A stretch of DNA of 64,000 nucleotides from a virus, in IMG/VR virus record IMGVR_UViG_3300020193_000017, positions 1-64,000 of that record, one strand, 5' to 3'. Numbering within the stretch: position 1 is the stretch's first letter; the number at the start of each line of letters is the position of its first letter. A model generated the notes under the pieces. That model had not been told where the DNA came from. It searched no databases and was given only the letters and a program-made list of their open reading frames with translations. Position numbers and translations under genes: made by a program. Below, one piece after another: positions 1 through 64,000 of this stretch.

Positions 1-2168
1 GTTCTGGAGATGAATTGTATCTTGGTGGTAATAATACTTGGCAGATGAGGTTTAGTGGTGCTAATGTTCTAATGGATAATGGTGGATATCTGCAAAATAA
101 TGAATCACTACGTGCTCCTATATTCTACGACTCTAATGATACAGCATACTACGGTGATTTTGCTGGCACATCCAATATTAACGCTATGGCGATGGCAGGA
201 ACTCTGTCAATGAATGGTGGTTCTTATTATGGTACAATAACTCTTGGTACAAGTTCATATTGGAGAACTGGTATATCTCAAAGAGATGCTGGTAATGCTG
301 AGTTAAGAATATGGGCTAAAGGTGGTGGAGCTGGTTCTATATACTTTGCTACAGGTTTTGATGGAGAAAGTAGTTCTGCTACACTACCGTCTGATGGCAT
401 GGCTCTTAAGAATAATAACTTAGGACTTGGTAACTGGGGAGTTAGTGAATTTCCTTCATATAAGCTTCATGTAAAAGGTACAGGTTATGCTACTAGTGAT
501 TTTAGAGCGCCAATCTTCTATGACTCTAATGATACTAACTATTATTTAGACCCGAACAGCACAAGCACACTAAACGACGTTAGGGCTTATAGGTTCAAAA
601 ACGTAAACTCCATAACCACAAACGATAATTTTGGGTTATACTTCGGTGCTGGGGACGGAACAGCTTATGCTATATATCGTGAATCAGGTGGTTGGAGTCA
701 TCCTTACCCAGACCTTCATATAGCATTCCATACTGGTATTAAACTTGGAGCTAATGCTAGCTATAATGGTATAAGATTCTACAATGATTATGATATGAGT
801 AGTCAAGTTATGTCTGTTAACAATAGCTCAGATGGACTTGGCGCTAATAATGTATATGTCAACAACTCTCTTCAAGCAGGTAGTTCACTTCGTGCTCCAA
901 TATTCTATGACTCTAATAATACAGCATATTCTTGGGACCCCAATACATCTAGTGCACATAGATTTAATACACCAAGTGGATATTTAGACATGGGTCCAAT
1001 GAATGGAGACTATTGTCATTTTGTAACCGATAGAAATCAATTCTATTTCAATAAGACTGTATACATAGATGGTCCAGCATATAGATATGGAGGTGCAAGA
1101 TTTGTAGAGGAAACAGGTACTTGGGCAATTAATATTACAGGTAATGCAGCTACTGCTTCATCAGTAGCATGGGGTAATGTATCTAGTAAACCCGGAGCCT
1201 GGTTAAACACAACTAACCTGATTGCTGAGGTTGCACCAAGTGATACAGCTCAGGTCAGTGGATTTTATCAATCATATCAGGGAAGTGGGAATCCAACAGG
1301 AACATGGTTTAACTATATAAATGTAAGACATAGTAACCCTGCAAACGGACACGGATATCAGATTGGTATGTCTTATTATGATACTAATCTTTGGTTTAGA
1401 AGTTACCAAGGTAGTACTTCTCCTACTTTTAGTTCTTGGTCATTAGCATTAAGTAACAACAACTATAACTCATATTCACCAACTCTGACAGGTGGTGGTG
1501 CAAGTGGTACGTGGGGAATATCTATAAGTGGTAATGCTGCCTCAGCATCTACCGCATCTCAAGTAACTATTAACTATAATGATAACTCCAATGCAAACTA
1601 TCAAATGTTATGGGGTTCGGGTAATTCAGTTTATGGAACCGCGGGGGTATATGTAAATCCATCATTAGATTACGTATATGCAACTGCGTTTGTCTCAACT
1701 AAATTTGGTATACAAGATGGTACACCGATGGATTGTTTTATGGAGGTTGGTGACGATAACCCAACTGAAGATGGTATCGGGTATGGTGGTGTGTTCCGTT
1801 TCTATGGTGACCAATCGATTTCCGCATCTCACCTATACTTTGGCGGGGCATATGTTTATAACAACTTTGTAGTTGCTGGTAGAATCACCGAGAACTCATC
1901 TATTCGATACAAGAAAGATATTACTCAAATTGAAAATGGTTTGGAAAAAGTTCTCCAATTAAGTGGTGTGACTTATACCAAAATAAATGATGAAATAAGA
2001 GAAGTGGGTGTGATAGCTGAGGAAGTTGCCAAAATTCTTCCAGAAGCTGTTGGATTCGATACAGAGGGTCGTCCGGATTCCGTATCTTATGGAAGATTGA
2101 CGGCTTTATTAATTGAAGCTATAAAAGACCTTAAAAAAGAAATCGACGAACTCAAAGGGAAAAAATAA
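1..2168 (+). CDS. Tail fibre protein, 5'-truncated, with C-terminal S74-type intramolecular chaperone
   Basis: The frame is open through the left edge of the window, so the N-terminus lies outside. Three copies of a fibre repeat built around RAPIFYDSN(D/N)T start near residues 33, 164 and 293 (counted from the TTG at base 15). Two copies of a GTWxIxIxGNAAxAS repeat follow. From about residue 626 there is a Peptidase_S74-type domain, with SSIRYKKDI at its start and an EVGVIAEEV-type segment after it. In other phages this domain trimerises the fibre and then cuts itself off. The stop overlaps the next start (TAATG), which suggests co-expression with the three adhesin-like genes that follow. The role as a receptor-binding or side tail fibre is inferred from these repeats and the domain. 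Confidence 0.85.
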   Translation, partial: SGDELYLGGNNTWQMRFSGANVLMDNGGYLQNNESLRAPIFYDSNDTAYYGDFAGTSNINAMAMAGTLSMNGGSYYGTITLGTSSYWRTGISQRDAGNAELRIWAKGGGAGSIYFATGFDGESSSATLPSDGMALKNNNLGLGNWGVSEFPSYKLHVKGTGYATSDFRAPIFYDSNDTNYYLDPNSTSTLNDVRAYRFKNVNSITTNDNFGLYFGAGDGTAYAIYRESGGWSHPYPDLHIAFHTGIKLGANASYNGIRFYNDYDMSSQVMSVNNSSDGLGANNVYVNNSLQAGSSLRAPIFYDSNNTAYSWDPNTSSAHRFNTPSGYLDMGPMNGDYCHFVTDRNQFYFNKTVYIDGPAYRYGGARFVEETGTWAINITGNAATASSVAWGNVSSKPGAWLNTTNLIAEVAPSDTAQVSGFYQSYQGSGNPTGTWFNYINVRHSNPANGHGYQIGMSYYDTNLWFRSYQGSTSPTFSSWSLALSNNNYNSYSPTLTGGGASGTWGISISGNAASASTASQVTINYNDNSNANYQMLWGSGNSVYGTAGVYVNPSLDYVYATAFVSTKFGIQDGTPMDCFMEVGDDNPTEDGIGYGGVFRFYGDQSISASHLYFGGAYVYNNFVVAGRITENSSIRYKKDITQIENGLEKVLQLSGVTYTKINDEIREVGVIAEEVAKILPEAVGFDTEGRPDSVSYGRLTALLIEAIKDLKKEIDELKGKK

Positions 2169-3148
2169 TGAAAGTTAATGGTAACATCAATTTTACAGGA
2201 AATCTTACGGTTCAGGGTCGCGATATCAAAACCCTGCGTGATGACCATTATGAGCTTGCATTAATTTTAATCAGAGGTCTTTTGGGTGGTGGTTATTTGG
2301 GTGGCGCTGGCTATATCGACATAACCACAATTAAATTTGCCACCGACGCGTGGGGAACAAGTGCAACAACATTAGGTTACCCAAATAAGTATGGTGGTTG
2401 GGCGTCTGCACATACACATGGTTATTTTTTTTTAAATAACCAAAATGGTTATTGTGGAAACCAAAAAATAAATTTTGCAACTGAGGTTATTACCACAATA
2501 GGTAATAGAAATTATTGTGGAGGTTCACCATCAACTATACAGCAAGGTGTTGGTTATGATTCTGCGGCGGTTCCATTTGGAACTAAAGCATATACTTGTG
2601 GAAACGATTCAACAGGATACGATATTTTAACTTTTGCTACGGACACGTTCACAAATACAACAGATTCAAATATTGGACAAACGTCACACTCTGTTGGTTG
2701 GTTTGATAGAGAATATGGATATCATTATCAGTCACCATCAAACCAAACAAGAATATTTCCCTTTGCTTCTGAAACGTGGAGAATCCAATCCACAACAAAT
2801 TCTCCCGGCTCATTAGGTTTACCTGGTAGCCAATTGGAAAAAGGTGTTAATAGTAAAAAAGGTAAGTTCTATTTAACAAGTGTTAGTGGCCACATTAACA
2901 ACACATTAAGACAATATAAAAATACAATTTCCACTTGGGCAATTAACCACGGAAGTCAACACATACCAAACTGTGAGAACGGGGGAGTTATGGGTCAAAA
3001 CCATGGTTATCTTGCAGGTGGATATCAATCAAATTTAGGTCAAAACGCATTTAGCGATAAGGTATATTATAATACCGATAGTACTGTGGCTATAGCAGAC
3101 GCTCCAAGGTCACTTTCATCGGCATCACCTTTATGGAGCCCAATTTAA
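2168..3148 (+). CDS. Kelch-like propeller protein 1, probable tail-fibre tip or adhesin
   Basis: This 326-residue protein starts with a short strand-rich segment (MKVNGNINFTGNL) and then about six repeats of the form GYxxGG...FATDTW, as in a kelch or galactose-oxidase-type beta-propeller. The last repeat (QNHGYLAGGY, then NTDS and APRSLSSASPLWS) is almost the same in the two genes downstream, so the three are tandem paralogs. It begins by TAATG overlap with the fibre gene. No signal peptide is seen. A role as an exchangeable host-binding subunit on the fibre is inferred from position and repeats. The propeller fold is suggested by the repeats only. Confidence 0.6.
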   Translation: MKVNGNINFTGNLTVQGRDIKTLRDDHYELALILIRGLLGGGYLGGAGYIDITTIKFATDAWGTSATTLGYPNKYGGWASAHTHGYFFLNNQNGYCGNQKINFATEVITTIGNRNYCGGSPSTIQQGVGYDSAAVPFGTKAYTCGNDSTGYDILTFATDTFTNTTDSNIGQTSHSVGWFDREYGYHYQSPSNQTRIFPFASETWRIQSTTNSPGSLGLPGSQLEKGVNSKKGKFYLTSVSGHINNTLRQYKNTISTWAINHGSQHIPNCENGGVMGQNHGYLAGGYQSNLGQNAFSDKVYYNTDSTVAIADAPRSLSSASPLWSPI

Positions 3149-3149
3149 T

Positions 3150-4151
3150 ATGAAAGTATACGGTCAACTAATATATACTGGCACAATATTGTATCAGGGC
3201 ACCCCTTTGAACCTCGAATACATTCCCGACACATATAAACATGGTTTATCATTAACCAGAGGTTATATTGGTGGTGGGTATATTAACAACGCAGGATGGA
3301 CTGTAGTAACAACAATTCAAAATGCTACAGATTCTTGGGGAACTTCAGCAAATGCTAACTTAGTTACTCCACATAGATATGGTTCTCATTTTTCCTCACA
3401 TATTAATGGATATATTTTATGGGGTGATTGGAACAACCATGGTTTAATAAATAAAAAAATGGCGTTCTCAACTGAGAATGTTACGGCAATTAGTAATAGG
3501 TCATATGGTACCATACCAGTTACAATACAACATGGAATTGGTTATACCGCTGAAACTGGTAAAGGGGCAGTAATGTTTGGTAGTAAAGGATATACTTTAG
3601 CAAATGGTTCATATAACTACGAAAAATTTGCATTTAATACTGACACATTTGTAACCGCGTCCGATGATTTAATTTATAGTGGAGACCAATCATATTGTGA
3701 AGCTTGGTTTGACAAAGACTATGGGTGGTCTTTAGCAAATGATGGTGTCACAAGAAGGTATGAATATTCATCTGAAACTTGGTCAACTCGTTCACCAAAC
3801 CCAAACTATACCCAATCATTATCATATTGGGGAAAGGCATTACCAACAAAAGATGGTAAATCCTATGTACACGCAGGTGGTGTTGTTACACCTTTTATGA
3901 AGTTCATGCACACCACGGAATCATATGTGACAAACCCGTATAACCAAACATTAAATAATGACGAACAATCGGCGGTAATGGGTCAAAATCATGGATACCT
4001 TGCGGGTGGATATAATGGTGCTCAAAACGCCCATACAGATAGAATAGAATATAATACAGATACAGTAATAAAAATATTTGATGCACCAAGAGCATTATCT
4101 TCCGGGTGCCCTATGTATAGTGGTTACATGGAATTTCAAAATATAACATGA
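3150..4151 (+). CDS. Kelch-like propeller protein 2, probable tail-fibre tip or adhesin
   Basis: This 333-residue protein is a paralog of the genes on both sides. It shares the MKVxGxIxxTGxxxxQG start, the RGYIGGGYINNAG entry repeat, repeated FxTDT strands and the GQNHGYLAGGY...HTDRIEYNTDT ending. The middle repeats differ strongly from its neighbours, as expected for surfaces under diversifying selection. It starts one base after the previous stop, and its own stop overlaps the next start (ATGA). Function as a receptor-binding module is inferred. Confidence 0.6.
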   Translation: MKVYGQLIYTGTILYQGTPLNLEYIPDTYKHGLSLTRGYIGGGYINNAGWTVVTTIQNATDSWGTSANANLVTPHRYGSHFSSHINGYILWGDWNNHGLINKKMAFSTENVTAISNRSYGTIPVTIQHGIGYTAETGKGAVMFGSKGYTLANGSYNYEKFAFNTDTFVTASDDLIYSGDQSYCEAWFDKDYGWSLANDGVTRRYEYSSETWSTRSPNPNYTQSLSYWGKALPTKDGKSYVHAGGVVTPFMKFMHTTESYVTNPYNQTLNNDEQSAVMGQNHGYLAGGYNGAQNAHTDRIEYNTDTVIKIFDAPRALSSGCPMYSGYMEFQNIT

Positions 4152-5755
4152 TAGTAAACGGTAACATAGAATTATTAGACGGAAGTCCGGGTTGGAGGAA
4201 AGCATCTACTTTCCACACAGGGGGTACTTTGTCCAATGATAATAAAACATTTACCCCTCCGGCCGGTGGTTACACAACTGTTGTATATAACAGAACATTT
4301 TCGGCTGCGCTCAGCAACCAGGACACGGCCGAAGAATTTAGATTGGTCGCATATTGGGCGCACAATTACATTGGTGCTGGTTTTGTTTATGGACCTTCAG
4401 TACATCATTTTGATTTTAATGGTTATTCTGCTGATGGTTATGGACCATACGCTGGTGCATTAAATACCTCAGGTTTCCCAAATGGGTATAACGGAACATT
4501 CTTTGGTCAATACCACGCGCCGATATCAGGAGGTGGGGGTTCCGCACCAGGTTATTGGATTAAATGGGAAAGAGTGGTAAATAGTCTTACGCTACAATAT
4601 TCAACCATCAGCGCTGATGGACCATGGACAAATTTTACCAATTCATATTCTACGGAAATTGCATGGTCCGACGCTGTTTGTGTAATATGTGGTGAAGCAG
4701 GAGATAGTGGTACACCGTTAACCATCATAGACAACTACGCAACTCTTAGACAAGGTAGTGACTTTGGTAGGATAGTATTTGGTTTTGATAGAGATTTATA
4801 TAGATATTCTTTAAACCTTATTAGAGGTTATATTGGTGGGGGTTACATTGGCGGCACAATATATAGTCAAGTTACCAAAATAGCGTTTGCCACAGATACA
4901 TGGACCACCATGTCAAACAACATGAATAAAGCCATCAAGTATGGTGGATGGGCCAGTTCTTTAACAAATGGTTATGCTTTTCATAATGTTCAAAATAGTG
5001 ACGTAACAAACGACAGAATAAATTTCCCAACTGATTCTGTTCAAGCAATTGCCAATAGACCAAACGGTGCGAGTAGTTCACCATCTTCTTCGCAGCAAGG
5101 TGTTGGATTTTTACCAGCATCATTACCAAATTCACAAGGTGGAACCTATAATACCACAGCATCATATGGTTTAAAAGCATATGAACATGGTAAAGGTGGG
5201 GCGATGGACATCCTAACCTTTAATACAGAAACGTGGACTTCATCAACTGGTGCACCTGTCGGACAATATGGTGTTGGGTGGTTTAATAAAGATTATAGTT
5301 TTCAGTTTGCATCACAAAATAATAACACTGTAACCAATAGGATGGGCCACGCAACCGAAACATGGGGAACCATTGTCACAACTAATTCACCCGGTTCATT
5401 GGGATTACCTGGAGGTGGTGCAGAGAAGGGTGTAAATAGTAAACATGAAAAGTTCTTTTTGGCGGGTAACTGGGGTGGCTCATATTGTACAACTACAGCA
5501 GGTAACAACATATTCAAATTTGATATGGTAACATCTACATGGACATTGAGTACCACCGCGGCACAAACACTATATAATAATGAACAAGCAGGTGTTATGG
5601 GTATGAATTGGGGGTATTTTGCTGGTGGATATAATTGTAATTCGGGACAAAACGCCCATACGGATAAGATTAATTATAATGTTGAAACTGTTGTTAATAT
5701 CTCGGATGCACCAAGACAACTTAGTTCTGCTTCTCCAATGTGGAGTTCATATTAA
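4148..5755 (+). CDS. Kelch-like propeller protein 3 with an added N-terminal beta-rich domain
   Basis: This 535-residue protein has the same C-terminal propeller as the two preceding genes (from about residue 204, beginning DFGRIVFGFDRDLY). A roughly 200-residue domain is inserted between the first strand and the propeller. That domain is rich in Gly, Tyr, Trp and Thr and has strand patterns like a jelly-roll lectin or LamG-type module (for example SGGGGSAPGYWIKWERV and LTLQYSTISADGPW). It could bind carbohydrate. It is the last gene of the overlapping fibre operon. The domain gain points to modular evolution of the tip. The lectin call is an inference from composition and pattern. Confidence 0.6.
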   Translation: MIVNGNIELLDGSPGWRKASTFHTGGTLSNDNKTFTPPAGGYTTVVYNRTFSAALSNQDTAEEFRLVAYWAHNYIGAGFVYGPSVHHFDFNGYSADGYGPYAGALNTSGFPNGYNGTFFGQYHAPISGGGGSAPGYWIKWERVVNSLTLQYSTISADGPWTNFTNSYSTEIAWSDAVCVICGEAGDSGTPLTIIDNYATLRQGSDFGRIVFGFDRDLYRYSLNLIRGYIGGGYIGGTIYSQVTKIAFATDTWTTMSNNMNKAIKYGGWASSLTNGYAFHNVQNSDVTNDRINFPTDSVQAIANRPNGASSSPSSSQQGVGFLPASLPNSQGGTYNTTASYGLKAYEHGKGGAMDILTFNTETWTSSTGAPVGQYGVGWFNKDYSFQFASQNNNTVTNRMGHATETWGTIVTTNSPGSLGLPGGGAEKGVNSKHEKFFLAGNWGGSYCTTTAGNNIFKFDMVTSTWTLSTTAAQTLYNNEQAGVMGMNWGYFAGGYNCNSGQNAHTDKINYNVETVVNISDAPRQLSSASPMWSSY

Positions 5756-5787
5756 CTTGTTTTTTTAAAAACTTTTATTTATATTTT
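5756..5787 (+). promoter_or_regulatory. Bacteroidota-type promoter
   Basis: CTTG at 5756-5759, a 20-base spacer and TATATTTT at 5780-5787 fit the -33/-7 form of Bacteroidota housekeeping promoters with one -7 mismatch. It sits just upstream of the coiled-coil gene at 5805. Confidence 0.5.
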
Positions 5788-5804
5788 AATACAAAAGTAA
5801 ATCT

Positions 5805-6461
5805 ATGAAGGAAGATATTTTACCAAAAGAGTATAAGGAAATGGCATTTTCAATGTCAGAATTTCAAATTAAACATTTTGTTGTTAATTCACAACATAAT
5901 CCATATCGTCAATTTAAACAAATCTTATTAGAATTAGAGGTTCGTTACACAAATCTTGAACAGATTAATTTAGAAATTGAAAAGAACAGATTAGAGAGAG
6001 ATTTGTTAGTTGAAAAAATGGATGCGGAGACATCTTTAGCTCAAAAGAAATTATATGAATTTGATATCAAAAAGAATGATATAACATTTGATAATATTAC
6101 AAGAAATAAAACAAGAATTTATACAGAAATTGAACATTTACACAAGATTGAAAATGATTTTAGGAAACAGTTTGATATTAAAGATATGATAGATAATCAA
6201 GAAAAACACGAACATGATTATTGGATTAAAAGATTGGCAACACAATCCGCGCTTGAGTTATTAACTGTGGGTCGTATTGGTGTAGGTAATCTTGAAGCGT
6301 TAATGCAAATGGGTCCTGAAAACTTTAAGTCTGCATTGGTTGAAACAACTAAGATTGCAAACGAAGTAAAAGGTCAAGTAAAATATTTAGATATGGTAGG
6401 AGACCATGAACAATTAGAGTCTGGTCAAATAAAAGAAATTGATTTTAAACAACAACAGTAA
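5805..6461 (+). CDS. Coiled-coil protein, probable tail-associated component
   Basis: The family is not recognised. The 218-residue protein is strongly helical and charged. A long coiled coil covers about residues 40-130 (heptads in QILLELEVRYTNLEQ and IEKNRLERDLLVEKM). A more hydrophobic C-terminal part follows (SALELLTVGRIGVGNLEALM). There is no signal peptide or membrane segment. It lies between the adhesin genes and a second probable structural gene and overlaps the latter by TAATG. A virion or assembly role is inferred from position only. Confidence 0.5.
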   Translation: MKEDILPKEYKEMAFSMSEFQIKHFVVNSQHNPYRQFKQILLELEVRYTNLEQINLEIEKNRLERDLLVEKMDAETSLAQKKLYEFDIKKNDITFDNITRNKTRIYTEIEHLHKIENDFRKQFDIKDMIDNQEKHEHDYWIKRLATQSALELLTVGRIGVGNLEALMQMGPENFKSALVETTKIANEVKGQVKYLDMVGDHEQLESGQIKEIDFKQQQ

Positions 6462-7192
6462 TGGATTACATAGCATTTAACGTTCCTCAAGGAGAACAAC
6501 AACCAAATTTAAGTGGATTAGAAATTATACGTTATGGGGACAATACATTCTTTGCATCTATTCCCGACATCGATGTAATTCCGGTTGCCACTATTGTAAA
6601 ATATACCATACAGGTATGCCCACAACAAGTAATTGATGGATTACAATTTTTTGTTTCACTACAAGAAGGTGCCAAACTTTATAAAGGTTATTCAAGTGGG
6701 CAAGAGGAAGAATTTTTTGATGAGGACTTTGATAAAAGTAGAGGAATTCGTATCAAAAGACCCATGACCCAACAAGAGGTTACTGATAGATATGAGGCGA
6801 TTAGGTGGTTGAGAATTAGAATGGTTCGTAATCATTTCAGAAATAAATTTGAAACAATGACTTCCAATAAAACTCCACAAGAAAGAGCAACTTGGAAACT
6901 ACAAGAAGATGAGGCGAGAACATATCTTTTAGATAACACTGTTAGTACACCCACATTATCTGCACTAGCAACCGCAAAGAATATAACAGTTGCCGATTTG
7001 GTTCCTTTGGTGATTAACGCCGCCAACAATTACAACTCACAGATTACACAGTTATTCGTTGATGAAGAAACATATGTTAATCAATTAAAAACCTCACAAG
7101 GTAATGACATCATCAACGTGGTTTTACCAGTAAATACAACAATCATTCCGGGTGACAATCGTTTTACCGCCGTGGTTCCTCCGAGTGAATAA
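6461..7192 (+). CDS. Putative tail protein with DUF4376-like C-terminus
   Basis: This 243-residue protein has a beta-rich N-terminal half and an acidic linker near residue 90 (GQEEEFFDEDFDKS). The helical C-terminal half has the pattern W..QEDEAR.YL.D....TP.LSALA..(K)NIT...LV..V...A..Y, which resembles DUF4376-type segments of phage tail proteins. It ends 9 bases before the halogenase. Its position after the fibre locus supports a tail or fibre-attachment role. The family match is by eye. Confidence 0.45.
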   Translation: MDYIAFNVPQGEQQPNLSGLEIIRYGDNTFFASIPDIDVIPVATIVKYTIQVCPQQVIDGLQFFVSLQEGAKLYKGYSSGQEEEFFDEDFDKSRGIRIKRPMTQQEVTDRYEAIRWLRIRMVRNHFRNKFETMTSNKTPQERATWKLQEDEARTYLLDNTVSTPTLSALATAKNITVADLVPLVINAANNYNSQITQLFVDEETYVNQLKTSQGNDIINVVLPVNTTIIPGDNRFTAVVPPSE

Positions 7193-7201
7193 AAAAAATT
7201 T

Positions 7202-8737
7202 ATGGAAATAAAGAAAATTCTCATTGTGGGTGGTGGAACCGCAGGTGTAATGACCGCAGCACTACTATCAAAAAATTTTAAAGGTAAACTCGATATTACA
7301 GTAATTCATTCAAGTAAGATTGGAACAATCGGAGTTGGTGAGAGTTCTACAGCAAGTCTTCATTCCTTTATGAAGTTTATTGGATTAGAGGAAAGTGATT
7401 GGATGGAGGAGTCTTCAGCGGTTTACAAGTATGGTGGAAGATTTATGGATTGGTCAAATAAAGGTGACCACTTTGTTTTAGTTGAAAACGAGCAAACATT
7501 GTACATGAATAAAAAAACAAACTTGTTACAATATCTTTTGAAATACCATGAGGGTGACCACCAAAAAATCAATGATTTATTTATTTCACCGACACTGGCA
7601 CTTTCTAATTTATCCCCAACAATTGATGAAGAGTTAAGTTATATCCCGACATATAGTAATATCGAAAGTGTTTATAGTTACAACTTTGATGCAATTAAAT
7701 TTGCTGATGTCATCAAAAGAAAAGTTTGTATTCCAAATGGTGTAAAGTTTGTTGAGGGAGAATTAAAGCAAATTAAACTTGATGATTTCGGTTTCATTCA
7801 AGATGTGAAGTTATGGGACCAACAAAAGTTTAAAGCCGATTTATATATTGATTGTTCAGGATTTAAGGGCGCATTAATTGAAGCCGCAATGGGTGAACCA
7901 TTCATATCATTTAGTGATTCTTTATTTTGTGATAAAGCAATTGCCGCACCCATTCAATACAAAGACAAACGTTCCGAAATGGAACCTTATAGTAGATTAT
8001 ATACGATGAATAGCGGTTGGTTGTGGAAGACACCAATCTATGATAGAATTGGTTCTGGTTATGTTTATTCATCAAAATATATTTCAGATGAAGATGCTGA
8101 AAAAGAATTTAGAGAATTCCATGGTGGATATGAAGGTAGTGTTCTTAAAATCAATATGAGGGTCGGTACTCGCGAAAGAGTTGCTGTTAAAAACGTAGTT
8201 GCTTGTGGCTTGGCCGGAGGTTTTGCTGAACCAATGGAATCAACAGGTATTTCAACATTCCAAGGAATTATGTCAACTTTGGCAACAGAACTTGAAAAAA
8301 ATAATTTGAATTATACAAACCAAACGATTGACATAATCAATAGAGATAATATTAACATGATGATTGACATCCGCGATTTTATTCATGTACATTATTTAAC
8401 ATGTCAAAGAGATGATACTCCGTTTTGGAAAGATTGTAAAACCAAATCATTCATACCCGATACCTTAATGCAGAAACTACAAATCATGATTGTTAGGCCA
8501 GCAGAGGAATTATTCAGAGGTAGAATATTTGGTTCTGTAAATTGGTTCCAATGGTTATGGGGTACAGGATTCTTTCATAATAATTCATTTGGTAGAACAC
8601 CAAGGGTAGAGATAAAAGAAAAATATATTCCATATATGCAAAAGAAAATTGATTTAATAAAATATGAAACAAAACTACTAACAGAATTATTACCAAATCT
8701 TTATGACCAATTAAAAGAGAAATATGGAAGAGATTAA
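7202..8737 (+). CDS. Flavin-dependent halogenase (tryptophan-halogenase family)
   Basis: A 511-residue protein of the PrnA/Trp_halogenase family, which uses FADH2, O2 and halide to halogenate an aromatic substrate. Visible motifs are the nucleotide-binding GGGTAG (residues 10-15) after a hydrophobic strand, GTIGVGESS (41-49), the halogenase signature as WLWKTP at 273-278, and FAEPMESTGI near residue 345, which contains the Glu-Ser pair of the active site. The signature is usually WxWxIP, so the Ile to Thr change is unusual. Length fits the family. Related enzymes are known from marine cyanophages (the viral halogenase VirX1). The FADH2 supply would come from the host, as no flavin reductase is seen nearby. 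The substrate cannot be told from sequence. Confidence 0.88.
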   Translation: MEIKKILIVGGGTAGVMTAALLSKNFKGKLDITVIHSSKIGTIGVGESSTASLHSFMKFIGLEESDWMEESSAVYKYGGRFMDWSNKGDHFVLVENEQTLYMNKKTNLLQYLLKYHEGDHQKINDLFISPTLALSNLSPTIDEELSYIPTYSNIESVYSYNFDAIKFADVIKRKVCIPNGVKFVEGELKQIKLDDFGFIQDVKLWDQQKFKADLYIDCSGFKGALIEAAMGEPFISFSDSLFCDKAIAAPIQYKDKRSEMEPYSRLYTMNSGWLWKTPIYDRIGSGYVYSSKYISDEDAEKEFREFHGGYEGSVLKINMRVGTRERVAVKNVVACGLAGGFAEPMESTGISTFQGIMSTLATELEKNNLNYTNQTIDIINRDNINMMIDIRDFIHVHYLTCQRDDTPFWKDCKTKSFIPDTLMQKLQIMIVRPAEELFRGRIFGSVNWFQWLWGTGFFHNNSFGRTPRVEIKEKYIPYMQKKIDLIKYETKLLTELLPNLYDQLKEKYGRD

Positions 8738-8786
8738 TAAATTAAAAGAACGTATTTATTTCTTGGAAAAGAAATATAAAGATTAA
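8724..8786 (+). CDS. Very short coiled-coil ORF at the end of the halogenase gene
   Basis: An ATG inside the last codons of the halogenase opens a 20-residue frame, MEEINKLKERIYFLEKKYKD, with leucine/isoleucine heptads and high charge. It could be a real microprotein or chance. No promoter is seen. Confidence 0.25.
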   Translation: MEEINKLKERIYFLEKKYKD

Positions 8787-8801
8787 AAATTAAAAAATTA
8801 A

Positions 8802-9131
8802 ATGATTAATTTAATTAGTTATACTATTTTCATTGGTCTTCTATTCTACTTTATTGGTTATAGTAGAATAAAAGACAAACTTTTAATGTACAAGTATAAA
8901 TCCTATTGGACTGATTACAATGTTACAGAATTTTCTGCTTGGATGGCCAAGGCGGCAATAATTATTCCCGGTTTAGTTTTCGGAAAAGAAATATGGTGGT
9001 TACATTTTTTTACTTTATTAACTTCATCACTTTTAATTTGGGCAAGCATGAAAAAGTCACTACCAACACTTATTATTTTCAACACTTTATGGATAATTAT
9101 TTCTTTAACGATTATTCTTAGAAACATTTGA
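8802..9131 (+). CDS. Small multi-pass membrane protein
   Basis: The family is not recognised. This 109-residue protein has about four hydrophobic segments: residues 3-20, about 47-62, 66-85 and 90-107. A basic loop (KDKLLMYKYKSYW) follows the first, so it should sit in the inner membrane. It lies between the halogenase and the outer-membrane barrel and could belong with either. Confidence 0.55.
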   Translation: MINLISYTIFIGLLFYFIGYSRIKDKLLMYKYKSYWTDYNVTEFSAWMAKAAIIIPGLVFGKEIWWLHFFTLLTSSLLIWASMKKSLPTLIIFNTLWIIISLTIILRNI

Positions 9132-9198
9132 TATAATCAAAATTTTTTGTTATTATTGAAAAGTACATTGGTACATAAATTTCATTAAAACAAGAAAA

Positions 9199-10137
9199 AT
9201 GAGAAAAACAACTGTTTCGACAATCATTGGGTTTGTTAGAAACAACGTGAGGATTTTATTAGTTCTCTTGGTTATGATGGGTGCAACATCTCTAAACGCA
9301 CAATACAGTAATTCAGCTATAAGTAGAGGCTCGGAACAGGCCCGGGGTGGAGACACCTTAAAAATCAAGGATACCATCACTGGTCCCTTGGATATGGCCG
9401 AAGTTACCGTAACCGCAAAGAAATATCCCCTCCAAACAAAGGTAGGTCCATACAATCAACCTTTATGGAGCACAATGAGAATGTTCCCTTCAACTAGAGT
9501 CTATGTGATGAACCCGCCAGGTTCAGTCATGTATGAGAAGTGGTTTGACATTCGTGACCGCAGGGACGGCGGTCCGACCCAAATTAGAATGAGGGATGAA
9601 TTCACCTTCGGTTTAGGAAAGAGATTACAATTAGACCTGTACTCTCATACCGTTTATGATGGTGAAAATGGCAACAAGACCTTTAGTTGGAGGGGCTTCT
9701 CATGGGAAATTAGATATGCACTTGCCGATTGGGGTAAGATTTGGGGTAACCCAACCATCTATTATGAAATGAAAATGTTAGATGGACGTTGGGGTATCGA
9801 ACCAAAACTATTACTTGGTGATAGAATTGGTAACAAAGGTATTTGGGGTTTGAACTTTATCTATGAAGGTAATCTTGCGGATACCAAAGTAGATAGAAAA
9901 CCTGAATATGCATCAACAGCATCTTATGGACATATCGTTAATAACGATTTAACACTCGGTGTGAGTGGTATGTATCGTCATAATGATTACGGAGGTGGTA
10001 GTAACGAAGTTTACTTAGGTCCACTCATCCAATATCGATTTAATGGTCACGCTTATTTAACCGTTGAGACGATGCCAGGGTTTACACAATCATCTAAGGC
10101 ATCTCGAAGCACAATCATTTTTGCATGGAGATTTTAA
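9199..10137 (+). CDS. Outer-membrane beta-barrel protein with signal peptide
   Basis: A 312-residue protein. The N-terminus has basic residues, a hydrophobic core (ILLVLLVMMGATSL) and a probable signal-peptidase site after NAQ. The mature part carries AEVTVTAKKYP, which resembles a TonB box, then alternating amphipathic strands with many aromatics, and it ends in Phe (IIFAWRF), as outer-membrane barrels do. It is too short for a full TonB-dependent receptor. Its 3' end overlaps the permease gene by 13 bases, so the two are probably translated together. Phage genes for a host outer-membrane barrel are rare. It could aid uptake of a nutrient or block other phages; both ideas are inference. Confidence 0.7.
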   Translation: MRKTTVSTIIGFVRNNVRILLVLLVMMGATSLNAQYSNSAISRGSEQARGGDTLKIKDTITGPLDMAEVTVTAKKYPLQTKVGPYNQPLWSTMRMFPSTRVYVMNPPGSVMYEKWFDIRDRRDGGPTQIRMRDEFTFGLGKRLQLDLYSHTVYDGENGNKTFSWRGFSWEIRYALADWGKIWGNPTIYYEMKMLDGRWGIEPKLLLGDRIGNKGIWGLNFIYEGNLADTKVDRKPEYASTASYGHIVNNDLTLGVSGMYRHNDYGGGSNEVYLGPLIQYRFNGHAYLTVETMPGFTQSSKASRSTIIFAWRF

Positions 10138-11129
10138 TTAAAGGACAAGAGTTCCTTGTATACTTATTATTCATAATGTTCGTAACAGGTATCCTCAAAG
10201 AAAGAGGGTACCTTATGGACTTATTTAGAATTATAACTCAGAAGATTAAATCAAAGAAAGCTGTTGTCTTTCTTGTATCATTATTCGGTGGAATACTTCC
10301 AATACCGGGTAGAGTTGCTCTGTCGGCAAGTATGTTAAACAGCATCGCGCCTGTTGATAATAAGAAGAGAAAGAAGTTTGGCATCATTGATTACCTCGCA
10401 ACCCACCACTATTATTTGTGGTCACCACTTGAAAAAACAGTCATCATCCCGATGTCGGTACTTGGACTAACATATGCTAGTTTCATGTCGCTAATTTGGC
10501 CATTATTATTAATAACAATAATTTATGTCTCATTCTATATCATGTCATTAGGTGATGATGAGATAGATATCGAAGTTCATAACGAACCAATAAATTGGAA
10601 AAATATAGTATTTGTTGTTATCCCATTTCTTTTGACGATTTTAATTAGTTGTTTGACCAGTTATTATTTTATTACGTTCGCGGTTTTTACATTCTATCTT
10701 ATTTCATATTCAAATTCTTGGTATAAATTATTGAATTACATTAATTGGGAATTACTTGTTATAGTTATGATTGTAATAATTCTCGGTAACCTGATAAGTC
10801 ATAATTACGATTATATAGAATCTATTATAAAACAATTCGCTTTAACTAAGAATATCATATTGGTTTCTGTGATTGGATTTCTCGCATCATTTTTACTTGG
10901 TTCTTCCGCGAAGTATGCGGGAATTGTAAGTTTATTAACCGCAACATTTGGGATGAAGTATTTTGTTTTATTCTTTACATTGGAATATTCCGCATACTTA
11001 ATATCCCCAACACATAAATGTTTACCGATAGGTCAAAAGTATTTCCATACAGGATTTATGACTTATTTGAAGGCTCTTATAATTTGGATATCAATTATGA
11101 TAACCTACGCATTATTTACTATCGTATGA
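10125..11129 (+). CDS. DUF401-like integral membrane permease
   Basis: A 334-residue inner-membrane protein with about ten hydrophobic segments. The stretch GGILPIPGRVALSASML followed by LATHHYYLWSPLEKTVIIP matches the layout of DUF401 permeases of the ion-transporter group (Pro/Gly-rich re-entrant loop, then His and Trp before a Pro). The C-terminal half has a second similar region (SSAKYAGIVSLLTATFG, then SPTHKCLP), as expected for an inverted-repeat transporter. It overlaps the barrel gene upstream by 13 bases and the oxygenase gene downstream by ATGA. The cargo is unknown. The barrel-plus-permease order suggests a route across both membranes. Confidence 0.6.
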   Translation: MEILIKGQEFLVYLLFIMFVTGILKERGYLMDLFRIITQKIKSKKAVVFLVSLFGGILPIPGRVALSASMLNSIAPVDNKKRKKFGIIDYLATHHYYLWSPLEKTVIIPMSVLGLTYASFMSLIWPLLLITIIYVSFYIMSLGDDEIDIEVHNEPINWKNIVFVVIPFLLTILISCLTSYYFITFAVFTFYLISYSNSWYKLLNYINWELLVIVMIVIILGNLISHNYDYIESIIKQFALTKNIILVSVIGFLASFLLGSSAKYAGIVSLLTATFGMKYFVLFFTLEYSAYLISPTHKCLPIGQKYFHTGFMTYLKALIIWISIMITYALFTIV

Positions 11130-11686
11130 ATATAAAAGAAAACTTTAAAGACTACGGAAAAGTCGATATTCAACCTTGGTTAGATAAGGTGTCTCAAATT
11201 CCAATCGATGAATGGGATAGATTTACTTGGAGGCAAGATGCTAATCCAATGCATGGAGCATCAAAAACATTGGCGATTATATATGACGATGACTTCAGAC
11301 ACTTTAATGGAACAAAACATGAATTGTATGATAGATTAGATTTTGAAAAACTAATTGACCCGTTGTTAAATAGATTAGAAGAAGAATATAATTGGGGATA
11401 CATTGTTAGAGCGATTTTAGTTAGATTACCCGCAGGTAAATCTATTAAATCACACAAAGATGTTGGTGCGTCATATAATCTTTCACATCGTATCCATATT
11501 CCATTGATTTGTGAATGGGATAAAGTTGAATATGTTGTTGAAAATGAACATAGATACTTTGAAATTGGTCAAATGTTTGAATTAAACAACATGAGACAAC
11601 ATGAAGTAAACAACCATGGTTCAATAGACAGAATAAACCTATTATTTGATTTTGCGGAGTTATCAGGAAAAGGTTGGTGGTACTAG
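11126..11686 (+). CDS. Aspartyl/asparaginyl beta-hydroxylase-like 2-oxoglutarate oxygenase
   Basis: The start is ATG at 11126, overlapping the previous stop (ATGA), which gives 186 residues. The pattern fits the Asp/Asn hydroxylase family: HKD at 110-112 as the HxD iron ligands, HRIHIPL just after it, a second ligand His159 in RQHEVNN, and Arg169 in DRINLL to bind 2-oxoglutarate. These enzymes are Fe(II)-dependent and hydroxylate protein side chains or small molecules. All key residues appear intact. It closes the barrel-permease operon. Its substrate may be a host surface protein or a metabolite; this is open. Confidence 0.75.
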   Translation: MNIKENFKDYGKVDIQPWLDKVSQIPIDEWDRFTWRQDANPMHGASKTLAIIYDDDFRHFNGTKHELYDRLDFEKLIDPLLNRLEEEYNWGYIVRAILVRLPAGKSIKSHKDVGASYNLSHRIHIPLICEWDKVEYVVENEHRYFEIGQMFELNNMRQHEVNNHGSIDRINLLFDFAELSGKGWWY

Positions 11687-11718
11687 CTTGACTTTTTAAA
11701 ATAAATTCACTATACTTA
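11687..11718 (+). promoter_or_regulatory. Bacteroidota-type promoter
   Basis: CTTG at 11687-11690, a 20-base spacer and TATACTTA at 11711-11718. It lies 19 bases before the start at 11738. Confidence 0.45.
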
Positions 11719-11737
11719 TAAAAAACAATTAAATAAA

Positions 11738-12202
11738 ATGGCAAAATTAACATTAAAATTGGGACAAGTCTTACAACTAGAAAGTGAGATTAACGGATTT
11801 GTAAATCCACAAACAGGTAAAGAAGTACTTCAAGGCTTCAGAAAACATAAACTACCATTGAAAACCAAATATTGGTTGAGTGAGTTGGGTGATAGATTGT
11901 CTGCAGAACGTAAAGCAGTTGAAACCCTTCGTGATGAAATCATTCAAAAGCATGGTGAAGATGATGGTAAGGGCGGAATTCAAATTGGTGTCTTTATCGA
12001 ACAAAAAGATGAAAGTGATAAAGTAATTTCTCGTGAACTAAACCCAAAATACGTAGAATTTCAAAATGAATTCAATTCCTTGTTAGGTGAAGAAAAAGAA
12101 GTCGAGTATACTCCATTAACCATGGAAGATTTGGATAAAGTTGGTGAAACTACCGATGATTATAATTTATTATTCATGTTGGTACAGAAACCAACTGAGT
12201 AA
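11738..12202 (+). CDS. Hypothetical phage protein
   Basis: A soluble 154-residue protein that is not recognised. The first half is helical and basic (LPLKTKYWLSELGDRLSAERKA), and the second half is acidic, ending in a helix-rich tail (LTMEDLDKVG). It has its own promoter and is followed by a shared terminator, so it is a single-gene unit. Confidence 0.6.
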   Translation: MAKLTLKLGQVLQLESEINGFVNPQTGKEVLQGFRKHKLPLKTKYWLSELGDRLSAERKAVETLRDEIIQKHGEDDGKGGIQIGVFIEQKDESDKVISRELNPKYVEFQNEFNSLLGEEKEVEYTPLTMEDLDKVGETTDDYNLLFMLVQKPTE

Positions 12203-12214
12203 TTCGAGTAAGTA

Positions 12215-12244
12215 TAAGAAGGGGTGTTTAAACCCCCCTTCTTA
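12215..12244. terminator. Bidirectional Rho-independent terminator
   Basis: A perfect 10-base-pair stem (TAAGAAGGGG with CCCCTTCTTA) with a 10-base loop lies between convergent genes. The 3' half lies inside the end of the minus-strand glycosyltransferase gene. Confidence 0.7.
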
Positions 12245-13331
12245 TTACTATATTTAATGAGCCAAGTTGGTATTCTCCCGGTTCATAGTATGGTATGGAT
12301 AGTCGCAATTTCTGAAGCATATATATGTCTTCATCCGTCATGGGACTTAATTCATATACCATTACATCCACAACGTCTGTAAGTACAAATTTAGACCTTA
12401 AATCATATCGGGTATTCTGTTGTTCATTCTCTAAGTAATCCTCAGGAATCGTCCCTAAATCAATCTTATCGAAGAATGGTTCAACCTCAAACAATCTAGT
12501 CCTACTTCTGGTTGTTAATCCCATAGTGAATGTTTTATAACTAAATGAATCATCTTCCCAATATCTAAGTTCATTAAAGGCGGGTATTGGGATTCCCCAC
12601 TTGCGAACAAAGTTTCTATTTGAGTTTATTTCATATTTGACTCTGTCTTTTTTAAACTCTTCACTAAACCTTGATGTCTGCGAAACAAAATGGTAAGTAA
12701 TTGCACAAGTGGTTGTTTTTAATTTATATCCTTTTAGTTTCGCACGAATTAAAAAATCATCATCTTCTGCAAATGCGGGAACAAAACTAAATCCATCAAA
12801 GAACCCAACATCTTCAAATAATTTCTTGTATCCTGACATAAAGAATACTGCGCCATCATATAGTTTACAATCGTCTTTGTTATCGTTTACATATTGATTG
12901 AACTTATCCCATTTGAAATCGTGAAAACCCACACCCATATCCATTATAACTTTACCGGGTCGACTATGTCCCCTGAATATTGGCGGCTCAAGTGTTGTGT
13001 AAGATAACAGAGTGTCAGGTGTTAATAACCCATCTAAGTTCTCTAAGAAGTTCTCACCAATTACCATGTCATTATGAATGAGAACAAGTTTTTCCGTATC
13101 TACCAGTTTAATTCCTGAGTTGTAATTCTCAGAAAAAACTAATCTATCATCATCATGAATATATGATAGGTTATCATCTTCTAAAGACTCTAACCATTCT
13201 TTTGTACCATCATTTGAACCACCACTACTAATTACTAAAGGTGCATCGGGATAGATATCACGAATTCTTTTATAACAATTTTTGGTTAATTCTAATTTGT
13301 TAAAAACTGCAAGTACAAAACTAATATTCAT
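12228..13331 (-). CDS. Family 2 glycosyltransferase with C-terminal extension
   Basis: The start at 13331 (MNISFVLAVFNKLELTKNC) is chosen because GT-A enzymes begin directly with the first beta strand; a frame start 6 codons earlier exists. The N-terminal 200 residues show a GT2 pattern: SGGSNDGT after strand two, IHNDMVIGENFLENLD as the metal-binding region, and AFAEDDDFLIRAKLKGYK as the catalytic acidic segment. The last 100 residues are not recognised. It is the last gene of the minus-strand glycosylation operon and ends at the shared terminator. It probably moves a nucleotide-sugar to a glycan or virion protein; the acceptor is unknown. Confidence 0.8.
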   Translation of the reverse strand: MNISFVLAVFNKLELTKNCYKRIRDIYPDAPLVISSGGSNDGTKEWLESLEDDNLSYIHDDDRLVFSENYNSGIKLVDTEKLVLIHNDMVIGENFLENLDGLLTPDTLLSYTTLEPPIFRGHSRPGKVIMDMGVGFHDFKWDKFNQYVNDNKDDCKLYDGAVFFMSGYKKLFEDVGFFDGFSFVPAFAEDDDFLIRAKLKGYKLKTTTCAITYHFVSQTSRFSEEFKKDRVKYEINSNRNFVRKWGIPIPAFNELRYWEDDSFSYKTFTMGLTTRSRTRLFEVEPFFDKIDLGTIPEDYLENEQQNTRYDLRSKFVLTDVVDVMVYELSPMTDEDIYMLQKLRLSIPYYEPGEYQLGSLNIVIRRGV

Positions 13332-13333
13332 TA

Positions 13334-13966
13334 TTAATCCTTTTTCCAAATACCAATCCCACAGGTATTAGATTCAATAAATTCTTGGCAAGAGTTATTT
13401 CTAATTTCATTCCATATTTTAACAACGCCAGGACATTCGGAACTATTAATATCGTGGAATATAATATATCCATTATCGTTTAACAATGGAAGTGCATTAT
13501 TTAAGTCACCCTTTAAACCATCATATGAATGGTCACCATCTATAAAAATTGCATCAAACCTTTTATCCCGATTATTTTTTAACCACTCTACACTATTGGA
13601 ATCATAAAATTCAACTTTAGTTTTAACATTTGATTGTAACCAATCTATTTTTTGTAGTATTGAACTTCTTTGGTCTCCCGCCCAATATGAAGAATTATCA
13701 ACCGCAATAGATAATTCTAAATTCGGTTGAATGAATGTCTCGATTAAAAATGAACCTCCTTTACCAATCCCAATATTCAAATATGTCTTAAAGTTTGCAT
13801 TTTTTAAAAACCACAAGTATTCGACATATTCTTCGGGAACTTGTTGTATTTCTAAATTACCCATTTTCAAATTATTACCAAACCAAGAATTGTGGTTTAC
13901 TCCGGCATCATTTCTCAACCAATTTAATAGTTCTGATTTGTCTAAAAGATTAATATCTTTAATCAT
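13334..13966 (-). CDS. Class I SAM-dependent methyltransferase (Methyltransf_24-like)
   Basis: A 210-residue protein with a Rossmann-type SAM site (YLNIGIGKGGS), an acidic end to strand two (AVDNSSYW) and FDAIFIDGDHSYDGLKGDL followed by NGYIIFHDINSS. This is the pattern of Methyltransf_24 and cephalosporin-hydroxylase-like enzymes found in glycan clusters. It lies between two glycosyltransferase genes, so sugar methylation is likely. Its start overlaps the stop of the upstream gene. Confidence 0.75.
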   Translation of the reverse strand: MIKDINLLDKSELLNWLRNDAGVNHNSWFGNNLKMGNLEIQQVPEEYVEYLWFLKNANFKTYLNIGIGKGGSFLIETFIQPNLELSIAVDNSSYWAGDQRSSILQKIDWLQSNVKTKVEFYDSNSVEWLKNNRDKRFDAIFIDGDHSYDGLKGDLNNALPLLNDNGYIIFHDINSSECPGVVKIWNEIRNNSCQEFIESNTCGIGIWKKD

Positions 13967-14592
13967 TACTTTTTTATTTTATTATAAAAATTATTTTGTT
14001 TTTCCTGCCTTTCAATTGTTTTATTATGTAGTAAACAATACTCATCTTCAATTGGCATTAAAGAATATGTTTTTGCTCCCACTATTTTTTCGTGGACTTT
14101 ACCACCCCACCTCAAACCTTTTTTATATAACCTACCCTGCCAATCAGGAAAGTTAATTCTACCCTTTTCATCTATTTGCCAACCCCACTGGCGAATGTGT
14201 TCGTCTGTAATTCCTGAAACATTATTAATTCTTGGGAATACAAACAAGTCAACTTCAGAATTATTTTCAATAATCTCAGGTAGTCCTTGTATTAATTCCT
14301 TAGAAATCAATTCATCGGCATCTAATTGAAATATGTAATCACCAGTACAATAATCGTTTAATTTATTTTTCCAAATTGCAAAGTCATTTACAAAAACTAA
14401 ACCTCTCCATGTTTGAATGTTTGGTAATTTATTAAATGGTAACAAATATTCCAATACCTCATTATCACCATTTTTATCATCAAATAAGATTATTATCTCG
14501 TCTGTTGCTCTTTTATGCTCTTTTAATAATGGTAATAGTTGTTTTATTTCATTTAACTCATTACATACTGTTATCGCATAACTAATTTTCAT
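13966..14592 (-). CDS. Family 2 glycosyltransferase
   Basis: The start is placed at 14592 (MKISYAITVCNEL), where the first strand begins and AAGGAGG lies at a Shine-Dalgarno distance. That is unusual here. An in-frame ATG at 14613 overlapping the previous stop (TAATG) is also possible. The protein has IIILFDDKNGD, the DXD-like motif in IFQLDADE and GRLYKKGLRWGGKVHEKI, typical of short GT2 enzymes of the LPS-core type (WaaE/KdtX-like). It belongs to the glycosylation operon. The donor and acceptor are not known. Confidence 0.78.
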   Translation of the reverse strand: MKISYAITVCNELNEIKQLLPLLKEHKRATDEIIILFDDKNGDNEVLEYLLPFNKLPNIQTWRGLVFVNDFAIWKNKLNDYCTGDYIFQLDADELISKELIQGLPEIIENNSEVDLFVFPRINNVSGITDEHIRQWGWQIDEKGRINFPDWQGRLYKKGLRWGGKVHEKIVGAKTYSLMPIEDEYCLLHNKTIERQEKQNNFYNKIKK

Positions 14593-14612
14593 TGTTGTCT
14601 CCTCCTTACCCA

Positions 14613-15860
14613 TTATAACTTACTTAACTTAGGTAAATTTATCTTAACCTCTTTTGGTTTAGTTGTATATTGTAACATAATTAATTCGAACTCCTCTTTC
14701 ATTTTTTCCATTGAGAATTTTTCTTTGTTTTCCTCCATAAGAATTTGAGACTTTGTTTGGAAATCATCATATTCGTTTTTTACCACCTTCATTACCTCAA
14801 CAACTTCTGAATAATTTGCGGTAAACCATTTAGAATCTTTGACGATAAAACTATCAACCACACTTGAATGAACTTCGGTAAGTGAACCGCCTAACATTAT
14901 TGCTTTGTCCATTGGTAAAAAGTCCCTGTGACCTGACCAATTTGACGCAATAATTGGTTTACCGGTCATTGAAAACTCAAGTAATGGTCTACCAAAACCT
15001 TCACCCTTAGTTAGTGTAATCATTATCTTAACTCTTGGGTGATTATATAATTCATTCATCTCTTTGTCTGTAAGTTGACCAAATAAAAGATAAATTGATG
15101 GTGGGTTGTCAATACCCTTTGTTAAATCCCTGATTCGATTTATAAATGATTCTCTTTCTTTTACACAAAAACTTGCCGCCGATGTTTTTAAAATAAGAGC
15201 GGGTTTAACCACTTGGTCTTTAAATGCTTCGACAAAACATTTAATCAACATACCAACATCTTTTCTGTCCTGACCAAGATTACCTTTTAACCAATGACCA
15301 ACAAACAAGTAACAAAAATCTTCTTTGATATCAATATCAAGACTTTTGAATTTGTTATTATAAATTTCAGTATCAACACCTTCAAACAAGACCCTTATTG
15401 GTTTTTCAATCCTATGTTGTTTAATTAATTTGCCGGTTACATTATTTGTTTCATTATATACTGTTTGTAATAAAACATCTCGACTGAATGTTGATGTGGT
15501 AATAATTAAATCCATTCTATTACATCCATCAACCCACTCCTTAGGCGCCACAGTTGTTTCAATACCAGCAGTTACACCAATATTAAACTTACCAACTCGT
15601 TGAAACTCATTTGGTACTGTTACCTGAACATAAATGTCTGGAGTACCTGATATTGTGTGTATCTTATTTGATTTAATCCAATTATGAAACTTATTACCTT
15701 TATTTAAAGCGGTTCTCGGATTACTACCCCAATGACAAGAGTCGATTCTTATATCGAACATATCCATATCATTAAGTGCCGTTAATAAATCCCTTGAATG
15801 TGCACCATACCCACTAATAGTTTCTACTGGACCTCTAAACAATAAAAATGGTCTACTCAT
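14613..15860 (-). CDS. GT-B glycosyltransferase (GT4-like)
   Basis: A 415-residue protein with a GT-B layout. The N-terminal domain begins SRPFLLFRGPVETISGYGAHS, with a Gly-rich loop. The C-terminal domain has GEGFGRPLLEFSMTGKPII followed by SNWSGHRDFL, the E-x7-E-type nucleotide-sugar site of GT4 enzymes. Start and stop both overlap neighbours (ATGA with the gene upstream, TAATG downstream), so it is translationally coupled within the operon. Confidence 0.75.
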   Translation of the reverse strand: MSRPFLLFRGPVETISGYGAHSRDLLTALNDMDMFDIRIDSCHWGSNPRTALNKGNKFHNWIKSNKIHTISGTPDIYVQVTVPNEFQRVGKFNIGVTAGIETTVAPKEWVDGCNRMDLIITTSTFSRDVLLQTVYNETNNVTGKLIKQHRIEKPIRVLFEGVDTEIYNNKFKSLDIDIKEDFCYLFVGHWLKGNLGQDRKDVGMLIKCFVEAFKDQVVKPALILKTSAASFCVKERESFINRIRDLTKGIDNPPSIYLLFGQLTDKEMNELYNHPRVKIMITLTKGEGFGRPLLEFSMTGKPIIASNWSGHRDFLPMDKAIMLGGSLTEVHSSVVDSFIVKDSKWFTANYSEVVEVMKVVKNEYDDFQTKSQILMEENKEKFSMEKMKEEFELIMLQYTTKPKEVKINLPKLSKL

Positions 15861-17215
15861 ACAACTTTGTATAAATTAAATCTTTTACGTGGCTTATAAT
15901 TTTTTAATGTGGTTTCAATACCATCAATGATACCATCACACATTACTTTACTTGAAAGATTTTTAATTACCCATTCACGACCAACAAGACCTCTGCGTTT
16001 TCTTTCCTCCTTACCCCAACTGTAAACTTGACCAATTGCGTTTGCCACAACATAGTTATTCACTCTATCTTCATAGATATAAGGCGTGGGTACAGAACCA
16101 TTTAAATTATTCACATCTGACCATACAGGTACGACCCACTCACCATGTTTAGTTGAACCGTGTACTTTTTTATTATGTAATGAGCCAAAAGAGATATAAT
16201 CATCCGCGGAATAATTAAAACCGCATTGGTCTTGTAGTCCACCAGTTACATTAACTATGATTGGAGTGCCAGCCATTATACTTTCAGCGGTCCCCAAACC
16301 AAAACCCTCATTGTTTGAAATGTTAATTGTACAATCAGCTATGTTATATATCTCATTGAGTTTGTTTTGTTCTAATTTCATATTAACAAACTTAATATCA
16401 TAATCAGGACAAATAGTTTTACCAACACACACCAAATCAGTTCCATTCTCATCAACTGGATTTGTGTGCATTAATAACAAACATTTTTCGGATTCTTCTT
16501 TTGTTAATGAATCACAAAATAATTTGTAAGAAAGGATAACATCACCCGGTTGTTTTCTTTTTATATTCCTATTATTAAAAAATAAAATGAAATCATATTT
16601 CTTATCTTGATAAATTAGTTTAGGCAAATCTTCGGATAGTTCCGATACCGGTTTAAATACATCAGGATTAATTCCGTGAGGAACATAACTAACTTGCCAA
16701 TCCTTTAATGGTTGAAATGATTTTTCACTATCTATTGAACCGAGTCTTTTAACTAAACCATATGTTTGTTTAGAAATGCAACCTATCCAATCACAACTTT
16801 CATATATGTCTCTATTAAAGTTAGGGTCAGGAAGGTTATCCCAAACATGATAGTATAAGATTGGAACTTGTTGTCTGATTTCGTGTTCTGAATCGTATAA
16901 CCATTGCCAATAATGAGGGTCCGTAAAATGTAAAATAGCATTTGGTTTTTCAACCTCCATTAACATTCGTAATGTGAAAATATTACCATAACCATTGTTG
17001 GGGATTACTTTTAGATTAGCGTCTTTAATTCCCGTTTTCTTTCTAACATCTTCATTAATGTCAACTATCTTTCCAGCTTCTGGATGGTTGATTGCTCCCC
17101 CCAACTGAACCCAATCATATTTGTGAATAGTTCCCATAACAATTTCTTTTGACATGACGGCCACCCCCGATGTCATTCTTAAATCATCAGAGAGAAGTAA
17201 AATCTTTTTCTTCAT
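15857..17215 (-). CDS. GT-B glycosyltransferase (GT4-like)
   Basis: A 452-residue protein. The N-terminus KKKILLLSDDLRMTSGVAVMS and the C-terminal NNEGFGLGTAESIMAGTPI plus VTGGLQDQCG are typical for GT4 enzymes; the Glu residues of the EGFGLGTAE motif are present. A central FFNNRNIKRKQPGDVILSY strand-loop fits the donor-binding domain. It is the first of five genes of the minus-strand operon, and its stop overlaps the next start. A small helical protein precedes it by 3 bases. Confidence 0.78.
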   Translation of the reverse strand: MKKKILLLSDDLRMTSGVAVMSKEIVMGTIHKYDWVQLGGAINHPEAGKIVDINEDVRKKTGIKDANLKVIPNNGYGNIFTLRMLMEVEKPNAILHFTDPHYWQWLYDSEHEIRQQVPILYYHVWDNLPDPNFNRDIYESCDWIGCISKQTYGLVKRLGSIDSEKSFQPLKDWQVSYVPHGINPDVFKPVSELSEDLPKLIYQDKKYDFILFFNNRNIKRKQPGDVILSYKLFCDSLTKEESEKCLLLMHTNPVDENGTDLVCVGKTICPDYDIKFVNMKLEQNKLNEIYNIADCTINISNNEGFGLGTAESIMAGTPIIVNVTGGLQDQCGFNYSADDYISFGSLHNKKVHGSTKHGEWVVPVWSDVNNLNGSVPTPYIYEDRVNNYVVANAIGQVYSWGKEERKRRGLVGREWVIKNLSSKVMCDGIIDGIETTLKNYKPRKRFNLYKVV

Positions 17216-17218
17216 AGA

Positions 17219-17422
17219 TTAATACTTGGAGTTTTGAACCCCACCAGTTTCGTGAAAATCAATCTTATTTTTGAAATCACCATTTCTTAGGTATAAATCA
17301 ATTGCACGATTAACGAATTTCTGAAGAGTTAAATCTGAACCTAAGGTGATTTTTTTGAATTCAAAATAGTTCTTGTTGATGATTTTAACACTTGTTAGTT
17401 TAGTGATATTTTCCTTACCCAT
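17219..17422 (-). CDS. Small protein with ribbon-helix-helix-like pattern
   Basis: This 67-residue basic protein has a strand (TSVKIINKNYFEFKKI) followed by two predicted helices (TLQKFVNRAIDLYLRNG), as in ribbon-helix-helix DNA-binding proteins. It leads the glycosylation operon and is preceded by a long TA-repeat tract. It could be a repressor of the operon; this is a guess from size and pattern. Confidence 0.4.
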   Translation of the reverse strand: MGKENITKLTSVKIINKNYFEFKKITLGSDLTLQKFVNRAIDLYLRNGDFKNKIDFHETGGVQNSKY

Positions 17423-17439
17423 ATTATTAGTTTAATTTT

Positions 17440-17480
17440 TATATAAAATTTATATATGTATATAATATATATATATACCG
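17440..17480. repeat. AT-rich tract with TA dinucleotide runs
   Basis: A stretch of alternating A and T (ATATATATATA cores) lies upstream of the minus-strand operon. It could melt easily and act as part of a promoter region, but no clear -33/-7 pair is seen. Confidence 0.5.
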
Positions 17481-17523
17481 AAGAGAAAAAAATCACGACA
17501 TCTTGTCGCGAATTATGGTATTA

Positions 17524-17700
17524 TTAATCCTCCGATTTCTCTAAAGTGTTGTTAATCTCTTCGATTTTTTTTACTAGCTGCTCCAATTGTTGTTGGTCGT
17601 TCAAATTAATTTGTTGGGTGGTTTGTTGGTTCTCAACTACTACCACGTTGTTTTTTGAGGCAATTTGTGTGTCGTTTCTTTTTTTACATCCGCAACCCAT
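17524..17700 (-). CDS. Small Cys-rich N-terminal, Gln-rich coiled-coil protein
   Basis: This 58-residue frame begins MGCGCKKRN and continues with a Gln/Asn-rich linker (VVVENQQTTQQINLND) and an amphipathic helix (QLEQLVKKIEEINNTL). The GCGCKK start could be a lipidation-like or metal-binding site. The orderly design and codon pattern argue for a real gene. Function unknown. Confidence 0.5.
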   Translation of the reverse strand: MGCGCKKRNDTQIASKNNVVVVENQQTTQQINLNDQQQLEQLVKKIEEINNTLEKSED

Positions 17701-17786
17701 GTTTAAATCCTTTTACTTATAATTATGTAACTTATTGAAAGTTGTCTTTTAATTATACTGAATTCCACATATATTTTGAAGTCTTG

Positions 17787-17818
17787 TTTGGTTTTTTAAA
17801 AAATTTTGTTTATCATTT
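17787..17818 (+). promoter_or_regulatory. Bacteroidota-type promoter (weak -7)
   Basis: TTTG at 17787-17790, exactly 20 bases, then TATCATTT. It lies 23 bases before the methyltransferase start. Confidence 0.4.
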
Positions 17819-17841
17819 AATAAACTTTACAAAAACCGATA

Positions 17842-18531
17842 ATGGATAAAGATTTTAAAATGGTTAAGAGTGTTTACGGGTCTAACCACGAGGCGATTAG
17901 TAATATCATGCATCTATATAGTATCAAACAATTTGATTTAGACTGTACATATTCAAATGGAACCTTTTGGAAAGACTTACCAAACCCGACCCACAAAACT
18001 GACATTTACCCTCACTACGACTATGTAATTGGAGCAAACTCAGAGGACTTACCATTTGAGGATAAATCGATGAAAAGTATCATGTACGACCCGCCATTCG
18101 TCATTGTTGGTGCCGGCGTTGGTTATAAAAATAATAGGGAGGGTAGTTCGATAATTGCAAAACGTTTTGAGGGTTATGGTACATATGAAGATTTAAAATC
18201 AAACTATTACAACACACTTAAAGAATTATATAGAATATGTGATAATGGTGGGTTTGTTGTGATGAAATGTCAGGATACAGTATCGGGAGGTAAACAACAC
18301 TTTAGTCATGTGATAGTTATGAACATGGCATATTCAATTGGTTTTTATCCAAAAGATATTTTTATTCTCACCTCTAATATTAGAGTAAATGCGTTTAACG
18401 GAACCAAGTGGTCAAAGCAACACCACGCAAGAAAATACCATTCATACTTTTGGGTATTTCAAAAAATAAAACCAAAGGTTACTTATGATTTTCTTAAATG
18501 TGGTTCTGTGGAGTACCAAGATAAAGGTTAA
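17842..18531 (+). CDS. Putative DNA methyltransferase (DPPF motif)
   Basis: A 229-residue protein. It has SIMYDPPFVI as motif IV of amino-methyltransferases, an upstream acidic region (IGANSEDLPFEDKSM), and a downstream LYRICDNGGFVVMKCQD strand-turn typical of the class I fold. The C-terminal WSKQHHARKYHSYFWVFQK resembles the end of adenine or cytosine-N4 methylases. It probably modifies phage DNA against host restriction. No paired nuclease lies next to it. Its 3' end overlaps the convergent DUF192 gene by 38 bases. Confidence 0.65.
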   Translation: MDKDFKMVKSVYGSNHEAISNIMHLYSIKQFDLDCTYSNGTFWKDLPNPTHKTDIYPHYDYVIGANSEDLPFEDKSMKSIMYDPPFVIVGAGVGYKNNREGSSIIAKRFEGYGTYEDLKSNYYNTLKELYRICDNGGFVVMKCQDTVSGGKQHFSHVIVMNMAYSIGFYPKDIFILTSNIRVNAFNGTKWSKQHHARKYHSYFWVFQKIKPKVTYDFLKCGSVEYQDKG

Positions 18532-18853
18532 CCCTATCACCAACTTTCCATCCGTCACAAGTATTGGCTGGAAATTCAACTACATGGTCACCAATACCGG
18601 TATATCTTTTAGGATTTAATTCATGTTGTCCCGCTGGTTGACAATTTTGGTGAATTCTTGATATTCTGTTCTTATTAATAAAAACAATATCCAACGCAAT
18701 TAAACAATTTTTCATCCAAAACGAGTGGTGTCCCGTTCCCATTTTGAATACCAAACACCCATTTAAAGAATCCCTACCCATCATCCCCGTTTGTTTTTGT
18801 TCGGGACTTGATAGATACTCAGCAGGAAATTGTTTACCATTTATTAAAACCAT
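18494..18853 (-). CDS. DUF192 family protein
   Basis: The start at 18853 (MVLINGKQFPAEYLSSPEQK) is preferred because a plus-strand promoter occupies the bases upstream; the frame extends 12 codons further. Features of DUF192 include the TGMMGRDSL segment, the FWMKNCLIALDIVFIN core and CQPAGQHELNP, then GDHVVEFPANTC before a final strand. This small beta fold is found in many bacteria, and its role is not settled. No signal peptide is present, so it would be cytoplasmic here. Confidence 0.75.
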   Translation of the reverse strand: MVLINGKQFPAEYLSSPEQKQTGMMGRDSLNGCLVFKMGTGHHSFWMKNCLIALDIVFINKNRISRIHQNCQPAGQHELNPKRYTGIGDHVVEFPANTCDGWKVGDRVNLYLGTPQNHI

Positions 18854-18864
18854 ATCTATAATTA

Positions 18865-18896
18865 TTTGGAATTTTGAGATATTTTTCATATTTTTG
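18865..18896 (+). promoter_or_regulatory. Bacteroidota-type promoter
   Basis: TTTG at 18865-18868, a 20-base spacer and a full match TATTTTTG at 18889-18896 drive the plus-strand genes from 18932, probably as far as thyA. Confidence 0.65.
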
Positions 18897-18931
18897 AATC
18901 AAATATTATTAAAATAATTAAAATTTAATAT

Positions 18932-19162
18932 ATGCCACATTTATTTGGGGAATCATTTGAATACGACGATAAAAAAGATTTGATAGATTGGTTGGAAGGT
19001 ATTGGAATTAGTCAAGCAATCATAATTGTTGATATTGCATTATCACACGCAAATAAAGAAGGCGCATTTGATATGGATGAATCCTATTGCATATTCAAAT
19101 GTATTAATAAATTAAAAGAATTAAAGACCCGTGGAGAGAAAACGCAAGAAGATATGGAGTAA
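18932..19162 (+). CDS. Hypothetical acidic protein
   Basis: The family is not recognised. A 76-residue helical, acidic protein (DKKDLIDWLEGIGISQAII, then a Cys pair near the end). First gene after a strong promoter; its 3' end overlaps the next frame. Confidence 0.5.
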   Translation: MPHLFGESFEYDDKKDLIDWLEGIGISQAIIIVDIALSHANKEGAFDMDESYCIFKCINKLKELKTRGEKTQEDME

Positions 19163-19331
19163 AGATTTTTTTGTTTATAACAAAAGACACCATTGGTTTA
19201 TAATACCGGCCATTGTTTTCTTTTATAACAAAGAAACGTTTTTGGAGACAGGTGTTTACACACCATCATGGGGATTAACTATTAGATGGTTTACAATAAT
19301 GATAGGATTTCAAATTCAAGAAACATTTTAA
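19131..19331 (+). CDS. Small basic protein with hydrophobic segments
   Basis: A GTG start overlaps the previous gene by 32 bases. The 66 residues are basic at the N-terminus (ERKRKKIWSKDF) and then hydrophobic (HHWFIIPAIVFFY, IRWFTIMIGFQ). It may be membrane-associated. No ATG is available, which lowers certainty. Confidence 0.4.
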   Translation: MERKRKKIWSKDFFVYNKRHHWFIIPAIVFFYNKETFLETGVYTPSWGLTIRWFTIMIGFQIQETF

Positions 19332-19391
19332 TGTGAACAACTTTGAATATCTAATAAGAAGAGTATATATATATATAAATAAAACTGACTA

Positions 19392-19574
19392 ATGACAAAC
19401 GAAGAGATTATACAAGAAATGCTTCATGAAGCAGAAAAACTGAGACTAAAAGAAGAGGTAATCAATACAGCTGAGCGTATTTTACAACTAAACCCACGGA
19501 TGGAAAGATTCGAAGCCGTAAAATTCGCTTTGGATAATGCCAAACTACACGCAGGTCTCAATAAATCCATATGA
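19392..19574 (+). CDS. Hypothetical helical protein upstream of thyA
   Basis: A 60-residue protein with helical pattern (NEEIIQEMLHEAEKLRLKEE). Its stop overlaps the thyA start (ATGA), so the two should be translated together. Not recognised. Confidence 0.6.
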   Translation: MTNEEIIQEMLHEAEKLRLKEEVINTAERILQLNPRMERFEAVKFALDNAKLHAGLNKSI

Positions 19575-20737
19575 ACAATTTAGACAGACAATACAAATCG
19601 CTCCTTCAAGATATACTTGATAATGGGGTGGAAAAAAATACACGCAATGGTAAAGTTTTAAGTGTGTTTGGTAGGTCTATTAGGTATAAATTTAAAGATG
19701 GTAAATTTCCATTGTTGACTACCAAGAAAATGCATTTTAAGTCAATAACAACAGAACTTTTGTGGTTCTTACGAGGAGACACATCAATCAAGTATCTTTT
19801 AGATAACGATTGTAATATTTGGACGGGGGACGCCTATAAGAACTACTGTAAAAAAGTTATTCGTGAAAAGGAAATTGTTCGTTATCTAAAATCATACTCA
19901 ACGGACACTGACGGAGTTCCAACTATTGAACTTTATTCTAAAGATGAGTTTATCGAAAGAGTCAAAACTGATGATGAGTTCGCAAAGAAGTGGGCATCCC
20001 TTGGAAAAATTTACGGATTCCAGTGGCGAAGTTGGGGTAAAGACTCCAAACAAGTCCAAAACGAAGATGGTAATAAAGTTTATCATATAACAACAACAGG
20101 TATTGACCAAATATCTGAATTGATTAGGTTGTTAAAAGAAACTCCTGATTCACGCCGACTACTTGTATCAGCGTGGAACGCATCAGATTTACCACATCAA
20201 GTTCTTCCTCCTTGTCATTATGGGTTTCAAGTTTATACAAGAGAGTTGAGTTTAGAAGAAAGATTAATAATAGCGGATAAATTTAATCCCTTAATAAGAG
20301 AAGATTGTTTAACTAAAACACACCACCCTGACGAAACAGAAGAATTGAAATTACAATATAGACACGAGTGGTTAGATTCTTTAGGACCTAATGTTGTTCC
20401 TCAAAGAAGAGCAATCTCTCTAATGTGGTCACAGAGGTCGTGCGATTTACCACTTGGAATCCCAACAAACATAATGTCTTATGCGTTACTACTTATGATG
20501 ATTGCTAAACAAGTTAATATGGTTCCCGATGAATTGATTGGTAATTTAGGGGATTGTCATATCTACCTTAATCAAATTGATGGAGTCAAAGAACAACTAA
20601 CTAGAGAACCATATGAACTGCCAACAGTAAAATTATCTGATAGAATTGTAAATGATTTATCGGAATATACTTTAAATGACATTGTTTTGGAAAATTATCG
20701 GTGTCACCCCAAAATATATTTTCCACTTTCTAATTAA
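19571..20737 (+). CDS. thyA: Thymidylate synthase with two insertions
   Basis: This ThyA-family enzyme makes dTMP from dUMP with methylene-tetrahydrofolate. It has KFPLLTTKKMHFKSI and ELLWFLRGDT at the N-terminus, SRRLLVSAWN, the active-site Cys in LPPCHYGFQ, QRSCDLPLGIP and GDCHIYLNQ near the end. At 388 residues it is longer than the usual 264 or so. About 50 residues are inserted after IWTGDAY and about 70 between FQVYTREL and AISLMWSQR, both on the protein surface in known ThyA folds. The catalytic residues are intact. Phages use it to raise dTMP for replication. It follows a small coupled gene. Confidence 0.95.
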   Translation: MNNLDRQYKSLLQDILDNGVEKNTRNGKVLSVFGRSIRYKFKDGKFPLLTTKKMHFKSITTELLWFLRGDTSIKYLLDNDCNIWTGDAYKNYCKKVIREKEIVRYLKSYSTDTDGVPTIELYSKDEFIERVKTDDEFAKKWASLGKIYGFQWRSWGKDSKQVQNEDGNKVYHITTTGIDQISELIRLLKETPDSRRLLVSAWNASDLPHQVLPPCHYGFQVYTRELSLEERLIIADKFNPLIREDCLTKTHHPDETEELKLQYRHEWLDSLGPNVVPQRRAISLMWSQRSCDLPLGIPTNIMSYALLLMMIAKQVNMVPDELIGNLGDCHIYLNQIDGVKEQLTREPYELPTVKLSDRIVNDLSEYTLNDIVLENYRCHPKIYFPLSN

Positions 20738-20764
20738 TTTTTTAGGACTATCCTATTTATTAAG

Positions 20765-20974
20765 ATGTGGTTATTATTATATTTTAGAAGATTGTTTGTT
20801 AAAAAACCTAATAGAAAATTAAATTGGTCGGTTGATGACTTTGAATGGGGTATGAAATGGGCTAAAAGTCAACCTCATCCTTTTAATAAATGGAAAACAC
20901 TTTGGGATTACTTGTATTCTCCGAGATGTGAAAGTGTTGAGATTTTGAATGAAATAAATAAAAGAATTATATGA
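20765..20974 (+). CDS. Hypothetical small basic protein
   Basis: A 69-residue Trp-rich basic protein with a hydrophobic, basic start (MWLLLYFRRLFVKK). Not recognised. TATTTATT ends three bases before the start. The stop overlaps the next start (ATGA). Confidence 0.5.
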   Translation: MWLLLYFRRLFVKKPNRKLNWSVDDFEWGMKWAKSQPHPFNKWKTLWDYLYSPRCESVEILNEINKRII

Positions 20975-21219
20975 GCGATTTAAAATTAATTTACGAGGAT
21001 TTTGTACCACTAGCATCTGCTAGTGTTTACGACATGGTGGATAAATTATTGAATTTTGAAAACACCGATGATTATACTGACGTGGTTGAAAAATTTGGTG
21101 AGGCACACGCAAATGCAATTGTTGAAACAATTAAAAGACACTCAAGAGAAGAACACTATCAGCATATGATAAAAGTAAAATACGAAGAGTATTTGATTGG
21201 GCATTTTAATTTAGAATGA
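20971..21219 (+). CDS. Hypothetical acidic protein
   Basis: An 82-residue helical protein coupled by ATGA to the gene before it. It has a conserved-looking EAHANAIVETIKRHSREEHY segment. Function unknown. Confidence 0.5.
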   Translation: MSDLKLIYEDFVPLASASVYDMVDKLLNFENTDDYTDVVEKFGEAHANAIVETIKRHSREEHYQHMIKVKYEEYLIGHFNLE

Positions 21220-21262
21220 TAATTATTATAACTCTTGACGTATTGTACAGATGTTACAATAG

Positions 21263-21409
21263 TTAACGACGACCACCTTGACCTCTGTAGTTCTTTTCGC
21301 TTCTATCGTGTTTGTTGTAGGATTTTATTCTTTTACCTGTGGACCTTTTACCAAAGGTAATTTTCATAGAAGAGGTTGATTTTGAACCTTTTGATTTTTT
21401 TACTGCCAT
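21263..21409 (-). CDS. Very basic small protein
   Basis: A 48-residue frame that is Lys/Arg/Ser-rich throughout (AVKKSKGSKSTSSM, then GKRSTGKRIKSYN) and ends RGQGGRR. It is likely to bind nucleic acid. The start sits 12 bases after a TATTTATT motif. It lies alone between plus-strand genes. Confidence 0.5.
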   Translation of the reverse strand: MAVKKSKGSKSTSSMKITFGKRSTGKRIKSYNKHDRSEKNYRGQGGRR

Positions 21410-21451
21410 GACTAATTTTTTAATAAATAGTTATTTAATGAGAATTATTTG

Positions 21452-21459
21452 TATATTTG
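21452..21459 (+). promoter_or_regulatory. -7 promoter element TATATTTG
   Basis: A full match to TAnnTTTG lies 22 bases before the next start. The -33 position is TAGT, so the site may be weaker or need help. Confidence 0.4.
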
Positions 21460-21481
21460 AAAAGTATATAAATCAAACCTT

Positions 21482-23434
21482 ATGGATATCCTAAAACAAA
21501 GATTCAGATATGCCGTTATAAGTGTTGCGAAGGATTATTGTGACATATCGAAAACCCATATTGAGAATCCAAACTCAGAAATAAATGAAATTTTTGATGT
21601 ACAATTATTACAAAACGAAGCATATAAACAAAGAATTCCATTCTATTCCGTCAAATCTACTGTGGATTTCTACAATTACAATTACAAATACAAAGGTAAC
21701 TACTATGATGTAAATAATGATGATAAGGAATCATCAGGACACAATGTAACATCATCAGGCAACATTGGTATAGGTACTACATCTCCAGCACACAAATTAG
21801 ATGTTAGTGGTACAGGTAGATTCGATTCGAGGTCTCAACGCAATGGGTTCAGCCGCCTAATATTGGATATGTTTTACGGGGAAGAAAACAATCAATTTTA
21901 TACCACAAAAGATAAACACATTAAAAGACACTATGGTAGACCATTCTCAAGTGTGACAATAGTAACCTTTAACAGAACAATAAAAATTGATGGTGACAAA
22001 CTAATAGCAAAATCTTACAAAACAATTAGAAGTAGAGGAATAAATAAAAAGTTTTTCAAAAGAATATATAACTCCCATAGTTTAACTATTGATTTAAAGA
22101 CGGGTAATTTTACAACCGGAGAGGTTAATTATCGTGGAAAAATTCTCAATAAAAGATTTAGAAAGAATGGGTTTGCTGCGGTAGAGAACTTATTAACAAT
22201 AAATAGTTTTGCAAGGTTAGATAATCACTTGAATAAAAAATTATCCATCTATAAAGAATTTATTATGGAGATGGATGATGGCGTATTTACGAACACTATT
22301 TTACATTGCATAAATCAACCATTTTTAAAAAACCCAATTAACGAAGCCCTTGGTCAACACGAGTTTTTAAATAGTTTAATAAAATTCTTTGTTAATCGTA
22401 AACAAATTAAAACACCTAACGAATATAAAGATTTAATTAGATTTCATTATCCCGGTGAAAAGTATCTAAAGAAAAATGACAGAAAACTCATATTGTCAGT
22501 CTTAGATAGTTACGGAATCAAATCTAAATTATCCAATAAAATTCTACATGAAAACATTTATTTGGATATAAACGAATTCAAAAATTTCGCTTCGTTTTTT
22601 GGTAAAGATTATACAAAGTATATCTCAAGTTTAAACAAATCCGCCATTCAAATTTTTGTAAAACGAAAAGACAATGGTGTAAATCACCTTGTTCCAATAC
22701 CAATAGTTGATAGGAGAGGGGTATCGGTATACTCATTGAAAAGTGAAGAAAAGGAGAATATAATAAAAATTGTAAACTCACTTACATCATCAAATGAACA
22801 TCAAGAAGTTTTAAAGTCTGTTAGTGGTTTATATGGTTTGTTCAGAGACCACATTGATATGATTGAAAAATTAAGGGAGTACAACCCATCATATAAATTA
22901 AACTCAAAAAACTATGATGAGTTTCATATGGAACATATGGAGATATCAAAACTGGTTGCATTAATTAAAAGTGGTTGGTCCACAGAATATGTTTATGATA
23001 ACAGGGCGGTACGTAAAATTGAATCCCCAATAAAATATGAATACGGTGGGGTAAACTATGAATTCAACCCGGTTATCTTAAAGAGAGGCGAGGAGTATAG
23101 TGAAGAAGGGGCTTTTATGCACCATTGCGTTGCCTCGTATTCAAGTAGGTCAACATCAATGATTGTTTCAATCAGAGTGAATGGTGGAAAAGATAGGGTA
23201 ACTTGTGAATATGATAAGAAATCAGGTGAATCAATTCAAGAAAGACACTTCTGTAATAGAATACCACCCGAATATTTTAACAAATCACTTAACATGGTTA
23301 GAGAAAGAATCAGGTCACTTCGATTTTCAAGATTGCTTGAACACATTGATATAAAAAGAGTTAGAGTTCAAATAAATGGAAAAGAAGTTGGGTTACCTCC
23401 GCAACCCGAAGAACCATTTTTTGGTTATCTTTAA
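21482..23434 (+). CDS. PcfJ-like protein carrying an in-frame tail-fibre fragment
   Basis: A 650-residue protein. The C-terminal region around residues 535-600 has GAFMHHCVASYSSRSTSMI and then VTCEYDKKSGESIQE, the core pattern of PcfJ-like proteins, whose function is unknown. Residues about 84-118 read SSGNIGIGTTSPAHKLDVSG followed by TGRFDS. This is the standard repeat of phage tail fibres and does not belong to the PcfJ family. The next gene is a paralog that aligns from about residue 150 on and lacks the first part. So the N-terminal 115 residues look like a recent addition or insertion. The frame stays open throughout. See the finding for tests. Confidence 0.65.
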   Translation: MDILKQRFRYAVISVAKDYCDISKTHIENPNSEINEIFDVQLLQNEAYKQRIPFYSVKSTVDFYNYNYKYKGNYYDVNNDDKESSGHNVTSSGNIGIGTTSPAHKLDVSGTGRFDSRSQRNGFSRLILDMFYGEENNQFYTTKDKHIKRHYGRPFSSVTIVTFNRTIKIDGDKLIAKSYKTIRSRGINKKFFKRIYNSHSLTIDLKTGNFTTGEVNYRGKILNKRFRKNGFAAVENLLTINSFARLDNHLNKKLSIYKEFIMEMDDGVFTNTILHCINQPFLKNPINEALGQHEFLNSLIKFFVNRKQIKTPNEYKDLIRFHYPGEKYLKKNDRKLILSVLDSYGIKSKLSNKILHENIYLDINEFKNFASFFGKDYTKYISSLNKSAIQIFVKRKDNGVNHLVPIPIVDRRGVSVYSLKSEEKENIIKIVNSLTSSNEHQEVLKSVSGLYGLFRDHIDMIEKLREYNPSYKLNSKNYDEFHMEHMEISKLVALIKSGWSTEYVYDNRAVRKIESPIKYEYGGVNYEFNPVILKRGEEYSEEGAFMHHCVASYSSRSTSMIVSIRVNGGKDRVTCEYDKKSGESIQERHFCNRIPPEYFNKSLNMVRERIRSLRFSRLLEHIDIKRVRVQINGKEVGLPPQPEEPFFGYL

Positions 23435-23485
23435 TCAAAATTTTTAAGACTACACTAATCGACTTCGTTCATATATATTTTATGT

Positions 23486-24874
23486 ATGAACGTTTTGATG
23501 TATCACCATCAAATAAAAAAGGAAAAGAATACCCCTTTTGAAAATGTGGCATCGATTACTTTGTACGAGTACGAAAATCTAATTCATTTTATTTCCGAAT
23601 TTAAATTCCATTATAAACTATTTGGTGGTAAAAAAATGATATCAATATGGCACGGTTTGACCATCAATTTAAAAAGTGGTGACTTCCAAGTTTCATATCA
23701 ATTATTAAATGAAAACCCTGAGACATCTAAACTACTAAAGAGTAAAAATAATAGAACTAATAACAAGTTTGACGCTCTTTTAAATTTGACCGAACTTGGA
23801 TTATATAAGGGGGAGAGAAGAAATAACTATTGGGGTGTAAGATATAAAAGAGCGTGCGACAAAATCATGGACATTATTTTTGGTAAAATAACACCACTCA
23901 TCAAGGGAGAATTTTATCAAAATAAAAACTACCAAGATAAACCAATGTTAAATCCATTTTACGATTTAATAGTTGATTTTCATTTGGATAAAAAAAAAAT
24001 CAAAGCTCACGATTCAATATATTTTTACATACGAAATGATTATCCAAAGACTAAATGGTTAAAACAAAATGATAATAAATTTATACCGGCAGTGCTCGAT
24101 ATGTATGGAATTAAGTCCAAGTATTTAATAGGTGAAATCAATAAAGAAAGTACCATAGAAATTAACATTAGAACGTTAAGTTACATATGTAAATTGTTTG
24201 GTGAAGGATATGTTGATTACTTAAAACAATTTAATTGGAAGTATCATTCACAATTTTCAATGCCCAATAAAAGATATCATATCCTTTTAAACAATGCAGA
24301 AAAAGGATTTATGGTGAGACTATTCAAAAATTGGGGAAAGGTTGATTTGAAATCCGATTCAATAGTTAAAGGTATCAATGATTTGTTATCGATGAGAGAA
24401 TATATAAATGATAAATTTGACGATTTAAAGTTCAAAGCAAAGAATGTCCACACATTTGAAACGTTATATAAAAAATGGGAAGGGTTTAAGAATCACATAA
24501 AGAAGGGGTACAGAATAAGGGTGGTACTTAATGATGATTTTGTTAGAAAGGTGGAAGAGGGTATTTGTGTTGATGAAAAACTATTTAATGTAAGAATATT
24601 AAAAACAGAACAGGATTTTGTGGTTGAGGGATATAATATGAAGAATTGTATGGGTAATCAATTCAACACTGCACAATTTTATATTTACATATCCATGTCC
24701 CATAAAGGTAAGACCATAAACTTACAATACAGGAAAGGGTCGTTGTCCCAATCTTATGGAAGAGCGAATACTCCCGTAGACCAAATATTTAATAATGCTA
24801 TTGAAAAGTTAAACAAAAAAATCGCAGAACACCCTGATATTGAAATCAAAAAGGAGAAATTTGATTTTATTTGA
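23486..24874 (+). CDS. PcfJ-like protein, paralog of the preceding gene
   Basis: A 462-residue protein, with residues 17-end related to the gene before it (SIWHGLTINLKSGDFQVSYQ against SHSLTIDLKTGNFTTGE; AVLDMYGIKSK against SVLDSYGIKSK). The PcfJ-like core near the C-terminus is VVEGYNMKNCMGNQFNTAQF then INLQYRKGSLSQSYG, where the HC pair of the first copy is NC. The start is uncertain: another frame from 23482 begins MYERFDVSPSNKKGKEYPF and looks protein-like before it stops, which may reflect a small frameshift at the 5' end. Function unknown. Confidence 0.6.
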   Translation: MNVLMYHHQIKKEKNTPFENVASITLYEYENLIHFISEFKFHYKLFGGKKMISIWHGLTINLKSGDFQVSYQLLNENPETSKLLKSKNNRTNNKFDALLNLTELGLYKGERRNNYWGVRYKRACDKIMDIIFGKITPLIKGEFYQNKNYQDKPMLNPFYDLIVDFHLDKKKIKAHDSIYFYIRNDYPKTKWLKQNDNKFIPAVLDMYGIKSKYLIGEINKESTIEINIRTLSYICKLFGEGYVDYLKQFNWKYHSQFSMPNKRYHILLNNAEKGFMVRLFKNWGKVDLKSDSIVKGINDLLSMREYINDKFDDLKFKAKNVHTFETLYKKWEGFKNHIKKGYRIRVVLNDDFVRKVEEGICVDEKLFNVRILKTEQDFVVEGYNMKNCMGNQFNTAQFYIYISMSHKGKTINLQYRKGSLSQSYGRANTPVDQIFNNAIEKLNKKIAEHPDIEIKKEKFDFI

Positions 24875-24890
24875 AATATCACAAAAAATA

Positions 24891-24922
24891 TTTGGTGATT
24901 TGATATTTTATTTTTATATTTG
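24891..24922 (+). promoter_or_regulatory. Bacteroidota-type promoter
   Basis: TTTG at 24891-24894, exactly 20 bases, then TATATTTG at 24915-24922. It should drive the run of small membrane-protein genes from 24968. Confidence 0.7.
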
Positions 24923-24967
24923 AATCGGTATTTTTTGTTTTTATCAATTTTTTTATTATATTTTAAT

Positions 24968-25132
24968 ATGCAAGAAAAAGAATCCAAAACAAACACCCAC
25001 TTCAGAATCAGTATTGTGAAGTCGGGAATGAGATTAGGAGCGTGTTATTGTCTCTTCACATTAAACTTTTCAGGCGCAGCCGCACTATTCTGTGTTGCAG
25101 AAATATTCGGTATCGCTGAAGAAATTTTTTAA
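24968..25132 (+). CDS. Small Cys-containing membrane-associated protein
   Basis: The start at 24968 (MQEKESKTNTHFRIS) follows the promoter. The 54 residues include a hydrophobic Ala/Cys-rich segment (LGACYCLFTLNFSGAAALFC) and end EIFGIAEEIF. Not recognised. Confidence 0.5.
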   Translation: MQEKESKTNTHFRISIVKSGMRLGACYCLFTLNFSGAAALFCVAEIFGIAEEIF

Positions 25133-25142
25133 AACCTTAAAT

Positions 25143-25415
25143 ATGAAATATTTAAAAGACGTAAGATTTTATTTTGTAATCCTAGCAATTGGTTTTATTT
25201 GGATGCTAAATGAAAATCTAAAAAACAAAACAGAAATTAAAAAATTAGACGACGGGGTTGTTAGATTAGAATTTGAAAAAGATAGTCTAACCTCTGAACT
25301 TTTTGTCTCAAGTGTTGAACTACATAGATATGAAATCGCCTTTGAAATTTTCATGAAAAGAAACCCTAAAGCTGCGGAACAATATGGAACAATCATCTCC
25401 GAAGAGACAGAATAA
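25143..25415 (+). CDS. Membrane-anchored coiled-coil protein
   Basis: The start at 25143 gives 90 residues: one membrane segment (VRFYFVILAIGFIWML), then a charged helix (EIKKLDDGVVRLEFEKDSL). Not recognised. The design resembles phage spanins or anchors but nothing more specific can be said. Confidence 0.5.
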   Translation: MKYLKDVRFYFVILAIGFIWMLNENLKNKTEIKKLDDGVVRLEFEKDSLTSELFVSSVELHRYEIAFEIFMKRNPKAAEQYGTIISEETE

Positions 25416-25770
25416 TAGAACAAAGAAAACGACCACACCTGAAAAGAAGATGATACTTGTAAGCTCTGAAAATGAAAATGTACAAGACATTGGCTCGGGC
25501 AATGATTGGATAGAGATTAAGACATTCACAATTGTTAGAATGAATGAAATAATTTGGGTGCAACATAATAATGCTCCAGTACATTTAAGAGTTGACATAA
25601 CGGCTGACCTCGGAACAATACCGAAGGAGTATCATGAGATATTCTTAAACATGATGGGTTCAAGATATTTGGGTAAAGTAAATTTCGGTGATAACCCATT
25701 CTCGCAGTGTCGACCAGTCAAAAGGAGAAAGTGGTGGCAGTTTTGGAAATCAAAATATTTTACTATATGA
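25384..25770 (+). CDS. Hypothetical protein with Trp-rich C-terminus
   Basis: A 128-residue soluble protein that overlaps the previous gene by 32 bases. It has a disordered basic start (SPKRQNNRTKKTTTPEKK), a central beta-rich part and an amphipathic RRKWWQFWKSKYF tail that may touch membrane. Its stop overlaps the next start. Not recognised. Confidence 0.5.
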   Translation: MEQSSPKRQNNRTKKTTTPEKKMILVSSENENVQDIGSGNDWIEIKTFTIVRMNEIIWVQHNNAPVHLRVDITADLGTIPKEYHEIFLNMMGSRYLGKVNFGDNPFSQCRPVKRRKWWQFWKSKYFTI

Positions 25771-25970
25771 TAATATTGTATTCCATACTCGGTTTCTTTG
25801 TTTTTTCAATGATACTTATTGGTTACTGTTTAGCAACCGCACCTTTAATGGATGATGAGGGTAACTTATTAGATGACAAAGGAAACATTATAAACAAAAA
25901 GGGTGAAATTATTAAACCAATTGAAGAAATAAAAAAATGGTTGGAAGAAAAATATAAATCAAACAAATGA
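25767..25970 (+). CDS. Single-pass membrane protein
   Basis: The start at 25767 overlaps the previous stop (ATGA). One N-terminal membrane helix (ILYSILGFFVFSMILIGYCL) is followed by a charged tail with a short repeat (DDEGNLLDDKGNIINKKGEI). The tail repeat resembles those in phage tail or host proteins, but no function is known. 67 residues. Confidence 0.5.
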   Translation: MIILYSILGFFVFSMILIGYCLATAPLMDDEGNLLDDKGNIINKKGEIIKPIEEIKKWLEEKYKSNK

Positions 25971-26152
25971 ACACGTTTTACTTTTTTTTGGGTGTACTTC
26001 CGGTGGTTGCTCTCATTTCTTATCTGTGGGTAAGGGCAATAGATAACGTGAAAAAAAATCATCCTAACTATAAAGGGGAAGATTTTTTAAATTGGGATAG
26101 AAAGAATGATAATTGGGGTGATAATTCAACAAATTCGGAAGGTAATTTTTAA
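25967..26152 (+). CDS. Single-pass membrane protein
   Basis: A 61-residue protein with one membrane helix at the N-terminus (YFFLGVLPVVALISYLWV) and an Asn/Asp/Trp-rich tail. Coupled by ATGA to the previous gene. Not recognised. Confidence 0.5.
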   Translation: MNTFYFFLGVLPVVALISYLWVRAIDNVKKNHPNYKGEDFLNWDRKNDNWGDNSTNSEGNF

Positions 26153-26154
26153 CC

Positions 26155-26352
26155 ATGATAGAATTTTTTAAGAAGAATCAAAAAAACTTAACAATGGCGG
26201 GAGCGTTAGCCCTGTTGTTGTTATGTTATTTTCAAAGAAGAGAAATTAACAGACTCAGGAAGGAAAACAAATCGGTTGAGATGATGAATATCGATGAGAT
26301 TAAAACCGACTCATTGTCTAACGAATTTCTCGAAGGAAATGAAAATAAATAG
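26155..26352 (+). CDS. Single-pass membrane protein
   Basis: A 65-residue protein with a membrane segment (MAGALALLLLCYF) after a basic start, then a charged helix. Its 3' end overlaps the zincin-like gene by 14 bases. Confidence 0.5.
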   Translation: MIEFFKKNQKNLTMAGALALLLLCYFQRREINRLRKENKSVEMMNIDEIKTDSLSNEFLEGNENK

Positions 26353-27028
26353 CCCCTTTGTAAAGGGTTTCGTAAAAGAAATAATTCCAAGGGTTTTCGC
26401 GGTATCAATCAAAGATAGGTACCAAAGAGCCATGTTATTTTGTAGGTACCAAGAGTTTTATGAATCACCATATCTTGAAATAAGAGGTAAGTTTTTTTAT
26501 TGGGAAGACTTCATGTCTTTGTACAAAGAAAAGAGGAAAGAAGGGATATTTACATATCCTGAAGATTGGTCTGGTTTTAATATACCATCAAAGGTTATTC
26601 GGGAAGGTTTAGATACGTTTGACAAAGACAAGGGACCTTATGACGAGATAATGAGTAAAATATATTACTATTGTGAAGATTATCCTCTAAGATTTCAAAA
26701 ACCAAGGGGTAGGTGGTATCTGATTGCCGCCAATAATATGGATTCATCAACGATGAAACATGAGATAGCCCATGGTCTTTATTATACGAACAACGAATAT
26801 AAAAAAGGAATGAATGCTTTAATTTCTAAAATGAAAGCAAATCAATACAACAAGGTAAAGAGGTCATTAACTCGTTTGGGGTATCGTGATGATAAAAAAA
26901 TAATTGACGATGAGATTCAAGCATATTTTGCGACAGGATTAGATAAAAGTTTTGGTGGTAATGAGTTTAAGAAATTACAAAAAGATTTTATAGATATATT
27001 CAATACCTACATGACCACCCCGAAGTAA
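26339..27028 (+). CDS. Zincin-like putative metallopeptidase
   Basis: The start at 26339 gives 229 residues; an in-frame extension upstream lies inside the previous gene. HEIAH at residues 141-145 is an HExxH zinc site on a helix (STMKHEIAHGLYYTNNEYKK), and DEIQAYFATGL about 60 residues later could hold the third ligand. The N-terminal 120 residues are rich in aromatic and basic residues and not recognised. A HAD-family remnant follows in another frame. It could cut a host or phage protein, but inactive members of such families are known. Confidence 0.5.
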   Translation: MKINSPFVKGFVKEIIPRVFAVSIKDRYQRAMLFCRYQEFYESPYLEIRGKFFYWEDFMSLYKEKRKEGIFTYPEDWSGFNIPSKVIREGLDTFDKDKGPYDEIMSKIYYYCEDYPLRFQKPRGRWYLIAANNMDSSTMKHEIAHGLYYTNNEYKKGMNALISKMKANQYNKVKRSLTRLGYRDDKKIIDDEIQAYFATGLDKSFGGNEFKKLQKDFIDIFNTYMTTPK

Positions 27029-27183
27029 CTCACTTGGTTGCGGTTGATGATTTAGATATGGGTAAAAATGGTGAGTCTTGGAAAGAATGGGGATTGGATA
27101 ACCTTGTTTCGACCCCATTAGGAAGCCAAGGGATAAAACAATCGGGTATCAAAGATAAAATTATTCGTTTTATAATAGATTAA
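26971..27183 (+). pseudogene. Remnant of a HAD-family hydrolase (C-terminal part)
   Basis: A frame different from the upstream gene is open for 70 codons and has no ATG near its start. It reads HPEVTHLVAVDDLDMGK, then EWGLDNLV and SQGIKQSGIKDKII. This is the C-terminal pattern of a Bacteroidota HAD-domain family (acidic VDD, then a Gly-Ile-Lys-rich end). The N-terminal part with the nucleophile Asp is missing, so this is probably a decayed gene. A start at TTG 27034 is possible. Confidence 0.5.
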
Positions 27184-27224
27184 AACAGGTTTTTCAATAT
27201 TTATTGGTAATATTTATATCTTTT

Positions 27225-28823
27225 ATGAAAAGGTCCCTTCAGGAAGAATTAGAGAAAATACACTCGATTACTTATGGTAAAAAGGTAATTAATGAGGGTA
27301 TCATCGATACTATTTTACAAAAAGTTGGATTAAAGAAATCCGATGGAAAAAAGGAGGATGACCCAACCAAAGCGGATTTTGTTTCTGATGATGTTAAACA
27401 ATTCTTTTCCACATTAGAAAATATAAAAACAGATATTCAACAACAAACATCTGGCGGATATGAATACCAAAAAGATGTTGAGAGTGTTCAAATTGGTTTA
27501 AAAATATTAGGTTATGATTTACCCAAATACGGAGTTGATGGTAAATACGGACCAGAGACCGCAGCCGCAGTTCAGAAATTTAAGCAAGACAATAATTTAG
27601 AAAATAAATCAAGTAATGGTAGTTCAGGAGAACAAATATCGGAATCGATATTGGTTTCAATACTTGATGATTTTAAATTAATGAAAGAGGCGGTCCAACT
27701 TGTTCGGTTGGATGATACATCATATTCAAATGTAAGGTTTGATAGAGACGGAACTCAATATGATGAGGTAAACAAAGCATTATTAGATGACCTACAAAAA
27801 GCGGCTTCTGCGGCTGGTGTTGTTGCAACAATTACAACCGCAAAAACTGGTCACGGATTTTTTACAAAATCTGGACATAAAAGTAGACACATGTCTAAAA
27901 CGGCGGTTGATATTGCAATATTAGATGGTCAAGGAGCTAAGGGGGCATCAAATCCAAATAATGGTAATCCGTCATTTAGAGAGAAGGGTAACTTACTTAA
28001 AGATGCTTTAGTTCAATTAGGATATACTTGGAACACAGAGAGTGGTAATCCTAAAGCAGTACTTTGGCAAACCGATACCGGTGGTAATCACTACAATCAC
28101 CTCCACGTCTCCAACAATTCAGGGGCGTCTACCGCTGAACTTGATGCTATGTCTTTATCTGGCGGAGGGGGTTCCTTAATGTCACCAGAAGATATTAAAG
28201 TGTTGGTTGATAAATTAAAACAAAAAGGAGTTACATCTGAGGAATTAAAAGTATACATTGATTCTGTTTTAACAGGGGGTGGTGCTGAGTTTACCGATAT
28301 AGATTTAAATACAACTGAAGGTTTTGACGTATATACTGAAATCTGTCAGAAATTTATAAGTACAAATGGTCCTAACCCACTTGGAATTACAGGTGAGATG
28401 ATGGCTAAAGGCGCTAAAGAAGCATTTATGAGATATCAACGTTATGTCCCACCAGAATTAGCATTAAGTCAATTAGTACTTGAAGGTGGTATTCGTAATG
28501 ATAAGTTAGAAAGTAGACCAATCAGAACCAAAAACCCGTTCAACGTTGGTAACACCGATTCAGGCGCTAATGTTGAACACAATGAAGTTCAGTCAGGTAT
28601 CAATGCATATTACAATTTGGTGGCTAGAAATTACTTAGGTAAGGGCAAAACCGCTAAAGACTTGATTACCAACTTTGTAAATAAGAATGGTAATCGTTAT
28701 GCTACGGCTCCCGACTATGAGAAACAATTAAACGTTTTAGCATCCCAAGCCCGTAGAATTGCTACGCCGGTAATAGCGAAAGTGACCTCACAAAAAAGTT
28801 CAAGTGCTGAAACGATAGCGTAA
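27225..28823 (+). CDS. Multidomain peptidoglycan hydrolase (PG-binding, M15-like peptidase, glucosaminidase-like) with leader-like N-terminus
   Basis: The start at 27225 gives 532 residues. Residues 1-25 form an amphipathic leader ending VINEG. Residues 80-125 are a PG_binding_1 domain (GVDGKYGPETAAAVQKFK). Residues 160-300 look like an M15/LAS metallopeptidase: SRHMSKTAVDI at 220-230 and HLH at 292-294 give the His-Asp-His zinc ligands. Residues 370-520 resemble a glucosaminidase (PPELALSQLVLEGGIR with the expected Glu, then NPFNVGN). Both peptide and glycan bonds could be cut. The leader suggests packaging inside the virion, so a role in DNA entry is as likely as lysis. Confidence 0.7.
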   Translation: MKRSLQEELEKIHSITYGKKVINEGIIDTILQKVGLKKSDGKKEDDPTKADFVSDDVKQFFSTLENIKTDIQQQTSGGYEYQKDVESVQIGLKILGYDLPKYGVDGKYGPETAAAVQKFKQDNNLENKSSNGSSGEQISESILVSILDDFKLMKEAVQLVRLDDTSYSNVRFDRDGTQYDEVNKALLDDLQKAASAAGVVATITTAKTGHGFFTKSGHKSRHMSKTAVDIAILDGQGAKGASNPNNGNPSFREKGNLLKDALVQLGYTWNTESGNPKAVLWQTDTGGNHYNHLHVSNNSGASTAELDAMSLSGGGGSLMSPEDIKVLVDKLKQKGVTSEELKVYIDSVLTGGGAEFTDIDLNTTEGFDVYTEICQKFISTNGPNPLGITGEMMAKGAKEAFMRYQRYVPPELALSQLVLEGGIRNDKLESRPIRTKNPFNVGNTDSGANVEHNEVQSGINAYYNLVARNYLGKGKTAKDLITNFVNKNGNRYATAPDYEKQLNVLASQARRIATPVIAKVTSQKSSSAETIA

Positions 28824-28877
28824 TATTTTTTTTTTAATAAAATATTTTTTATCTTAGCAAATATAAAACCGACAACA

Positions 28878-29114
28878 ATGGCAAAAGACAATTGTATCAT
28901 CTGCGGAAAAGAAACCCCTTACGAGTACGAAACACACATCGATTACAGAATTGGTTACATTGAAGGTGCGGGGCAACTCTGTTCGCATTGTTATCTGAAG
29001 GGTTCTCCCGAGGGAAGAGAAACCATTTGTGTACCAAAACACGTCATTTGGGAAACTCCAAACGATATGGAATTGGGTAGAAAAATTAGAAGCTACTCCA
29101 ATTTTGGTATTTAA
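28878..29114 (+). CDS. Zinc-ribbon protein
   Basis: A 78-residue protein with CIICGKE near the start and CSHCYLKG about 30 residues later, a C4 zinc ribbon. The C-terminal part has VPKHVIWETPNDMELGRKI. A weak TATCTTAG -7-like site lies 20 bases upstream. It may bind nucleic acid or act as a small adaptor; no exact family is recognised. Confidence 0.6.
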   Translation: MAKDNCIICGKETPYEYETHIDYRIGYIEGAGQLCSHCYLKGSPEGRETICVPKHVIWETPNDMELGRKIRSYSNFGI

Positions 29115-29198
29115 CCTGTAATTCCATTTCAATCCATCTATAATTTCCATAATTATAATCAATTACGAAGTATTTATATTAAGTAAAACTATCGATAG

Positions 29199-30383
29199 AT
29201 GGATAAAAATACAGAAAAATATTTGAGAAGTTTAATTAAAGAATCTCTAACCTCAGATGTTGGGGAAATGGCGTATAAACGTAAGGAAGTTAGAGATGAT
29301 GGTTCTAAGTTAGCAGCGTATAGACCATTTTTTAAGCAAGATAACAATACTGAGATACCAGATTATTGGATTTGTAACCCCACAAAAGAACAGGGTAAGG
29401 ACATTTTAATTGTACCTCTCGATTGTCAGGAATTATCGGAATTTGAATCCGCAAATGCCGATTGGTTAAAATCATTAGAACAAACCCACTCATTAAAACC
29501 CCAACTTGTCGCCTGTACAAGAGGAAAATATAAGAGACCAATAGAGAAGTACCTTGAAGGTGGGTATAAACCAACAGGTGAGAGATATTCCGCAAGCGAG
29601 TGGAACAACAGAATTATTAAAGATATAGTTTCAAAACATTTCGAAAATGATGAGTTTAACAATGAACTTAACAAAAGAAGTATTCCGGGTGTTGTGTCGA
29701 AAGATAGAAAGAACGTAAGTCAATATGGTTCATTTGAAAATGAACGTATAAAATATGAGACTCACAATAACAACGGATATGCTTCAGCATCGGATTTCTT
29801 GAGAGCAGCAATTGCTCGTTTGAATGGAGAAGAAGCACCAAAATATAAAACCTTCCACATGGCTCGCCAATATAATAATAATTATAGTAATTGGAGAGCA
29901 GACAAAAAAATGGATAAAAGATATGCTGGTCAAACTGAAATATATCTGTTGGACGCCTTCGGTTATGAACAATCTAATTTGGATGTTTTATTAAGAGCAG
30001 ATTTAGAAATTAATGGTGAAAAGTTAGCAAATAGTTTTGTTTGGAATGTGAGATTCAAAACAATTTTCGCAAAAAAGTTACCAGATGATAGTAGATTAAA
30101 AGGTGGATTCCACGACGATAAACTATTCCAATCATCGTCAACAGCTCAACTTGATGCTAATAAAGTATTCAATGATAATAATCCAATAATGAAGGATATC
30201 AATGTTGTAAATGCTTTGATTCAGGCAATTGAAGATTTGAAAGACCAAATTAAATCAACAAATCCAAATGATATTTTGAGGAAAGCATCGGTTAAACAAT
30301 ACCAAGTTGGCCCGGCCCAACCCACAGACCGTCGAATTCAAGAAAATATAATAAAAAAAATAATTAAAAAATTAAACAATTAA
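29199..30383 (+). CDS. Candidate internal head protein with leader-like N-terminus
   Basis: A 394-residue protein of unknown family. The start MDKNTEKYLRSLIKESL looks like the short amphipathic leaders of other genes in this window. The body is soluble and basic, rich in Asn, Tyr and Lys. The C-terminus ends with a second amphipathic helix (QENIIKKIIKKLNN). TATTTATA lies 20 bases before the start, as for other leader-bearing genes. A virion location is inferred from the leader only. Confidence 0.45.
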   Translation: MDKNTEKYLRSLIKESLTSDVGEMAYKRKEVRDDGSKLAAYRPFFKQDNNTEIPDYWICNPTKEQGKDILIVPLDCQELSEFESANADWLKSLEQTHSLKPQLVACTRGKYKRPIEKYLEGGYKPTGERYSASEWNNRIIKDIVSKHFENDEFNNELNKRSIPGVVSKDRKNVSQYGSFENERIKYETHNNNGYASASDFLRAAIARLNGEEAPKYKTFHMARQYNNNYSNWRADKKMDKRYAGQTEIYLLDAFGYEQSNLDVLLRADLEINGEKLANSFVWNVRFKTIFAKKLPDDSRLKGGFHDDKLFQSSSTAQLDANKVFNDNNPIMKDINVVNALIQAIEDLKDQIKSTNPNDILRKASVKQYQVGPAQPTDRRIQENIIKKIIKKLNN

Positions 30384-30385
30384 AA

Positions 30386-30739
30386 ATGGCAATTCAAGTA
30401 ACAGGATTTTTTCCAAACGCACACAATGAGAGCTACGTAAAAGACCCAGTAATTACCTTACAGGTTAAACAAGTACCAATGGGTAAATTAAGTGTAGATT
30501 GTCTATTATGTGTCTCAAAAGAATATACCTATCCAGGTAATAACATTGCACCAAAAACAGAATTAATGCAGGTCTCAATGTTCAGCATAAATGATATCGA
30601 TAGAACAGTACTAAGTTTCGACGCGTCAATCACAGACCCATACGAACAATTGTTAGCTTCGGTTCAGGATTTCTTAATTGATAAATTCACAACCGAAAAC
30701 CCAACACTAACTTTAGCTGAATACGTATCCGCTGAATAA
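30386..30739 (+). CDS. Hypothetical protein
   Basis: A 117-residue soluble protein, beta-rich (ITLQVKQVPMGKLSVDCLLC), starting two bases after the previous stop. It may be a structural phage protein. Not recognised. Confidence 0.5.
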   Translation: MAIQVTGFFPNAHNESYVKDPVITLQVKQVPMGKLSVDCLLCVSKEYTYPGNNIAPKTELMQVSMFSINDIDRTVLSFDASITDPYEQLLASVQDFLIDKFTTENPTLTLAEYVSAE

Positions 30740-30788
30740 ATTAAACCAAATTGGTAATAACATTTAAAAAAATTTAAAAACAAATAAA

Positions 30789-31130
30789 ATGAACACAAAA
30801 CAATGGGTTATATCCCAATTAGAGTGCAAAATCCAAGAAGGAGATTTGCAAAATGTAGTTTACGTAGTACATTATCGCAGACAAGCAACGGAGGTGGTTG
30901 GAGATAAAACCTACTTTGCCGACACCTATTCATCATTAGGTTTACCTGCGCCTGACCCTACGGAGTTCACCCCTTACGAGGACTTAACAAAAGCACAAGT
31001 AGAGGGATGGCTAAATGAAAATTTGCCTATTGCCGACATTGATGCAGGTTTAGATGCACAAATTGAACTTCAAAAAAATCCAACTACAAGCACACCTGAG
31101 TTGCCTTGGAATGAAAACAACCAGGCGTAA
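30789..31130 (+). CDS. DUF7936-like phage protein
   Basis: A 113-residue protein with VVYVVHYRRQATEVVG, then SLGLPAPDPTEFTPYEDLT and WLNENLP, ending LPWNENNQA. This order (a VHxRR strand, a Pro/Asp loop, FxPYExLT, a Trp helix and a final LPW) matches a small family common in phage structural regions and often placed near tail-fibre genes. The family number is from memory. It precedes a TnpB remnant on the other strand. Confidence 0.45.
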   Translation: MNTKQWVISQLECKIQEGDLQNVVYVVHYRRQATEVVGDKTYFADTYSSLGLPAPDPTEFTPYEDLTKAQVEGWLNENLPIADIDAGLDAQIELQKNPTTSTPELPWNENNQA

Positions 31131-31140
31131 TCTATATGAA

Positions 31141-31326
31141 CTACCAAACCACTAAAGATGGTTTGGTTTCTTGGGTAGATGAACCAACGTTCATCATACC
31201 TCCACAAGCGTAAATTTCTGCTGTTCCAGCAGTATTATTTTTTGTAAATGCAAGGTGTTTGATGTTATTTGCTGCAAGAACATCTCGATTGTGTGTTCTT
31301 CCGCAGGAATTACAAGTGACCATCAC
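31141..31326 (-). pseudogene. IS200/IS605-type TnpB remnant (C-terminal zinc finger)
   Basis: A 61-codon frame begins MMVTCNSCGRTHNRDVLAAN and later has GTAEIYACGG. This is the C-terminal end of TnpB: second half of the zinc finger (CNSC), the RD..AA segment with the last RuvC Asp, and the GTxEIYACG tail. The first 300 residues or so are missing, so it is a dead fragment. It differs from the intact TnpB at 62.3 kb, so it came from another element. Confidence 0.75.
31144..31166. repeat. Hairpin at the 3' end of the TnpB remnant
   Basis: CCAAACCA and TGGTTTGG form a perfect 8-base-pair stem with a 7-base loop. It overlaps the end of the remnant, where IS200/IS605 elements carry their right-end hairpin. 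Confidence 0.5.
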
Positions 31327-31356
31327 ATGGATGATATAAAAAATATTGTTGGATAG

Positions 31357-31388
31357 CTTGAAAAATCAAAAATAATTTCTTATATTTT
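31357..31388 (+). promoter_or_regulatory. Bacteroidota-type promoter
   Basis: CTTG at 31357-31360, exactly 20 bases, TATATTTT at 31381-31388. It is 14 bases before the next start. Confidence 0.5.
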
Positions 31389-31402
31389 TAAAAAAGGAAA
31401 AG

Positions 31403-31834
31403 ATGAACATTAAACAAGCTCTAAAGAGAAAAAACAAATTGTTGGCATTAGTTGTCGAAGAATTTAACAAGGCTTCAACCTACAATAGTATTGAAGAGGG
31501 TAATCCGAGACCATATTCTACCACAGAATCAATTAAAAAATGGCAACTATATTCGGAAGAATTGGTTGAATTGAAAACTAAAATTCATAAAGCCAATGTA
31601 CCGATGTTTGATAAAATTTTCACTCTTTCTGAATTGAAGAGTCAAATTAAATTTTTGAGAACATTGAATTGTACTCAAGGAAAGGAAAGAAATCGTTGGT
31701 CTGAGGGCGAGGCGGTAGTCCGTCACGCTGAGATTAACACCGTTGAAAGGGATAATATGATTAAAGTTCTTGAAACAAGAATTGAAATGATTCAAGATGA
31801 ACTTGACGATTTTAATTTCATTACTTTAATTTAA
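31403..31834 (+). CDS. Coiled-coil protein, possibly DIP1984-like
   Basis: A 143-residue helical protein. MNIKQALKRKNKLLALVVEE, then an Asn near residue 70 (KANVPMFDK) and SELKSQIKFLRTL resemble the layout of DIP1984-type coiled-coil proteins, but the match is loose. It has its own promoter. Function unknown. Confidence 0.45.
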   Translation: MNIKQALKRKNKLLALVVEEFNKASTYNSIEEGNPRPYSTTESIKKWQLYSEELVELKTKIHKANVPMFDKIFTLSELKSQIKFLRTLNCTQGKERNRWSEGEAVVRHAEINTVERDNMIKVLETRIEMIQDELDDFNFITLI

Positions 31835-32049
31835 AATTTTGGATTGGGGGAGAAGGATAATTTTAATAATGAGTTACACAATTTAAATGGCTGCAAACCA
31901 TTCAACACTTGATAAGTTAACGATGATATCGAATATCAAAACTCAGAACTCAAAATATTCAAAATTGTAATTGACTGTCAAAGTTTAAAATTCCTTTTAA
32001 TTCATTTTAAAGTTTGAATTCAAACCCAATCCTCCTTTTTTCTAAATTT
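31835..32049. other. Intergenic stretch without a supported gene
   Basis: This 215-base gap holds only a 27-codon frame at 31887-31970 (MAANHSTLDKLTMI), too short to support, and AT-rich sequence with weak palindromes. No clear promoter is seen. Confidence 0.4.
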
Positions 32050-32322
32050 ATGATGAACAACATATTTGAAATCTTTATTGGAATAGTCTCTTGTTATGTA
32101 CTCGGGGTAATAATCTATTTAGCAATGCAATTTTTTTCTATTAGAAAGGAACCTGAAATGATAAGTTCATTATACATCGATGAGAACAAGGAACCCGAAA
32201 CGGAATTAGATTATAATCCAAAACGAATGAAAGAAAATAAAAGTAATCGGGATAACCCAGTTGTAAAGGTAATTAAAAGGAAACAAACTAAAAAGGGGTC
32301 ATTCAAGACAAAACTTAAATAG
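32050..32322 (+). CDS. Single-pass membrane protein with basic tail
   Basis: The start at 32050 gives 90 residues: one membrane helix (IFIGIVSCYVLGVIIYLAM), then a charged tail ending in Lys-rich sequence (VIKRKQTKKGSFKTK). It is followed by a terminator. Not recognised. Confidence 0.55.
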   Translation: MMNNIFEIFIGIVSCYVLGVIIYLAMQFFSIRKEPEMISSLYIDENKEPETELDYNPKRMKENKSNRDNPVVKVIKRKQTKKGSFKTKLK

Positions 32323-32376
32323 ATTCAAATACCCTTTAAGATGGGATTTAAAAAAAATTAATTTCTATAAAATTAT

Positions 32377-32406
32377 AACCCCTACCCACAAAGGAGGGGT
32401 TTTTTA
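32377..32406 (+). terminator. Rho-independent terminator
   Basis: Stem AACCCCT/AGGGGTT with an 11-base loop, then TTTTTA. Confidence 0.8.
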
Positions 32407-32438
32407 TTGGATATTGATATTTATATATAAAAATAGAC

Positions 32439-32672
32439 ATGGCTAAGATTATTAAACTATCACTCACCGACATCGAGAATATCGTTAAGAACACTATTAA
32501 TGAAGCGGAATTCGATGATTTTGATACCAAGACACAACCTGAGGAATTACCCGACGCCCAAAACTATGAGGACGAGGAAAAAATTAAAAAAACTATGGCA
32601 ATCGGTAGAGGTGAAGATGGTAAGATTTACGTAACAGACGTAGAGACTGGTGACATTTTAGGGGTTAAATAA
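32439..32672 (+). CDS. Small acidic protein with leader-like N-terminus
   Basis: A 77-residue protein. MAKIIKLSLTDIENIVKNTI then NEAE resembles a T4-type capsid-targeting peptide ending in I-N-E. The rest is acidic (EELPDAQNYEDEEK) with a small beta segment at the end (GKIYVTDVETGDIL). It follows a terminator and a TATTTATA motif. The role as an internal head protein is inferred. Confidence 0.5.
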   Translation: MAKIIKLSLTDIENIVKNTINEAEFDDFDTKTQPEELPDAQNYEDEEKIKKTMAIGRGEDGKIYVTDVETGDILGVK

Positions 32673-33203
32673 CTATTTACCCTTTTTAGATTTAATGTCC
32701 TTTTGAATGTTTGATTTAAGTTTAAATAAACCCTCAAGTATAATAACATTTGTTTGAGGGTTTTCTATTTCATTCAGAATTTGTTTGGTGGACTCATCAA
32801 CTCTTGGTCGCACTGAATCTGTAAATCCCATTTGTGAATATCGTTCAAGTGATTCTCTTTTTAGAACTCTTACACCACCCTTCTTAACTTCTGTCTTAAT
32901 CTTATTTTCCAAATCTACAATCTGATTCATAATCTCTATTTCTCTATCAACTATTGCATTGGTACATTCTCTTTGGTTACTTATTATTTGAGTATTTAAT
33001 TCGTTTACTCTAGTGTTCAGTTCTTCGATTTGGGTATTTTGCAACTTTACTCTTAGAACCAATTCATCACTACTTGATGTAAAAGAATCAACCATTTTTG
33101 GCCCGATTGAAATCAAAATGATTGAAAATAACAACAATAATAATGCAATTATTCTTTGACCTTGAGTGAATTTTGATAATATATCAGATATATATTTGAA
33201 CAT
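32673..33203 (-). CDS. Membrane-anchored coiled-coil protein
   Basis: A 176-residue protein with one membrane helix (RIIALLLLLFSIILISIG) near residue 20 and a long coiled coil (VKLQNTQIEELNTRVNELNT), then a charged tail. Such a design fits a holin-linked, spanin-like or sensor protein. It converges with the gene at 32439, whose stop abuts its own. TATTTATT lies 6 bases before its start. Confidence 0.55.
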   Translation of the reverse strand: MFKYISDILSKFTQGQRIIALLLLLFSIILISIGPKMVDSFTSSSDELVLRVKLQNTQIEELNTRVNELNTQIISNQRECTNAIVDREIEIMNQIVDLENKIKTEVKKGGVRVLKRESLERYSQMGFTDSVRPRVDESTKQILNEIENPQTNVIILEGLFKLKSNIQKDIKSKKGK

Positions 33204-33230
33204 TCTAGTAATAAATATTTAAAAAATATT

Positions 33231-33569
33231 ATGGGCAAAAATAAAAAGGGGATTAATAATAAAGTCGTTACCCTCTACGAACCCGATGGATATGATGAAT
33301 TCGATGTTTATGTCACATATACCATTTTCAATGAGAAAGAAATATTGGATGATTCTTTTGGAGATTCACAATACATCAATCGAGAAGACATTGATATAAA
33401 ACACTATGAATCAAATAGTGACGAGGAAATGCCTGATTGGGTTACCGAGGATTTAATTTATGATTCATTGGTTGAAGAATTGGAAGACGAGGTAGATGAT
33501 TGGGAAAATGAAAACGAATTGAAAGATTTAGAAGACGATACAGACGAGGAAGACGACGAGAATTGGTAA
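33231..33569 (+). CDS. Highly acidic protein
   Basis: A 112-residue protein with a basic start (GKNKKGINNK) and then a strongly Asp/Glu-rich body ending DDTDEEDDENW. It may mimic DNA or bind basic host proteins, as many small phage inhibitors do. That is inference from charge alone. Confidence 0.5.
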   Translation: MGKNKKGINNKVVTLYEPDGYDEFDVYVTYTIFNEKEILDDSFGDSQYINREDIDIKHYESNSDEEMPDWVTEDLIYDSLVEELEDEVDDWENENELKDLEDDTDEEDDENW

Positions 33570-33583
33570 AAATTTTGAATATT

Positions 33584-33615
33584 TTTGGTATTTTCAGGTT
33601 ATATCGATACATTTG
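33584..33615 (+). promoter_or_regulatory. Bacteroidota-type promoter
   Basis: TTTG at 33584-33587, exactly 20 bases, TACATTTG at 33608-33615: a full consensus match, upstream of a small membrane-protein gene and the exonuclease. Confidence 0.75.
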
Positions 33616-33633
33616 TAAATATAAGGATATAAT

Positions 33634-33789
33634 ATGTCAAACAACAACTCAAATTCTTCTGAAAAAATCGGACTTTTCGGTCTGATGTTCTTAATATTTA
33701 TGACCTTAAAACTTATTGGTTTATTTGAACCAAGGGTAACCGCACCATTATGGGGTGGTTTTGCACTTATTCTTGTTTTATACTTTTAA
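33634..33789 (+). CDS. Small membrane protein
   Basis: A 51-residue frame that begins MSNNNSNSSEKIG and continues with two hydrophobic stretches (LFGLMFLIFMTLKLIGLF and WGGFALILVLYF). The strong promoter just upstream and tight spacing to the exonuclease support it. Not recognised. Confidence 0.6.
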   Translation: MSNNNSNSSEKIGLFGLMFLIFMTLKLIGLFEPRVTAPLWGGFALILVLYF

Positions 33790-33799
33790 AAAAATTATA

Positions 33800-34444
33800 A
33801 TGAAATACGTTAGTATTGACATTGAAACTTCGGGACTTAATCCTGAAACAAACGATGTGTTGTCTATAGGCGCAATTATCGAGGACACATCCAAGAAGTT
33901 ACCCTTCGAACAAATTCCAAAGTTTAATGCTATTGTTCTCCAACACACCATTCAGGGTTCGCCCCGAGCAATCACTATGAACAAGGATGTTATTTCAATG
34001 ATTGGTGAGTATCTTGAGGGTAAGGATGATGTAAGAGAGATTTTAAATAGTAATAGTGGATATAAATTCTACGAAGAAGAGGAGGTAGTTAAAAAGTTTT
34101 ATGAATTCCTTTGGGTAAACGGATATGGTGATGGGGTTCTAAATCAATTATTGGTAACATCGAAAATTGATTCAAACTTAAAACCTATTACACTAAATGT
34201 TGCAGGTAAAAACTTTGGAACATTTGATAAATTGTTTTTGGAAGAATTGCCGTTGTGGAAAAAACTAATTAGAACTCGTCAGAGAGTAATTGACCCATCA
34301 ATCTTATTTGTTGATTGGTCAGAAGATAATGCTCTTCCTTCACTTTCTAAATGTAAAGAACGTGCCGGTGTTGGGGGAATTGTTACCCATAATGCTCTTG
34401 AAGATGCGTGGGATGTTGTTGAACTACTAAGAAAGAACTACTAG
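33800..34444 (+). CDS. DnaQ-type 3'-5' exonuclease
   Basis: The start at 33800 (MKYVSIDIETSG) is chosen because Exo I follows directly. The 214 residues contain Exo I as DIETSG (Asp7, Glu9), Exo II in AGKNFGTFDKLF and Exo III as HNALEDAWD, the DEDDh arrangement. It could proofread, trim RNA or degrade host DNA. There is no attached polymerase domain. It is second in a short operon from the 33.6 kb promoter. Confidence 0.85.
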   Translation: MKYVSIDIETSGLNPETNDVLSIGAIIEDTSKKLPFEQIPKFNAIVLQHTIQGSPRAITMNKDVISMIGEYLEGKDDVREILNSNSGYKFYEEEEVVKKFYEFLWVNGYGDGVLNQLLVTSKIDSNLKPITLNVAGKNFGTFDKLFLEELPLWKKLIRTRQRVIDPSILFVDWSEDNALPSLSKCKERAGVGGIVTHNALEDAWDVVELLRKNY

Positions 34445-34534
34445 TCCAAATAAAGTGCCACGAATTAAAAAGAATGTTTTAGGTATAAGTTAATATAATT
34501 TTTATAGTTTTATATTAAAATATTTTAAATATTT

Positions 34535-34566
34535 TTTGGAATATTAAAAACTTGTGTATATCTTTG
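34535..34566 (+). promoter_or_regulatory. Bacteroidota-type promoter, almost leaderless
   Basis: TTTG at 34535-34538, exactly 20 bases, TATCTTTG at 34559-34566. The ATG lies four bases later, so the mRNA would start at or near the start codon. Confidence 0.7.
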
Positions 34567-34570
34567 TGGT

Positions 34571-35119
34571 ATGAAAACACTAATAATTCACCCAAAAGAC
34601 AGGTCGACAACCTTTTTGGACATCGTATACAATCCGATACCTAACAAGACGGTGATAACTGGTGGGGTTACTAAACATAAGATAAAAAAGTTAATTAAAG
34701 AACATGACCGAGTTATGATGATGGGACATGGTTCATCTTATGGTTTATTTTCGGTTGGCATGTTCAAAAACGCAAATGGTTTTATAATCGACCAAACAAT
34801 TGCTTCAACGCTTAAAGAAAAAAACAATTCAGTATTTATATGGTGTAATGCCGACATGTTTGTTAACCATCACAATTTAAAAGGATTCTTTTCAGGTATG
34901 TTTATTTCGGAAATTGGTGAAGCATACTATTGTGGTTTACTTGGCACAAAACAACGTGTGGTCGACGAATCTAATTTTGGATTTTGTAATATATTATCAG
35001 AGGTAATCAACGAACCACAAGAATCTGCATACAAACACATAATGAGTAAGTACGGACGAATTGCCGAATCTAATCCCGTGGCTTTATACAACCATAAACG
35101 ACTTTATTTATCAATCTAA
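34571..35119 (+). CDS. Caspase-like fold protein (His-Cys dyad)
   Basis: A 182-residue protein. MMMGHGSSYGLFSVGMF (His53) and SVFIWCNADMFV (Cys92) lie at the ends of hydrophobic strands, the spacing and order of the His-Cys dyad of caspase-fold peptidases. A Gly-rich helix-loop (HNLKGFFSGMFISEIGEA) follows. The N-terminal strand pattern also fits an alpha/beta fold. No sensor domain is attached. It is transcribed from its own strong promoter. A phage caspase-like enzyme could serve in host takeover or against other phages. Fold call by eye. Confidence 0.5.
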   Translation: MKTLIIHPKDRSTTFLDIVYNPIPNKTVITGGVTKHKIKKLIKEHDRVMMMGHGSSYGLFSVGMFKNANGFIIDQTIASTLKEKNNSVFIWCNADMFVNHHNLKGFFSGMFISEIGEAYYCGLLGTKQRVVDESNFGFCNILSEVINEPQESAYKHIMSKYGRIAESNPVALYNHKRLYLSI

Positions 35120-35334
35120 TGGCGCGATACATTATTATTAAGAAAATGATTACGGACAAGTTTAACGTAGATGGTGAACCCCGCTATGTCCATGTAATCA
35201 TGAATGACTCACAGGGTGAAGTTGAGGAATTCGAAAATGAAGATGGGGTAAACAAAATGGTCGAATTGCTAAATGCAAATACCGATTCAGGTAACTGGGG
35301 ACACACATATTTTTCACGTAAAATAATTGACTAA
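35119..35334 (+). CDS. Hypothetical protein
   Basis: A 71-residue protein coupled by TAATG to the caspase-like gene; it also overlaps the next start. Beta-rich, acidic middle (GEVEEFENEDGVNKMV). Not recognised. Confidence 0.55.
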   Translation: MARYIIIKKMITDKFNVDGEPRYVHVIMNDSQGEVEEFENEDGVNKMVELLNANTDSGNWGHTYFSRKIID

Positions 35335-35594
35335 TGAAAACTTTTAAGGATTTAGTTTTTGTGGAAAAACCCCATAATATGGGAGTATCAGCTCGTATCG
35401 AATTCGATAATGGTTATGGTGCTTCCGTTGTGAAAGGACCTCATACATATGGGGGTAAAGACGGCCTTTATGAAATGGGAATATTGGATTCTAGTGGTAA
35501 TCTCACATATGAAACACCAATCACAAATGATGTAATTGGTTATTTGAGTGAATCCGAGGTATCCGATTATTTGAGAAAGATTCAAGAATTATAG
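35334..35594 (+). CDS. Hypothetical protein
   Basis: An 86-residue protein coupled to the previous gene by TAATG. The pattern (SARIEFDNGYGASVVKGPH, then YGGKDGLYEMGIL and LSESEVSDYLRKIQEL) is seen in small phage proteins of unknown role. Confidence 0.55.
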   Translation: MKTFKDLVFVEKPHNMGVSARIEFDNGYGASVVKGPHTYGGKDGLYEMGILDSSGNLTYETPITNDVIGYLSESEVSDYLRKIQEL

Positions 35595-35595
35595 A

Positions 35596-35967
35596 ATGTC
35601 TGATAAAATCAACCCATATCTCTATCCAGGTTTGAAATATACTTTTATTAATAAGTTTAGAAAAATATTTACCGAACAGGAAATATTAACCATTATCTTA
35701 GATAATTTTGGATTAACATTTGAAATGGTATCATCAAAAGTTCGAATTAGAAAGTTTGTTGATGCGAGAATTGTAATTAGCTACATTCTAAGAAAAAAAC
35801 TTGGATACACTTACACTCACATTGGTAGGGTACTTGGTCACAGGCACCACACAACAGTAATCTACAACGAAAAAAAGTTTGTTGATTTATATCTTACCGA
35901 TTCGGGATTCAGGGACATATCCGATGTGATACTTAGTCATGTTGGTTTAAAACCGCCAACACCATGA
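35596..35967 (+). CDS. DnaA domain IV-like DNA-binding protein
   Basis: A 123-residue protein. Residues 50-100 match the C-terminal DNA-binding domain of DnaA: an arginine-rich helix start (RKFVDARIVISYILRKKLG), YTHIGRVLGHRHHTTVIY as the helix-turn-helix and signature (usually GxRDHTTVxxA). No AAA+ ATPase is present. It may recognise DnaA-box-like sites in the host or phage genome, as a competitor or repressor of initiation. The next gene starts inside its stop. Confidence 0.75.
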   Translation: MSDKINPYLYPGLKYTFINKFRKIFTEQEILTIILDNFGLTFEMVSSKVRIRKFVDARIVISYILRKKLGYTYTHIGRVLGHRHHTTVIYNEKKFVDLYLTDSGFRDISDVILSHVGLKPPTP

Positions 35968-36455
35968 AAAATATCTATATAATCATTTTATTTTTATTAC
36001 TTTCTTCCCCTTTATATTCACAATTAAATCCTAGTATTGGTAGTCGAATATTTAATTATTCAGTTTCATATGGGCCAAGAAAGACAAATGTTTTCTACTC
36101 AATAGGTTATTCATTTAGCTCACAAAACTCAATCCCATCGATAGAATTTGGTTATTTTCCAATATCCGCAGGAATGTATATTGTTCAGAATGAGAGATTT
36201 GTGTTGAATAGTAAACCCGCGGATTATTTTTATACTCTTAACTACATATATCGTAACAAAAAAAGAAATAAATTGTTACTAATGGGTGGAATTGGGCCAT
36301 CAATTAACAAAGAATTTAAAGGTGTGGTTGTTAAAATCGGTACGGACTTCAGAGTTGCAGAACCGTTTTACCTATCTTTGCATTCATTTCAAGAATTGTA
36401 TGGTGAATCTAAAAACCATTTCACTTTTGGTGCTAAACTTTGTTTGTTTAATTAA
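35964..36455 (+). CDS. Small outer-membrane beta-barrel protein
   Basis: A 163-residue protein with a signal peptide (MKNIYIIILFLLLSSPLYSQ, cut after YSQ). The rest is alternating amphipathic strands with many Tyr and Phe (VFYSIGYSFSSQNSIPSIEF, HFTFGAKLCLF), ending in an aromatic-rich strand. This fits a small eight-stranded barrel, as in OmpX/OmpA-type folds. It is coupled by ATGA to the DnaA-like gene. It may alter the host surface to exclude other phages. Confidence 0.6.
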   Translation: MKNIYIIILFLLLSSPLYSQLNPSIGSRIFNYSVSYGPRKTNVFYSIGYSFSSQNSIPSIEFGYFPISAGMYIVQNERFVLNSKPADYFYTLNYIYRNKKRNKLLLMGGIGPSINKEFKGVVVKIGTDFRVAEPFYLSLHSFQELYGESKNHFTFGAKLCLFN

Positions 36456-36465
36456 ACTAAAAAAC

Positions 36466-36648
36466 ATGAAAAAGAATTGGATTGACAAAGCAATTGAAAA
36501 CTCATTCACAAAATCGGAGAAGAATGGTAACTTTGAAAAACAAGTTATCACAATTGAAATATACAAAAAAAACAACATAAAAAACTTTTCAGATATTAAA
36601 TCTATTTGTGATATTTTATTGAAGAGACTTAATTTTGGTAAACGATAA
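36466..36648 (+). CDS. Hypothetical small protein
   Basis: The start at 36466 (MKKNWIDKAIENSFTKS) gives 60 basic residues with two helices. Not recognised. Confidence 0.45.
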   Translation: MKKNWIDKAIENSFTKSEKNGNFEKQVITIEIYKKNNIKNFSDIKSICDILLKRLNFGKR

Positions 36649-36666
36649 CATCCAATAGGTTGAAAC

Positions 36667-36768
36667 TACACCCCATTCCAAGAAGCAGTTGAGAACATCA
36701 AGGTTATCGAGGGTCGTCTAATGACCAAAGAATTTTACGAGTTACATTATTTAAAAAGGAACCAGTAA
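36667..36768 (+). pseudogene. Possible remnant of a small gene
   Basis: After a TGA, 33 codons stay open and read NYTPFQEAVENIKVIEGRLM, then TKEFYELHYLKR. This looks protein-like, but no ATG precedes it. It may be the end of a decayed gene. Low certainty. Confidence 0.25.
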
Positions 36769-36807
36769 AATCGGAACGCAATTTGTTTAACGTTTAAATC
36801 ATATTAT

Positions 36808-37374
36808 ATGTTTTATAAATTTGATAATAAATCGTTAGTTTGGGAGAAAGATTGGAGAAAAACAAAAATCGCGTTGTCGGTTGTTATTGTTTTAATGTTC
36901 GCCTCGTTTCTTCTTGGGAGATTCCAAAGATTTTCTTCACTTGACCAATATGAAAAGGAATTACTGGTCATTAGTTTAGACGCTGAAAAGAATAAATTCA
37001 ACAGGGATAGATTGATAGATGAGATAAAAAGATTGAATGTAAAGTATCCACACATCGTTATGGCTCAATCTATAATTGAGACGGGTAATTTCAGTAGTCG
37101 TATTTTCAAAGAGAACCATAATCTCTTTGGTATGAAGAAAGCCACAATAAGAATTAATACCGCTTTGGGCAGTCAGCATGGGCACGCTTTCTATGATAAT
37201 TGGAGAGAATCATTATATGATTATGCTTTTTATCAATGTCGTTATCTGTCGGATATAAGGTCCGAAATGGAATATTTTCAATATTTATCTAAGACCTACG
37301 CGGAAGCCGGTGATGGATATATCAGTGCAATAAAACAAACAATAGAAAAAGAAAACTTAAAATCATTATTTTAA
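36808..37374 (+). CDS. Membrane-anchored glucosaminidase-like lysin
   Basis: A 188-residue protein with one membrane helix (KTKIALSVVIVLMFASFLLG), then KYPHIVMAQSIIETGNFSSR with the expected catalytic Glu and NHNLFGMKKATIR, the core of glucosaminidase/FlgJ-type muramidases. The C-terminus (SYLSKTYAEAGDGYISAIKQ-like) fits the same fold. It would cut peptidoglycan from the periplasmic side. Unlike classical endolysins it is membrane-tethered, as in signal-anchor systems. No holin is seen beside it. Confidence 0.7.
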   Translation: MFYKFDNKSLVWEKDWRKTKIALSVVIVLMFASFLLGRFQRFSSLDQYEKELLVISLDAEKNKFNRDRLIDEIKRLNVKYPHIVMAQSIIETGNFSSRIFKENHNLFGMKKATIRINTALGSQHGHAFYDNWRESLYDYAFYQCRYLSDIRSEMEYFQYLSKTYAEAGDGYISAIKQTIEKENLKSLF

Positions 37375-37488
37375 TATAAGATTGAAAAGATTATTAGTAC
37401 ACCTAAGGAGATTCTATCCTTATTTAAAGTTCGTATAGGAAAAACGAATCGAATATATGATTAGGTCAGGAAAGACATTATTTTAAGT

Positions 37489-37515
37489 AATCCCCATTAT
37501 GGGGATTTTTTTTTT
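37489..37515 (+). terminator. Rho-independent terminator
   Basis: Perfect stem AATCCCC/GGGGATT, loop ATTAT, then a long T run. It ends the unit that includes the membrane lysin. Confidence 0.85.
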
Positions 37516-37523
37516 ATTAAAAT

Positions 37524-37554
37524 TTTGGACATTCAAATTTTTTTCTTATATTTT
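37524..37554 (+). promoter_or_regulatory. Bacteroidota-type promoter
   Basis: TTTG at 37524-37527, 19 bases, TATATTTT at 37547-37554, directly after a terminator. Confidence 0.5.
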
Positions 37555-37558
37555 AAAT

Positions 37559-38275
37559 ATGCTATACAATAAATTTCCACCCGAGTGGAAACTATGGATA
37601 TGGACCAACATAGTAAATGGTTTCGATAGAGAATCTGTATTTAACATCTTACTAAATCACGGATTCAATTACAATTTAATCAAAAACGAATTAGAGATTG
37701 ACCCAGTCAAATCGATGATTTGGCAAAGACAATACACCCAACCTGATTTGTCAAAAAGTTCTGACAAATCCATTTATCCTTTGAATCTTAGGTTATGTGA
37801 TAATCCAAACGCTTATCGTTTTGATAGTAATCTAATTGAGCTGTATCGTATACCCGACTTTCTCACTTATGATGAGTGCGATAGTTTAATGAACGACCCA
37901 GATGAATTTCTAACCCTCGTTGAAAATAGATTTGATATTGCCACAGGAGTTGAAAGAAAGGATAGTGATGTTGTTGAAATTATAAAATACAATGAGAAAG
38001 AAGGTGACATCATGAATGAATATGGTTCTTGGACCATCATTGTTTTTATGGATAACATTTTAGAAGGAGGAGAGTTAGGGTTTACCAAACTTGATATTAA
38101 ATTTAAGTCAGTCAAAGGAGAGGCAATTGTATGGAGAAACTTCTATCCTAATGGTAAACGTAATGAAAATTCTGAGTTCATTAATTTACCGGTTGGTGAA
38201 GGAACAAAGACAATAGTGATTAAAAATTATTCCAAAGAAGTAAAAGAAGTACAAGAGATTAATGTAGATATATAA
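37559..38275 (+). CDS. Prolyl-4-hydroxylase-like protein lacking visible iron ligands
   Basis: The start at 37559 gives 238 residues. The C-terminal half follows the P4H-type layout: LIELYRIPDFLTYDECDSLM, IIKYNEKEGDI, WTIIVFMDNILEGGELGF, VKGEAIVWRNFYPNG and NLPVGEGTKTIVIKNY. In active enzymes HxD comes before the TIIVF strand and a His before the PVxxGxK strand. Here these positions read IMNEYGSW and SEFINLPVG, so no clear HxD or His is present. It may be a non-catalytic binding protein, or the ligands lie elsewhere. It has its own promoter. Confidence 0.55.
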   Translation: MLYNKFPPEWKLWIWTNIVNGFDRESVFNILLNHGFNYNLIKNELEIDPVKSMIWQRQYTQPDLSKSSDKSIYPLNLRLCDNPNAYRFDSNLIELYRIPDFLTYDECDSLMNDPDEFLTLVENRFDIATGVERKDSDVVEIIKYNEKEGDIMNEYGSWTIIVFMDNILEGGELGFTKLDIKFKSVKGEAIVWRNFYPNGKRNENSEFINLPVGEGTKTIVIKNYSKEVKEVQEINVDI

Positions 38276-38284
38276 AATAGTTGA

Positions 38285-38530
38285 ATGAAGTATTATATAA
38301 TAATTTTTATATTCCAAATTTTATTTAGCATATTCAAAGTATTAGAAATTAAATTCACATATGAAAACAAATTGAGACCTCTGTTATTTAATTCCATTTG
38401 GATAAATTTGGTTTCATTAGCTGCTGTTTACTATTCTTTGGATAGATTGTTTGTTGGTGACCTGTGGGTCATTCCTTTTTATGTTATGGGTAGTGTTATT
38501 GGTAAGTGGATAGCGATGACCAAATATTAA
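38285..38530 (+). CDS. Small multi-pass membrane protein
   Basis: An 81-residue protein with three hydrophobic segments (IIIFIFQILFSIFKVL, FNSIWINLVSLAAVYY, VIPFYVMGSVIGKWIAM). Inner membrane expected. Not recognised. Confidence 0.5.
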   Translation: MKYYIIIFIFQILFSIFKVLEIKFTYENKLRPLLFNSIWINLVSLAAVYYSLDRLFVGDLWVIPFYVMGSVIGKWIAMTKY

Positions 38531-38617
38531 ATTTATATTATTTTACTTTTTAAATATTTTTTTGGATATCTAAAATATTATTGTTATTATTGTGTATAAA
38601 TATTAAAACCGAACAAC

Positions 38618-38755
38618 ATGCAAGAAGACAAAGACAACTTCGATTATCAAGGAAAGAGAAGAGACCAAGTGCAGTTTAGTGAAACTGTTACTTACTTTTC
38701 AATCATAGGTCTAATACTAATAATTGTTATTGCACTAATCAGTCAACAATTTTGA
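38618..38755 (+). CDS. Small single-pass membrane protein
   Basis: A 45-residue frame. A polar start (MQEDKDNFDYQGKRRDQVQ) is followed by a membrane helix (YFSIIGLILIIVIALI). TTTG at 38571 and a TA-rich -7 (TATAAATA) at 38595 with a 20-base spacer could be its promoter. The next gene begins 3 bases after it. Confidence 0.5.
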   Translation: MQEDKDNFDYQGKRRDQVQFSETVTYFSIIGLILIIVIALISQQF

Positions 38756-38758
38756 TAT

Positions 38759-39262
38759 ATGGAAATGATTATACACCCAACATTCTTTGACCATAGGGGT
38801 TGTTACGCTCCTATTGAATTAAGAGCAATGGATATGGAATGGACACAATGTTCTATTAGTGTCAATGAAAAACCTTTTACATTTAGAGGTCTTCATTATC
38901 AAACCAATCCACCACAAAGAAAATACATTAAAGTAGTTCAGGGAGAAATTGTGGACTTTGCTGTTGATTTAAAAACTGGTGATGTCGACTTTGAAAAACT
39001 AACATCTGGTTATGCCGTTTATATCCCTGACGACAAAGCACATGGGTTTCTTACATTAACACCCAACACCATTGTTGTTTATTTGGTTTATGGTGAATAC
39101 AACCCTGAATCAGAACACTCATTGGTTTGGAGTGAAAACAAAAAGGTCTCCAAGATTGTCGGTGCATTTGTCGGTGATAATGAAATCACAATTTCAGAAA
39201 AAGATTTAACAGGTAATTTTGCTGATTTAGAAAGATACAAAAGAGGAAGAAGTAAATATTAA
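38759..39262 (+). CDS. dTDP-4-dehydrorhamnose 3,5-epimerase-like protein (RmlC family)
   Basis: A 167-residue cupin-type protein. It has FFDHRGCYAPIEL, RGLHYQTNPPQRKYIKVVQG, VDFAVDLKTGDVDFEKL, VYIPDDKAHGFLTLTPNTIV and YLVYGEYNPESEHSLVW, which follow the RmlC pattern. The His of RGLHYQ is the likely catalytic base. It probably epimerises a dTDP-sugar for a glycan. Sugar genes at 12-17 kb could use the product. It is slightly shorter than bacterial RmlC (about 180). Confidence 0.85.
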   Translation: MEMIIHPTFFDHRGCYAPIELRAMDMEWTQCSISVNEKPFTFRGLHYQTNPPQRKYIKVVQGEIVDFAVDLKTGDVDFEKLTSGYAVYIPDDKAHGFLTLTPNTIVVYLVYGEYNPESEHSLVWSENKKVSKIVGAFVGDNEITISEKDLTGNFADLERYKRGRSKY

Positions 39263-39274
39263 CCGATAACTATA

Positions 39275-40216
39275 ATGAATGAATTTAGATTTGAACATGA
39301 ATTTTGGACCATTAGAAAACTAAAAGAGTATTGTGACGATGGTAAATTAGAAATTCTACCACACCAACGACCACTTAAATTGGGTAAAAACCACGTTAAA
39401 ACATTCATTCAGTCTGTTTTGAATGGTGACATGACCGATGTCCCATTAAAATTTGCCGACATTGAATCATGTAAAAAGAAGTGTGAAGGAACCGAAGACG
39501 AAGAGTTCTTTAATTTTTATTTAGAACAAGATAGAATTCACACAGTTGAAGATGGACAGCACAGAATCATCGCCATTCAAGAGGTGGATGAGTCACACTT
39601 TAAAGATGAATTTGTAGGTAAACTTGAGGAATTTATGAATACAAAGATTATTGTATTCATATATCACAACGCAATAAGAGAGGATTTAATTCGCAAGTTC
39701 GGAAAAACAAATGGGTCAAGAACTGTAACCACAGCCGAAACATTGTGGGGACAACACAACGAATTCAATACAAGCGTAAAAGAAACGTTTGTAAACAACG
39801 AGAATTTTATTCGATTGTATGGAGTAAAGAAGAAGAGTGATGCGGTTGAGAGAATATTATACGGAAACATAATTAAAATGTTAAAGGTGTGTGGTTTCTA
39901 TGATGGAGTGGTTCAGGGAAGTGCAAACACTAGTTCCCCATCAATGTTAACCTTTGTGGGTTCAAACATTGATATGAGTAGATTTTCAAATTGTACATCT
40001 TTGTTTGATAAATGGTATGCAATCATATGTACTAAAGACCAAAAGATTTGTTCAACCTTTGCTTATCAATCTAACTTGTTTTTTCTTTTACACATTCTTA
40101 AAAACAAAAAGATTGAATGGGATGTAAATAAAATAGATGACTACGTAACAAAGCTGAGTGATTCAAGGAGTTCAGCAGAAAAACGTTACGAATATATTTT
40201 AAGTGATTTCAAATGA
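39275..40216 (+). CDS. DGQHR-motif protein (DUF262/ParB-like)
   Basis: A 313-residue protein. LEILPHQRPLKLGKNHVKTF (Gln31-Arg32) and DGQHR at 93-97 (VEDGQHRIIAI) are the two motifs of the ParB/Srx-like fold found in DUF262 (GmrSD), DGQHR and DndB proteins. These often bind or cut DNA using nucleotides. A K..GKTNGSRTVTTAETLW segment follows, as in DUF262 proteins. It is the first gene of a three-gene overlapping operon with a nuclease-like protein and a Dam methylase, so a role in restriction or in sensing DNA state is likely. Confidence 0.65.
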   Translation: MNEFRFEHEFWTIRKLKEYCDDGKLEILPHQRPLKLGKNHVKTFIQSVLNGDMTDVPLKFADIESCKKKCEGTEDEEFFNFYLEQDRIHTVEDGQHRIIAIQEVDESHFKDEFVGKLEEFMNTKIIVFIYHNAIREDLIRKFGKTNGSRTVTTAETLWGQHNEFNTSVKETFVNNENFIRLYGVKKKSDAVERILYGNIIKMLKVCGFYDGVVQGSANTSSPSMLTFVGSNIDMSRFSNCTSLFDKWYAIICTKDQKICSTFAYQSNLFFLLHILKNKKIEWDVNKIDDYVTKLSDSRSSAEKRYEYILSDFK

Positions 40217-41055
40217 AAGAAGTAGAAATGCAGAACCACTTGGTTCAGATTTTAAAAAAGTATAATCTACGTAGGGGATTGGTGAGTAAATTAGTTGTCA
40301 ACCCACTTACATTTATTTTTAGAGATGATGCCGGTGAAGAACTTCGATGGTCTTATTATAATTCTGTTTGCAAGGAGCTGAAGATTAAAAACAAAATCAT
40401 CAGATTACATGGAATGGATAGTGAAAAGGCGGCAACAAAAAAGAACGATGGTCATATGACGGAAAGGTTCTTTGAAATGTTCGGTTGTGAGGTGGTTCCC
40501 GGTGTAAATAAAACAGATTTAATTAAGGATGGTAATGTGTTTGCATCTGTTAAGGGAGGAAAGAAAATCCAATGGGGTATGCACGTAGTAAACAAACTAC
40601 CCGAAAGATTCCAATTACTTTTTGGTAATTACATTTCGTCTTTTGAAAAAAATTCCGTATATTATACTAACAGAAGGGATATTGCAAATTCAATCATAAG
40701 TCACCTTGACAACAGGGATTCAAGATTTGATTTGTTAAACTATTTCTTCAGAAAAGATGAGTGGGTACCATATTTAATTGTCAAAGATTGTGATAGTGGA
40801 ATATATTATCGAATAAAATACATTGACCTAATCAATGTTCTATGTGATAACATAAGTTTCTATACTACTAAAGACAAAGTAAAAATAGTATCTCGTATTC
40901 TTATTAAAAATAAACCAATATCTCTGTTTGAGATAGAGACAAGAAGTGATAAAGGAAATGCATTATTAATGCACGGCAAAAGCAAAGTAATAATAGATAT
41001 TATAAATAACTTTAAAATTAATGTTGAAGAAACACATCAACAAAACGCCGATTAG
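40213..41055 (+). CDS. Putative PD-(D/E)XK restriction endonuclease-like protein
   Basis: A 280-residue protein whose start overlaps the DGQHR gene (ATGA). Residues 80-115 read GHMTERFFEMFGCEVVPG, then KTDLI and FASVKGGKK. Glu84, Asp102 and Lys114 could form the PD-(D/E)XK site, with Ser112 in place of the usual Asp/Glu. The C-terminal part (YYRIKYIDL, then LFEIETRSDKGNALL) resembles several type II enzymes. Its 3' end overlaps the Dam gene by 35 bases, which strongly suggests a restriction-modification pair. The family is not recognised with certainty. Confidence 0.5.
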   Translation: MKEVEMQNHLVQILKKYNLRRGLVSKLVVNPLTFIFRDDAGEELRWSYYNSVCKELKIKNKIIRLHGMDSEKAATKKNDGHMTERFFEMFGCEVVPGVNKTDLIKDGNVFASVKGGKKIQWGMHVVNKLPERFQLLFGNYISSFEKNSVYYTNRRDIANSIISHLDNRDSRFDLLNYFFRKDEWVPYLIVKDCDSGIYYRIKYIDLINVLCDNISFYTTKDKVKIVSRILIKNKPISLFEIETRSDKGNALLMHGKSKVIIDIINNFKINVEETHQQNAD

Positions 41056-41929
41056 ATACGCGGGAGGAAAGACCCGAGCAATAAAACATATTATCCTCTA
41101 TTTTCCAAAAGATGTAACCAAAGTTGTTTCACCATTCATGGGTGGAGGTTCAATTGAAGTTCACTTAACCAATTTAGGTATACAAGTTGAATCATATGAT
41201 ATTTTCAGACCACTTGTTAAATTTTGGAATCAAATTATAGACAACAACAAAGGGTTCGTAGAATTTTTAAGAACAATCGAACCCACCGAAGAAAATTATA
41301 AAGTCATTAAGGAGAAGTTGGTTAGGTGGGAATATACCCAAGAAATGTTGAGTGAATGGAAAACCGATTTCTATAAAAGAGAACAACCATTAGAGTTATC
41401 GGATGTTGAGGTTGCATCTTATTATTATTTCAATCATAACACATCTTATGGTCCTGGATACTTGGGTTGGCCATCCTCTGTATATCTTAATCCATCTAAA
41501 TGGAACAAGATGATTGGTGATATATCTAAGTTCGATGGAACGCTTTTATGTGTCGGTGAATCTGACTTTACAAATGTGATTGAAAACAATCCTGATGAGT
41601 ATCTTTACTTAGACCCACCATACTTTATGGGAAGGGATACTGACAACAAGATGCATGCCGCAATATACCCAATGAAGAACATACCAGTTCACCATGAGGG
41701 TTTCGAACATGAGAAACTTAGAGACCTATTAAAGAATCACAGGGGGAGGTTTATTATGTCCTATAACAACTGCGAAACAATTAGGGAGTGGTATAAAGAC
41801 TTTAGATTGGAGTTTCCGTCTTGGAACTATTCCATGGGGAATGGGGAAAAGAGAATTGGTGAAAACAGAAAACGTGAGGGACTTGTTAACTCGAAGGAAT
41901 CTCACGAGATTTTAATCATCAAAGAGTAA
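41021..41929 (+). CDS. Dam-type adenine-N6 DNA methyltransferase
   Basis: A 302-residue D12-class enzyme. RYAGGKTRA (residues 12-20) is the SAM-binding motif X region, VSPFMGGGSIEVHL is motif I and LDPPYF near residue 200 is motif IV. MSYNNCETIREWY matches the C-terminal target part. All are intact. It overlaps the nuclease-like gene and probably protects the sites that enzyme cuts. GATC as the target is possible by family but is not shown by sequence. Confidence 0.85.
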   Translation: MLKKHINKTPIRYAGGKTRAIKHIILYFPKDVTKVVSPFMGGGSIEVHLTNLGIQVESYDIFRPLVKFWNQIIDNNKGFVEFLRTIEPTEENYKVIKEKLVRWEYTQEMLSEWKTDFYKREQPLELSDVEVASYYYFNHNTSYGPGYLGWPSSVYLNPSKWNKMIGDISKFDGTLLCVGESDFTNVIENNPDEYLYLDPPYFMGRDTDNKMHAAIYPMKNIPVHHEGFEHEKLRDLLKNHRGRFIMSYNNCETIREWYKDFRLEFPSWNYSMGNGEKRIGENRKREGLVNSKESHEILIIKE

Positions 41930-41932
41930 ACA

Positions 41933-42118
41933 ATGAGTACTGATTTAAGAGAGTTATCCGATGAGAAACTGATGTCTCTTTTTTATTGTGAAACGGTTAG
42001 ACCGATTAATAGTCAAGCGATTTCTATTGGAAGTAAGTTGATTTTTGGTGAGGTTATTCGTAGGGGATTACTTACTTACGACGAGGTTATGGAGCACTTA
42101 AATCGTGAAAAAGAATGA
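41933..42118 (+). CDS. Hypothetical small protein
   Basis: A 61-residue acidic protein with helical pattern (LRELSDEKLMSLFYCETVRP). It starts three bases after the Dam stop and may belong to the same operon. Confidence 0.5.
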   Translation: MSTDLRELSDEKLMSLFYCETVRPINSQAISIGSKLIFGEVIRRGLLTYDEVMEHLNREKE

Positions 42119-42139
42119 TATTTATATTAAATAGATATC

Positions 42140-42355
42140 ATGAAAACCTCATTTAAAGCATTGGTTATATATTCAATTGTCATCACTTTCATTTCATGTT
42201 TTCTCATCGCAGAGTTAAAAGAAATGACATATGAGTTACAAGAAAAGGAAGAAGAGATACTACAATCAAGTGCAATCATTGATAGTTTAATGAATGAGCA
42301 GCACTATTTTATCAAATATATGAATATCCAAAGAAATGATAACAATATCAGATAG
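42140..42355 (+). CDS. Membrane-anchored small protein
   Basis: A 71-residue protein with one membrane helix (KALVIYSIVITFISCFLIAE) and a charged coiled-coil tail (KEMTYELQEKEEEILQ). It overlaps the IscA-like gene by 20 bases. Not recognised. Confidence 0.5.
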   Translation: MKTSFKALVIYSIVITFISCFLIAELKEMTYELQEKEEEILQSSAIIDSLMNEQHYFIKYMNIQRNDNNIR

Positions 42356-42668
42356 GGCGAAGGAACACTTATTGAGTCTACTTAATTCTGAGGGGTTAAC
42401 CGCGGAGACCCACTTTTTAAGGGTTGGAGTTAAAGGTGGTGGGTGTAGTGGTCTGTCCTATGTCATGGACTTTGATGACCAGACCGAACCCACAGACGAA
42501 ATCGTGGAACTTCCCGATGGTTTTCGTGTTGTAATCGACAGAAAATCAATACTTTATCTATTTGGAACAGAATTAAACTATACTGATGGTTTAAATGGTA
42601 AGGGTTTCCAATGGGAAAACCCAAATGCAAGTAGAACTTGCGGGTGTGGAGAAAGTTTTTCTTTGTAA
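42336..42668 (+). CDS. A-type iron-sulfur carrier protein (IscA/ErpA-like)
   Basis: A 110-residue protein of the HesB/IscA family. It has ITISDRAKEHLLSLL, RVGVKGGGCSGLSYVMDF (Cys37), LDYxDGLNGKGFQWENPNA-like segments and the final CGC motif (Cys102, Cys104), so all three ligand cysteines are present. A-type carriers hand Fe-S clusters to target proteins. Homologs occur in other phages that carry metabolic genes. Its client could be a phage Fe-S enzyme outside the window. Confidence 0.9.
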   Translation: MITISDRAKEHLLSLLNSEGLTAETHFLRVGVKGGGCSGLSYVMDFDDQTEPTDEIVELPDGFRVVIDRKSILYLFGTELNYTDGLNGKGFQWENPNASRTCGCGESFSL

Positions 42669-42671
42669 TAT

Positions 42672-42702
42672 TTTGAAATATTCAAAATAATGTCTAAATT
42701 TG
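42672..42702 (+). promoter_or_regulatory. Bacteroidota-type promoter, almost leaderless
   Basis: TTTG at 42672-42675, 19 bases, TAAATTTG at 42695-42702; the next ATG begins at 42706. Confidence 0.6.
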
Positions 42703-42705
42703 GAT

Positions 42706-42912
42706 ATGAATTCAATCACGCCATTCGAAATGGCTAACAAACTCATTTTGAAACACTTCAAAAAAGAAAACTCTTGGAGTTGTTCAGTTGATTTGTCATC
42801 ATTAGAAGTGCGTAGAAGAATTGGGAGTTTGTATCATGACACAAAAAAATATGGTCATGCATATGTTTTTTGGGTACAGGTACAAAAAGAGTTGGAATAT
42901 CTAAAATTTTGA
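42706..42912 (+). CDS. Hypothetical small protein
   Basis: The start is set at ATG 42706, just after a promoter. 68 residues, helical with basic parts (ANKLILKHFKKENSWSC, then VRRRIGSLYHDTKKYG). Not recognised. It may be the first of a run of small genes to 45.3 kb. Confidence 0.5.
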   Translation: MNSITPFEMANKLILKHFKKENSWSCSVDLSSLEVRRRIGSLYHDTKKYGHAYVFWVQVQKELEYLKF

Positions 42913-42913
42913 T

Positions 42914-43258
42914 ATGAATATAGTAGAGAGTAAAGTTAAGTTAAATGAAGAGGTAAGGATTGTACGTGAACATGTGAGTGCTTATCTACACAAGAACATC
43001 AAACTAATTCCAATGAATATTTCATGGAATATGGATTCGTTAAATCACGTTATCAATATAGCCACAAGTATTATGTGTATAAAGTGGGGCATTGGTTACA
43101 ATGGTGGTTCATTTGCTTCAGCCGTGGCCAGTAATAATCTAACTGCCACGTATGGAAATGCCGATTCTACCAATCGTGATTGTATTCATTTTTACGTGGT
43201 AATGATTAACAATTTAGATTATCCTTCTGGGTTACTTAAACTAAATGAAGAATTTTAA
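42914..43258 (+). CDS. Hypothetical protein
   Basis: A 114-residue soluble protein with a mixed alpha/beta pattern. Central WGIGYNGGSFASAVASNNL is Gly/Ser-rich. Not recognised. Starts one base after the previous stop. Confidence 0.5.
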   Translation: MNIVESKVKLNEEVRIVREHVSAYLHKNIKLIPMNISWNMDSLNHVINIATSIMCIKWGIGYNGGSFASAVASNNLTATYGNADSTNRDCIHFYVVMINNLDYPSGLLKLNEEF

Positions 43259-43269
43259 ACTTTAATACT

Positions 43270-43551
43270 ATGCAATTCACGGAAAAACTTGTTGCCCAAG
43301 CCAAACGTTCTTACAATTATTTGTACGAACAGCAAATGGAACACCTATATCCGAAGTTAACGGGTGTATGGGAGGATGACATTGATTTTTGGCTTGAGGA
43401 ACACAATGAACAGATGTTAAGAATGAAATTTGAGGCGGAAGAAAGAAGAAAAAAAGAAAGGGAAGAGGAAGGGTTGAAGGAAGTAAGGAGGTGGAGAGAA
43501 GAGAGGAGAAGAGGACAAGAAAGGAATAATTGGAGTCAAAATATAAATTAA
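43270..43551 (+). CDS. Charged coiled-coil protein
   Basis: A 93-residue protein with a long Glu/Lys/Arg helix in its second half (EERRKKEREEEGLKEVRRWR), which could form a coiled coil or bind RNA. Not recognised. Confidence 0.45.
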   Translation: MQFTEKLVAQAKRSYNYLYEQQMEHLYPKLTGVWEDDIDFWLEEHNEQMLRMKFEAEERRKKEREEEGLKEVRRWREERRRGQERNNWSQNIN

Positions 43552-43552
43552 G

Positions 43553-43780
43553 ATGAAAGTAAGAATTATTAAGGTTACAAAACCGAAGACAAATTCATCA
43601 CCAGCTAATAGTTGGTATGAGGTTCGTGTTAAGACACTTGGATTTTTATGGATAAACGGGGAGATTTATCGCCCGGGTTTCCCCGCGGTTTTTTCTTCAT
43701 TAGATGAGGCCATGTGTCGATTGGACGATTTGAAGAAGAAAAAATTCAAGAAAGAGTTATGTTGCACTATTAAAATTTAA
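43553..43780 (+). CDS. Hypothetical small basic protein
   Basis: A 75-residue protein with beta-rich pattern (VRIIKVTKPKTNSSPANSWY) and Lys-rich end. Not recognised. Begins directly after the previous stop. Confidence 0.5.
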   Translation: MKVRIIKVTKPKTNSSPANSWYEVRVKTLGFLWINGEIYRPGFPAVFSSLDEAMCRLDDLKKKKFKKELCCTIKI

Positions 43781-43799
43781 GGAATTTACAGATAAACAA

Positions 43800-44333
43800 A
43801 TGAAGAATTATAAAATAATTTTGGGGGGTCGGGGAGCGGAGGTATTTCTGCATCCGGTAACAGAGCATCAAAAGGGGCAACTTCGTGAACTCGGGGTGGG
43901 TGATGATAATGTGGACATGGACTTTAACAAGTTAAATGAGATTTTGGGGGTTGATTCATGGGATTATGCTGATGAATCATATACAGGTTCATATACGGGT
44001 GATAGTTGTCACATTGCGGTATATGATGGTGATGAGACCTCGATATGGGCATCGAGTGAGGATGACATGATTAACGAGGGTGAGACCCCTGGTGATTACA
44101 AATACATTGAAAAGGAGGATGTTCTTGTCATTGAGCATTATGTCAAAGGAACCTTTAAGGAATACAATTTACCAATTGAGGGGGAGTTTGATATAACCAA
44201 GTTAACTTATAAGGTGGCGGATATTCATGAGCAGGTTGAGGTCATTACCGCTTTAAAGTACGATAATGCTGAGTTGGATGATTATGAATGGGGGGATTAT
44301 TGGTCAAAGGGAACATTTTTTTATATATTCTAA
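43800..44333 (+). CDS. Hypothetical acidic protein
   Basis: A 177-residue protein. IILGGRGAEVFLHPVTEHQ and SYTGDSCHIAVYDGDETSIW suggest a soluble beta-rich fold. The C-terminus is acidic (DDYEWGDYWSKGTFFYIF). This style of small acidic protein is frequent in phage early regions. Function unknown. Confidence 0.5.
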   Translation: MKNYKIILGGRGAEVFLHPVTEHQKGQLRELGVGDDNVDMDFNKLNEILGVDSWDYADESYTGSYTGDSCHIAVYDGDETSIWASSEDDMINEGETPGDYKYIEKEDVLVIEHYVKGTFKEYNLPIEGEFDITKLTYKVADIHEQVEVITALKYDNAELDDYEWGDYWSKGTFFYIF

Positions 44334-44345
44334 TAAAAGATTTAT

Positions 44346-44555
44346 ATGACAAAGACAAGAGAAGAAATCGAACTTGAAATTGAGGTTGTTCAAGTTTATG
44401 AGAACAACAACATGTTCAACGATTTAAAACCTCCAACGTTTGATGAGTACGAGGAAGTAATTAATCTTAATATCTCTTTGGAAAGGTATGAGGAATGTGC
44501 TAGACTTATAAAGGAGAGGGATGAAAAGGGTTGGTTAAGCAATAAAAACAATTAA
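44346..44555 (+). CDS. Hypothetical acidic small protein
   Basis: A 69-residue helical, acidic protein (REEIELEIEVVQVYENNNM). It may form a short coiled coil. Not recognised. Confidence 0.5.
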   Translation: MTKTREEIELEIEVVQVYENNNMFNDLKPPTFDEYEEVINLNISLERYEECARLIKERDEKGWLSNKNN

Positions 44556-44558
44556 AAA

Positions 44559-44768
44559 ATGAGATACTGGATAAAGGAAAAACCCAGGGTAGTATATGAG
44601 TCCACAACCCGTCAGTTTATTGTTCTTGATGATAAAACGGGGGAGGAGTATCATATAAGAAAGTGGGAGGACACCAAAAGTGCTGGTTATTATATGTTAA
44701 ACCAATTGGGAGTTTGGGTAGAGTTTCATCCTACAGAGGAGTTAGAGGATTTCTTGGGATTAGTATAA
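44559..44768 (+). CDS. Hypothetical small protein
   Basis: A 69-residue protein with alternating strands (RYWIKEKPRVVYESTTRQFI). It starts three bases after the previous stop. Not recognised. Confidence 0.5.
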   Translation: MRYWIKEKPRVVYESTTRQFIVLDDKTGEEYHIRKWEDTKSAGYYMLNQLGVWVEFHPTEELEDFLGLV

Positions 44769-44777
44769 AAGATAACA

Positions 44778-45011
44778 ATGAACTGGATAGGATATATTGG
44801 AACCGCGATTATTATTTATCAACTAATAATCTGCATGACCGGTTCATTCTTAATAAATGATTTAATCAAATTAAGGGTGGTAAACCTCCTTGGGGGTTTT
44901 ATATGGTTGATATATGGTATTAGTTTAAATGATGCGCTCCAAATTGTGATAAATGCAATCATCATTGTGATTAATTCTTATTGGTTTTATAAAAACAGAA
45001 ACAAATTATAA
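44778..45011 (+). CDS. Small membrane protein, semiSWEET/YgjV-like
   Basis: A 77-residue protein with three membrane helices (WIGYIGTAIIIYQLIICM, LLGGFIWLIYGISL, QIVINAIIIVINSYWFY). GxIWLIYG followed by an Asn-containing last helix resembles small transporters of the PQ-loop/semiSWEET or YgjV type. Low certainty on function. Confidence 0.5.
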   Translation: MNWIGYIGTAIIIYQLIICMTGSFLINDLIKLRVVNLLGGFIWLIYGISLNDALQIVINAIIIVINSYWFYKNRNKL

Positions 45012-45022
45012 AATGATTACAC

Positions 45023-45310
45023 ATGGCACAACCAAGAAAAAGAAAACCAACCAGCGAAGAAATACTAAAAACAATAATAAATAAAATGTTCGAAATATCA
45101 GGTCATGATGTTACCTATGATGATATTGCAGGTAGAAAGGATGCTTGGTATACTGAGTGGACAATGACTACAGCACAAAATGATGAATGGAAAAAATGGA
45201 TGGTTGAATATTTTAAAAAAGAATGTAAAATGTTTTCCAAAATAGCAGAACGTCAAGCATCAATGTGTGTGTTAAATTGGGGACTAAGATTTAGTGACCC
45301 GATTCTCTAG
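45023..45310 (+). CDS. Hypothetical protein
   Basis: A 95-residue protein with a basic start (AQPRKRKPTSEEILKTIINK) and Trp-rich middle (YTEWTMTTAQNDEWKKWM). It has two Cys near the C-terminus. Not recognised. A gap of 116 bases follows with nothing seen. Confidence 0.5.
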   Translation: MAQPRKRKPTSEEILKTIINKMFEISGHDVTYDDIAGRKDAWYTEWTMTTAQNDEWKKWMVEYFKKECKMFSKIAERQASMCVLNWGLRFSDPIL

Positions 45311-45426
45311 GTCTTTGCGGGAACTTTTATCAACTAAAAGGTAATAAAACATCGCTAGTTGTGCAATCAACCATACATATAAAGAATATTTTGACCTTTT
45401 GCCTGACGAGCTTAATCCAAAATTAA

Positions 45427-45663
45427 ATGGTAAAAATTATGAGAAGCGTAGATATTAAAATTTCTGGTAGGAAAATCGAAGGTTATCCCACCGTTACTAG
45501 AACTCTAAATTTTGAAACAGTTGACGAGTTCATCAAAAAAGCAGATGCAGTTATAGAGGAAACTAATTTCGGTAAGGGTGACTGTTATGTTGATAATTTT
45601 GACAAAATTTTTGATGCGGCTGAGGTTAAGATACTTGAAGAGAATTGGTTTATTATTGATTAA
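45427..45663 (+). CDS. Hypothetical small protein
   Basis: A 78-residue protein (start at 45427, or at 45439 with MRSVDIKISGRK). Acidic, alpha/beta pattern. It lies just before the second DNA methylase and may be part of that unit. Not recognised. Confidence 0.45.
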   Translation: MVKIMRSVDIKISGRKIEGYPTVTRTLNFETVDEFIKKADAVIEETNFGKGDCYVDNFDKIFDAAEVKILEENWFIID

Positions 45664-45666
45664 AAT

Positions 45667-46473
45667 ATGATTGAGATAAATAAAACATATAATGAGAGTT
45701 GTTTGGAAACTATGAAAAGAATGCCAAATGACTATATAAAACTTACTATTACTTCACCACCATACGATGATTTAAGAACATATAATAAAAATGTTGGTTC
45801 CAAAAAAGATGAATATAACGGATATTCCTTTCCGTTCGAAACAATTGCAAAAGAATTATTCAGGGTTACTCAAAAAGGTGGTATTGTTGTTTGGGTAGTT
45901 TCCGACGCGGTACATAATGGTTCGGAGACTGGAACATCTTTCAGACAAGCTTTATTTTTTAAAGAAATTGGTTTTAAGATTCATGATACAATGATTTATC
46001 GAAAATTAAATCCACCACCTAATTCAGGTACAAGGTATCAGCAAATGTTTGAATACATGTTTGTGTTTTCTAAGGGCAAACCAAAAACAACAAATATTCA
46101 GTTGAGGGATAGGAGTAATAAATGTAACGATAAAAGAACATACAGGAAAAAGAAATTTTCAAGAAATAAGGATGGAGAATTCAATGAAAATGATTATTTC
46201 GTAAAAGAAAAAGTACCTGATTTTAACATATGGGATTTTTATGTTGGTGGAGGAAATTCTACAAATGATAAAATTGCTTTTGAACACCCTGCAATTTTTC
46301 CAGAACAATTGGTAAAAAAACATTTGGAATCATGGTCTAATGAAGGTGATATTGTCTATGACCCATTCATGGGTAGTGGAACAACTTCTAAAATGTGTAT
46401 TTTAAATAACAGACCATATATCGGTTCAGAGTTGTCTGAGGAATATTGTGAAATAGAAAGAAAAAGAATATAA
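45667..46473 (+). CDS. Beta-class DNA methyltransferase (N6_N4_Mtase)
   Basis: A 268-residue enzyme. TSPPYDDLRTY near residue 30 is motif IV and VYDPFMGSGTTSKM near residue 231 is motif I, in the IV-then-I order of the beta class. The last part (NRPYIGSELSEEYCEIERKRI) fits as well. Either adenine-N6 or cytosine-N4 is possible. The region between holds a target-recognition segment. No nuclease is adjacent, so self-protection or regulation is more likely than restriction. Confidence 0.88.
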   Translation: MIEINKTYNESCLETMKRMPNDYIKLTITSPPYDDLRTYNKNVGSKKDEYNGYSFPFETIAKELFRVTQKGGIVVWVVSDAVHNGSETGTSFRQALFFKEIGFKIHDTMIYRKLNPPPNSGTRYQQMFEYMFVFSKGKPKTTNIQLRDRSNKCNDKRTYRKKKFSRNKDGEFNENDYFVKEKVPDFNIWDFYVGGGNSTNDKIAFEHPAIFPEQLVKKHLESWSNEGDIVYDPFMGSGTTSKMCILNNRPYIGSELSEEYCEIERKRI

Positions 46474-46476
46474 GTT

Positions 46477-47100
46477 ATGGAACAGTTAACACAAAAACTA
46501 ATGAGCATTTGTGCTCCAAATGCACCACTTGAAAACAATCACAGCAATATGGTGCATACCTTCCGGCTTACCCACACTGGTGCCGCCGACAGTTTAGACA
46601 ATACGTTTGGTATTGACAACCTAACAGAAGAGCAGAAAATACAAGTAGGAGAAGAACTTATTAAACACTTTGAATTTAGTAGAATTGCATGGATGGAATT
46701 ACCTGCAGGCTTAACTGAAGAAGGTACTCCTATCGTAGCCAAGGCTATAAAAATTCACGATACAGAAAATCCTAAACACGTAGGACAAGTAGGGTATGTT
46801 TATAAAGTATTATTCACGCCTGTAATGTATCAACCAATGGAACTACATACCCCAGTAAAAGATGGTTGCGTTTTTGCGCCAACAATATATGACCCTGCAA
46901 CCTTTGAACCAAAAAAAAGCATTACAATTACTTGGTCACCTGAATTTCCACAAGACATTGATGCTCCTGCAAGAACATATGAAGATGATAAACAAATGAT
47001 TCGTGATTTATTGGAGAAAGTATTAACAAATCCTGAAGAATATAGACCAAAAGGATTTAGAGGTTGCATAGTAAGATATGCAACCGCACCCAACAATTAA
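46477..47100 (+). CDS. Hypothetical protein
   Basis: A 207-residue soluble protein starting three bases after the methylase stop. It is rich in Pro, Thr and acidic residues (HTPVKDGCVFAPTIYDPATF), mostly beta. Not recognised. It may be co-transcribed with the methylase. Confidence 0.5.
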   Translation: MEQLTQKLMSICAPNAPLENNHSNMVHTFRLTHTGAADSLDNTFGIDNLTEEQKIQVGEELIKHFEFSRIAWMELPAGLTEEGTPIVAKAIKIHDTENPKHVGQVGYVYKVLFTPVMYQPMELHTPVKDGCVFAPTIYDPATFEPKKSITITWSPEFPQDIDAPARTYEDDKQMIRDLLEKVLTNPEEYRPKGFRGCIVRYATAPNN

Positions 47101-47132
47101 AGCACCTTTATCAAATTAAAAAAATATAAGTT

Positions 47133-47375
47133 ATGGAAAGATTACATGTAAAATTTATTAAATGGTTATCTAACAAGTTTGGATACAAAATTGCAATGTT
47201 AAAAGCATCAAATGGAACAACCACAATTGAAGGTGATAAAGAATTGCTCCGATATGTTGATATTTCGGGATATTTCTTTAAAAAAGAACCGCTGAAAAGG
47301 ACTTACCAAAAGTTTGTAGAACCCGAACCTATTAAACCATTAACATCAGAACAGTTAAAAGAATGGGACCAATGA
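47133..47375 (+). CDS. Hypothetical small protein
   Basis: An 80-residue protein with a basic N-terminal helix (RLHVKFIKWLSNKFGYKI) and Pro/Glu-rich end. Followed by a terminator. Not recognised. Confidence 0.5.
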   Translation: MERLHVKFIKWLSNKFGYKIAMLKASNGTTTIEGDKELLRYVDISGYFFKKEPLKRTYQKFVEPEPIKPLTSEQLKEWDQ

Positions 47376-47408
47376 TTGCAGATTATTGATTGAAATTTCT
47401 AAAAATTA

Positions 47409-47440
47409 AACCCCACCCCATAATAGGTGGGGTTTTTTAT
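47409..47440 (+). terminator. Rho-independent terminator
   Basis: Stem AACCCCACC/GGTGGGGTT with an 8-base loop, then TTTTTTA. It separates the methylase unit from the leader-bearing genes. Confidence 0.85.
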
Positions 47441-47480
47441 TTGTACCATCTAAACAAATGGGTCGGGATATTTATTGGTG

Positions 47481-48029
47481 ATGAAATATATTTTAACTGA
47501 GAATCAATTCCAATCACTAATAGAAAATATTGGAGATAAGGACTCAAGTATTAGATATGATAAGTTTGTTGAGGAACTTTTTGAGACCAAATTTGAAGTT
47601 TATTTTCAGGTTCATAAAATTGTGGAATTAGATGATAAAAGAATGGGAGAGTTTGGTGATGAACCTTTGGGGAAACATCTTAAAAGAGAATTGAGTCCAA
47701 AAGCCGCAGATTTATACATAAGACCAAATTTCAAAGGAGAAGTAGATAAAAAAAATCCACTAATTGAGCTGCAAGTTATTTTTTCAACTATCGACCTCGG
47801 TTTAGACGATTATTCTGTTCATATATCGAATTTGATGGAAATATCGGGAAGAATAAGGTCTATTGCAGAAAAATATGGATTTTCTCTTGTGGTTAGGATT
47901 GTTTCCACCGACAAGGATTTTTTGGATGTATTATCTTCAGCGTCCAAAAGCCAATTACAAAATAGTTATGTTGTTACGGAAAATGGGATTAAATTCGGTA
48001 ATGAAGAAATATTAAAATATCTGAAATGA
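47481..48029 (+). CDS. Putative internal head protein with leader-like N-terminus
   Basis: The start at 47481 (MKYILTENQFQSLIENIG) follows TATTTATT by four bases. 182 residues. The first 15 resemble the leaders of the next three genes. The rest has RELSPKAADLYIRPN, then LIELQVIFSTIDLG and GFSLVVRIVSTDKD, an alpha/beta pattern not recognised. It is coupled by ATGA to the next gene. A virion location is inferred. Confidence 0.45.
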   Translation: MKYILTENQFQSLIENIGDKDSSIRYDKFVEELFETKFEVYFQVHKIVELDDKRMGEFGDEPLGKHLKRELSPKAADLYIRPNFKGEVDKKNPLIELQVIFSTIDLGLDDYSVHISNLMEISGRIRSIAEKYGFSLVVRIVSTDKDFLDVLSSASKSQLQNSYVVTENGIKFGNEEILKYLK

Positions 48030-48802
48030 ACCTACAAGAAGAAATACAGAGAATTAAACAAATGATGGGACTTATTACTGAAGTGACTAATCCATATAAA
48101 GTAGAATGGTTAGAACCAACGCAAGAATACTTTACACAAGAGTTAAGTGAGTTATTGGGAAATGAGATGAGGTTTTCAAAAGGAGAATTTTTTCACCCTG
48201 ATAACTTTGACCAAATGTATTCTTTATTTCCTCATACATTCAAAATGATTGCGAAACATTCTAAAGGGGAAGAATTGGAAAGTGATGAAGAAATCAAAAA
48301 TTTATTATTGAATAAAGAAATACATGAATTGATGGATGATTGGGGTAATTTCAGACATGTTTTAATTAATGATACTGAGTCACAAAAAGAGGCATTTAAT
48401 TTCTTCAACAAAGGTGTGATGAAAGTTTGGAAAGGTACAGACCCCCAAACAGGAGAATATATTGATAATACAGATAAAACTTTCTATATGGGTAAACTTG
48501 GAAAGTTTATGGAATGGGACCCCGAATATAAAGATACGACAACAGGTGGGTTTACAAAACAATATAAAGATTCAGAATACAAAGACCAGCTTGGTGGATA
48601 TATCGGAAATATAGAACAACAAAGAGACTATGCAAAAAAAGATGAAACAAGAGAACTTCCAGCACCATTTGTTATAAAACTTAATACTAATGATAGAGAA
48701 GGTAATGAGTATATTTTAATTGGTGGACATAAAAGAAGTACAATTGCTTTACAGATGGGAGTTGAACCAATAAAAGTTTGGTATATTGATTTAACAAAAT
48801 GA
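48026..48802 (+). CDS. Leader-bearing protein with ParB-like C-terminus
   Basis: A 258-residue protein. MNLQEEIQRIKQMMGLITE is a leader like that of the next two genes. The C-terminal end has YILIGGHKRSTIALQMGVEP followed by KVWYIDL. GGHKR near residue 236 fits the GGxRR-type box of ParB-like proteins (nuclease or nucleotide-binding). The middle has no recognised domain. It may enter the host with the DNA and act on it early. Coupled by ATGA on both sides. Confidence 0.55.
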   Translation: MNLQEEIQRIKQMMGLITEVTNPYKVEWLEPTQEYFTQELSELLGNEMRFSKGEFFHPDNFDQMYSLFPHTFKMIAKHSKGEELESDEEIKNLLLNKEIHELMDDWGNFRHVLINDTESQKEAFNFFNKGVMKVWKGTDPQTGEYIDNTDKTFYMGKLGKFMEWDPEYKDTTTGGFTKQYKDSEYKDQLGGYIGNIEQQRDYAKKDETRELPAPFVIKLNTNDREGNEYILIGGHKRSTIALQMGVEPIKVWYIDLTK

Positions 48803-49941
48803 ACCTACAAGAAAACATATTAAGGATTAAACAAGTGATGGGTTTGAAAGAAACAATCGATGTTCCATCAGATTCTTATGTAATGATGAATATAAAGAAT
48901 TTCCCAAAATACAAAAAGGAAATATCTAATATATTACAATACAAATTACAATCATCCGAAGGAGATTTTGTTAAATTCAAAAATTCTGTAGTAGTTAGTC
49001 GAGATTCTTTTGTGAACACACCAATATTATCCAAAGACTTACAAAATTTGGATAACAAATATTTGAACTATATGATTTCAAATGGCTCAAAACAATTCAA
49101 TTCCATGTTATATTCGATATTTTCAGATTATTATGGTATTGAAAAAAAACAAAAACCAAAATCTGAAGTTGTGAATTGTAATTCATCAGATTTCAAAATA
49201 ATTGGGCCTTTAGTTGCGCAAGACCAAAAATCGTTAATGAGTTATTGGGTTAGTCAGAAAGGTGGAAAGGTTTATAAAATTGTTTTACCCGAAGAATGTG
49301 CAAGTCAACTTGATGTTAAAGATAAAACAACATATGTAACAGTTGAGCCAACAGAAAATAGAGTTCACTTTCCAAAAGGTGTTCCTGAAAAATTGAGGGG
49401 AAAAAAGTTGGGAACTTTAATTTATTTGGCAATGATTAGGAAACTTGGTTATATTACAAGTAGCATGGGAAGTTCCTCAGAAATAAAAATGATATATCAG
49501 GATTTATTATCTAACCCCGAATATAGTTTAATGTCAATCTTATTACAAAAACAAGTTATGGTCATGGATAAAAACATCGCAGGTGATGTTAAAAAGATAT
49601 TTAACGATTTTGTTAAAAACAAATATACTGATAAAAAATCCGTAAGAATATCTCCTGAATTAAAAGAGAAGTTAGGAGATGATTTTATAAATTGGTATGA
49701 TAGTTTAGAGGAGTCACCTGAAGTGGGTATTGAGCAAAAAATAAAAAAATATGAAGGAGAAGAACCCAAAGGTGGGGATACTGTTGTTGATACATCTACA
49801 GGAAAAATTTATTCATATTATGGGGATTGGGAATTTGAGGGAAAGAAAAGATTCCAAGTAGGAAATGAAAAGTTTGAGAAGATGGAATTGCCGATAAAAG
49901 ATAAACAGAGATTCAAAGTCATTCACAGAAGTGAAAAATAA
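48799..49941 (+). CDS. Leader-bearing protein, possibly GNAT-like
   Basis: A 380-residue protein. MNLQENILRIKQVMGLKE is a leader of the family. Residues 190-235 have VHFPKGVPEKLRGKKLGTLI followed by YLAMIRKLGYI, which resembles the (R/Q)xxGxG/A acetyl-CoA loop of GNAT acetyltransferases. Other domains are not recognised. Coupled by ATGA to the previous gene. An acetyltransferase brought in with the DNA would be new; this is inference. Confidence 0.45.
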   Translation: MNLQENILRIKQVMGLKETIDVPSDSYVMMNIKNFPKYKKEISNILQYKLQSSEGDFVKFKNSVVVSRDSFVNTPILSKDLQNLDNKYLNYMISNGSKQFNSMLYSIFSDYYGIEKKQKPKSEVVNCNSSDFKIIGPLVAQDQKSLMSYWVSQKGGKVYKIVLPEECASQLDVKDKTTYVTVEPTENRVHFPKGVPEKLRGKKLGTLIYLAMIRKLGYITSSMGSSSEIKMIYQDLLSNPEYSLMSILLQKQVMVMDKNIAGDVKKIFNDFVKNKYTDKKSVRISPELKEKLGDDFINWYDSLEESPEVGIEQKIKKYEGEEPKGGDTVVDTSTGKIYSYYGDWEFEGKKRFQVGNEKFEKMELPIKDKQRFKVIHRSEK

Positions 49942-49942
49942 T

Positions 49943-50476
49943 ATGAACCTACAAGAGAATATACAGAGAATTAGACAAATAATGGAAATTAATGACTTGG
50001 ACCTCAATGAAGTTTCTGATGAAGGTTATGAATTAATTAAAGAAAAATATTCCGATTCAAAATTAATAATGACCAATAGGGGTTCAATCACCATAAACGC
50101 GGAAAAACAAAAAAAATATATCGGATTTAAACCAAGGGGATTGTGGTACGGAATTGGAACATCTTGGATTGATTGGGTTAGAAGTGAAATGTCCGAATGG
50201 GAAGATGAACACGTTTTTAAAATTGATGTAAATGAATCCGAAATGTTGATGATTCATACATTGGAAGACTTGCATTCATTTACCAACAAATATGGGGGAG
50301 GTGATGGACTTATTCATTGGGATGTGGTTGCAAATGAATATGGTGGAATTGAGATATCACCATATATGTGGCCAGCCAGAATGGATAGAAGAACATCGTG
50401 GTACTATTCATGGGATGTTGCATCAGGATGTATATGGAACAAAGAGGTCGTAACAAATATCGAAAAGATTGTGTAA
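49943..50476 (+). CDS. Leader-bearing protein, possibly ADP-ribosyltransferase-like
   Basis: The start at 49943 (MNLQENIQRIRQIMEINDLD) is preferred over 49931. 177 residues. KPRGLWYGIGTSWIDWVRSE at 63-82, EYGGIEISPYMW at 132-143 and WYYSWDVASGCIWN at 153-166 give an Arg, Ser and Glu order like the R-S-E core of ADP-ribosyltransferases. T4 Alt is such an enzyme, packed in the head through a leader. The fold call is tentative; the WDVxSGCIW motif is conserved in a family whose function I do not recall. Confidence 0.45.
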   Translation: MNLQENIQRIRQIMEINDLDLNEVSDEGYELIKEKYSDSKLIMTNRGSITINAEKQKKYIGFKPRGLWYGIGTSWIDWVRSEMSEWEDEHVFKIDVNESEMLMIHTLEDLHSFTNKYGGGDGLIHWDVVANEYGGIEISPYMWPARMDRRTSWYYSWDVASGCIWNKEVVTNIEKIV

Positions 50477-50482
50477 TGATAA

Positions 50483-50581
50483 TCGGAAGAAATCCGAATT
50501 AAAGTGTAATATATGGCACTATTTGTAAAATAATGTGTCATAAAACGGATAATATCCGAATTAAAGTGTATTATATTACAC
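50483..50581. repeat. Two direct repeats with dyads
   Basis: ATCCGAATTAAAGTGTA occurs at 50492-50508 and 50554-50570, 62 bases apart. Each has an inverted partner on its left (TCGGA/TCCGA; CGGATA/TATCCG), and the second continues into GTGTA...TACAC. Possible operator or origin-like element. Confidence 0.6.
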
Positions 50582-50843
50582 ATTATTATATCTAAATACA
50601 TATAGTTGGTTTGGGTAGACACCATTATATGTTTTTACATATTATGATTGGTTCCAACCATAACCTTTTTATCGTAATACAAAATACATATCCATGCACA
50701 GATATTTTCTTTATATTTCCATCTGGTTGTATTATAATCCATAATTTTCCACCTTCTCCCACTTTTTAACACCGCACTCGGGAATTGTCCTGTGTGTGAA
50801 TCAAGATATAGTTTTATATTTTTTCAAAAAGTATAAGGGTTAT

Positions 50844-50874
50844 AAATAAAAACCCCCGTCGTATGACAGGGGAG
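50844..50874 (-). terminator. Rho-independent terminator
   Basis: In minus-strand sense CCCC(T)GTC, loop ATAC, GACGGGG, then GTTTTTATTT. It ends the gene at 50899. Confidence 0.7.
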
Positions 50875-50898
50875 TTGTATATATATATATTTATATAT

Positions 50899-52077
50899 CT
50901 AAGATTCTTCCTTAGGTATGATACGATATTTCCCTACTCTTACCCCGAGTTTCTCAAACTTATTTAATACCTGTAAAAAACTCGACGTATCCCTGAGTGG
51001 ATTGTCCTGATTGGGGGGGTGACCGTACTGCAACAGTTCACTCAGTGCGGTTTTTTTCAACACAATACCTATTTCTATGCTGACCCCTAATTTATTTTCA
51101 TTAAAATAACCCTCATGGGTATCTTCAAAATAAACTGTGGGATTTAGTTCATGAAGTATTACATAGTCTTTGTGAGAGTTTGTTATGTTGTAACCGAAAA
51201 TTTTGCCGCCGACTCTCCAGTCGGCCACGATACCATATATTTTGACTGGGACCAAACTATAGGGTACATTAACCCGAGCCGCTGGAGATGAAATGAATCC
51301 AGAACGCGACGCCAGCCGACTTTCCACCACAATGGTCCCCTTTTTTAATGCCTCAAAAACAATCTTTGCGCGTTTCTTTTTTCTTTCAGGTAATACATCC
51401 ACTTTTTCATTATTCTGAATTATGGGGAATAATCTTGTATTTAGAGCCTCTAAATGTTCGTTCTCAATAAAGTTGAAGATTTGTGATAGCTTATCCGACA
51501 AAGATATCTTCGCAATGGACACCTCCTCATATGAGAATAAATTTTTCATATGGGTATCCATGTACATTTGAACATCAAATCTGGCTTCGCCATAGTTGTA
51601 ATACAATTCCATTAGACGAACATAAAATTGTGTGAACACCCCCTCTCTCCCTCCACCTTCATCTCTCCTCCCCCCCTTCTCTCCCAATAAAATCATCTCA
51701 TTGGTGGGTTGATATAAGTGGGAGGGAGTTTTTAAAAGATATTCACGATACTTATCACACCTTTCTTTAAACTCCGAATCTCCTAATACAACATTTATTG
51801 CGGTGTCCGCGAAGGTTTTATAACAATCATATAGCCAACCTAAATTTGGTTTTTTTAGGGTCACCCTTAATATGATGGAAAATCCATTACCAAGGGTTTG
51901 ATGAATTGGGTCAATTTTGTTTTGGAGGACAACTTCGTATGAGAAGTTTTCATTTCCAAAAACTTTTTTGTCAAAATTGGCGGAGAGAATATCAAATACC
52001 TTACCCCCGAAGATATCCCAAAGTGAGACATCGGAAAATTCTTCCTCCTTTATTATGTCATACATCCTTAATGTCAT
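50899..52077 (-). CDS. Hypothetical protein
   Basis: A 392-residue soluble protein, not recognised. It has a charged, Gly/Arg-rich linker near residue 140 (GEKGGRRDEGGGREG), a coiled coil around residues 190-215 and a beta-rich C-terminal half. It is the last gene of the early arm by transcription order. Two boxes lie upstream. The start is 52077 or 52065. Confidence 0.5.
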   Translation of the reverse strand: MTLRMYDIIKEEEFSDVSLWDIFGGKVFDILSANFDKKVFGNENFSYEVVLQNKIDPIHQTLGNGFSIILRVTLKKPNLGWLYDCYKTFADTAINVVLGDSEFKERCDKYREYLLKTPSHLYQPTNEMILLGEKGGRRDEGGGREGVFTQFYVRLMELYYNYGEARFDVQMYMDTHMKNLFSYEEVSIAKISLSDKLSQIFNFIENEHLEALNTRLFPIIQNNEKVDVLPERKKKRAKIVFEALKKGTIVVESRLASRSGFISSPAARVNVPYSLVPVKIYGIVADWRVGGKIFGYNITNSHKDYVILHELNPTVYFEDTHEGYFNENKLGVSIEIGIVLKKTALSELLQYGHPPNQDNPLRDTSSFLQVLNKFEKLGVRVGKYRIIPKEES

Positions 52078-52115
52078 ACATGTGTGGTTTCGTATTACAT
52101 ATAAATATTTTATGT

Positions 52116-52127
52116 GCCAAACTAAAT
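52116..52127 (-). repeat. Early-arm box, copy 1
   Basis: GCCAAACTAAAT on the plus strand, 39 bases before the gene start at 52077. Pairs with copy 2, 56 bases away. Confidence 0.7.
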
Positions 52128-52171
52128 TTATAAATCTCTTCTAGATAATTTTACTTATTTTGAACTATTCC

Positions 52172-52184
52172 GCCAAACTAAATC
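52172..52184 (-). repeat. Early-arm box, copy 2
   Basis: GCCAAACTAAATC on the plus strand, full consensus. Confidence 0.7.
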
Positions 52185-52212
52185 GGATTCAGGTCCCCAT
52201 TGTGGGGGTAAA

Positions 52213-52248
52213 TGAAAAGACCCACAGATGTTAGTCCGCGGGTCTTGG
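52213..52248 (-). terminator. Rho-independent terminator
   Basis: Stem AAGACCC/GGGTCTT, then TTTTCATTT in minus sense. It ends the unit of the gene at 52392. Confidence 0.65.
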
Positions 52249-52288
52249 AAATACCCCACTCCGACAAGGTTTAGTGAGGCAAATACCC

Positions 52289-52366
52289 CACTTCCTCCCG
52301 TAGGGTGCACAGGTGGCGGAGCAACTGCAGGTACCCGTACAGCGCTGCACTTCCTCCCGTAGGGTG
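52289..52366. repeat. Two 19-base GC-rich direct repeats in a structured intergenic island
   Basis: CACTTCCTCCCGTAGGGTG occurs at 52289-52307 and 52348-52366. The roughly 140 bases around it (52250-52391) are much GC-richer than the genome. In minus sense each repeat holds CCTACGGGAGG, and the first continues into AGTGGGGTATTT. No gene is seen. Confidence 0.7.
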
Positions 52367-52391
52367 AGGTAATGAAGTCTAACTCAACTGA

Positions 52392-52589
52392 TTACGCAGT
52401 GAGTAAACTCTTACGAAACGCATAAGCCTTCTTCTTGGATGAGAAGTTTTGGCTGTGGCGGATTCCGTCAACACTTACTCGTACACGGTAACTGCAACCG
52501 TCGAAGTAGATGTTGTTCGACACAGGTACATAGGTCGTAACCGGTGTACGTTTTGTCGACTTGTTTGTTGTGATTTTTTTGCTTGCCAT
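52392..52589 (-). CDS. Small basic AP2/Arm-type DNA-binding-like protein
   Basis: The start is ATG 52589 (MASKKITTNKSTKRTP). 65 residues. A Lys/Thr-rich start is followed by IYFDGCSYRVRVSVDGIRH and NFSSKKKAYAFRKSLL: three strands and a helix as in AP2 or integrase arm-binding domains, where the helix begins after a SSKKxA turn. No catalytic domain is attached. Likely a DNA-binding regulator. Confidence 0.5.
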   Translation of the reverse strand: MASKKITTNKSTKRTPVTTYVPVSNNIYFDGCSYRVRVSVDGIRHSQNFSSKKKAYAFRKSLLTA

Positions 52590-52591
52590 AT

Positions 52592-52624
52592 CGAATATAG
52601 GTTTAATATATAAAATATAACAAT
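52592..52624 (-). promoter_or_regulatory. Bacteroidota-type promoter
   Basis: In minus sense ATTG, 21 bases, TATATTCG (one mismatch), just before the start at 52589. Confidence 0.45.
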
Positions 52625-52671
52625 AAAATCCCACATTTCCAAATCACGCGGAAAATATTTAAAAGAACTTG

Positions 52672-52683
52672 GCCAAACTAAAT
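52672..52683 (-). repeat. Early-arm box, copy 3
   Basis: GCCAAACTAAAT on the plus strand; the next bases TGGC make an inverted repeat with the start of the box. Pairs with copy 4, 53 bases away. Confidence 0.7.
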
Positions 52684-52724
52684 TGGCATCTCCTCCTCGT
52701 CTCTTGGTCCCTGAGGTACCCCTT

Positions 52725-52737
52725 GCCAAACTAAATC
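52725..52737 (-). repeat. Early-arm box, copy 4
   Basis: GCCAAACTAAATC on the plus strand, full consensus, right after the end of the gene at 52747. Confidence 0.7.
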
Positions 52738-52746
52738 ACCAGTAAC

Positions 52747-53034
52747 TCATCTCCGATTTTCCATCTCATCATAGAAAGTTTGCACGTCCGTAGCCTCGTG
52801 GAAGCTATTGAAGAGTTGTTCGAATAGGTTCTGCTCAAGCTCTGTCTCAAATGATGACACCATTCTAAGGTACACCTCCGACTTTGCAGTTTCATATGGA
52901 ATTGGAATCAAGCTCTTCAGACGCATCTGATTCAGATAGTCCTGAAATACGTGTAAATATTTCTCGGGGTCTACCTTGGTGTTATCATGTTTCATAACAC
53001 ATATCTTATTCTTGTTGACTGTTTTCTTTTTCAT
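52747..53034 (-). CDS. Hypothetical protein
   Basis: The start at ATG 53034 (MKKKTVNKNKICVMKHD) lies one base after the stop of the gene before it. 95 residues, helical, acidic end (FYDEMENRR). Not recognised. Confidence 0.5.
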   Translation of the reverse strand: MKKKTVNKNKICVMKHDNTKVDPEKYLHVFQDYLNQMRLKSLIPIPYETAKSEVYLRMVSSFETELEQNLFEQLFNSFHEATDVQTFYDEMENRR

Positions 53035-53035
53035 C

Positions 53036-53194
53036 TTATTTAGGTTTCTCCCTTTCTTCCAATCGTAGTAAATATCTGGCAAACATCTTTGCTGCTATGG
53101 CCAACCTCTGTGGTTTGAAATGATACTTCTTATCAAGTCTAGCCATTGCTATTCTCATAAACTGTTCTTGAATATGTGGTTCTACTAGTATCAC
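53036..53194 (-). CDS. Small basic protein with uncertain start
   Basis: A frame from GTG 53194 (overlapping the previous stop) or ATG 53158. With GTG it has 52 residues including VEPHIQEQFMRIAMARLDKK and KPQRLAIAAKMFARYLLRL. Tight spacing and clean frame support it. Function unknown. Confidence 0.45.
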   Translation of the reverse strand: MILVEPHIQEQFMRIAMARLDKKYHFKPQRLAIAAKMFARYLLRLEEREKPK

Positions 53195-53463
53195 TATTTT
53201 TTTTTACATATTTTTAATTTTACTTCCATTCCCTGTTTGTCCACATACATTAGTACTTCTTTGGGTTTATCTGTGATATCATACCCCCGCAGGGTTAATG
53301 CAAGCGCCCCATTTACAATCTCCACCTCACCGAGTGACACCTCATCAAGGTTGAAGTCATCATATAGGTGTCCCAATAGGATTTTCGAATCGATAGATGG
53401 GTGCTTCTCAAGAGTCTCAAGAATCCACTTATACAACGTTCTTTTGTCTATGGTGGCGGTCAT
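53194..53463 (-). CDS. Hypothetical protein
   Basis: An 89-residue protein with helical start (TATIDKRTLYKWILETLEKH) and beta-rich end. Overlaps the upstream gene by ATGA. Not recognised. Confidence 0.5.
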   Translation of the reverse strand: MTATIDKRTLYKWILETLEKHPSIDSKILLGHLYDDFNLDEVSLGEVEIVNGALALTLRGYDITDKPKEVLMYVDKQGMEVKLKICKKK

Positions 53464-53918
53464 ATGTTATAGTTATAGATGTCGTAATCCCGGATGTTCA
53501 GTTCCTTTCTCCACTCATGTGCAGCATTACTTAGGAAGTTCTTCACCTCATAACCATTGCTTATAGCATATAAAACCAATACAGGTTTGTACTGCTCTGA
53601 AGTTATAACACGTACAATTGATAGACCGAATAGACGCATCCATAATGGTTCATCCACCATGATGGATTTAATCCTGAAGTACCGCACCTCTTGCTGTGAG
53701 ACGTTGAAGACACCACGCTTTTCTTCTATGCTTTTGATTTGTGCTTTATAAGTCCACATGTCAACCTCAAAGTACTTATAAATTGCAATAACCAATGCTA
53801 CACCACCTAGCTGTAGGTTTATGGCACCCGCTATTACAGGTAGTATGAACCATCCAATATTAATCCATTGCGATGGTTTTATGGTAAACACCTCTTCATT
53901 TTCCTCGGCATCTGTCAT
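53460..53918 (-). CDS. Membrane protein with bacterial PH-like domain
   Basis: A 152-residue protein with two membrane helices (INIGWFILPVIAGAINL, GVALVIAIYKYFEV). After them KAQIKSIEEKRGVFNVSQQE followed by VRYFRIKSIMVD and LSIVRVITSEQ fits the bPH_2 domain of YdbS/YdbT-type proteins. Inner membrane. Expressed early, so it could change the host envelope. Confidence 0.6.
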   Translation of the reverse strand: MTDAEENEEVFTIKPSQWINIGWFILPVIAGAINLQLGGVALVIAIYKYFEVDMWTYKAQIKSIEEKRGVFNVSQQEVRYFRIKSIMVDEPLWMRLFGLSIVRVITSEQYKPVLVLYAISNGYEVKNFLSNAAHEWRKELNIRDYDIYNYNI

Positions 53919-53930
53919 AATAAACCAAAT

Positions 53931-54227
53931 TTAAATTCGGGGATGCCTGTTTGTAACGACTTGTCGCAAGCTCCGCTTTTTAGTTGTTTTAACAAGACCC
54001 TCGAATTCAGTTAATTCAATAAGATATACTTTGGTTCTATCACCAAAGACCCCTTCCATCCATTGTTGGTAGATGAGCCCACCGATATCTTTGTTGAGTA
54101 TCCACATATGGGTACTATCTTTTGTCATGATGGCAACATTAGATTTTTGAATCAAAGAAGTATGGGACTGGCATGACACGGCCAATCCCAATACCACTAC
54201 ACCTATTAAAAAGAAAACAGATTTCAT
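53931..54227 (-). CDS. Small lipoprotein
   Basis: The start at 54227 (MKSVFFLIGVVVLGL) gives a lipoprotein signal with lipobox LAVSC (Cys at about residue 19), then a 79-residue periplasmic part. Early phage lipoproteins often block receptors (as in T5 Llp) or DNA entry (as in Cor and similar). The role here is inferred. It follows an unrelated gene with one base between. Confidence 0.65.
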   Translation of the reverse strand: MKSVFFLIGVVVLGLAVSCQSHTSLIQKSNVAIMTKDSTHMWILNKDIGGLIYQQWMEGVFGDRTKVYLIELTEFEGLVKTTKKRSLRQVVTNRHPRI

Positions 54228-54231
54228 CATA

Positions 54232-54840
54232 CTATATATTTGTTTTTAAATTTTTATATTCAGGGTTCTTGTAGAAATCGAAATCAATTACTTCTTCTTC
54301 CTCTACTTGGAAATCAACACACAACCCAACGATTTTCTTACCTTTCTTGGCAACATAAAGTCCGTAACAACCATCACCAATACCTGAAGATGTAACAACA
54401 CCCTCGTCATACACACCCCAATTTTCTTTACCAAGGGTTCTTGAACACATTGAGTGGTACCATCTCTCACCTGTTTCTTTATGGGAACCCATCTCACTCC
54501 AAGGTGACTGTCCAAAGAAAGATATGTCCCCATCCCCATAACCGATTCGTTCCACAATAGAATCATTTCTATAGGAGTCACTTGAGAAGATACCACATTG
54601 ACCTGAATCAACACCGATTTCTGTGGAGTACCCTTCCCATTGTAATACATCGTTAAGATGATTCTCGTGTACTATAAGTAGCATAGAACACCGCACACCC
54701 CAATCATCGAGGTCTACCTTTTTTACGAAACTGTCATACAAACCAGGTTTGACTCCATCCACAACGGACTGGCACCAAGTTGGGATTGTGTAACAGGGGT
54801 CGGATACTACGACCTGCTGTCCAAGTTTGATTTTACTCAT
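54232..54840 (-). CDS. DUF4241-like protein
   Basis: A 202-residue protein. QQVVVSDPCYTIPTWCQ, then GVDSGQCGIFSSDSYR and GDGCYGLYVAKKG resemble a soluble beta-rich family with a D-S-G-Q-x-G motif (DUF4241). It follows a strong early promoter. Function unknown. Confidence 0.5.
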   Translation of the reverse strand: MSKIKLGQQVVVSDPCYTIPTWCQSVVDGVKPGLYDSFVKKVDLDDWGVRCSMLLIVHENHLNDVLQWEGYSTEIGVDSGQCGIFSSDSYRNDSIVERIGYGDGDISFFGQSPWSEMGSHKETGERWYHSMCSRTLGKENWGVYDEGVVTSSGIGDGCYGLYVAKKGKKIVGLCVDFQVEEEEVIDFDFYKNPEYKNLKTNI

Positions 54841-54862
54841 TGTTTTTGTTTTATTGTTACAT

Positions 54863-54895
54863 CAAATGTAATACTTTTTACTAGAATATTCCAAA
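54863..54895 (-). promoter_or_regulatory. Early Bacteroidota-type promoter
   Basis: In minus sense TTTG, 21 bases, TACATTTG. Box copy 5 lies 21 bases upstream of the -33. Confidence 0.8.
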
Positions 54896-54916
54896 TTTTA
54901 TTAGAATATTTTTTTT

Positions 54917-54928
54917 GCCAGACTAAAT
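54917..54928 (-). repeat. Early-arm box, copy 5
   Basis: GCCAGACTAAAT on the plus strand, one mismatch to consensus, upstream of a promoter. Confidence 0.65.
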
Positions 54929-55031
54929 AATCTCCACCTTCTGGTTTCGATTCTTGAAGTAGAAGTAGTATGGACACCAAACCCATACATAGGACCACAG
55001 GGATTTGACAGAACAATGCTGCTTGGGAGCT

Positions 55032-55526
55032 CTAGAAATTTCCTGCTAACCATGGTTTGACCCTAAGTAGGTTATACTCAATCTCGGAATCCATTGCTTG
55101 ACCAAGCTTTTCTTTGGCTTTAACAACAAAATCTTTATTGTTCATTAGGATGTCCACCCCCTTTTCCATTGCTTCAGGGTAGAATTCAATCTTGTCCACG
55201 ATTACACGGACATCTTTTGCTTTCTTATCGCTTCGGTAGAAAGGACTTCTTGCGTAGATGTATTCCCGTACCAGGGAAAGCTTGATATCATCAAGGTCCT
55301 CACGTATGCGCATTTGCATGATAATCTCCTCAAGTGATGCAAGTTGCTCGAATATCGACTTATGCTTGTTAATTAACTTAGAGTAGTCGTCAGTTAATTC
55401 GTTTGCATCTTTGGAATACTTGTTTTTGTTACCACTGTTGATGAATTGTTGATAAGAGCTAATTTCCTTGGAGGTACCAACAATATTGGTAAAAACTCCT
55501 TCAATTGTTTTGTTTACACGTCCCAT
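55032..55526 (-). CDS. Helical protein of unknown function
   Basis: A 164-residue, mostly helical charged protein (LTDDYSKLINKHKSIFEQLA; then LDDIKLSLVREYI). Coiled coil likely. Not recognised. Box copy 6 lies 17 bases before its start. The -7-like AAATTTTG near it is a weak match. Confidence 0.5.
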   Translation of the reverse strand: MGRVNKTIEGVFTNIVGTSKEISSYQQFINSGNKNKYSKDANELTDDYSKLINKHKSIFEQLASLEEIIMQMRIREDLDDIKLSLVREYIYARSPFYRSDKKAKDVRVIVDKIEFYPEAMEKGVDILMNNKDFVVKAKEKLGQAMDSEIEYNLLRVKPWLAGNF

Positions 55527-55543
55527 TTCAAAATTTTAAATTG

Positions 55544-55556
55544 GCTAATCTAAATC
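55544..55556 (-). repeat. Early-arm box, copy 6
   Basis: GCTAATCTAAATC on the plus strand. The two changed bases are matched by GATTAGCC just downstream, so the site stays an inverted repeat (GGCTAATC/GATTAGCC). Confidence 0.6.
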
Positions 55557-55562
55557 GGGGGA

Positions 55563-55814
55563 TTAGCCATTCCCCGTTAAAATCTTCTTGAAAAATCTGC
55601 CAAACAAATTCGAACCAGTCGACTGTTCCTGAGGTAATCTTGATTCATGATATTCATTGGCAAAATCTATTGCTTCATCTATCTTGATTCTCTCTATAAT
55701 AGATGATGCATAATAAAGGCTTGAAACCTTTAGTTCTTTTTTCCATTCATCATGTGGCAATGGTTCCTGAGGGACTGCCACAGATTGGTAGTAGGGCTTA
55801 TTCATTTTCTTCAA
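55563..55814 (-). CDS. Hypothetical small protein
   Basis: An 83-residue helical protein with a basic C-terminus (NLFGRFFKKILTGNG). Not recognised. Its coding sequence for NLFG contains a box-like copy. Confidence 0.5.
   Translation of the reverse strand: MKKMNKPYYQSVAVPQEPLPHDEWKKELKVSSLYYASSIIERIKIDEAIDFANEYHESRLPQEQSTGSNLFGRFFKKILTGNG
55599..55611 (-). repeat. Early-arm box-like sequence inside a gene
   Basis: GCCAAACAAATTC lies in coding sequence, 55 bases from copy 6, the same spacing as the other pairs. It may be chance. Confidence 0.35.
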
Positions 55815-55816
55815 CG

Positions 55817-56455
55817 TTAGGTTTCTTTTGTGTTTTCTTGTAAGTATTCTTCATAAATTCTCCTCACTTCCTTTTTTTCCTCATCATTAAGGAATGGATA
55901 CCTGTCGGCGATATTCTCGGGTTTGACCTCGTTTTCCATATCGTACTCGAAATTGTTTTCTATCTCACTCCAAAATTGTTCCTCATCCAAGTAGTATAAT
56001 CCTTCTGTGTAATTATAATCCTCTTGTAATGTAATACCCTGCGGATTGAATTCCATCTTACCAGCGAAGTCGCAACCAGGTTCAAAATATGTAATGGTGG
56101 CACTCGTATTGTACATCTTACACAAGTTCTCAAGGAAGCTCACAGGTGGTGACCACGCTGTATCACAATTAAATGATATGGTGTCATCTGTAATATCAAA
56201 CATCCCTTCATAGACATCTATGTCCCACTTACATCCATACCAATCGGTATTGGCAGTGTACCAACCACCATCTTCATATTTTTCTTTAGTGACTTGGGGA
56301 TTTCGTCCAATTAAAGTTTGGAACAAACCAGGCACTTCTTTAGTGGCTTCGGAGGGAGCTGATTTTTTAATTAGAGTATCTATGACCCTACTTAAAGTTG
56401 CAATTCTCTTTTTGTCACCTGTTATGATAATCGTATTTGAGCACCAGTTTGACAT
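55817..56455 (-). CDS. Api92-like (DUF1281-type) protein
   Basis: A 212-residue protein. MSNWCSNTIIITGDKKRI at the start, WYGCKWDIDVYEG near the middle and SFNCDTAWSPPVSFLENLC later fit the Api92/DUF1281 pattern (NWCxN, then GxKWD, then TAWSPP). These proteins are common in phages and mobile elements, with no known activity. Two early promoters lie upstream. Confidence 0.75.
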   Translation of the reverse strand: MSNWCSNTIIITGDKKRIATLSRVIDTLIKKSAPSEATKEVPGLFQTLIGRNPQVTKEKYEDGGWYTANTDWYGCKWDIDVYEGMFDITDDTISFNCDTAWSPPVSFLENLCKMYNTSATITYFEPGCDFAGKMEFNPQGITLQEDYNYTEGLYYLDEEQFWSEIENNFEYDMENEVKPENIADRYPFLNDEEKKEVRRIYEEYLQENTKET

Positions 56456-56477
56456 TTCTTCTAAATTTTATGTGATA

Positions 56478-56485
56478 CAAAGGTA
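56478..56485 (-). promoter_or_regulatory. -7 promoter element TACCTTTG
   Basis: A full -7 match 22 bases before the start at 56455; its -33 is TTAG. Confidence 0.5.
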
Positions 56486-56544
56486 TAAAAAAAATACCAG
56501 TATTCCTAATGATATTCCAATTATTTATTTTTACCACGCAGCAC

Positions 56545-56576
56545 AAATATACAACACATATTTACATAGCCCAAAT
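56545..56576 (-). promoter_or_regulatory. Early Bacteroidota-type promoter
   Basis: In minus sense TTTG, exactly 20 bases, TATATTTG. Box copy 7 lies 18 bases upstream of the -33. Confidence 0.8.
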
Positions 56577-56594
56577 TTTTTTGAAACTTTTTGG

Positions 56595-56607
56595 CCAAAC
56601 TAAATCA
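56595..56607 (-). repeat. Early-arm box, copy 7
   Basis: GCCAAACTAAATC on the plus strand, full consensus. Confidence 0.7.
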
Positions 56608-56634
56608 AGTGGCGCAACAACATCTTCTTGGATT

Positions 56635-56994
56635 TTAGATATGGGAATGTAAGCCTCTTCCTCCAGCTGGGTCTATGAACTCATCATCGTCATCTATGGT
56701 GTAGTGTCCATTATCAAGTTCATCTAAAATGTGGGCAATCTCGTAGATATCCAGTTCGGACAAGTTAATTTCAACATCGTCCCCGAAACTTGTTCCGATA
56801 ACAACACCATCAGGTAGTATTTCACGAACGGCATATTGAACCCTTATATCATCATCAAGATATGTATCGTTTTCCATCACATACACGGCAAATGTATTAC
56901 GGAATGTAATCGTCTTTTTTAAGGTTGAACACTTCTCTCTGACTTTGTCAATCATTTCAGATTGAATGTCTTGTAACTTTTCTTTGTGTGTCAT
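56635..56994 (-). CDS. Hypothetical protein
   Basis: A 119-residue protein, alpha/beta with acidic end (DELDNGHYTIDDDDEFID). It follows the next-upstream gene by 5 bases. Not recognised. Confidence 0.5.
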   Translation of the reverse strand: MTHKEKLQDIQSEMIDKVREKCSTLKKTITFRNTFAVYVMENDTYLDDDIRVQYAVREILPDGVVIGTSFGDDVEINLSELDIYEIAHILDELDNGHYTIDDDDEFIDPAGGRGLHSHI

Positions 56995-56999
56995 ATAAT

Positions 57000-57395
57000 T
57001 TAGAATTTGGTAACAAATAGTTTGTAATCAACCGTCCCTATCTCAATAAAGTTTAGTCCATCGGCATCCCTATCATTATCATTGTAAACCCAATGAGGTT
57101 TTACTCTTGGATTATATTTTAATGTGGAACACATCTTATATGTGTCATATGGTTCAAAGTCCGTAGTTTTTATTTGGATACCATCACAGAGTATCCAAGC
57201 ACATACAGTTTTATGTTGGCCGTTTAATATCTTCTCGGCGGTCTTTCTATTATTCTTTAGGGTACAACCCATCATAACGAGTTGTGTATCTGTCGGTTTG
57301 TGATACGCAACAACTCCATTAGGATACTGAACCTTCCATTTAAGGTAGTTAGGTCCTCGACCGAGATTGAAACGGACTTTTATTCTTTTTGACAT
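57000..57395 (-). CDS. Hypothetical basic protein
   Basis: The ATG at 57395 (MSKRIKVRFNLGRG) is chosen over a TTG six codons upstream that lies inside the box. 131 residues. GVVAYHKPTDTQLVMMGC, then KTAEKILNGQHKTVCAWILC fits a family frequent in phage early regions with no known role. Confidence 0.55.
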   Translation of the reverse strand: MSKRIKVRFNLGRGPNYLKWKVQYPNGVVAYHKPTDTQLVMMGCTLKNNRKTAEKILNGQHKTVCAWILCDGIQIKTTDFEPYDTYKMCSTLKYNPRVKPHWVYNDNDRDADGLNFIEIGTVDYKLFVTKF

Positions 57396-57408
57396 AGTAT
57401 AAGTTTTG

Positions 57409-57421
57409 GCCAAACAAAATC
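57409..57421 (-). repeat. Early-arm box, copy 8
   Basis: GCCAAACAAAATC on the plus strand. It directly joins the terminator stem and ends 14 bases before a start codon. Confidence 0.65.
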
Positions 57422-57440
57422 CTCTGGCTTGCGCCAGAGG
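57411..57440 (-). terminator. Rho-independent terminator
   Basis: In minus sense CCTCTGGC, GCAA loop, GCCAGAGG, then ATTTTGTTT, which is also part of the box. Confidence 0.75.
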
Positions 57441-57449
57441 AGAACCAGA

Positions 57450-58040
57450 TTAATCTTCAAATAGGGTAAACTCTATTTCTTGGTAGTCCATAGTTCCAGT
57501 AACCATTCTTGGATTTTCCTTTTCTACGGAGATAACATCACGAGCCCACGAACCAACAATCTCATTCTTATCATCACCTCTAAAATCTCCACCACCTAGA
57601 CCGTTACCCTCACAAGTTAAAAGAGGTAAGGGGTGTATAGCCCAACCATTAACATTCGGCACCTTCGACTTATCCACAAATAGTTTTTTCGTGTGATTTA
57701 CAATGAAGTTGTAATCTTTTGTTCTACTAACCTTTGGTTGTATTTTTTTATCTGAATGATAAAAATGGTTATTGTACTCATTATCACACAAAGAATATAG
57801 ATTAATTTCAGTTTCGGGTTCGTTGGGGGCGTAATCACCAGCCCATACCACACGAGATTTATAGAACTGACCTCGGCGAGAGAGTTGTTTCTCGAAGGTT
57901 TGAACAAAATCGTTTCTTAACCAAGAGTGTTCCATTAGTTTAAGTCCACTATTGTAATCGTGTGAAATCATAAAGGCGTTAATCTGGTGTTGTCCGTTAA
58001 TCGGTTCACCTAAAAAGATTGGTTTATAGTATTGTCCCAT
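57450..58040 (-). CDS. Hypothetical phage protein (MGQYYK family)
   Basis: A 196-residue protein. It begins MGQYYKPIFLGEP, and has FMISHDYNSGLKLMEHSWL and VVWAGDYAPNEPE, a pattern seen in many phages with no assigned role. It is the only gene between a strong promoter and a terminator, so it forms a one-gene cassette. Confidence 0.6.
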   Translation of the reverse strand: MGQYYKPIFLGEPINGQHQINAFMISHDYNSGLKLMEHSWLRNDFVQTFEKQLSRRGQFYKSRVVWAGDYAPNEPETEINLYSLCDNEYNNHFYHSDKKIQPKVSRTKDYNFIVNHTKKLFVDKSKVPNVNGWAIHPLPLLTCEGNGLGGGDFRGDDKNEIVGSWARDVISVEKENPRMVTGTMDYQEIEFTLFED

Positions 58041-58052
58041 TGTTTTTTAGCA

Positions 58053-58084
58053 CAAATATAATACATATAATTGTTGAAAACAAA
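58053..58084 (-). promoter_or_regulatory. Early Bacteroidota-type promoter
   Basis: In minus sense TTTG, exactly 20 bases, TATATTTG, before the start at 58040. Confidence 0.8.
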
Positions 58085-58124
58085 TAAATGTTTATTTATT
58101 TATTCTAATATAGACAAAAAAATA

Positions 58125-58137
58125 GCCAAACTAATTC
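58125..58137 (-). repeat. Early-arm box, copy 9
   Basis: GCCAAACTAATTC on the plus strand, one mismatch. Confidence 0.65.
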
Positions 58138-58252
58138 CTTTATTGTCCCCAGCCTTTTACAAATACCCTTGTTGTATGACGCGAAAAAATATTTTTCAAA
58201 AAGTGCAAATTTTAGAGACTTGATACGTTTCCTTAATTAGGAGGGTTACATT

Positions 58253-58402
58253 ATGACAACTTTTAGAATTACACTCAGGCTTACACTAAAGGAAATTAAA
58301 GAGGCGTATAGAGAACATTTTAATATTCCAAAGTCAGAGAAAGTTACAAAATATAATATTGCCATTTGGTTGGGTACTCTTGTCGAAGCTGACATTATGT
58401 AG
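58253..58402 (+). CDS. Small plus-strand gene with strong Shine-Dalgarno
   Basis: A 49-residue frame (MTTFRITLRLTLKEIKEAY, basic, helical, ending LGTLVEADIM). AGGAGGG lies 6 bases before the ATG, a full Shine-Dalgarno site that is unusual in this genome. It is the only plus-strand gene of the arm. A -7-like TACGTTTC lies about 20 bases upstream. It might be imported or need strong translation. Confidence 0.5.
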   Translation: MTTFRITLRLTLKEIKEAYREHFNIPKSEKVTKYNIAIWLGTLVEADIM

Positions 58403-58424
58403 CGTACAACGCAGATTCTGCGGC

Positions 58425-58455
58425 AAAGAAAAACCCCTATCATTTTTGATAGGGG
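58425..58455 (-). terminator. Rho-independent terminator
   Basis: Perfect stem CCCCTATCA/TGATAGGGG with TTTT loop; minus sense ends TTTTTCTTT. It ends the gene at 58496 and may also stop the plus-strand gene. Confidence 0.8.
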
Positions 58456-58495
58456 CTTACCGAACAACTAATTATAAACCTATATTCTATTATTA

Positions 58496-58867
58496 CTATA
58501 ATACTCCTTCAATGGAATGACCCTTCTTGGTAAGGTTCTTTCCTTTACGCTCATAGTTGTTGTAACCTACAAGGAACATATCCTTTTTGGTGCCAATCAA
58601 CATTGAACCCTCGAGTTTCATCCCACCATAGTTCACTTTAAGTTTCTTCATAAAATCGTTGAACGACCTTTCAAGCTGTACTCCTATTTTATCGGATGGT
58701 GGAACGGGTGCGTTTTCAATGTGGTAACGAGTACCCACACGAGAAAATTTAATGCTCACCATTTCTTTCTTTTTGAAGTAGGGAACACTTTCATTTAGAC
58801 ACTCACGAATTTGCTCAAGAGATTTCTTTAACGAAGTCGCGGTGCTCTTTCTTGGTTTACGAATCAT
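58496..58867 (-). CDS. Hypothetical basic protein
   Basis: A 123-residue basic protein (RKPRKSTATSLKKSLEQIRE, then IENAPVPPSDKIGVQLERSF). It forms a single-gene cassette between promoter and terminator. Not recognised. Confidence 0.5.
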   Translation of the reverse strand: MIRKPRKSTATSLKKSLEQIRECLNESVPYFKKKEMVSIKFSRVGTRYHIENAPVPPSDKIGVQLERSFNDFMKKLKVNYGGMKLEGSMLIGTKKDMFLVGYNNYERKGKNLTKKGHSIEGVL

Positions 58868-58892
58868 ATAATAGTTAATTTGTTAACAAGAG

Positions 58893-58923
58893 CAAAGGTA
58901 ATAGAAATATTTCTAAAAACAAT
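58893..58923 (-). promoter_or_regulatory. Early Bacteroidota-type promoter
   Basis: In minus sense ATTG, 19 bases, TACCTTTG. Confidence 0.65.
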
Positions 58924-58994
58924 AAAATATTTTGTTTTTGTATAAGTTTGTTTAAAAAGAGTTAAACAACTGATAGTATGGGTGTTACAGATTG

Positions 58995-59007
58995 GCCAAA
59001 CAAAATC
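58995..59007 (-). repeat. Early-arm box, copy 10
   Basis: GCCAAACAAAATC on the plus strand; GTTTGG just downstream makes an inverted repeat with its CCAAAC. Confidence 0.65.
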
Positions 59008-59010
59008 TAA

Positions 59011-59035
59011 AGTTTGGTTAATTTCTAACCAAACT
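59011..59035. terminator. Perfect 10-base-pair hairpin
   Basis: AGTTTGGTTA and TAACCAAACT with a 5-base loop. In minus sense it is followed by TTTAGATTTTGTTT, so it may act as a second terminator. Confidence 0.55.
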
Positions 59036-59070
59036 CGGACTCAGGACAAAAAATCTTGTAAATTTTGAGC

Positions 59071-59104
59071 ATAAAAAAGGGGATAACCTTTCGGTCACCC
59101 CCAT
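59071..59104 (-). terminator. Rho-independent terminator with GNRA loop
   Basis: In minus sense GGGGTGACC, GAAA loop, GGTTATCCCC, then TTTTTTATG. Ends the ParB-like gene. Confidence 0.75.
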
Positions 59105-59125
59105 CATTAACCCAAATCACAAAAG

Positions 59126-59905
59126 TTAGAAACGAAGGTTAAGTTTTTCTTCGTTACGCCTTTTATAGTTATAGATGTCCTCAATCATTGTGGCGTATGA
59201 CCTCTTATCACCACACAAATGGATTGAGCTCGGTCTAACTGTAACCTTGTGTAAAAACTCATCAAATTTGAACTCCTTTTTCTTTTCCATAATCGAAAGG
59301 ATTGTACGAACAAAGTTTGATTTGTTGTAACCCTTTTCGAAATAAGGTTTAAGTTGGAGTATGTTATTGGCCCATGTTTCGGCTTTTTTAATATTGGCTA
59401 CATCGAACTTACCATTTTTGAAACTTTCGGTACTTGGGTGTTTACCACCAGAGTTTTGTAGTAACATCATCCGTTCAGTTAAACTGAACATAGGATATTT
59501 GTCACCAAACTCTTTGAGAATTGTAAAGTTCTCGTTACCCATTTCGGAATATCCGTGGATATAATCACCCTTACGAACCATTTTCTTGTAATTGTTGTAC
59601 TTCAAAAAGGCTTCAAAGATACTTTTCTTGTTGATTTTAACGTCTTCGTCAACAACGTAGTACAATCCAACACCAGCTTTAAGGGCGGCTAACCAACGGT
59701 GTTGTCCGTCAATTATCCAATACTTTCCGTCTTTGTCCTTAATGGTAATAACAATGGGTTCGGTAAAACGAAAACCATTTTTCTTCATATCCTCGGACAT
59801 TTTACGGATATGATTTCTAGAGTTCACATCAATCGTTTCACGGTTGACGGAGTGAAGTTTGAACCAATTAAGGTTCGTAGTAAAAAGAATTTTCTTTTCT
59901 TTCAT
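59126..59905 (-). CDS. ParB/DGQHR-type protein
   Basis: A 259-residue protein. NHIRKMSEDMKKNGFRFTEP and then WIIDGQHRWLAALKAG (DGQHR at 66-70) is a clear ParB-like N-terminal domain. The C-terminal part has no known domain. Related small ParB-like phage proteins are often DNA-binding or nucleases. It has two promoters in tandem, which suggests high early expression. Confidence 0.7.
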   Translation of the reverse strand: MKEKKILFTTNLNWFKLHSVNRETIDVNSRNHIRKMSEDMKKNGFRFTEPIVITIKDKDGKYWIIDGQHRWLAALKAGVGLYYVVDEDVKINKKSIFEAFLKYNNYKKMVRKGDYIHGYSEMGNENFTILKEFGDKYPMFSLTERMMLLQNSGGKHPSTESFKNGKFDVANIKKAETWANNILQLKPYFEKGYNKSNFVRTILSIMEKKKEFKFDEFLHKVTVRPSSIHLCGDKRSYATMIEDIYNYKRRNEEKLNLRF

Positions 59906-59943
59906 TGTTTTTGACTTTAAGATTTATAAATTAGTTATCGGTA

Positions 59944-59975
59944 CAAAGATATAACCATTTTAACTAAAATCCAAA
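59944..59975 (-). promoter_or_regulatory. Early Bacteroidota-type promoter
   Basis: In minus sense TTTG, exactly 20 bases, TATCTTTG, the closer promoter of the ParB-like gene. Confidence 0.8.
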
Positions 59976-60046
59976 TTTTTCTTCATATTTTTTTTAAAAA
60001 TCTTTAAAATTGTTGTTTTTCAATGGGTTTATCCTTGATTTCAACA

Positions 60047-60078
60047 CAAATGTAATACATAAGATACAAATATCCAAA
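60047..60078 (-). promoter_or_regulatory. Early Bacteroidota-type promoter
   Basis: In minus sense TTTG, exactly 20 bases, TACATTTG, the farther promoter of the ParB-like gene. Confidence 0.8.
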
Positions 60079-60152
60079 TTATTTCTAGTATTTTTTTTAA
60101 GAATGTGGTAAAATCATTTCTCGAAATTATTTCACCTGTCGTCCCATCTGAA

Positions 60153-60164
60153 AATTAGTTTGGC
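60153..60164 (+). repeat. Inverted copy of the early-arm box
   Basis: AATTAGTTTGGC on the plus strand, opposite in direction to copy 11 about 36 bases away; together they make a dyad. Confidence 0.5.
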
Positions 60165-60188
60165 ATAACGATTATACTTTTATACTTG

Positions 60189-60201
60189 GCTAAACAAAAT
60201 C
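60189..60201 (-). repeat. Early-arm box, copy 11
   Basis: GCTAAACAAAATC on the plus strand, two mismatches to consensus. Confidence 0.6.
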
Positions 60202-60243
60202 TTCGGATTTCTGAGCTGGGATTTCTCCAATCAGGAATTTTAG

Positions 60244-60276
60244 AATAAAAAAAGGGTGAAGAAAACCTTCACCCCT
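60244..60276 (-). terminator. Rho-independent terminator
   Basis: In minus sense GGGGTGAAG, loop, CTTCACCC, then TTTTTTTATT. Ends the operon at 60334. Confidence 0.85.
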
Positions 60277-60333
60277 AACCAAACACAAACTACAACTATG
60301 AAGTGTGTAATCTATATATAAATGATATGAAAA

Positions 60334-60675
60334 CTATTTCAACTTATCAAGTGTCTTTTCAATTAAATCAATTTGGGAGTTAAACCCCGTTTCAATTCCT
60401 TCTTGTGTAGTACAATCCCAACTTCCATCCAAGGCCATCTCGGCATCGGTTTTCAATGTCTTTAATAAATGTATTACTTCTTCCTTTATGTCCAATGTTC
60501 CTTTGACCATTGTTTGTGAGTACTCATTATTATAGTGGGAGTCACTACCTCGGTTCAGTATCTTACTTGTTATTACTTGGTGGGAACCTAATGGTTGCCA
60601 ACCTAAATTAACGTGTTGGTTCACCTTCGAGACGAACTCATTCTTGTCGGTTGATGTGATGATATTATACTCCAT
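60334..60675 (-). CDS. DUF1737-like protein
   Basis: The start at 60675 (MEYNIITSTDKNEFVSKVNQ) overlaps the previous gene by 11 bases and fits the DUF1737 pattern, with GWQPLGSHQV next. The C-terminal part is helical. 113 residues. DUF1737 is a small domain of unknown role, common in phages. Confidence 0.65.
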   Translation of the reverse strand: MEYNIITSTDKNEFVSKVNQHVNLGWQPLGSHQVITSKILNRGSDSHYNNEYSQTMVKGTLDIKEEVIHLLKTLKTDAEMALDGSWDCTTQEGIETGFNSQIDLIEKTLDKLK

Positions 60676-60862
60676 TGGATAATTGATTGTTGGTTTTACA
60701 AATAGGACATACTTTTTCCTCATATTGTGTATGGTCTTGTGGATTGAATTGGTCATCAGTTACCACCACAATTAAATCATCATAGTGTCCAACCCAATGA
60801 CAATTCAAACATTCAAGAACAAATTGATTGTTCCAACTCCTCCGTAGATTATGACTTTCCAT
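60665..60862 (-). CDS. Zinc-ribbon protein
   Basis: A 65-residue protein with CLNCHW and, about 30 residues later, CPICKTN, a C4 zinc ribbon. The N-terminal ESHNLRRSWNNQ is basic. Possible nucleic-acid binding. It overlaps genes on both sides. Confidence 0.6.
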   Translation of the reverse strand: MESHNLRRSWNNQFVLECLNCHWVGHYDDLIVVVTDDQFNPQDHTQYEEKVCPICKTNNQLSNGV

Positions 60863-61106
60863 TTGAATAAACTAGTTTACCATTATCAGTATAAAGTTCT
60901 TGTGTAGAACACCCATCGTTTTCCTCAACACTTAATTGTTCTTGTGTGTCGGTGAGTTCATCCCACGGAATACTATCGGTATCACCATTGTTTACCATAT
61001 CCTTGGCTTTCTGCCAAGCTAATTCGTCGGATTCAGCCTCAACTTCGAAATGGGTTCTCATCCAAGTTGTTATTTTTTGGTCAAGATAGAAATCAAACTT
61101 TTCCAT
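60849..61106 (-). CDS. Hypothetical acidic protein
   Basis: The start is set at ATG 61106 (MEKFDFYLDQKITTWM). 85 residues, with EVEAESDELAWQKAKDMV in the middle, similar to small phage proteins of no known role. Confidence 0.5.
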   Translation of the reverse strand: MEKFDFYLDQKITTWMRTHFEVEAESDELAWQKAKDMVNNGDTDSIPWDELTDTQEQLSVEENDGCSTQELYTDNGKLVYSNGKS

Positions 61107-61108
61107 AG

Positions 61109-61429
61109 TTACCAAGTTTTAGGGTATTTTGCCAACACATTTTGAGGATACAATTCTCCGTTTCCGTTTCCAAGAACATCTTCCCACCAACGAACACCGA
61201 TTGATATACGGGGAACTGAAAATTTCATAATGTCATCATCATGAATGTAAAAGAACACATCGTTTCTTCCACCCGTACCTGATATACCTGGTGTCGGTAA
61301 TGTAGTTACTTCTTCAAGGTACTTCACACGAGAACCCATCTCTTTTTTAAAGAAATCCTCAAACTCCTTAATGTTCTCTTGACCAACAAGGGTGGCTTCC
61401 CATACACATAATTGATTGAACTTACTCAT
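61109..61429 (-). CDS. Hypothetical protein
   Basis: A 106-residue protein with GISGTGGRNDVFFYIHDDDI and WWEDVLGNGNGELYPQ, probably alpha/beta. Not recognised. Part of the 60.3-61.6 kb operon. Confidence 0.5.
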   Translation of the reverse strand: MSKFNQLCVWEATLVGQENIKEFEDFFKKEMGSRVKYLEEVTTLPTPGISGTGGRNDVFFYIHDDDIMKFSVPRISIGVRWWEDVLGNGNGELYPQNVLAKYPKTW

Positions 61430-61439
61430 GACTTTTAAT

Positions 61440-61646
61440 TTAGAGGGTTATGAATTGACAATAATCTACAAGGTCAGTTAAGTGGATACGACCATACTTC
61501 ACGGAGGAATAGTAACCTTGTTTTTTGTAGTTCTCTTTCCAATTCTTAAAAGCTTCCATCATTTTCTTTCTACTTGGATAATAGTTCACACCTCTTTCTA
61601 TTGTGAACCCGTCAGGGGATAGAATTTGATATCGTTTCTTTTTCAT
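61440..61646 (-). CDS. Hypothetical small basic protein
   Basis: A 68-residue basic protein (MKKKRYQILSPDGFTIER, then YPSRKKMMEAFKNWKENYK). Like several phage proteins that add a beta-turn-helix fold. Not recognised. Confidence 0.5.
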   Translation of the reverse strand: MKKKRYQILSPDGFTIERGVNYYPSRKKMMEAFKNWKENYKKQGYYSSVKYGRIHLTDLVDYCQFITL

Positions 61647-61668
61647 TTTATTTTGTTTTCAATGCTTT

Positions 61669-62181
61669 TTATAATTTTTCCAAGTACCATTTGGCGCCTT
61701 CATAATCTTTATCATAAATAATCTTTCCAATCTTCGTGCGAAAGCAACAAATTTCGCCGTAACATTCTTTATAATCGCCTTCCTTAGCCATTTTCCTTAA
61801 TTTAGAAGCGGTAATGTTTTTGTAAAATTTTTCTCCTCTCCCAATTACTTCCGCTCGTAAATCTATCCAACCGTCATCGCTAACATCAAACCCTGGTTTA
61901 CCAAGCCAATCCTTTTCAAATTTATCATTCATATCATCCATTAATTTATCTACAAATGTTACCATTTTTTCTAGGTCTTTCTTATTCAATTTTTCCCTGA
62001 AAAAATCTTCAATTCTTTCATTGTCGTGGTCGCTTTTCCAATCTGCTTCTTCAATAAGACGCCACATTTGGCTTTCAGTTTTCAAATTGTCAACTACACG
62101 ATAGTTACGTTTTTCCAATTCTTTAATAAGTTGTTCATCAGTAAACGTTTTAAAATCTGTTTTTTTAATTTTACTTTTCAT
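61669..62181 (-). CDS. Hypothetical charged helical protein
   Basis: The start at ATG 62181 (MKSKIKKTDFKTF) follows an early promoter by 19 bases. 170 residues, mostly helical and acidic, with the end KIIYDKDYEGAKWYLEKL. Two Cys pairs near residue 145. Not recognised. First gene of the operon. Confidence 0.55.
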   Translation of the reverse strand: MKSKIKKTDFKTFTDEQLIKELEKRNYRVVDNLKTESQMWRLIEEADWKSDHDNERIEDFFREKLNKKDLEKMVTFVDKLMDDMNDKFEKDWLGKPGFDVSDDGWIDLRAEVIGRGEKFYKNITASKLRKMAKEGDYKECYGEICCFRTKIGKIIYDKDYEGAKWYLEKL

Positions 62182-62200
62182 TTTATTTTGTTTTATAATA

Positions 62201-62233
62201 CAAATATACAACTTATAATGTAATACATCCAAA
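62201..62233 (-). promoter_or_regulatory. Early Bacteroidota-type promoter
   Basis: In minus sense TTTG, 21 bases, TATATTTG. Box copy 12 lies 18 bases upstream of the -33. Confidence 0.8.
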
Positions 62234-62251
62234 TTATTTTACAACTAAATA

Positions 62252-62264
62252 GCCAAACTAATTC
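62252..62264 (-). repeat. Early-arm box, copy 12
   Basis: GCCAAACTAATTC on the plus strand, the last copy seen; none is found beyond the TnpB gene. Confidence 0.65.
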
Positions 62265-62335
62265 CAGATTCGCGTTTCGGTTCTAGAAGCTCGGTATTTC
62301 TTCCTCGCCATACCTCTATTTGAAAGACCCAAGGG

Positions 62336-63550
62336 TCAGCCCTGAAATTCTTCATTGAGTTTTTCCATGGGTGGATTGGTTTCGGGAATCATAGACTCAC
62401 CTAATGGTAACGCCTCCTCCTGTTTTTGTTTTGTGTCCGACTGCATCCCACAACCAGACAATATGTTTATTCCTTGTTTCAGAATATTTTTACTTGCGTT
62501 TAAATCTCTATCGTGATGTTCATTACAAGAAGGACAAGTCCATTCTCTAATAGAAAGATTTAAATCTTGGTTTATCCATCCACAATTAGAACAAGTTTTA
62601 GTAGATGCATAAAATTTATCAATTTTAACAAATGATTTATCATTCCATTTTGACTTATATTCTAACATTGTGTAGAACATATCTAAACCAACATCGGCTA
62701 AGGATTGAGCCAATTTATGATTTTTCATCATATTCTTAATTGACAAATCCTCTACAGATATAATGTCGTGGTTTTTGACAATTTCTGTTGATACTTTATG
62801 TAAGTAATCTTTTCTGATATTAGTTATTTTTTCGTGAACTAAAGATAATTTAATTTTTTGTTTTTGTCTGCTATTACTACCTTTTTGTTTTTTAGATAGT
62901 TGTCTTTGTTCATATTTTAGTTTTTTTAATTTGGTTTTAAGTGATTTGATATTTTTATAGGTTTTTCCATCTGAAAGTATTGCTAAATCTTTGATACCAG
63001 TATCAATACCAACACTTGAACTTGTTTTATCAAATGGTTTGTAATTGACTTTACAAGTTATACTAGCATAATATTTTCCTGTTGTTGATTTGGTAATTGT
63101 TGCAAACGATATTTCACCTTCTAATTCTCTATGTAATTTTATTTTAATTCCATCTTTAAATTTAGGAATTACAAGTTTGCCGTCTTTAACTAATACGTGT
63201 TGGGGTATCTTAAAACTTTGTATATCGTATTTTGACTTAAATACTGGAAACTTATTCCGTTTGCTGAAGAAATTTTTGTATGCTATATCTAAGTTTTTTA
63301 ATGAGGCTTGTAATGATTGGGCATTCACTTCTTTTAACCAAACAAACTCCTCATCTTTTTTAAGTTCAGTTAAGGTTCTCTCATTATCGGAATAGTTAAG
63401 TGAAATTTTTTCATTAAGATATTTTTCTTTACGTTCATTCAAGAAGTGATTAAACACAAATCTACAATAACCAAAGTGTTTACTCAACAAGGGTTCTTGT
63501 TCCTTTGTCGGGTAAATTCGATACTTGTATGACTTGTGTATTAACTTCAT
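62336..63550 (-). CDS. tnpB: Intact TnpB (IS200/IS605 OrfB), RNA-guided nuclease family
   Basis: A 404-residue protein with the typical start (HKSYKYRIYPTKEQE). The RuvC residues are Asp183 (VGIDTGIKD), Glu267 (ISVEDLSI) and Asp349 (HHDRDLNASKNIL). The zinc finger is CSNCG at 320 and CPSC at 339. All look intact. TnpB cuts DNA with a guide from the element's right end. No TnpA is seen here, so it may be immobile and kept for another use. A GACCC/GGGTC hairpin follows its stop. It is coupled by ATGA to a small upstream gene. Confidence 0.9.
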   Translation of the reverse strand: MKLIHKSYKYRIYPTKEQEPLLSKHFGYCRFVFNHFLNERKEKYLNEKISLNYSDNERTLTELKKDEEFVWLKEVNAQSLQASLKNLDIAYKNFFSKRNKFPVFKSKYDIQSFKIPQHVLVKDGKLVIPKFKDGIKIKLHRELEGEISFATITKSTTGKYYASITCKVNYKPFDKTSSSVGIDTGIKDLAILSDGKTYKNIKSLKTKLKKLKYEQRQLSKKQKGSNSRQKQKIKLSLVHEKITNIRKDYLHKVSTEIVKNHDIISVEDLSIKNMMKNHKLAQSLADVGLDMFYTMLEYKSKWNDKSFVKIDKFYASTKTCSNCGWINQDLNLSIREWTCPSCNEHHDRDLNASKNILKQGINILSGCGMQSDTKQKQEEALPLGESMIPETNPPMEKLNEEFQG

Positions 63551-63669
63551 TTAAATTTGTTTTTTCTATTCATTAGTTTCACTAACTCTTTTACTTTAAG
63601 CTTAAGGATTTTGTATTCAGGGTGGTCTTCTACGCACGCATACTTAACCTTTTTTGTTTTCTTTTTCAT
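63547..63669 (-). CDS. Small basic protein coupled to TnpB
   Basis: A 40-residue Lys-rich frame (MKKKTKKVKYACVEDHPEY, then KELVKLMNRKNKFK). Its TGA overlaps the TnpB ATG (ATGA), and its start lies inside the ParB-like gene. The coupling suggests all three are expressed together. Confidence 0.5.
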   Translation of the reverse strand: MKKKTKKVKYACVEDHPEYKILKLKVKELVKLMNRKNKFK

Positions 63670-63937
63670 TTGTTTTTATTTTAAATTGAATTTTTGTTTT
63701 GGTTTTAATCATAACATATTGAATCGGTACCCAGCATCTCATCGCAGCGTATAATCTGTAATATCCATCAATCACATTGAAGTTTTCATCAACAATAATA
63801 TAACTACTCCACAACCAACCGTGTTTTTTTATACTTTTACACATTCTCTCAATTTCTTTTGGTATCATTCTATTTGCTCTCCACGCATCAACTTTGAATA
63901 ATGTATAATCGTTAGTCCTAAAAATTTTAATTTCCAT
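63644..63937 (-). CDS. Short ParB-like protein
   Basis: A 97-residue protein. IPKEIERMCKSIKKHGWLWS, then NFNVIDGYYRLYAAM fits the ParB N-terminal fold, with DGYYR in place of DGQHR. The C-terminus is Lys-rich. It may be a DNA-binding partner; catalytic use is doubtful given the changed motif. Confidence 0.5.
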   Translation of the reverse strand: MEIKIFRTNDYTLFKVDAWRANRMIPKEIERMCKSIKKHGWLWSSYIIVDENFNVIDGYYRLYAAMRCWVPIQYVMIKTKTKIQFKIKTNEKENKKG

Positions 63938-63949
63938 TTTGTTTTATTT

Positions 63950-64000
63950 TTAATCAAATAAATCATCTGACATACTAACCTCTTTAACTTTAATTCTATT
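63950..64000 (-). CDS. C-terminal end of a gene that continues past the window
   Basis: In minus sense the last 16 codons before a TAA read NRIKVKEVSMSDDLFD. The frame is open through the right edge. Nothing can be said of function. Confidence 0.5.
   Translation of the reverse strand, partial: NRIKVKEVSMSDDLFD

Follow-up and report, generated by a model that had tools for sequence, protein, structure and literature searches.

Classical TonB-dependent receptors have 22 strands and a large plug domain, and the phage-borne transport genes that we know of (e.g. pstS) act within one compartment. Among barrels of 12 strands, Tsx is described in a 2024 review as being without a TonB box (PMC11658791). 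In phages, a putative SusC-type TonB-dependent receptor has been described for the marine megaphage Mar_Mega_1, with the proposal that it raises uptake during infection (PMC9723777). Here we describe a viral locus in which the gene of a predicted 12-stranded outer-membrane barrel, preceded by a TonB-box-like stretch, overlaps the gene of an inner-membrane permease, and we weigh what the two proteins may do together.

Results

The window, by which we mean the whole stretch of DNA analysed, comprises 64,000 of the 64,880 bases of IMG/VR virus record IMGVR_UViG_3300020193_000017 and has a G+C content of 34%. The locus consists of three successive genes on the + strand: an outer-membrane 12-stranded beta-barrel of 312 aa (9199..10137; from the ORF, an AlphaFold model and 36 aligned phage homologs), an inner-membrane DUF401 (PF04165) permease of 334 aa with a predicted elevator fold (10125..11129; from Pfam, phrog_14035 and a model), and a 2OG-Fe(II) oxygenase of the Asp/Asn beta-hydroxylase family of 186 aa (11126..11686; from PF05118 and its ligand residues). 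The barrel and permease reading frames overlap by 13 nt (10125..10137, + strand), where the barrel end A-W-R-F-stop meets the permease start M-E-I-L, an overlap that recurs in related pairs. Permease and hydroxylase overlap by 4 nt; the mechanical ORF list starts the third ORF at 11018, and the ATG at 11126 yields an ATGA overlap. These coordinates and both overlaps bear out the three ORFs, overlapping by 13 and 4 bases, that a preliminary description of this DNA had claimed.

Tail-fibre-like genes lie upstream of the locus, and other phage families are found alongside it. A tryptophan halogenase of 511 aa (7202..8737, + strand; PF04820, E = 2e-109) is followed by a conserved hydrophobic protein of 109 aa (8802..9131, + strand; no Pfam match), which lies just upstream of the barrel, is 73-77% identical in those relatives that have the gene, and is possibly a third membrane component. 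Elsewhere in the window, a thymidylate synthase of 388 aa (19571-20737) covers about 279 profile positions and so seems to hold an insertion of ~100 residues, and a transposase (62336-63550, - strand; phrog_506, E = 1e-132) lies near the end of the virus record. PADLOC gave no defence match. The T4 late promoter TATAAATA has 12 sites, a chance number, with none just upstream of the barrel-permease pair, and sigma-70-like promoter sites are at chance level too.

The barrel protein begins with a signal peptide (residues 1-34, predicted cleavage before Q35), followed by a variable linker, a TonB-box-like stretch (AEVTVTAKK, residues 67-75), a short segment at 78-109 and the barrel itself at 110-311; everything after AEVTVTAKK is conserved, the short segment included. 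Signal peptide, linker and TonB box together make up a leader (9199..9423, + strand), delimited by profile comparison and by the junction between two near-identical phages described below. From an alignment of 36 phage homologs, AlphaFold predicts 12 antiparallel strands across residues 110-311, with a pLDDT of 82 and a pTM of 0.70 overall and a pLDDT >90 for most of the length of the barrel part. The preliminary description had proposed a signal-peptide barrel with a TonB-box-like segment and had staked the proposal on structure prediction; the fold predicted is indeed a barrel, and a signal peptide and the TonB-box-like motif are present. The best solved fold is FapF (Z = 22.7, 2.6 A, 222 residues), followed by the COG4313 channel 4rl8 (Z = 20.7, 2.8 A, 215 residues). 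The FapF alignment starts at residue 76 of the model, which makes the conserved segment 78-109 a possible short plug. The barrel protein has no Pfam match, PF13557, PF07715 and PF00593 included; of its chromosomal relatives, L138 (Chthoniobacter flavus) lies above the PF13557 cut-off and L164 below it. An NCBIfam scan of the barrel alignment gave single weak matches only, and profile searches of solved-structure sequences with the barrel, permease and receptor alignments gave no match. A TonB-box-like motif precedes the conserved core in 56 of 59 barrel-family sequences, as judged by a loose pattern without chance control for a degenerate motif.

The second gene had been called a DUF401-like permease, and its match to PF04165 stands above the Pfam cut-off (E = 4e-10; 40 bits against a cut-off of 24; residues 11-333), covering profile positions 60-388 of 393 with an N-terminus shorter than that of the profile. 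The permease also matches phrog_14035 (E = 3e-81). A model of moderate confidence (pLDDT 77), built from an alignment with three cyanophage rows left out, matches AtDiT2.1 (Z = 22.4), NaS1 (22.3), TRAP SiaQM (20.6) and VcINDY (19.8) across ~330 of its 334 residues, that is, over the whole chain; Pho90, NaCT and ArsB are also among the matches at Z of about 20-22, against ~5 for unrelated chains. The elevator fold predicted for the permease, shared with DASS, TRAP and ArsB structures, places it in the ion-transporter superfamily. Small anions are the cargo of most of the fold-matched transporters, and three basic residues, R63, K263 and K298, do not vary among 25 phage homologs of the permease, which fits an anion cargo without naming which. 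A holin was considered and rejected, as the Phage_holin_5_1 match (E = 0.55) is below the cut-off and the fold search contradicts it.

Relatives of the barrel and the permease were fetched from IMG/VR, and pairing was counted for permease homologs of at least about 50% identity in loci with enough upstream sequence. In 89 of 89 viral loci so judged, from contigs that are related and partly redundant, the gene immediately preceding the permease encodes an outer-membrane protein, which is a barrel in 74 and a full TonB-dependent receptor in 15. When the loci are clustered at 98% permease identity, none of the resulting 39 clusters is without an outer-membrane partner. Of the 74 barrel-permease pairs, 70 overlap by exactly 13 nt, and because of this recurrence the arrangement is well beyond chance. 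In the related phages, then, barrel and permease form an almost obligatory pair. Among more distant phages, L121 has the order reversed, permease then barrel, with the two still adjacent, and in L103 the genes are separated by ~2.3 kb. A barrel without a permease occurs in contig L076 (119 kb) and in the short contigs L116 and L118. In the last two (L116 3717-5816, L118 7124-9227) the lone barrel adjoins a chorismate-mutase-like gene, a thioesterase-like gene and a small signal-peptide protein.

The two types of outer-membrane partner have been exchanged repeatedly. Downstream, the loci L013 and L014 share 99.96% identity across 9,002 nt, and upstream 98.5% across 6.4 kb, yet at the same spot between these stretches one has a barrel and the other a 600-residue receptor; the junction falls near the end of the leader segment, which is kept up to the TonB box. 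Alignment between the barrel and phage receptor profiles is likewise limited to residues 13-77, which comprise signal peptide, linker and TonB-box region. Since signal peptide and TonB-box region are all that the profiles share, an exchange leaves in place the segment that would contact TonB. A tree of permease DNA from the same partly redundant contigs requires at least six partner changes, counting well-supported branches only, and both partner types occur within four clusters of >98% identical permeases. The substitute receptors (L013, L026, L316 and others) match the Pfam Plug family below the cut-off as single sequences; in profile comparison they align with genuine Bacteroidota TonB-dependent receptors over 527 columns (probability 99.4, E = 2e-21), so that homology to genuine receptors extends across plug and barrel. 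The comparison receptor L250 is a TonB-dependent receptor by Pfam. A second group of phage receptors (L316-L322), about 50% identical, lies on other viral contigs and there, too, immediately precedes the permease.

DUF401 permeases that are 35-38% identical to that of the window over the whole chain occur in cyanomyoviruses (S-H25, metaG-MbCM1, S-CAM4, ACG-2014j), where they are annotated as hypothetical. No barrel or receptor lies within about 3 kb in 80 sampled marine cyanophage-type permease loci, and the barrel family is absent throughout three complete cyanophage records. The pair is therefore specific to the phage group of the window, and the permease is not in all cases dependent on having its own outer-membrane partner. 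Permease homologs with no such partner had been named in the preliminary description as grounds for abandoning its reading; they do exist in cyanophages, but none was found in the window's own phage group. Upstream of the 80 cyanophage permeases, with family labels read from the sequences apart from record annotation, are genes for a P4H-like oxygenase (17), a MazG-like protein (16), a PhD-like antitoxin (6) and another 2OG oxygenase (5). In S-H25 (L001 5775-8002) and metaG-MbCM1 (L002 5482-7996) a P4H-like 2OG oxygenase precedes the permease with an 8-nt overlap, and 2OG oxygenases of different families recur next to the DUF401 phage permease.

PF05118-related enzymes hydroxylate Asp or Asn, or lipids (LpxO, OlsC). 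The hydroxylase of the window belongs to this family by its match (E = 3e-12) and by its HxD...H...R ligand set, H110, D112, H159 and R169, which is as intact as had been claimed; its match to OlsC is very weak. Its place in the core of the proposed three-gene unit is not supported. Across 36 long loci, hydroxylase and halogenase are both present in five, which with the window included represent three lineages, and both missing in 31, with no locus having one alone. Because the hydroxylase is present only where the halogenase is, we treat it as lying outside the core of the pair: it is an accessory that occurs alongside the tryptophan halogenase and that most loci lack. The genes of the two enzymes flank the barrel-permease pair and yet co-occur. 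In most relatives the halogenase position is occupied instead by genes for a radical-SAM protein and for an enzyme in which several cysteines are conserved, along with a methyltransferase-like gene (L004 4277-6967; also L006, L032, L050 and L114), and L032 has an extra 2OG oxygenase.

A genome scan recovered 42 chromosomal barrel-family loci, mostly from Planctomycetota, Verrucomicrobiota, Myxococcota and relatives. In 11 of these, two of them near copies, the gene immediately next to the barrel, on its strand, is a TonB_C gene (for the seven examined with Pfam, E = 1e-10 to 1e-27), and in 31 there is no adjacent tonB; the sequence of the 42 loci taken together holds one further TonB_C ORF. 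Because the tonB neighbourhood was not part of the search, it provides independent support for TonB coupling. From the motif, this neighbourhood and the exchange with a true receptor, we infer that the barrel is TonB-coupled. No TonB_C protein is found in the window or in the phage loci, so the motor must be that of the host.

A bacterial genome with the same pair, sought as a guide to the cargo, was not found: by BLAST, the permease is beside the barrel in none of the 42 chromosomal loci, and 17 of 20 genomes bearing a chromosomal barrel have no DUF401 match. DUF401 is all but missing from the Bacteroidota: of 395 sampled, 4 exceed the cut-off, each with a weak partial match, and in the 193 genomes of the phylum around genome G023 nothing matched at E = 1e-15 or above the cut-off. 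The family is too rare in the sampled genomes for its bacterial neighbours to have taught us a cargo. Among the nearest TonB-dependent receptors, one lies by an alkaline-phosphatase-family gene on an Emticicia plasmid, and the neighbour of receptor L252 looks like a beta-propeller protein; both leads are too thin to name a substrate.

Discussion

The structure of the pair, as read from sequence and model, and the pairing itself are strong. Taken together, these observations make it probable that barrel and permease are a phage-carried import line, composed of a host-TonB-coupled channel and an inner-membrane anion transporter, with the fold of the permease and the TonB link suggesting cargo and direction. 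The barrel would be exported to the outer membrane, where its TonB box would engage the TonB-ExbBD motor of the host; the motor would open a short N-terminal plug and so let a small, scarce substrate enter the periplasm. From there the permease would carry the substrate, probably a small anion or a complex of one, into the cytoplasm, where it would serve phage replication. The 13-nt overlap would couple translation so that both halves are made together, and the hydroxylase and halogenase would be a separate enzyme accessory of the same variable locus. The superfamily of the permease comprises dicarboxylate, sulfate, phosphate and sialic-acid carriers, from which we infer an anion as cargo; a carboxylate is our first guess and phosphate our second. 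The preliminary description had proposed that the phage brings its own route across both membranes. Several lines point to the pair as such a route, the third gene being no part of its core, and of the two purposes suggested there, feeding the infected cell is favoured over changing its surface.

Phages can encode porins, as PA-2 does with Lc. A change of surface, or superinfection exclusion, would have the barrel or receptor mask, replace or mimic a host receptor, with the permease as a passenger. The outer-membrane part does swap between two unrelated types in a manner that looks like diversifying selection, and TonB receptors are classical phage receptors (PMC11658791). However, the swapped parts all stay positioned beside the same permease, which is never without an outer-membrane partner in this group, and a mask would leave the kept TonB box unexplained. 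We therefore regard this explanation as unlikely.

Export is the next alternative. A product such as a toxic anion, or a metabolite bearing a halogen or a hydroxyl group, would leave the cell by way of the permease first and the barrel second. Two members of the ion-transporter superfamily, ArsB and MtrF, are exporters, the best match of the barrel, FapF, is a secretion channel, and modifying enzymes share the locus in many relatives. Nevertheless, the TonB link and the use of a genuine TonB receptor as a substitute point inward, and the pair is retained where the modifying enzymes differ or are missing, which makes export distinctly improbable. That the two are independent cargo genes, brought together in a variable tail-region locus but separate in function, would suit the lone permeases of cyanophages with their varied neighbours and the lone barrels of a few contigs and of bacterial genomes, most of them without DUF401, but is very unlikely given 89 linked loci of 89, the constant overlap of 13 nt, a pairing that outlasts one exchange of the outer-membrane gene after another, and the reversed order in L121 with both genes still adjacent.

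If the pair is an import line, some phages would remake the path of nutrients into the cell that they infect, from its outer surface inward, by way of the host TonB motor. The barrel/receptor exchange in near-identical phages is a natural experiment that shows which parts can stand in for each other, and the bacterial relatives linked to tonB suggest that there is a class of TonB-coupled barrels still to be characterised. More tentatively, the barrel could found a new class of TonB-energised 12-strand transporters with a very short plug, one that phages would have acquired and paired with an anion carrier as a complete and exchangeable import line across two membranes; relatives of the barrel class occur in several bacterial groups, Planctomycetota and Verrucomicrobiota among them, often with tonB alongside (11/42).

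Comparison with known systems

Like TonB-dependent receptors of the FhuA, BtuB, FecA and SusC type, the window barrel is a predicted outer-membrane barrel, and it has an N-terminal stretch that resembles a TonB box. By contrast with their 22 strands and large plug (PF07715, PF00593), it has 12 strands and no recognisable plug domain, and is thus not a TonB-dependent receptor of that build. The 12-stranded fold is shared with FapF, the Pseudomonas amyloid exporter, and with the COG4313/PF13557 Phenol_MetA_deg channels, although identity is 14% to FapF and 8% to the COG4313 channel, and to our knowledge a TonB box and tonB neighbours are not among the features of these families. In the open-access papers we found no report of a coupled outer- and inner-membrane phage pair or of a TonB-linked 12-stranded barrel, and both appear to be new. 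Mar_Mega_1, which we liken to the present locus by description, carries a putative receptor, and the passage that describes it is silent on a coupled inner-membrane permease and on a small barrel (PMC9723777). The cyanophage DUF401 permeases resemble the window permease along the whole chain but differ in having no outer-membrane partner and varied neighbours. With DUF401 at large (PF04165/TIGR00529), the window permease shares both fold and sequence match; what sets it apart is that its gene is joined to that of an outer-membrane protein.

Follow-up and report, generated by a model that had tools for sequence, protein, structure and literature searches.

The window, that is, the whole stretch of 64,000 nucleotides analysed here, is contained in a 64.9-kb IMG/VR fragment from an uncultured clade of jumbo myoviruses. 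In its early-type arm, genes and host-type promoters are accompanied by copies of an asymmetric 13-bp box, which has one dominant orientation relative to transcription. These features are given below in window coordinates.

51834..51846, minus strand: weak, uncertain box inside gene 50899-52077
52116..52128, minus strand: box (gene strand AATTTAGTTTGGC) adjoining gene 50899-52077 upstream, in tandem with 52172
52172..52184, minus strand: box GATTTAGTTTGGC, tandem pair with 52116 at 56 bp
52392..52589, minus strand: gene of a 65-aa AP2/integrase-arm-like mini-protein, paired boxes on each side; candidate regulator
52612..52643, minus strand: promoter of the mini-protein gene (-33 TTTG, 52640-52643; -7 TATATTTT, 52612-52619)
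52672..52684, minus strand: box AATTTAGTTTGGC, promoter-proximal copy of a tandem pair
52725..52737, minus strand: box GATTTAGTTTGGC, distal copy of that pair, 53 bp from 52672
54863..54895, minus strand: host-type promoter TTTGG...TACATTTG
54917..54929, minus strand: box TATTTAGTCTGGC, 21 bp upstream of -33
55544..55556, minus strand: diverged box GATTTAGATTAGC abutting a start codon, without intervening promoter
55599..55611, minus strand: box GAATTTGTTTGGC inside ORF 55563-55806, tandem with 55544 at 55 bp
56544..56575, minus strand: host-type promoter TTTGG...TATATTTG
56594..56606, minus strand: box GATTTAGTTTGGC, 18 bp upstream of -33, centre about -61
57409..57421, minus strand: box GATTTTGTTTGGC abutting GC-rich hairpin CCTCTGGCGCAAGCCAGAGG; start codon 15 nt on, without intervening promoter
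58053..58084, minus strand: host-type promoter TTTG...TATATTTG
58125..58137, minus strand: box GAATTAGTTTGGC, 40 bp upstream of -33, centre about -83
58995..59007, minus strand: box GATTTTGTTTGGC, preceded by a terminator, upstream of gene 58496-58867
60047..60078, minus strand: host-type promoter TTTGG...TACATTTG serving the ParB-like gene 59126-59905
60152..60164, plus strand: inverted box (gene strand GCCAAACTAATTT), 37 bp from 60189
60189..60201, minus strand: box GATTTTGTTTAGC, outer member of the inverted pair
60597..60609, minus strand: weak, uncertain box inside gene 60334-60756
61013..61025, minus strand: weak, uncertain box inside gene 60849-61115
62201..62233, minus strand: host-type promoter TTTGG...TATATTTG
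62252..62264, minus strand: box GAATTAGTTTGGC, 18 bp upstream of -33, centre about -61

Abundance of the box and its confinement to one arm

Allowing at most one mismatch, GCCAAACWAAWTY is found 16 times in the window, where 1.56 sites would be expected; none of 100 shuffled sequences reaches 16. The first-pass annotation had counted about 12 copies between 52.1 and 62.3 kb and none elsewhere, which agrees with 15 of the 16 sites lying at 51,834-62,264 (14 of them on the plus strand), the lone outlier at 32,777 having one mismatch. The strand split of the box in the window record is 15/1, and all nine sites of the strict 13-mer, again at no more than one mismatch, are on the plus strand at 52.1-62.3 kb. 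As measured by a PWM scan, the box is enriched 82-fold in this arm and 111-, 69- and 109-fold in the homologous arms of the relatives G007, G010 and G009, so that it is not equally dense elsewhere. Thus, 66 of the 72 copies of G007 (288 kb; strand split 49/17) fall within a 26 kb arm, and 47 of the 57 copies of G010 (311 kb) within a homologous arm of 20 kb. The proposed link to gene gaps also extends to relatives, as the box is present in 27 of the 31 gaps of at least 40 nt in the G007 arm vs 1 of 15 shorter ones. A second word, GTATKACA, is likewise confined to the arm; it was considered as a component of the box and rejected, being separate.

Regarding the origin of the arm, megablast against known phages gave no match, and the ParB-like gene is matched by Flavobacterium phages at 29% only. 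A host regulon was rejected, since none of 84,980 genomes of bacteria and archaea contains the paired box; among GTDB bacterial genomes neither the paired box nor the mini-protein was found. In the literature, no description of such a box was found for phages of Bacteroidota.

Unit layout, helical phasing and lineage drift

The units follow the order stop, terminator, box or boxes, Bacteroidota promoter (TTTG-N20-TAnnTTTG) and gene. Counted over six arms, the 106 box gaps include 70 with a terminator, which precedes the first box in 63, and 81 with a promoter, lying beyond the last box in 79, while of the 21 boxless gaps 3 have a terminator and 8 a promoter. The suggested position between terminator and promoter is thereby seen across the six arms (63/106 and 79/106) but only partly in the window itself, whose seven box-bearing gaps have two terminators and four promoters called. 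In about a quarter of the box gaps, no promoter can be recognised beyond the box, as at 55544 and 57409 in the window. The arm promoters are near consensus.

The distances between the box and the -33 element cluster at 7-9, 17-21, 29 and 40 bp, following a 10.5 bp period (n=49, Rayleigh r=0.906). This phasing persists when similar promoters are collapsed to 15 distinct ones (r=0.87, p=1.2e-5) and in an independent collapse (n=19, p=5e-6), whereas the control distances are unphased, both from -33 to ATG (r=0.13) and from terminator to box (r=0.12). Other boxes and orientations are phased too, with distances of 35, 36, 45, 53-57 and 66 in G017, 26 (four times) and 37 in G004, and 64, 65, 65, 75 and 76 in G024. 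The box before the mini-protein gene promoter ends 28 bp upstream of it, a spacing class that recurs in G007 and G010. Box centres lie near -51, -61, -72 and -83, the main site being near -61. Since the boxes are set back from host-type promoters by full turns of the helix, they very probably serve as the docking site of a gene switch specific to the virus.

Second copies are also regularly placed. The three tandem pairs proposed at 53-56 bp were recovered (52116/52172, 52672/52725 and 55544/55599), including the partner inside a gene, as 55599 lies within a minus-strand ORF. The members of inverted pairs stand 37-38, 49-50 or 60 bp apart, a quantised spacing (p about 7e-9), and inverted boxes are only weakly phased to the promoter (p=0.04 for all sites, p=0.12 when collapsed).

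Related phages carry drifted boxes in an identical layout, grouped as classes A to H. The box word has changed with the viral lineage, all sites following within whole arms.

A predicted regulator site and its alternatives

On the basis of this geometry, we favour the reading in which the box is bound by a regulator specific to the phage, which works on the host RNA polymerase from a constant side of the helix and is probably an activator. Occupying the asymmetric 13-bp sequence on that side, the regulator would stand upstream of the early-type arm's Bacteroidota-type promoters (TTTG / TAnnTTTG) and contact the host polymerase from centres near -51, -61, -72 or -83, most likely activating with class I geometry. 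Second copies, whether tandem or inverted, are set off by between one and several helical turns and probably allow regulator molecules to bind cooperatively. The box gaps that have no promoter and the weak phasing of inverted boxes count against this reading. The whole arm would then be under one regulator, whose specificity drifts by lineage with all sites following. Of the roles first proposed for the box, those of operator or activator site are strongly supported by the phasing, absent in the controls, and by the lineage drift, and a recombination seam survives only as a correlate.

Phage-coded upstream activators of host-polymerase promoters are exemplified by P2 Ogr and P4 Delta. The p4 protein of phi29, also phage-coded, binds upstream of host-polymerase promoters and together with p6 turns the early ones off and the late one on (PMC3100819); it has four sites of the form CTTTTT-15 bp-AAAATG, compared with 16-66 copies of the box. 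The upstream location, the one-turn steps and the main site near -61 resemble E. coli CRP, whose class I site is centred at -61.5 (PMC4693257). However, a CRP site is a palindrome recognised by a factor of the host, and the box is asymmetric, restricted to one arm of the phage and different in sequence from lineage to lineage.

A bound regulator could instead repress or shut off the early arm in the manner of stoperators or phi29 p4, the drift of the box then reflecting the exclusion of competing related phages; we hold this to be rather unlikely, with an activator more likely than a repressor. Cluster A mycobacteriophages have many asymmetric 13-bp operators/stoperators bound by a monomeric repressor (L5 gp71, TipsytheTRex), and share with the box, at 16-66 copies, the mostly single orientation, the short intergenic places, the motif drift and the sites flanking a gene for a putative DNA-binding protein (PMC6550527, PMC9283540). 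In addition, arm promoters near consensus may not need an activator, which counts against activation, and the early shut-off by p4 and p6 offers a precedent. Nevertheless, stoperators are genome-wide and stop both initiation and elongation, whereas the box keeps to one arm, as in G007, and precedes numerous individual host-type promoters in helical phase, lying upstream of the promoter rather than over or after it in 79 of 81 cases. No lysogeny module was seen, and the scanned arm proteins gave no match to the repressor family (N-terminal HTH plus Stoperator domain). Bacterial genomes lack the mini-protein.

Concerning the reader of the box, it is possible, though doubtful, that the 65-aa mini-protein (52392-52589) reads it and controls its own gene, which is compatible with either an activator or a repressor. 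All box-bearing records encode the mini-protein, apart from a single fragment of 15 kb. Each class A relative has boxes immediately upstream of the mini-protein gene, and G004 has seven tandem copies there. Its predicted fold (beta-beta-beta-beta-alpha, pLDDT 82) has AP2 and integrase arm-binding domains as best full-length structural matches, at weak E-values (best 0.6), and is the sole DNA-binding-like fold recognised in the arm. No isolate with the mini-protein was found in the phage collection. Despite this position and fold, it was retained only as a rival reading because box identity does not follow it: L131 and L133 have nearly identical mini-proteins and different boxes (ATTACTGGGG and TGCGAAACAA), and in a partial-Mantel-type screen of family distance against box distance over 48 families its distance tracked that of the box poorly (partial r=-0.27). 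The top of the screen, family 16 (window 29199-30383, r=-0.68), was rejected, as it is without a DNA-binding domain and resembles a fast structural protein. Genes whose presence tracks box type were also considered, and the E-class-specific candidates look unrelated to DNA binding.

A further alternative, which we regard as improbable, is a recombination seam, in which a short common sequence would allow promoter-gene units to be moved about like T4 cassettes. A promoter-stem-loop (PeSL) cassette consists of promoter and stem-loop only, and we know of no dedicated high-copy box between terminator and promoter in T4 cassettes. The passages on T4-type cassettes in PMC4503421 (Arbiol 2010, Comeau 2014) describe a terminator and an early promoter between small, shuffled, non-essential-looking genes. 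The resemblance to them that had been noticed is borne out for the terminator followed by a host-type promoter (70/106 and 81/106) and for the shuffling, as gene adjacency is conserved in 59% of cases across box gaps vs 84% across long and 88% across short boxless gaps, and families 25, 71, 17, 9 and 12 change place between relatives. It ends at the extra high-copy phased box, present in most units between terminator and promoter and evolving in concert per lineage, and at the stem-loop. With gene-order breaks concentrated at box gaps, cassette shuffling is real, though probably secondary; the correlation is confounded because box gaps are transcription-unit borders too. Moreover, a seam predicts neither the 10.5-bp phase relative to the promoter nor the helical spacing from box to box, nor one dominant orientation, nor the exchange of every copy for a new word.

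A hairpin element in RNA or single-stranded DNA (terminator part, processing site or cassette end), to which the inverted pairs and the GC-rich hairpins adjoining many boxes could point, is largely refuted and very improbable: the arms of 54 distinct inverted pairs do not covary (563/702 complementary positions vs 561.4 +- 7.0 shuffled, p=0.44) and are therefore not hairpins, terminators are separate and ahead of the box in 63 of 70 terminator-bearing gaps, and the box, mostly upstream of the start site, is outside the transcript it precedes. The earlier impression that inverted-repeat partners are kept despite base changes is thus unsupported. A likeness to integron attC was rejected by eye, as the box core does not fit RYYYAAC/GTTRRRY.

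Significance for viruses of Bacteroidota

The giant viruses that carry the arm with the box form a poorly known group, with Bacteroidota-type bacteria as hosts. Tentatively, and short of an even chance, the whole early-type arm may be a single regulon of helix-phased upstream sites under a small phage regulator, whose specificities turn over together with the sites and form a natural series of orthogonal phage activators of the Bacteroidota RNA polymerase. To our knowledge, little is known about activation of the Bacteroidota polymerase. One regulator serving an arm of many promoters at turn-by-turn spacing would be a natural experiment on the activation of this unusual enzyme. The repeated change of the box in whole arms (classes A to H) represents coordinated evolution over 10-60 sites, traceable from sequence alone, and the regulator, if found, would supply Bacteroidota with a range of gene switches that are orthogonal to one another.

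Confinement of the box to the early-type arm

The degenerate 13-bp box, searched as GCCAAACWAAWTY with at most one mismatch, occurs at 16 sites in the window against 1.56 expected, 15 of them at 51.8-62.3 kb, which agrees with the concentration in the early-type minus-strand arm described in the first-pass annotation; its three tandem pairs at 53-56 bp are also present, and copy 55599 lies within a gene. The box is not evenly spread in the related genomes either, as a weight matrix made from 175 sites places 66 of 72 sites in the 26-kb arm of G007, 47 of 57 in 20 kb of G010 and 47 of 48 in 22 kb of G009. When the paired box was scanned over 2.9 million viral contigs, 14 matched, at least 12 of them also among the relatives reached through the ParB-like or mini-protein genes, and none of 84,980 bacterial and archaeal genomes scanned contained the pair.

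The full IMG/VR record has 64,880 bases, the window being its 1-64,000, and the last 14 kb of the window has no megablast match among 50,697 phage records, a set from which records very near this genome were possibly left out. With the ParB-like protein as the query, 34 related loci were retrieved, several on contigs of 200-311 kb, and the long proteins of G007 (288 kb) include a contractile tail sheath, a phage-type DNA polymerase, a ribonucleotide reductase and an ATP-dependent protease; therefore, the window is a piece of an uncultured jumbo myovirus clade. Most relatives, like the window record itself, are fragments; genes were called by a simple ORF method, promoters and terminators by consensus. 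Promoters of the form TTTG / TAnnTTTG have been described for Bacteroidota (PMC6847099), and those of the window share it, which points to a host probably belonging to this phylum. The window features are:

59126-59905, ParB-like protein
52392-52589 (-), mini-protein of 65 aa
62336-63550 (-), TnpB/OrfB-type IS605 protein (Cas12f-like TNB domain) at the outer arm end, 72 bp from the last box
29199-30383 (+), fixed-locus protein family in 12 relatives, identity down to ~22% versus ~55-60% for its neighbours, N- and C-terminal motifs conserved, no known domain
7202-8737 (+), tryptophan halogenase-like protein (phrog_2928, E=3e-107) adjoining tail-fibre-like genes

A protein near the G010 arm also matches TnpB/OrfB-type IS605 / Cas12f-like TNB families. 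In another relative, the stretch ~58468-64916 of G004:C1 (end of locus L096, start of L097), immediately ahead of the point where coding changes strand into the box arm, holds about 35 successive small ORFs on one strand. They encode 50-75 aa each, overlap very slightly and may form a tandem array of paralogues.

Unit layout and helical phasing

In the G007 arm, the box is found in 27 of 31 gaps of at least 40 nt versus 1 of 15 shorter ones, confirming its link to gene gaps. Over six arms, an intrinsic terminator occurs in 70 of 106 box gaps, preceding the first box in 63, and a host-type promoter in 81, following the last box in 79, as had been proposed from the window; the 21 boxless gaps hold 3 terminators and 8 promoters. 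Host-type promoters of G007 are concentrated in the arm, with 20 on the gene strand there versus 9 in the remaining 262 kb. Window boxes 55544 and 57409 directly precede start codons, leaving no room for a promoter; they are perhaps vestigial, or else serve a promoter that escaped the consensus calls.

In 49 units, the box ends 7-9, 17-21, 29 or 40 bp from the -33 TTTG element, a spacing phased at 10.5 bp (Rayleigh r=0.906). Because related phages share promoters, similar ones were collapsed by a simple identity cut, and among these still related sequences the phasing holds in 15 distinct units (r=0.87, p=1.2e-5), in 19 units after a second, independent collapse (p=5e-6) and in 8 units without the 16-21 class (p=0.002). 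Measured in the same units, -33-to-start-codon and terminator-to-box distances are not phased. Setting the T of TAnnTTTG at -12 (PMC6847099), box centres fall at about -51, -61, -72 and -83. Inverted pairs likewise keep to set spacings (37-38, 49-50 and 60 bp, plus 17-bp and 28-bp forms), tandem pairs less sharply so. In 54 distinct inverted pairs, the two arms agree with each other no more than when arms are reassigned at random between pairs (563 vs 561.4 +- 7.0, p=0.44). This largely refutes a hairpin and gives no support to the suggestion that the inverted-repeat partner is kept when bases change; the two arms behave as independent copies of one site.

Such phasing is what a protein bound on one helix face predicts. 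Box placement shares with class I activators an upstream-only, turn-spaced geometry with the main site at -61, and judged from sequence, activation would be about twice as likely as repression, with which the near-consensus promoters and the stoperator-like diversification of the box would also agree. Neither terminators nor RNA elements nor recombination seams would be expected to show helical phasing.

Candidate reader and divergence of the box

The mini-protein, present in all box-bearing records but one 15-kb fragment, is the obvious candidate reader because of its position and predicted fold (four strands and one helix), which over its full length most resembles AP2 and integrase arm-type DNA-binding domains, at weak E-values. 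However, the related loci L131 and L133 have near-identical mini-proteins but different boxes, and no other protein family convincingly follows box type across relatives. As a speculation, the conserved mini-protein might instead read a second arm-confined word, GTATKACA, common to all lineages. Nearly all copies of this word (GTATTACA/GTATGACA) lie within the arm in every lineage (window 51-62 kb; G007 210-236 kb; homologous arms), 30 of 32 G007 copies falling at 200-240 kb, and they often abut boxes or sit between inverted ones.

The mini-protein alignment search reached 44 loci, most having a high-copy word of the box kind around the gene, with lineage-specific sequence; the cores, read on either the gene strand or the opposite one, are TTGTTTGGC, TTCTTTGGC, TTCTGTGGC, TTGTTTCGC, TTACTGGGR, TTGACCGGA and ATGACTGGC. 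The window's box is absent from G004; there, seven copies of TGCCAAAGAATATTC stand in tandem upstream of the mini-protein gene, at intervals of 46-48 bp, and further copies keep a constant 26 bp to the -33 element. Box-to-promoter distances in the relatives G017 and G024, with few sites in each, are also one turn apart.

Rearrangement of the arm

Neighbour-gene adjacency is kept at 59% of box gaps versus 84% of long boxless and 88% of short gaps (seven relatives with the window-type box; pairs not independent). The recombination seam of the first-pass annotation is thus supported only as a correlate, as the arm is shuffled by units and breaks are commoner at box gaps, but a position at unit borders, which the box marks, does not imply that it is the recombining sequence. 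The adjacency differences mean that the arm is rearranged by transcription units, as are the promoter-stem-loop regions of T4, and the arm genes, homologous and roughly collinear across box classes, indicate that entire arms have switched box.
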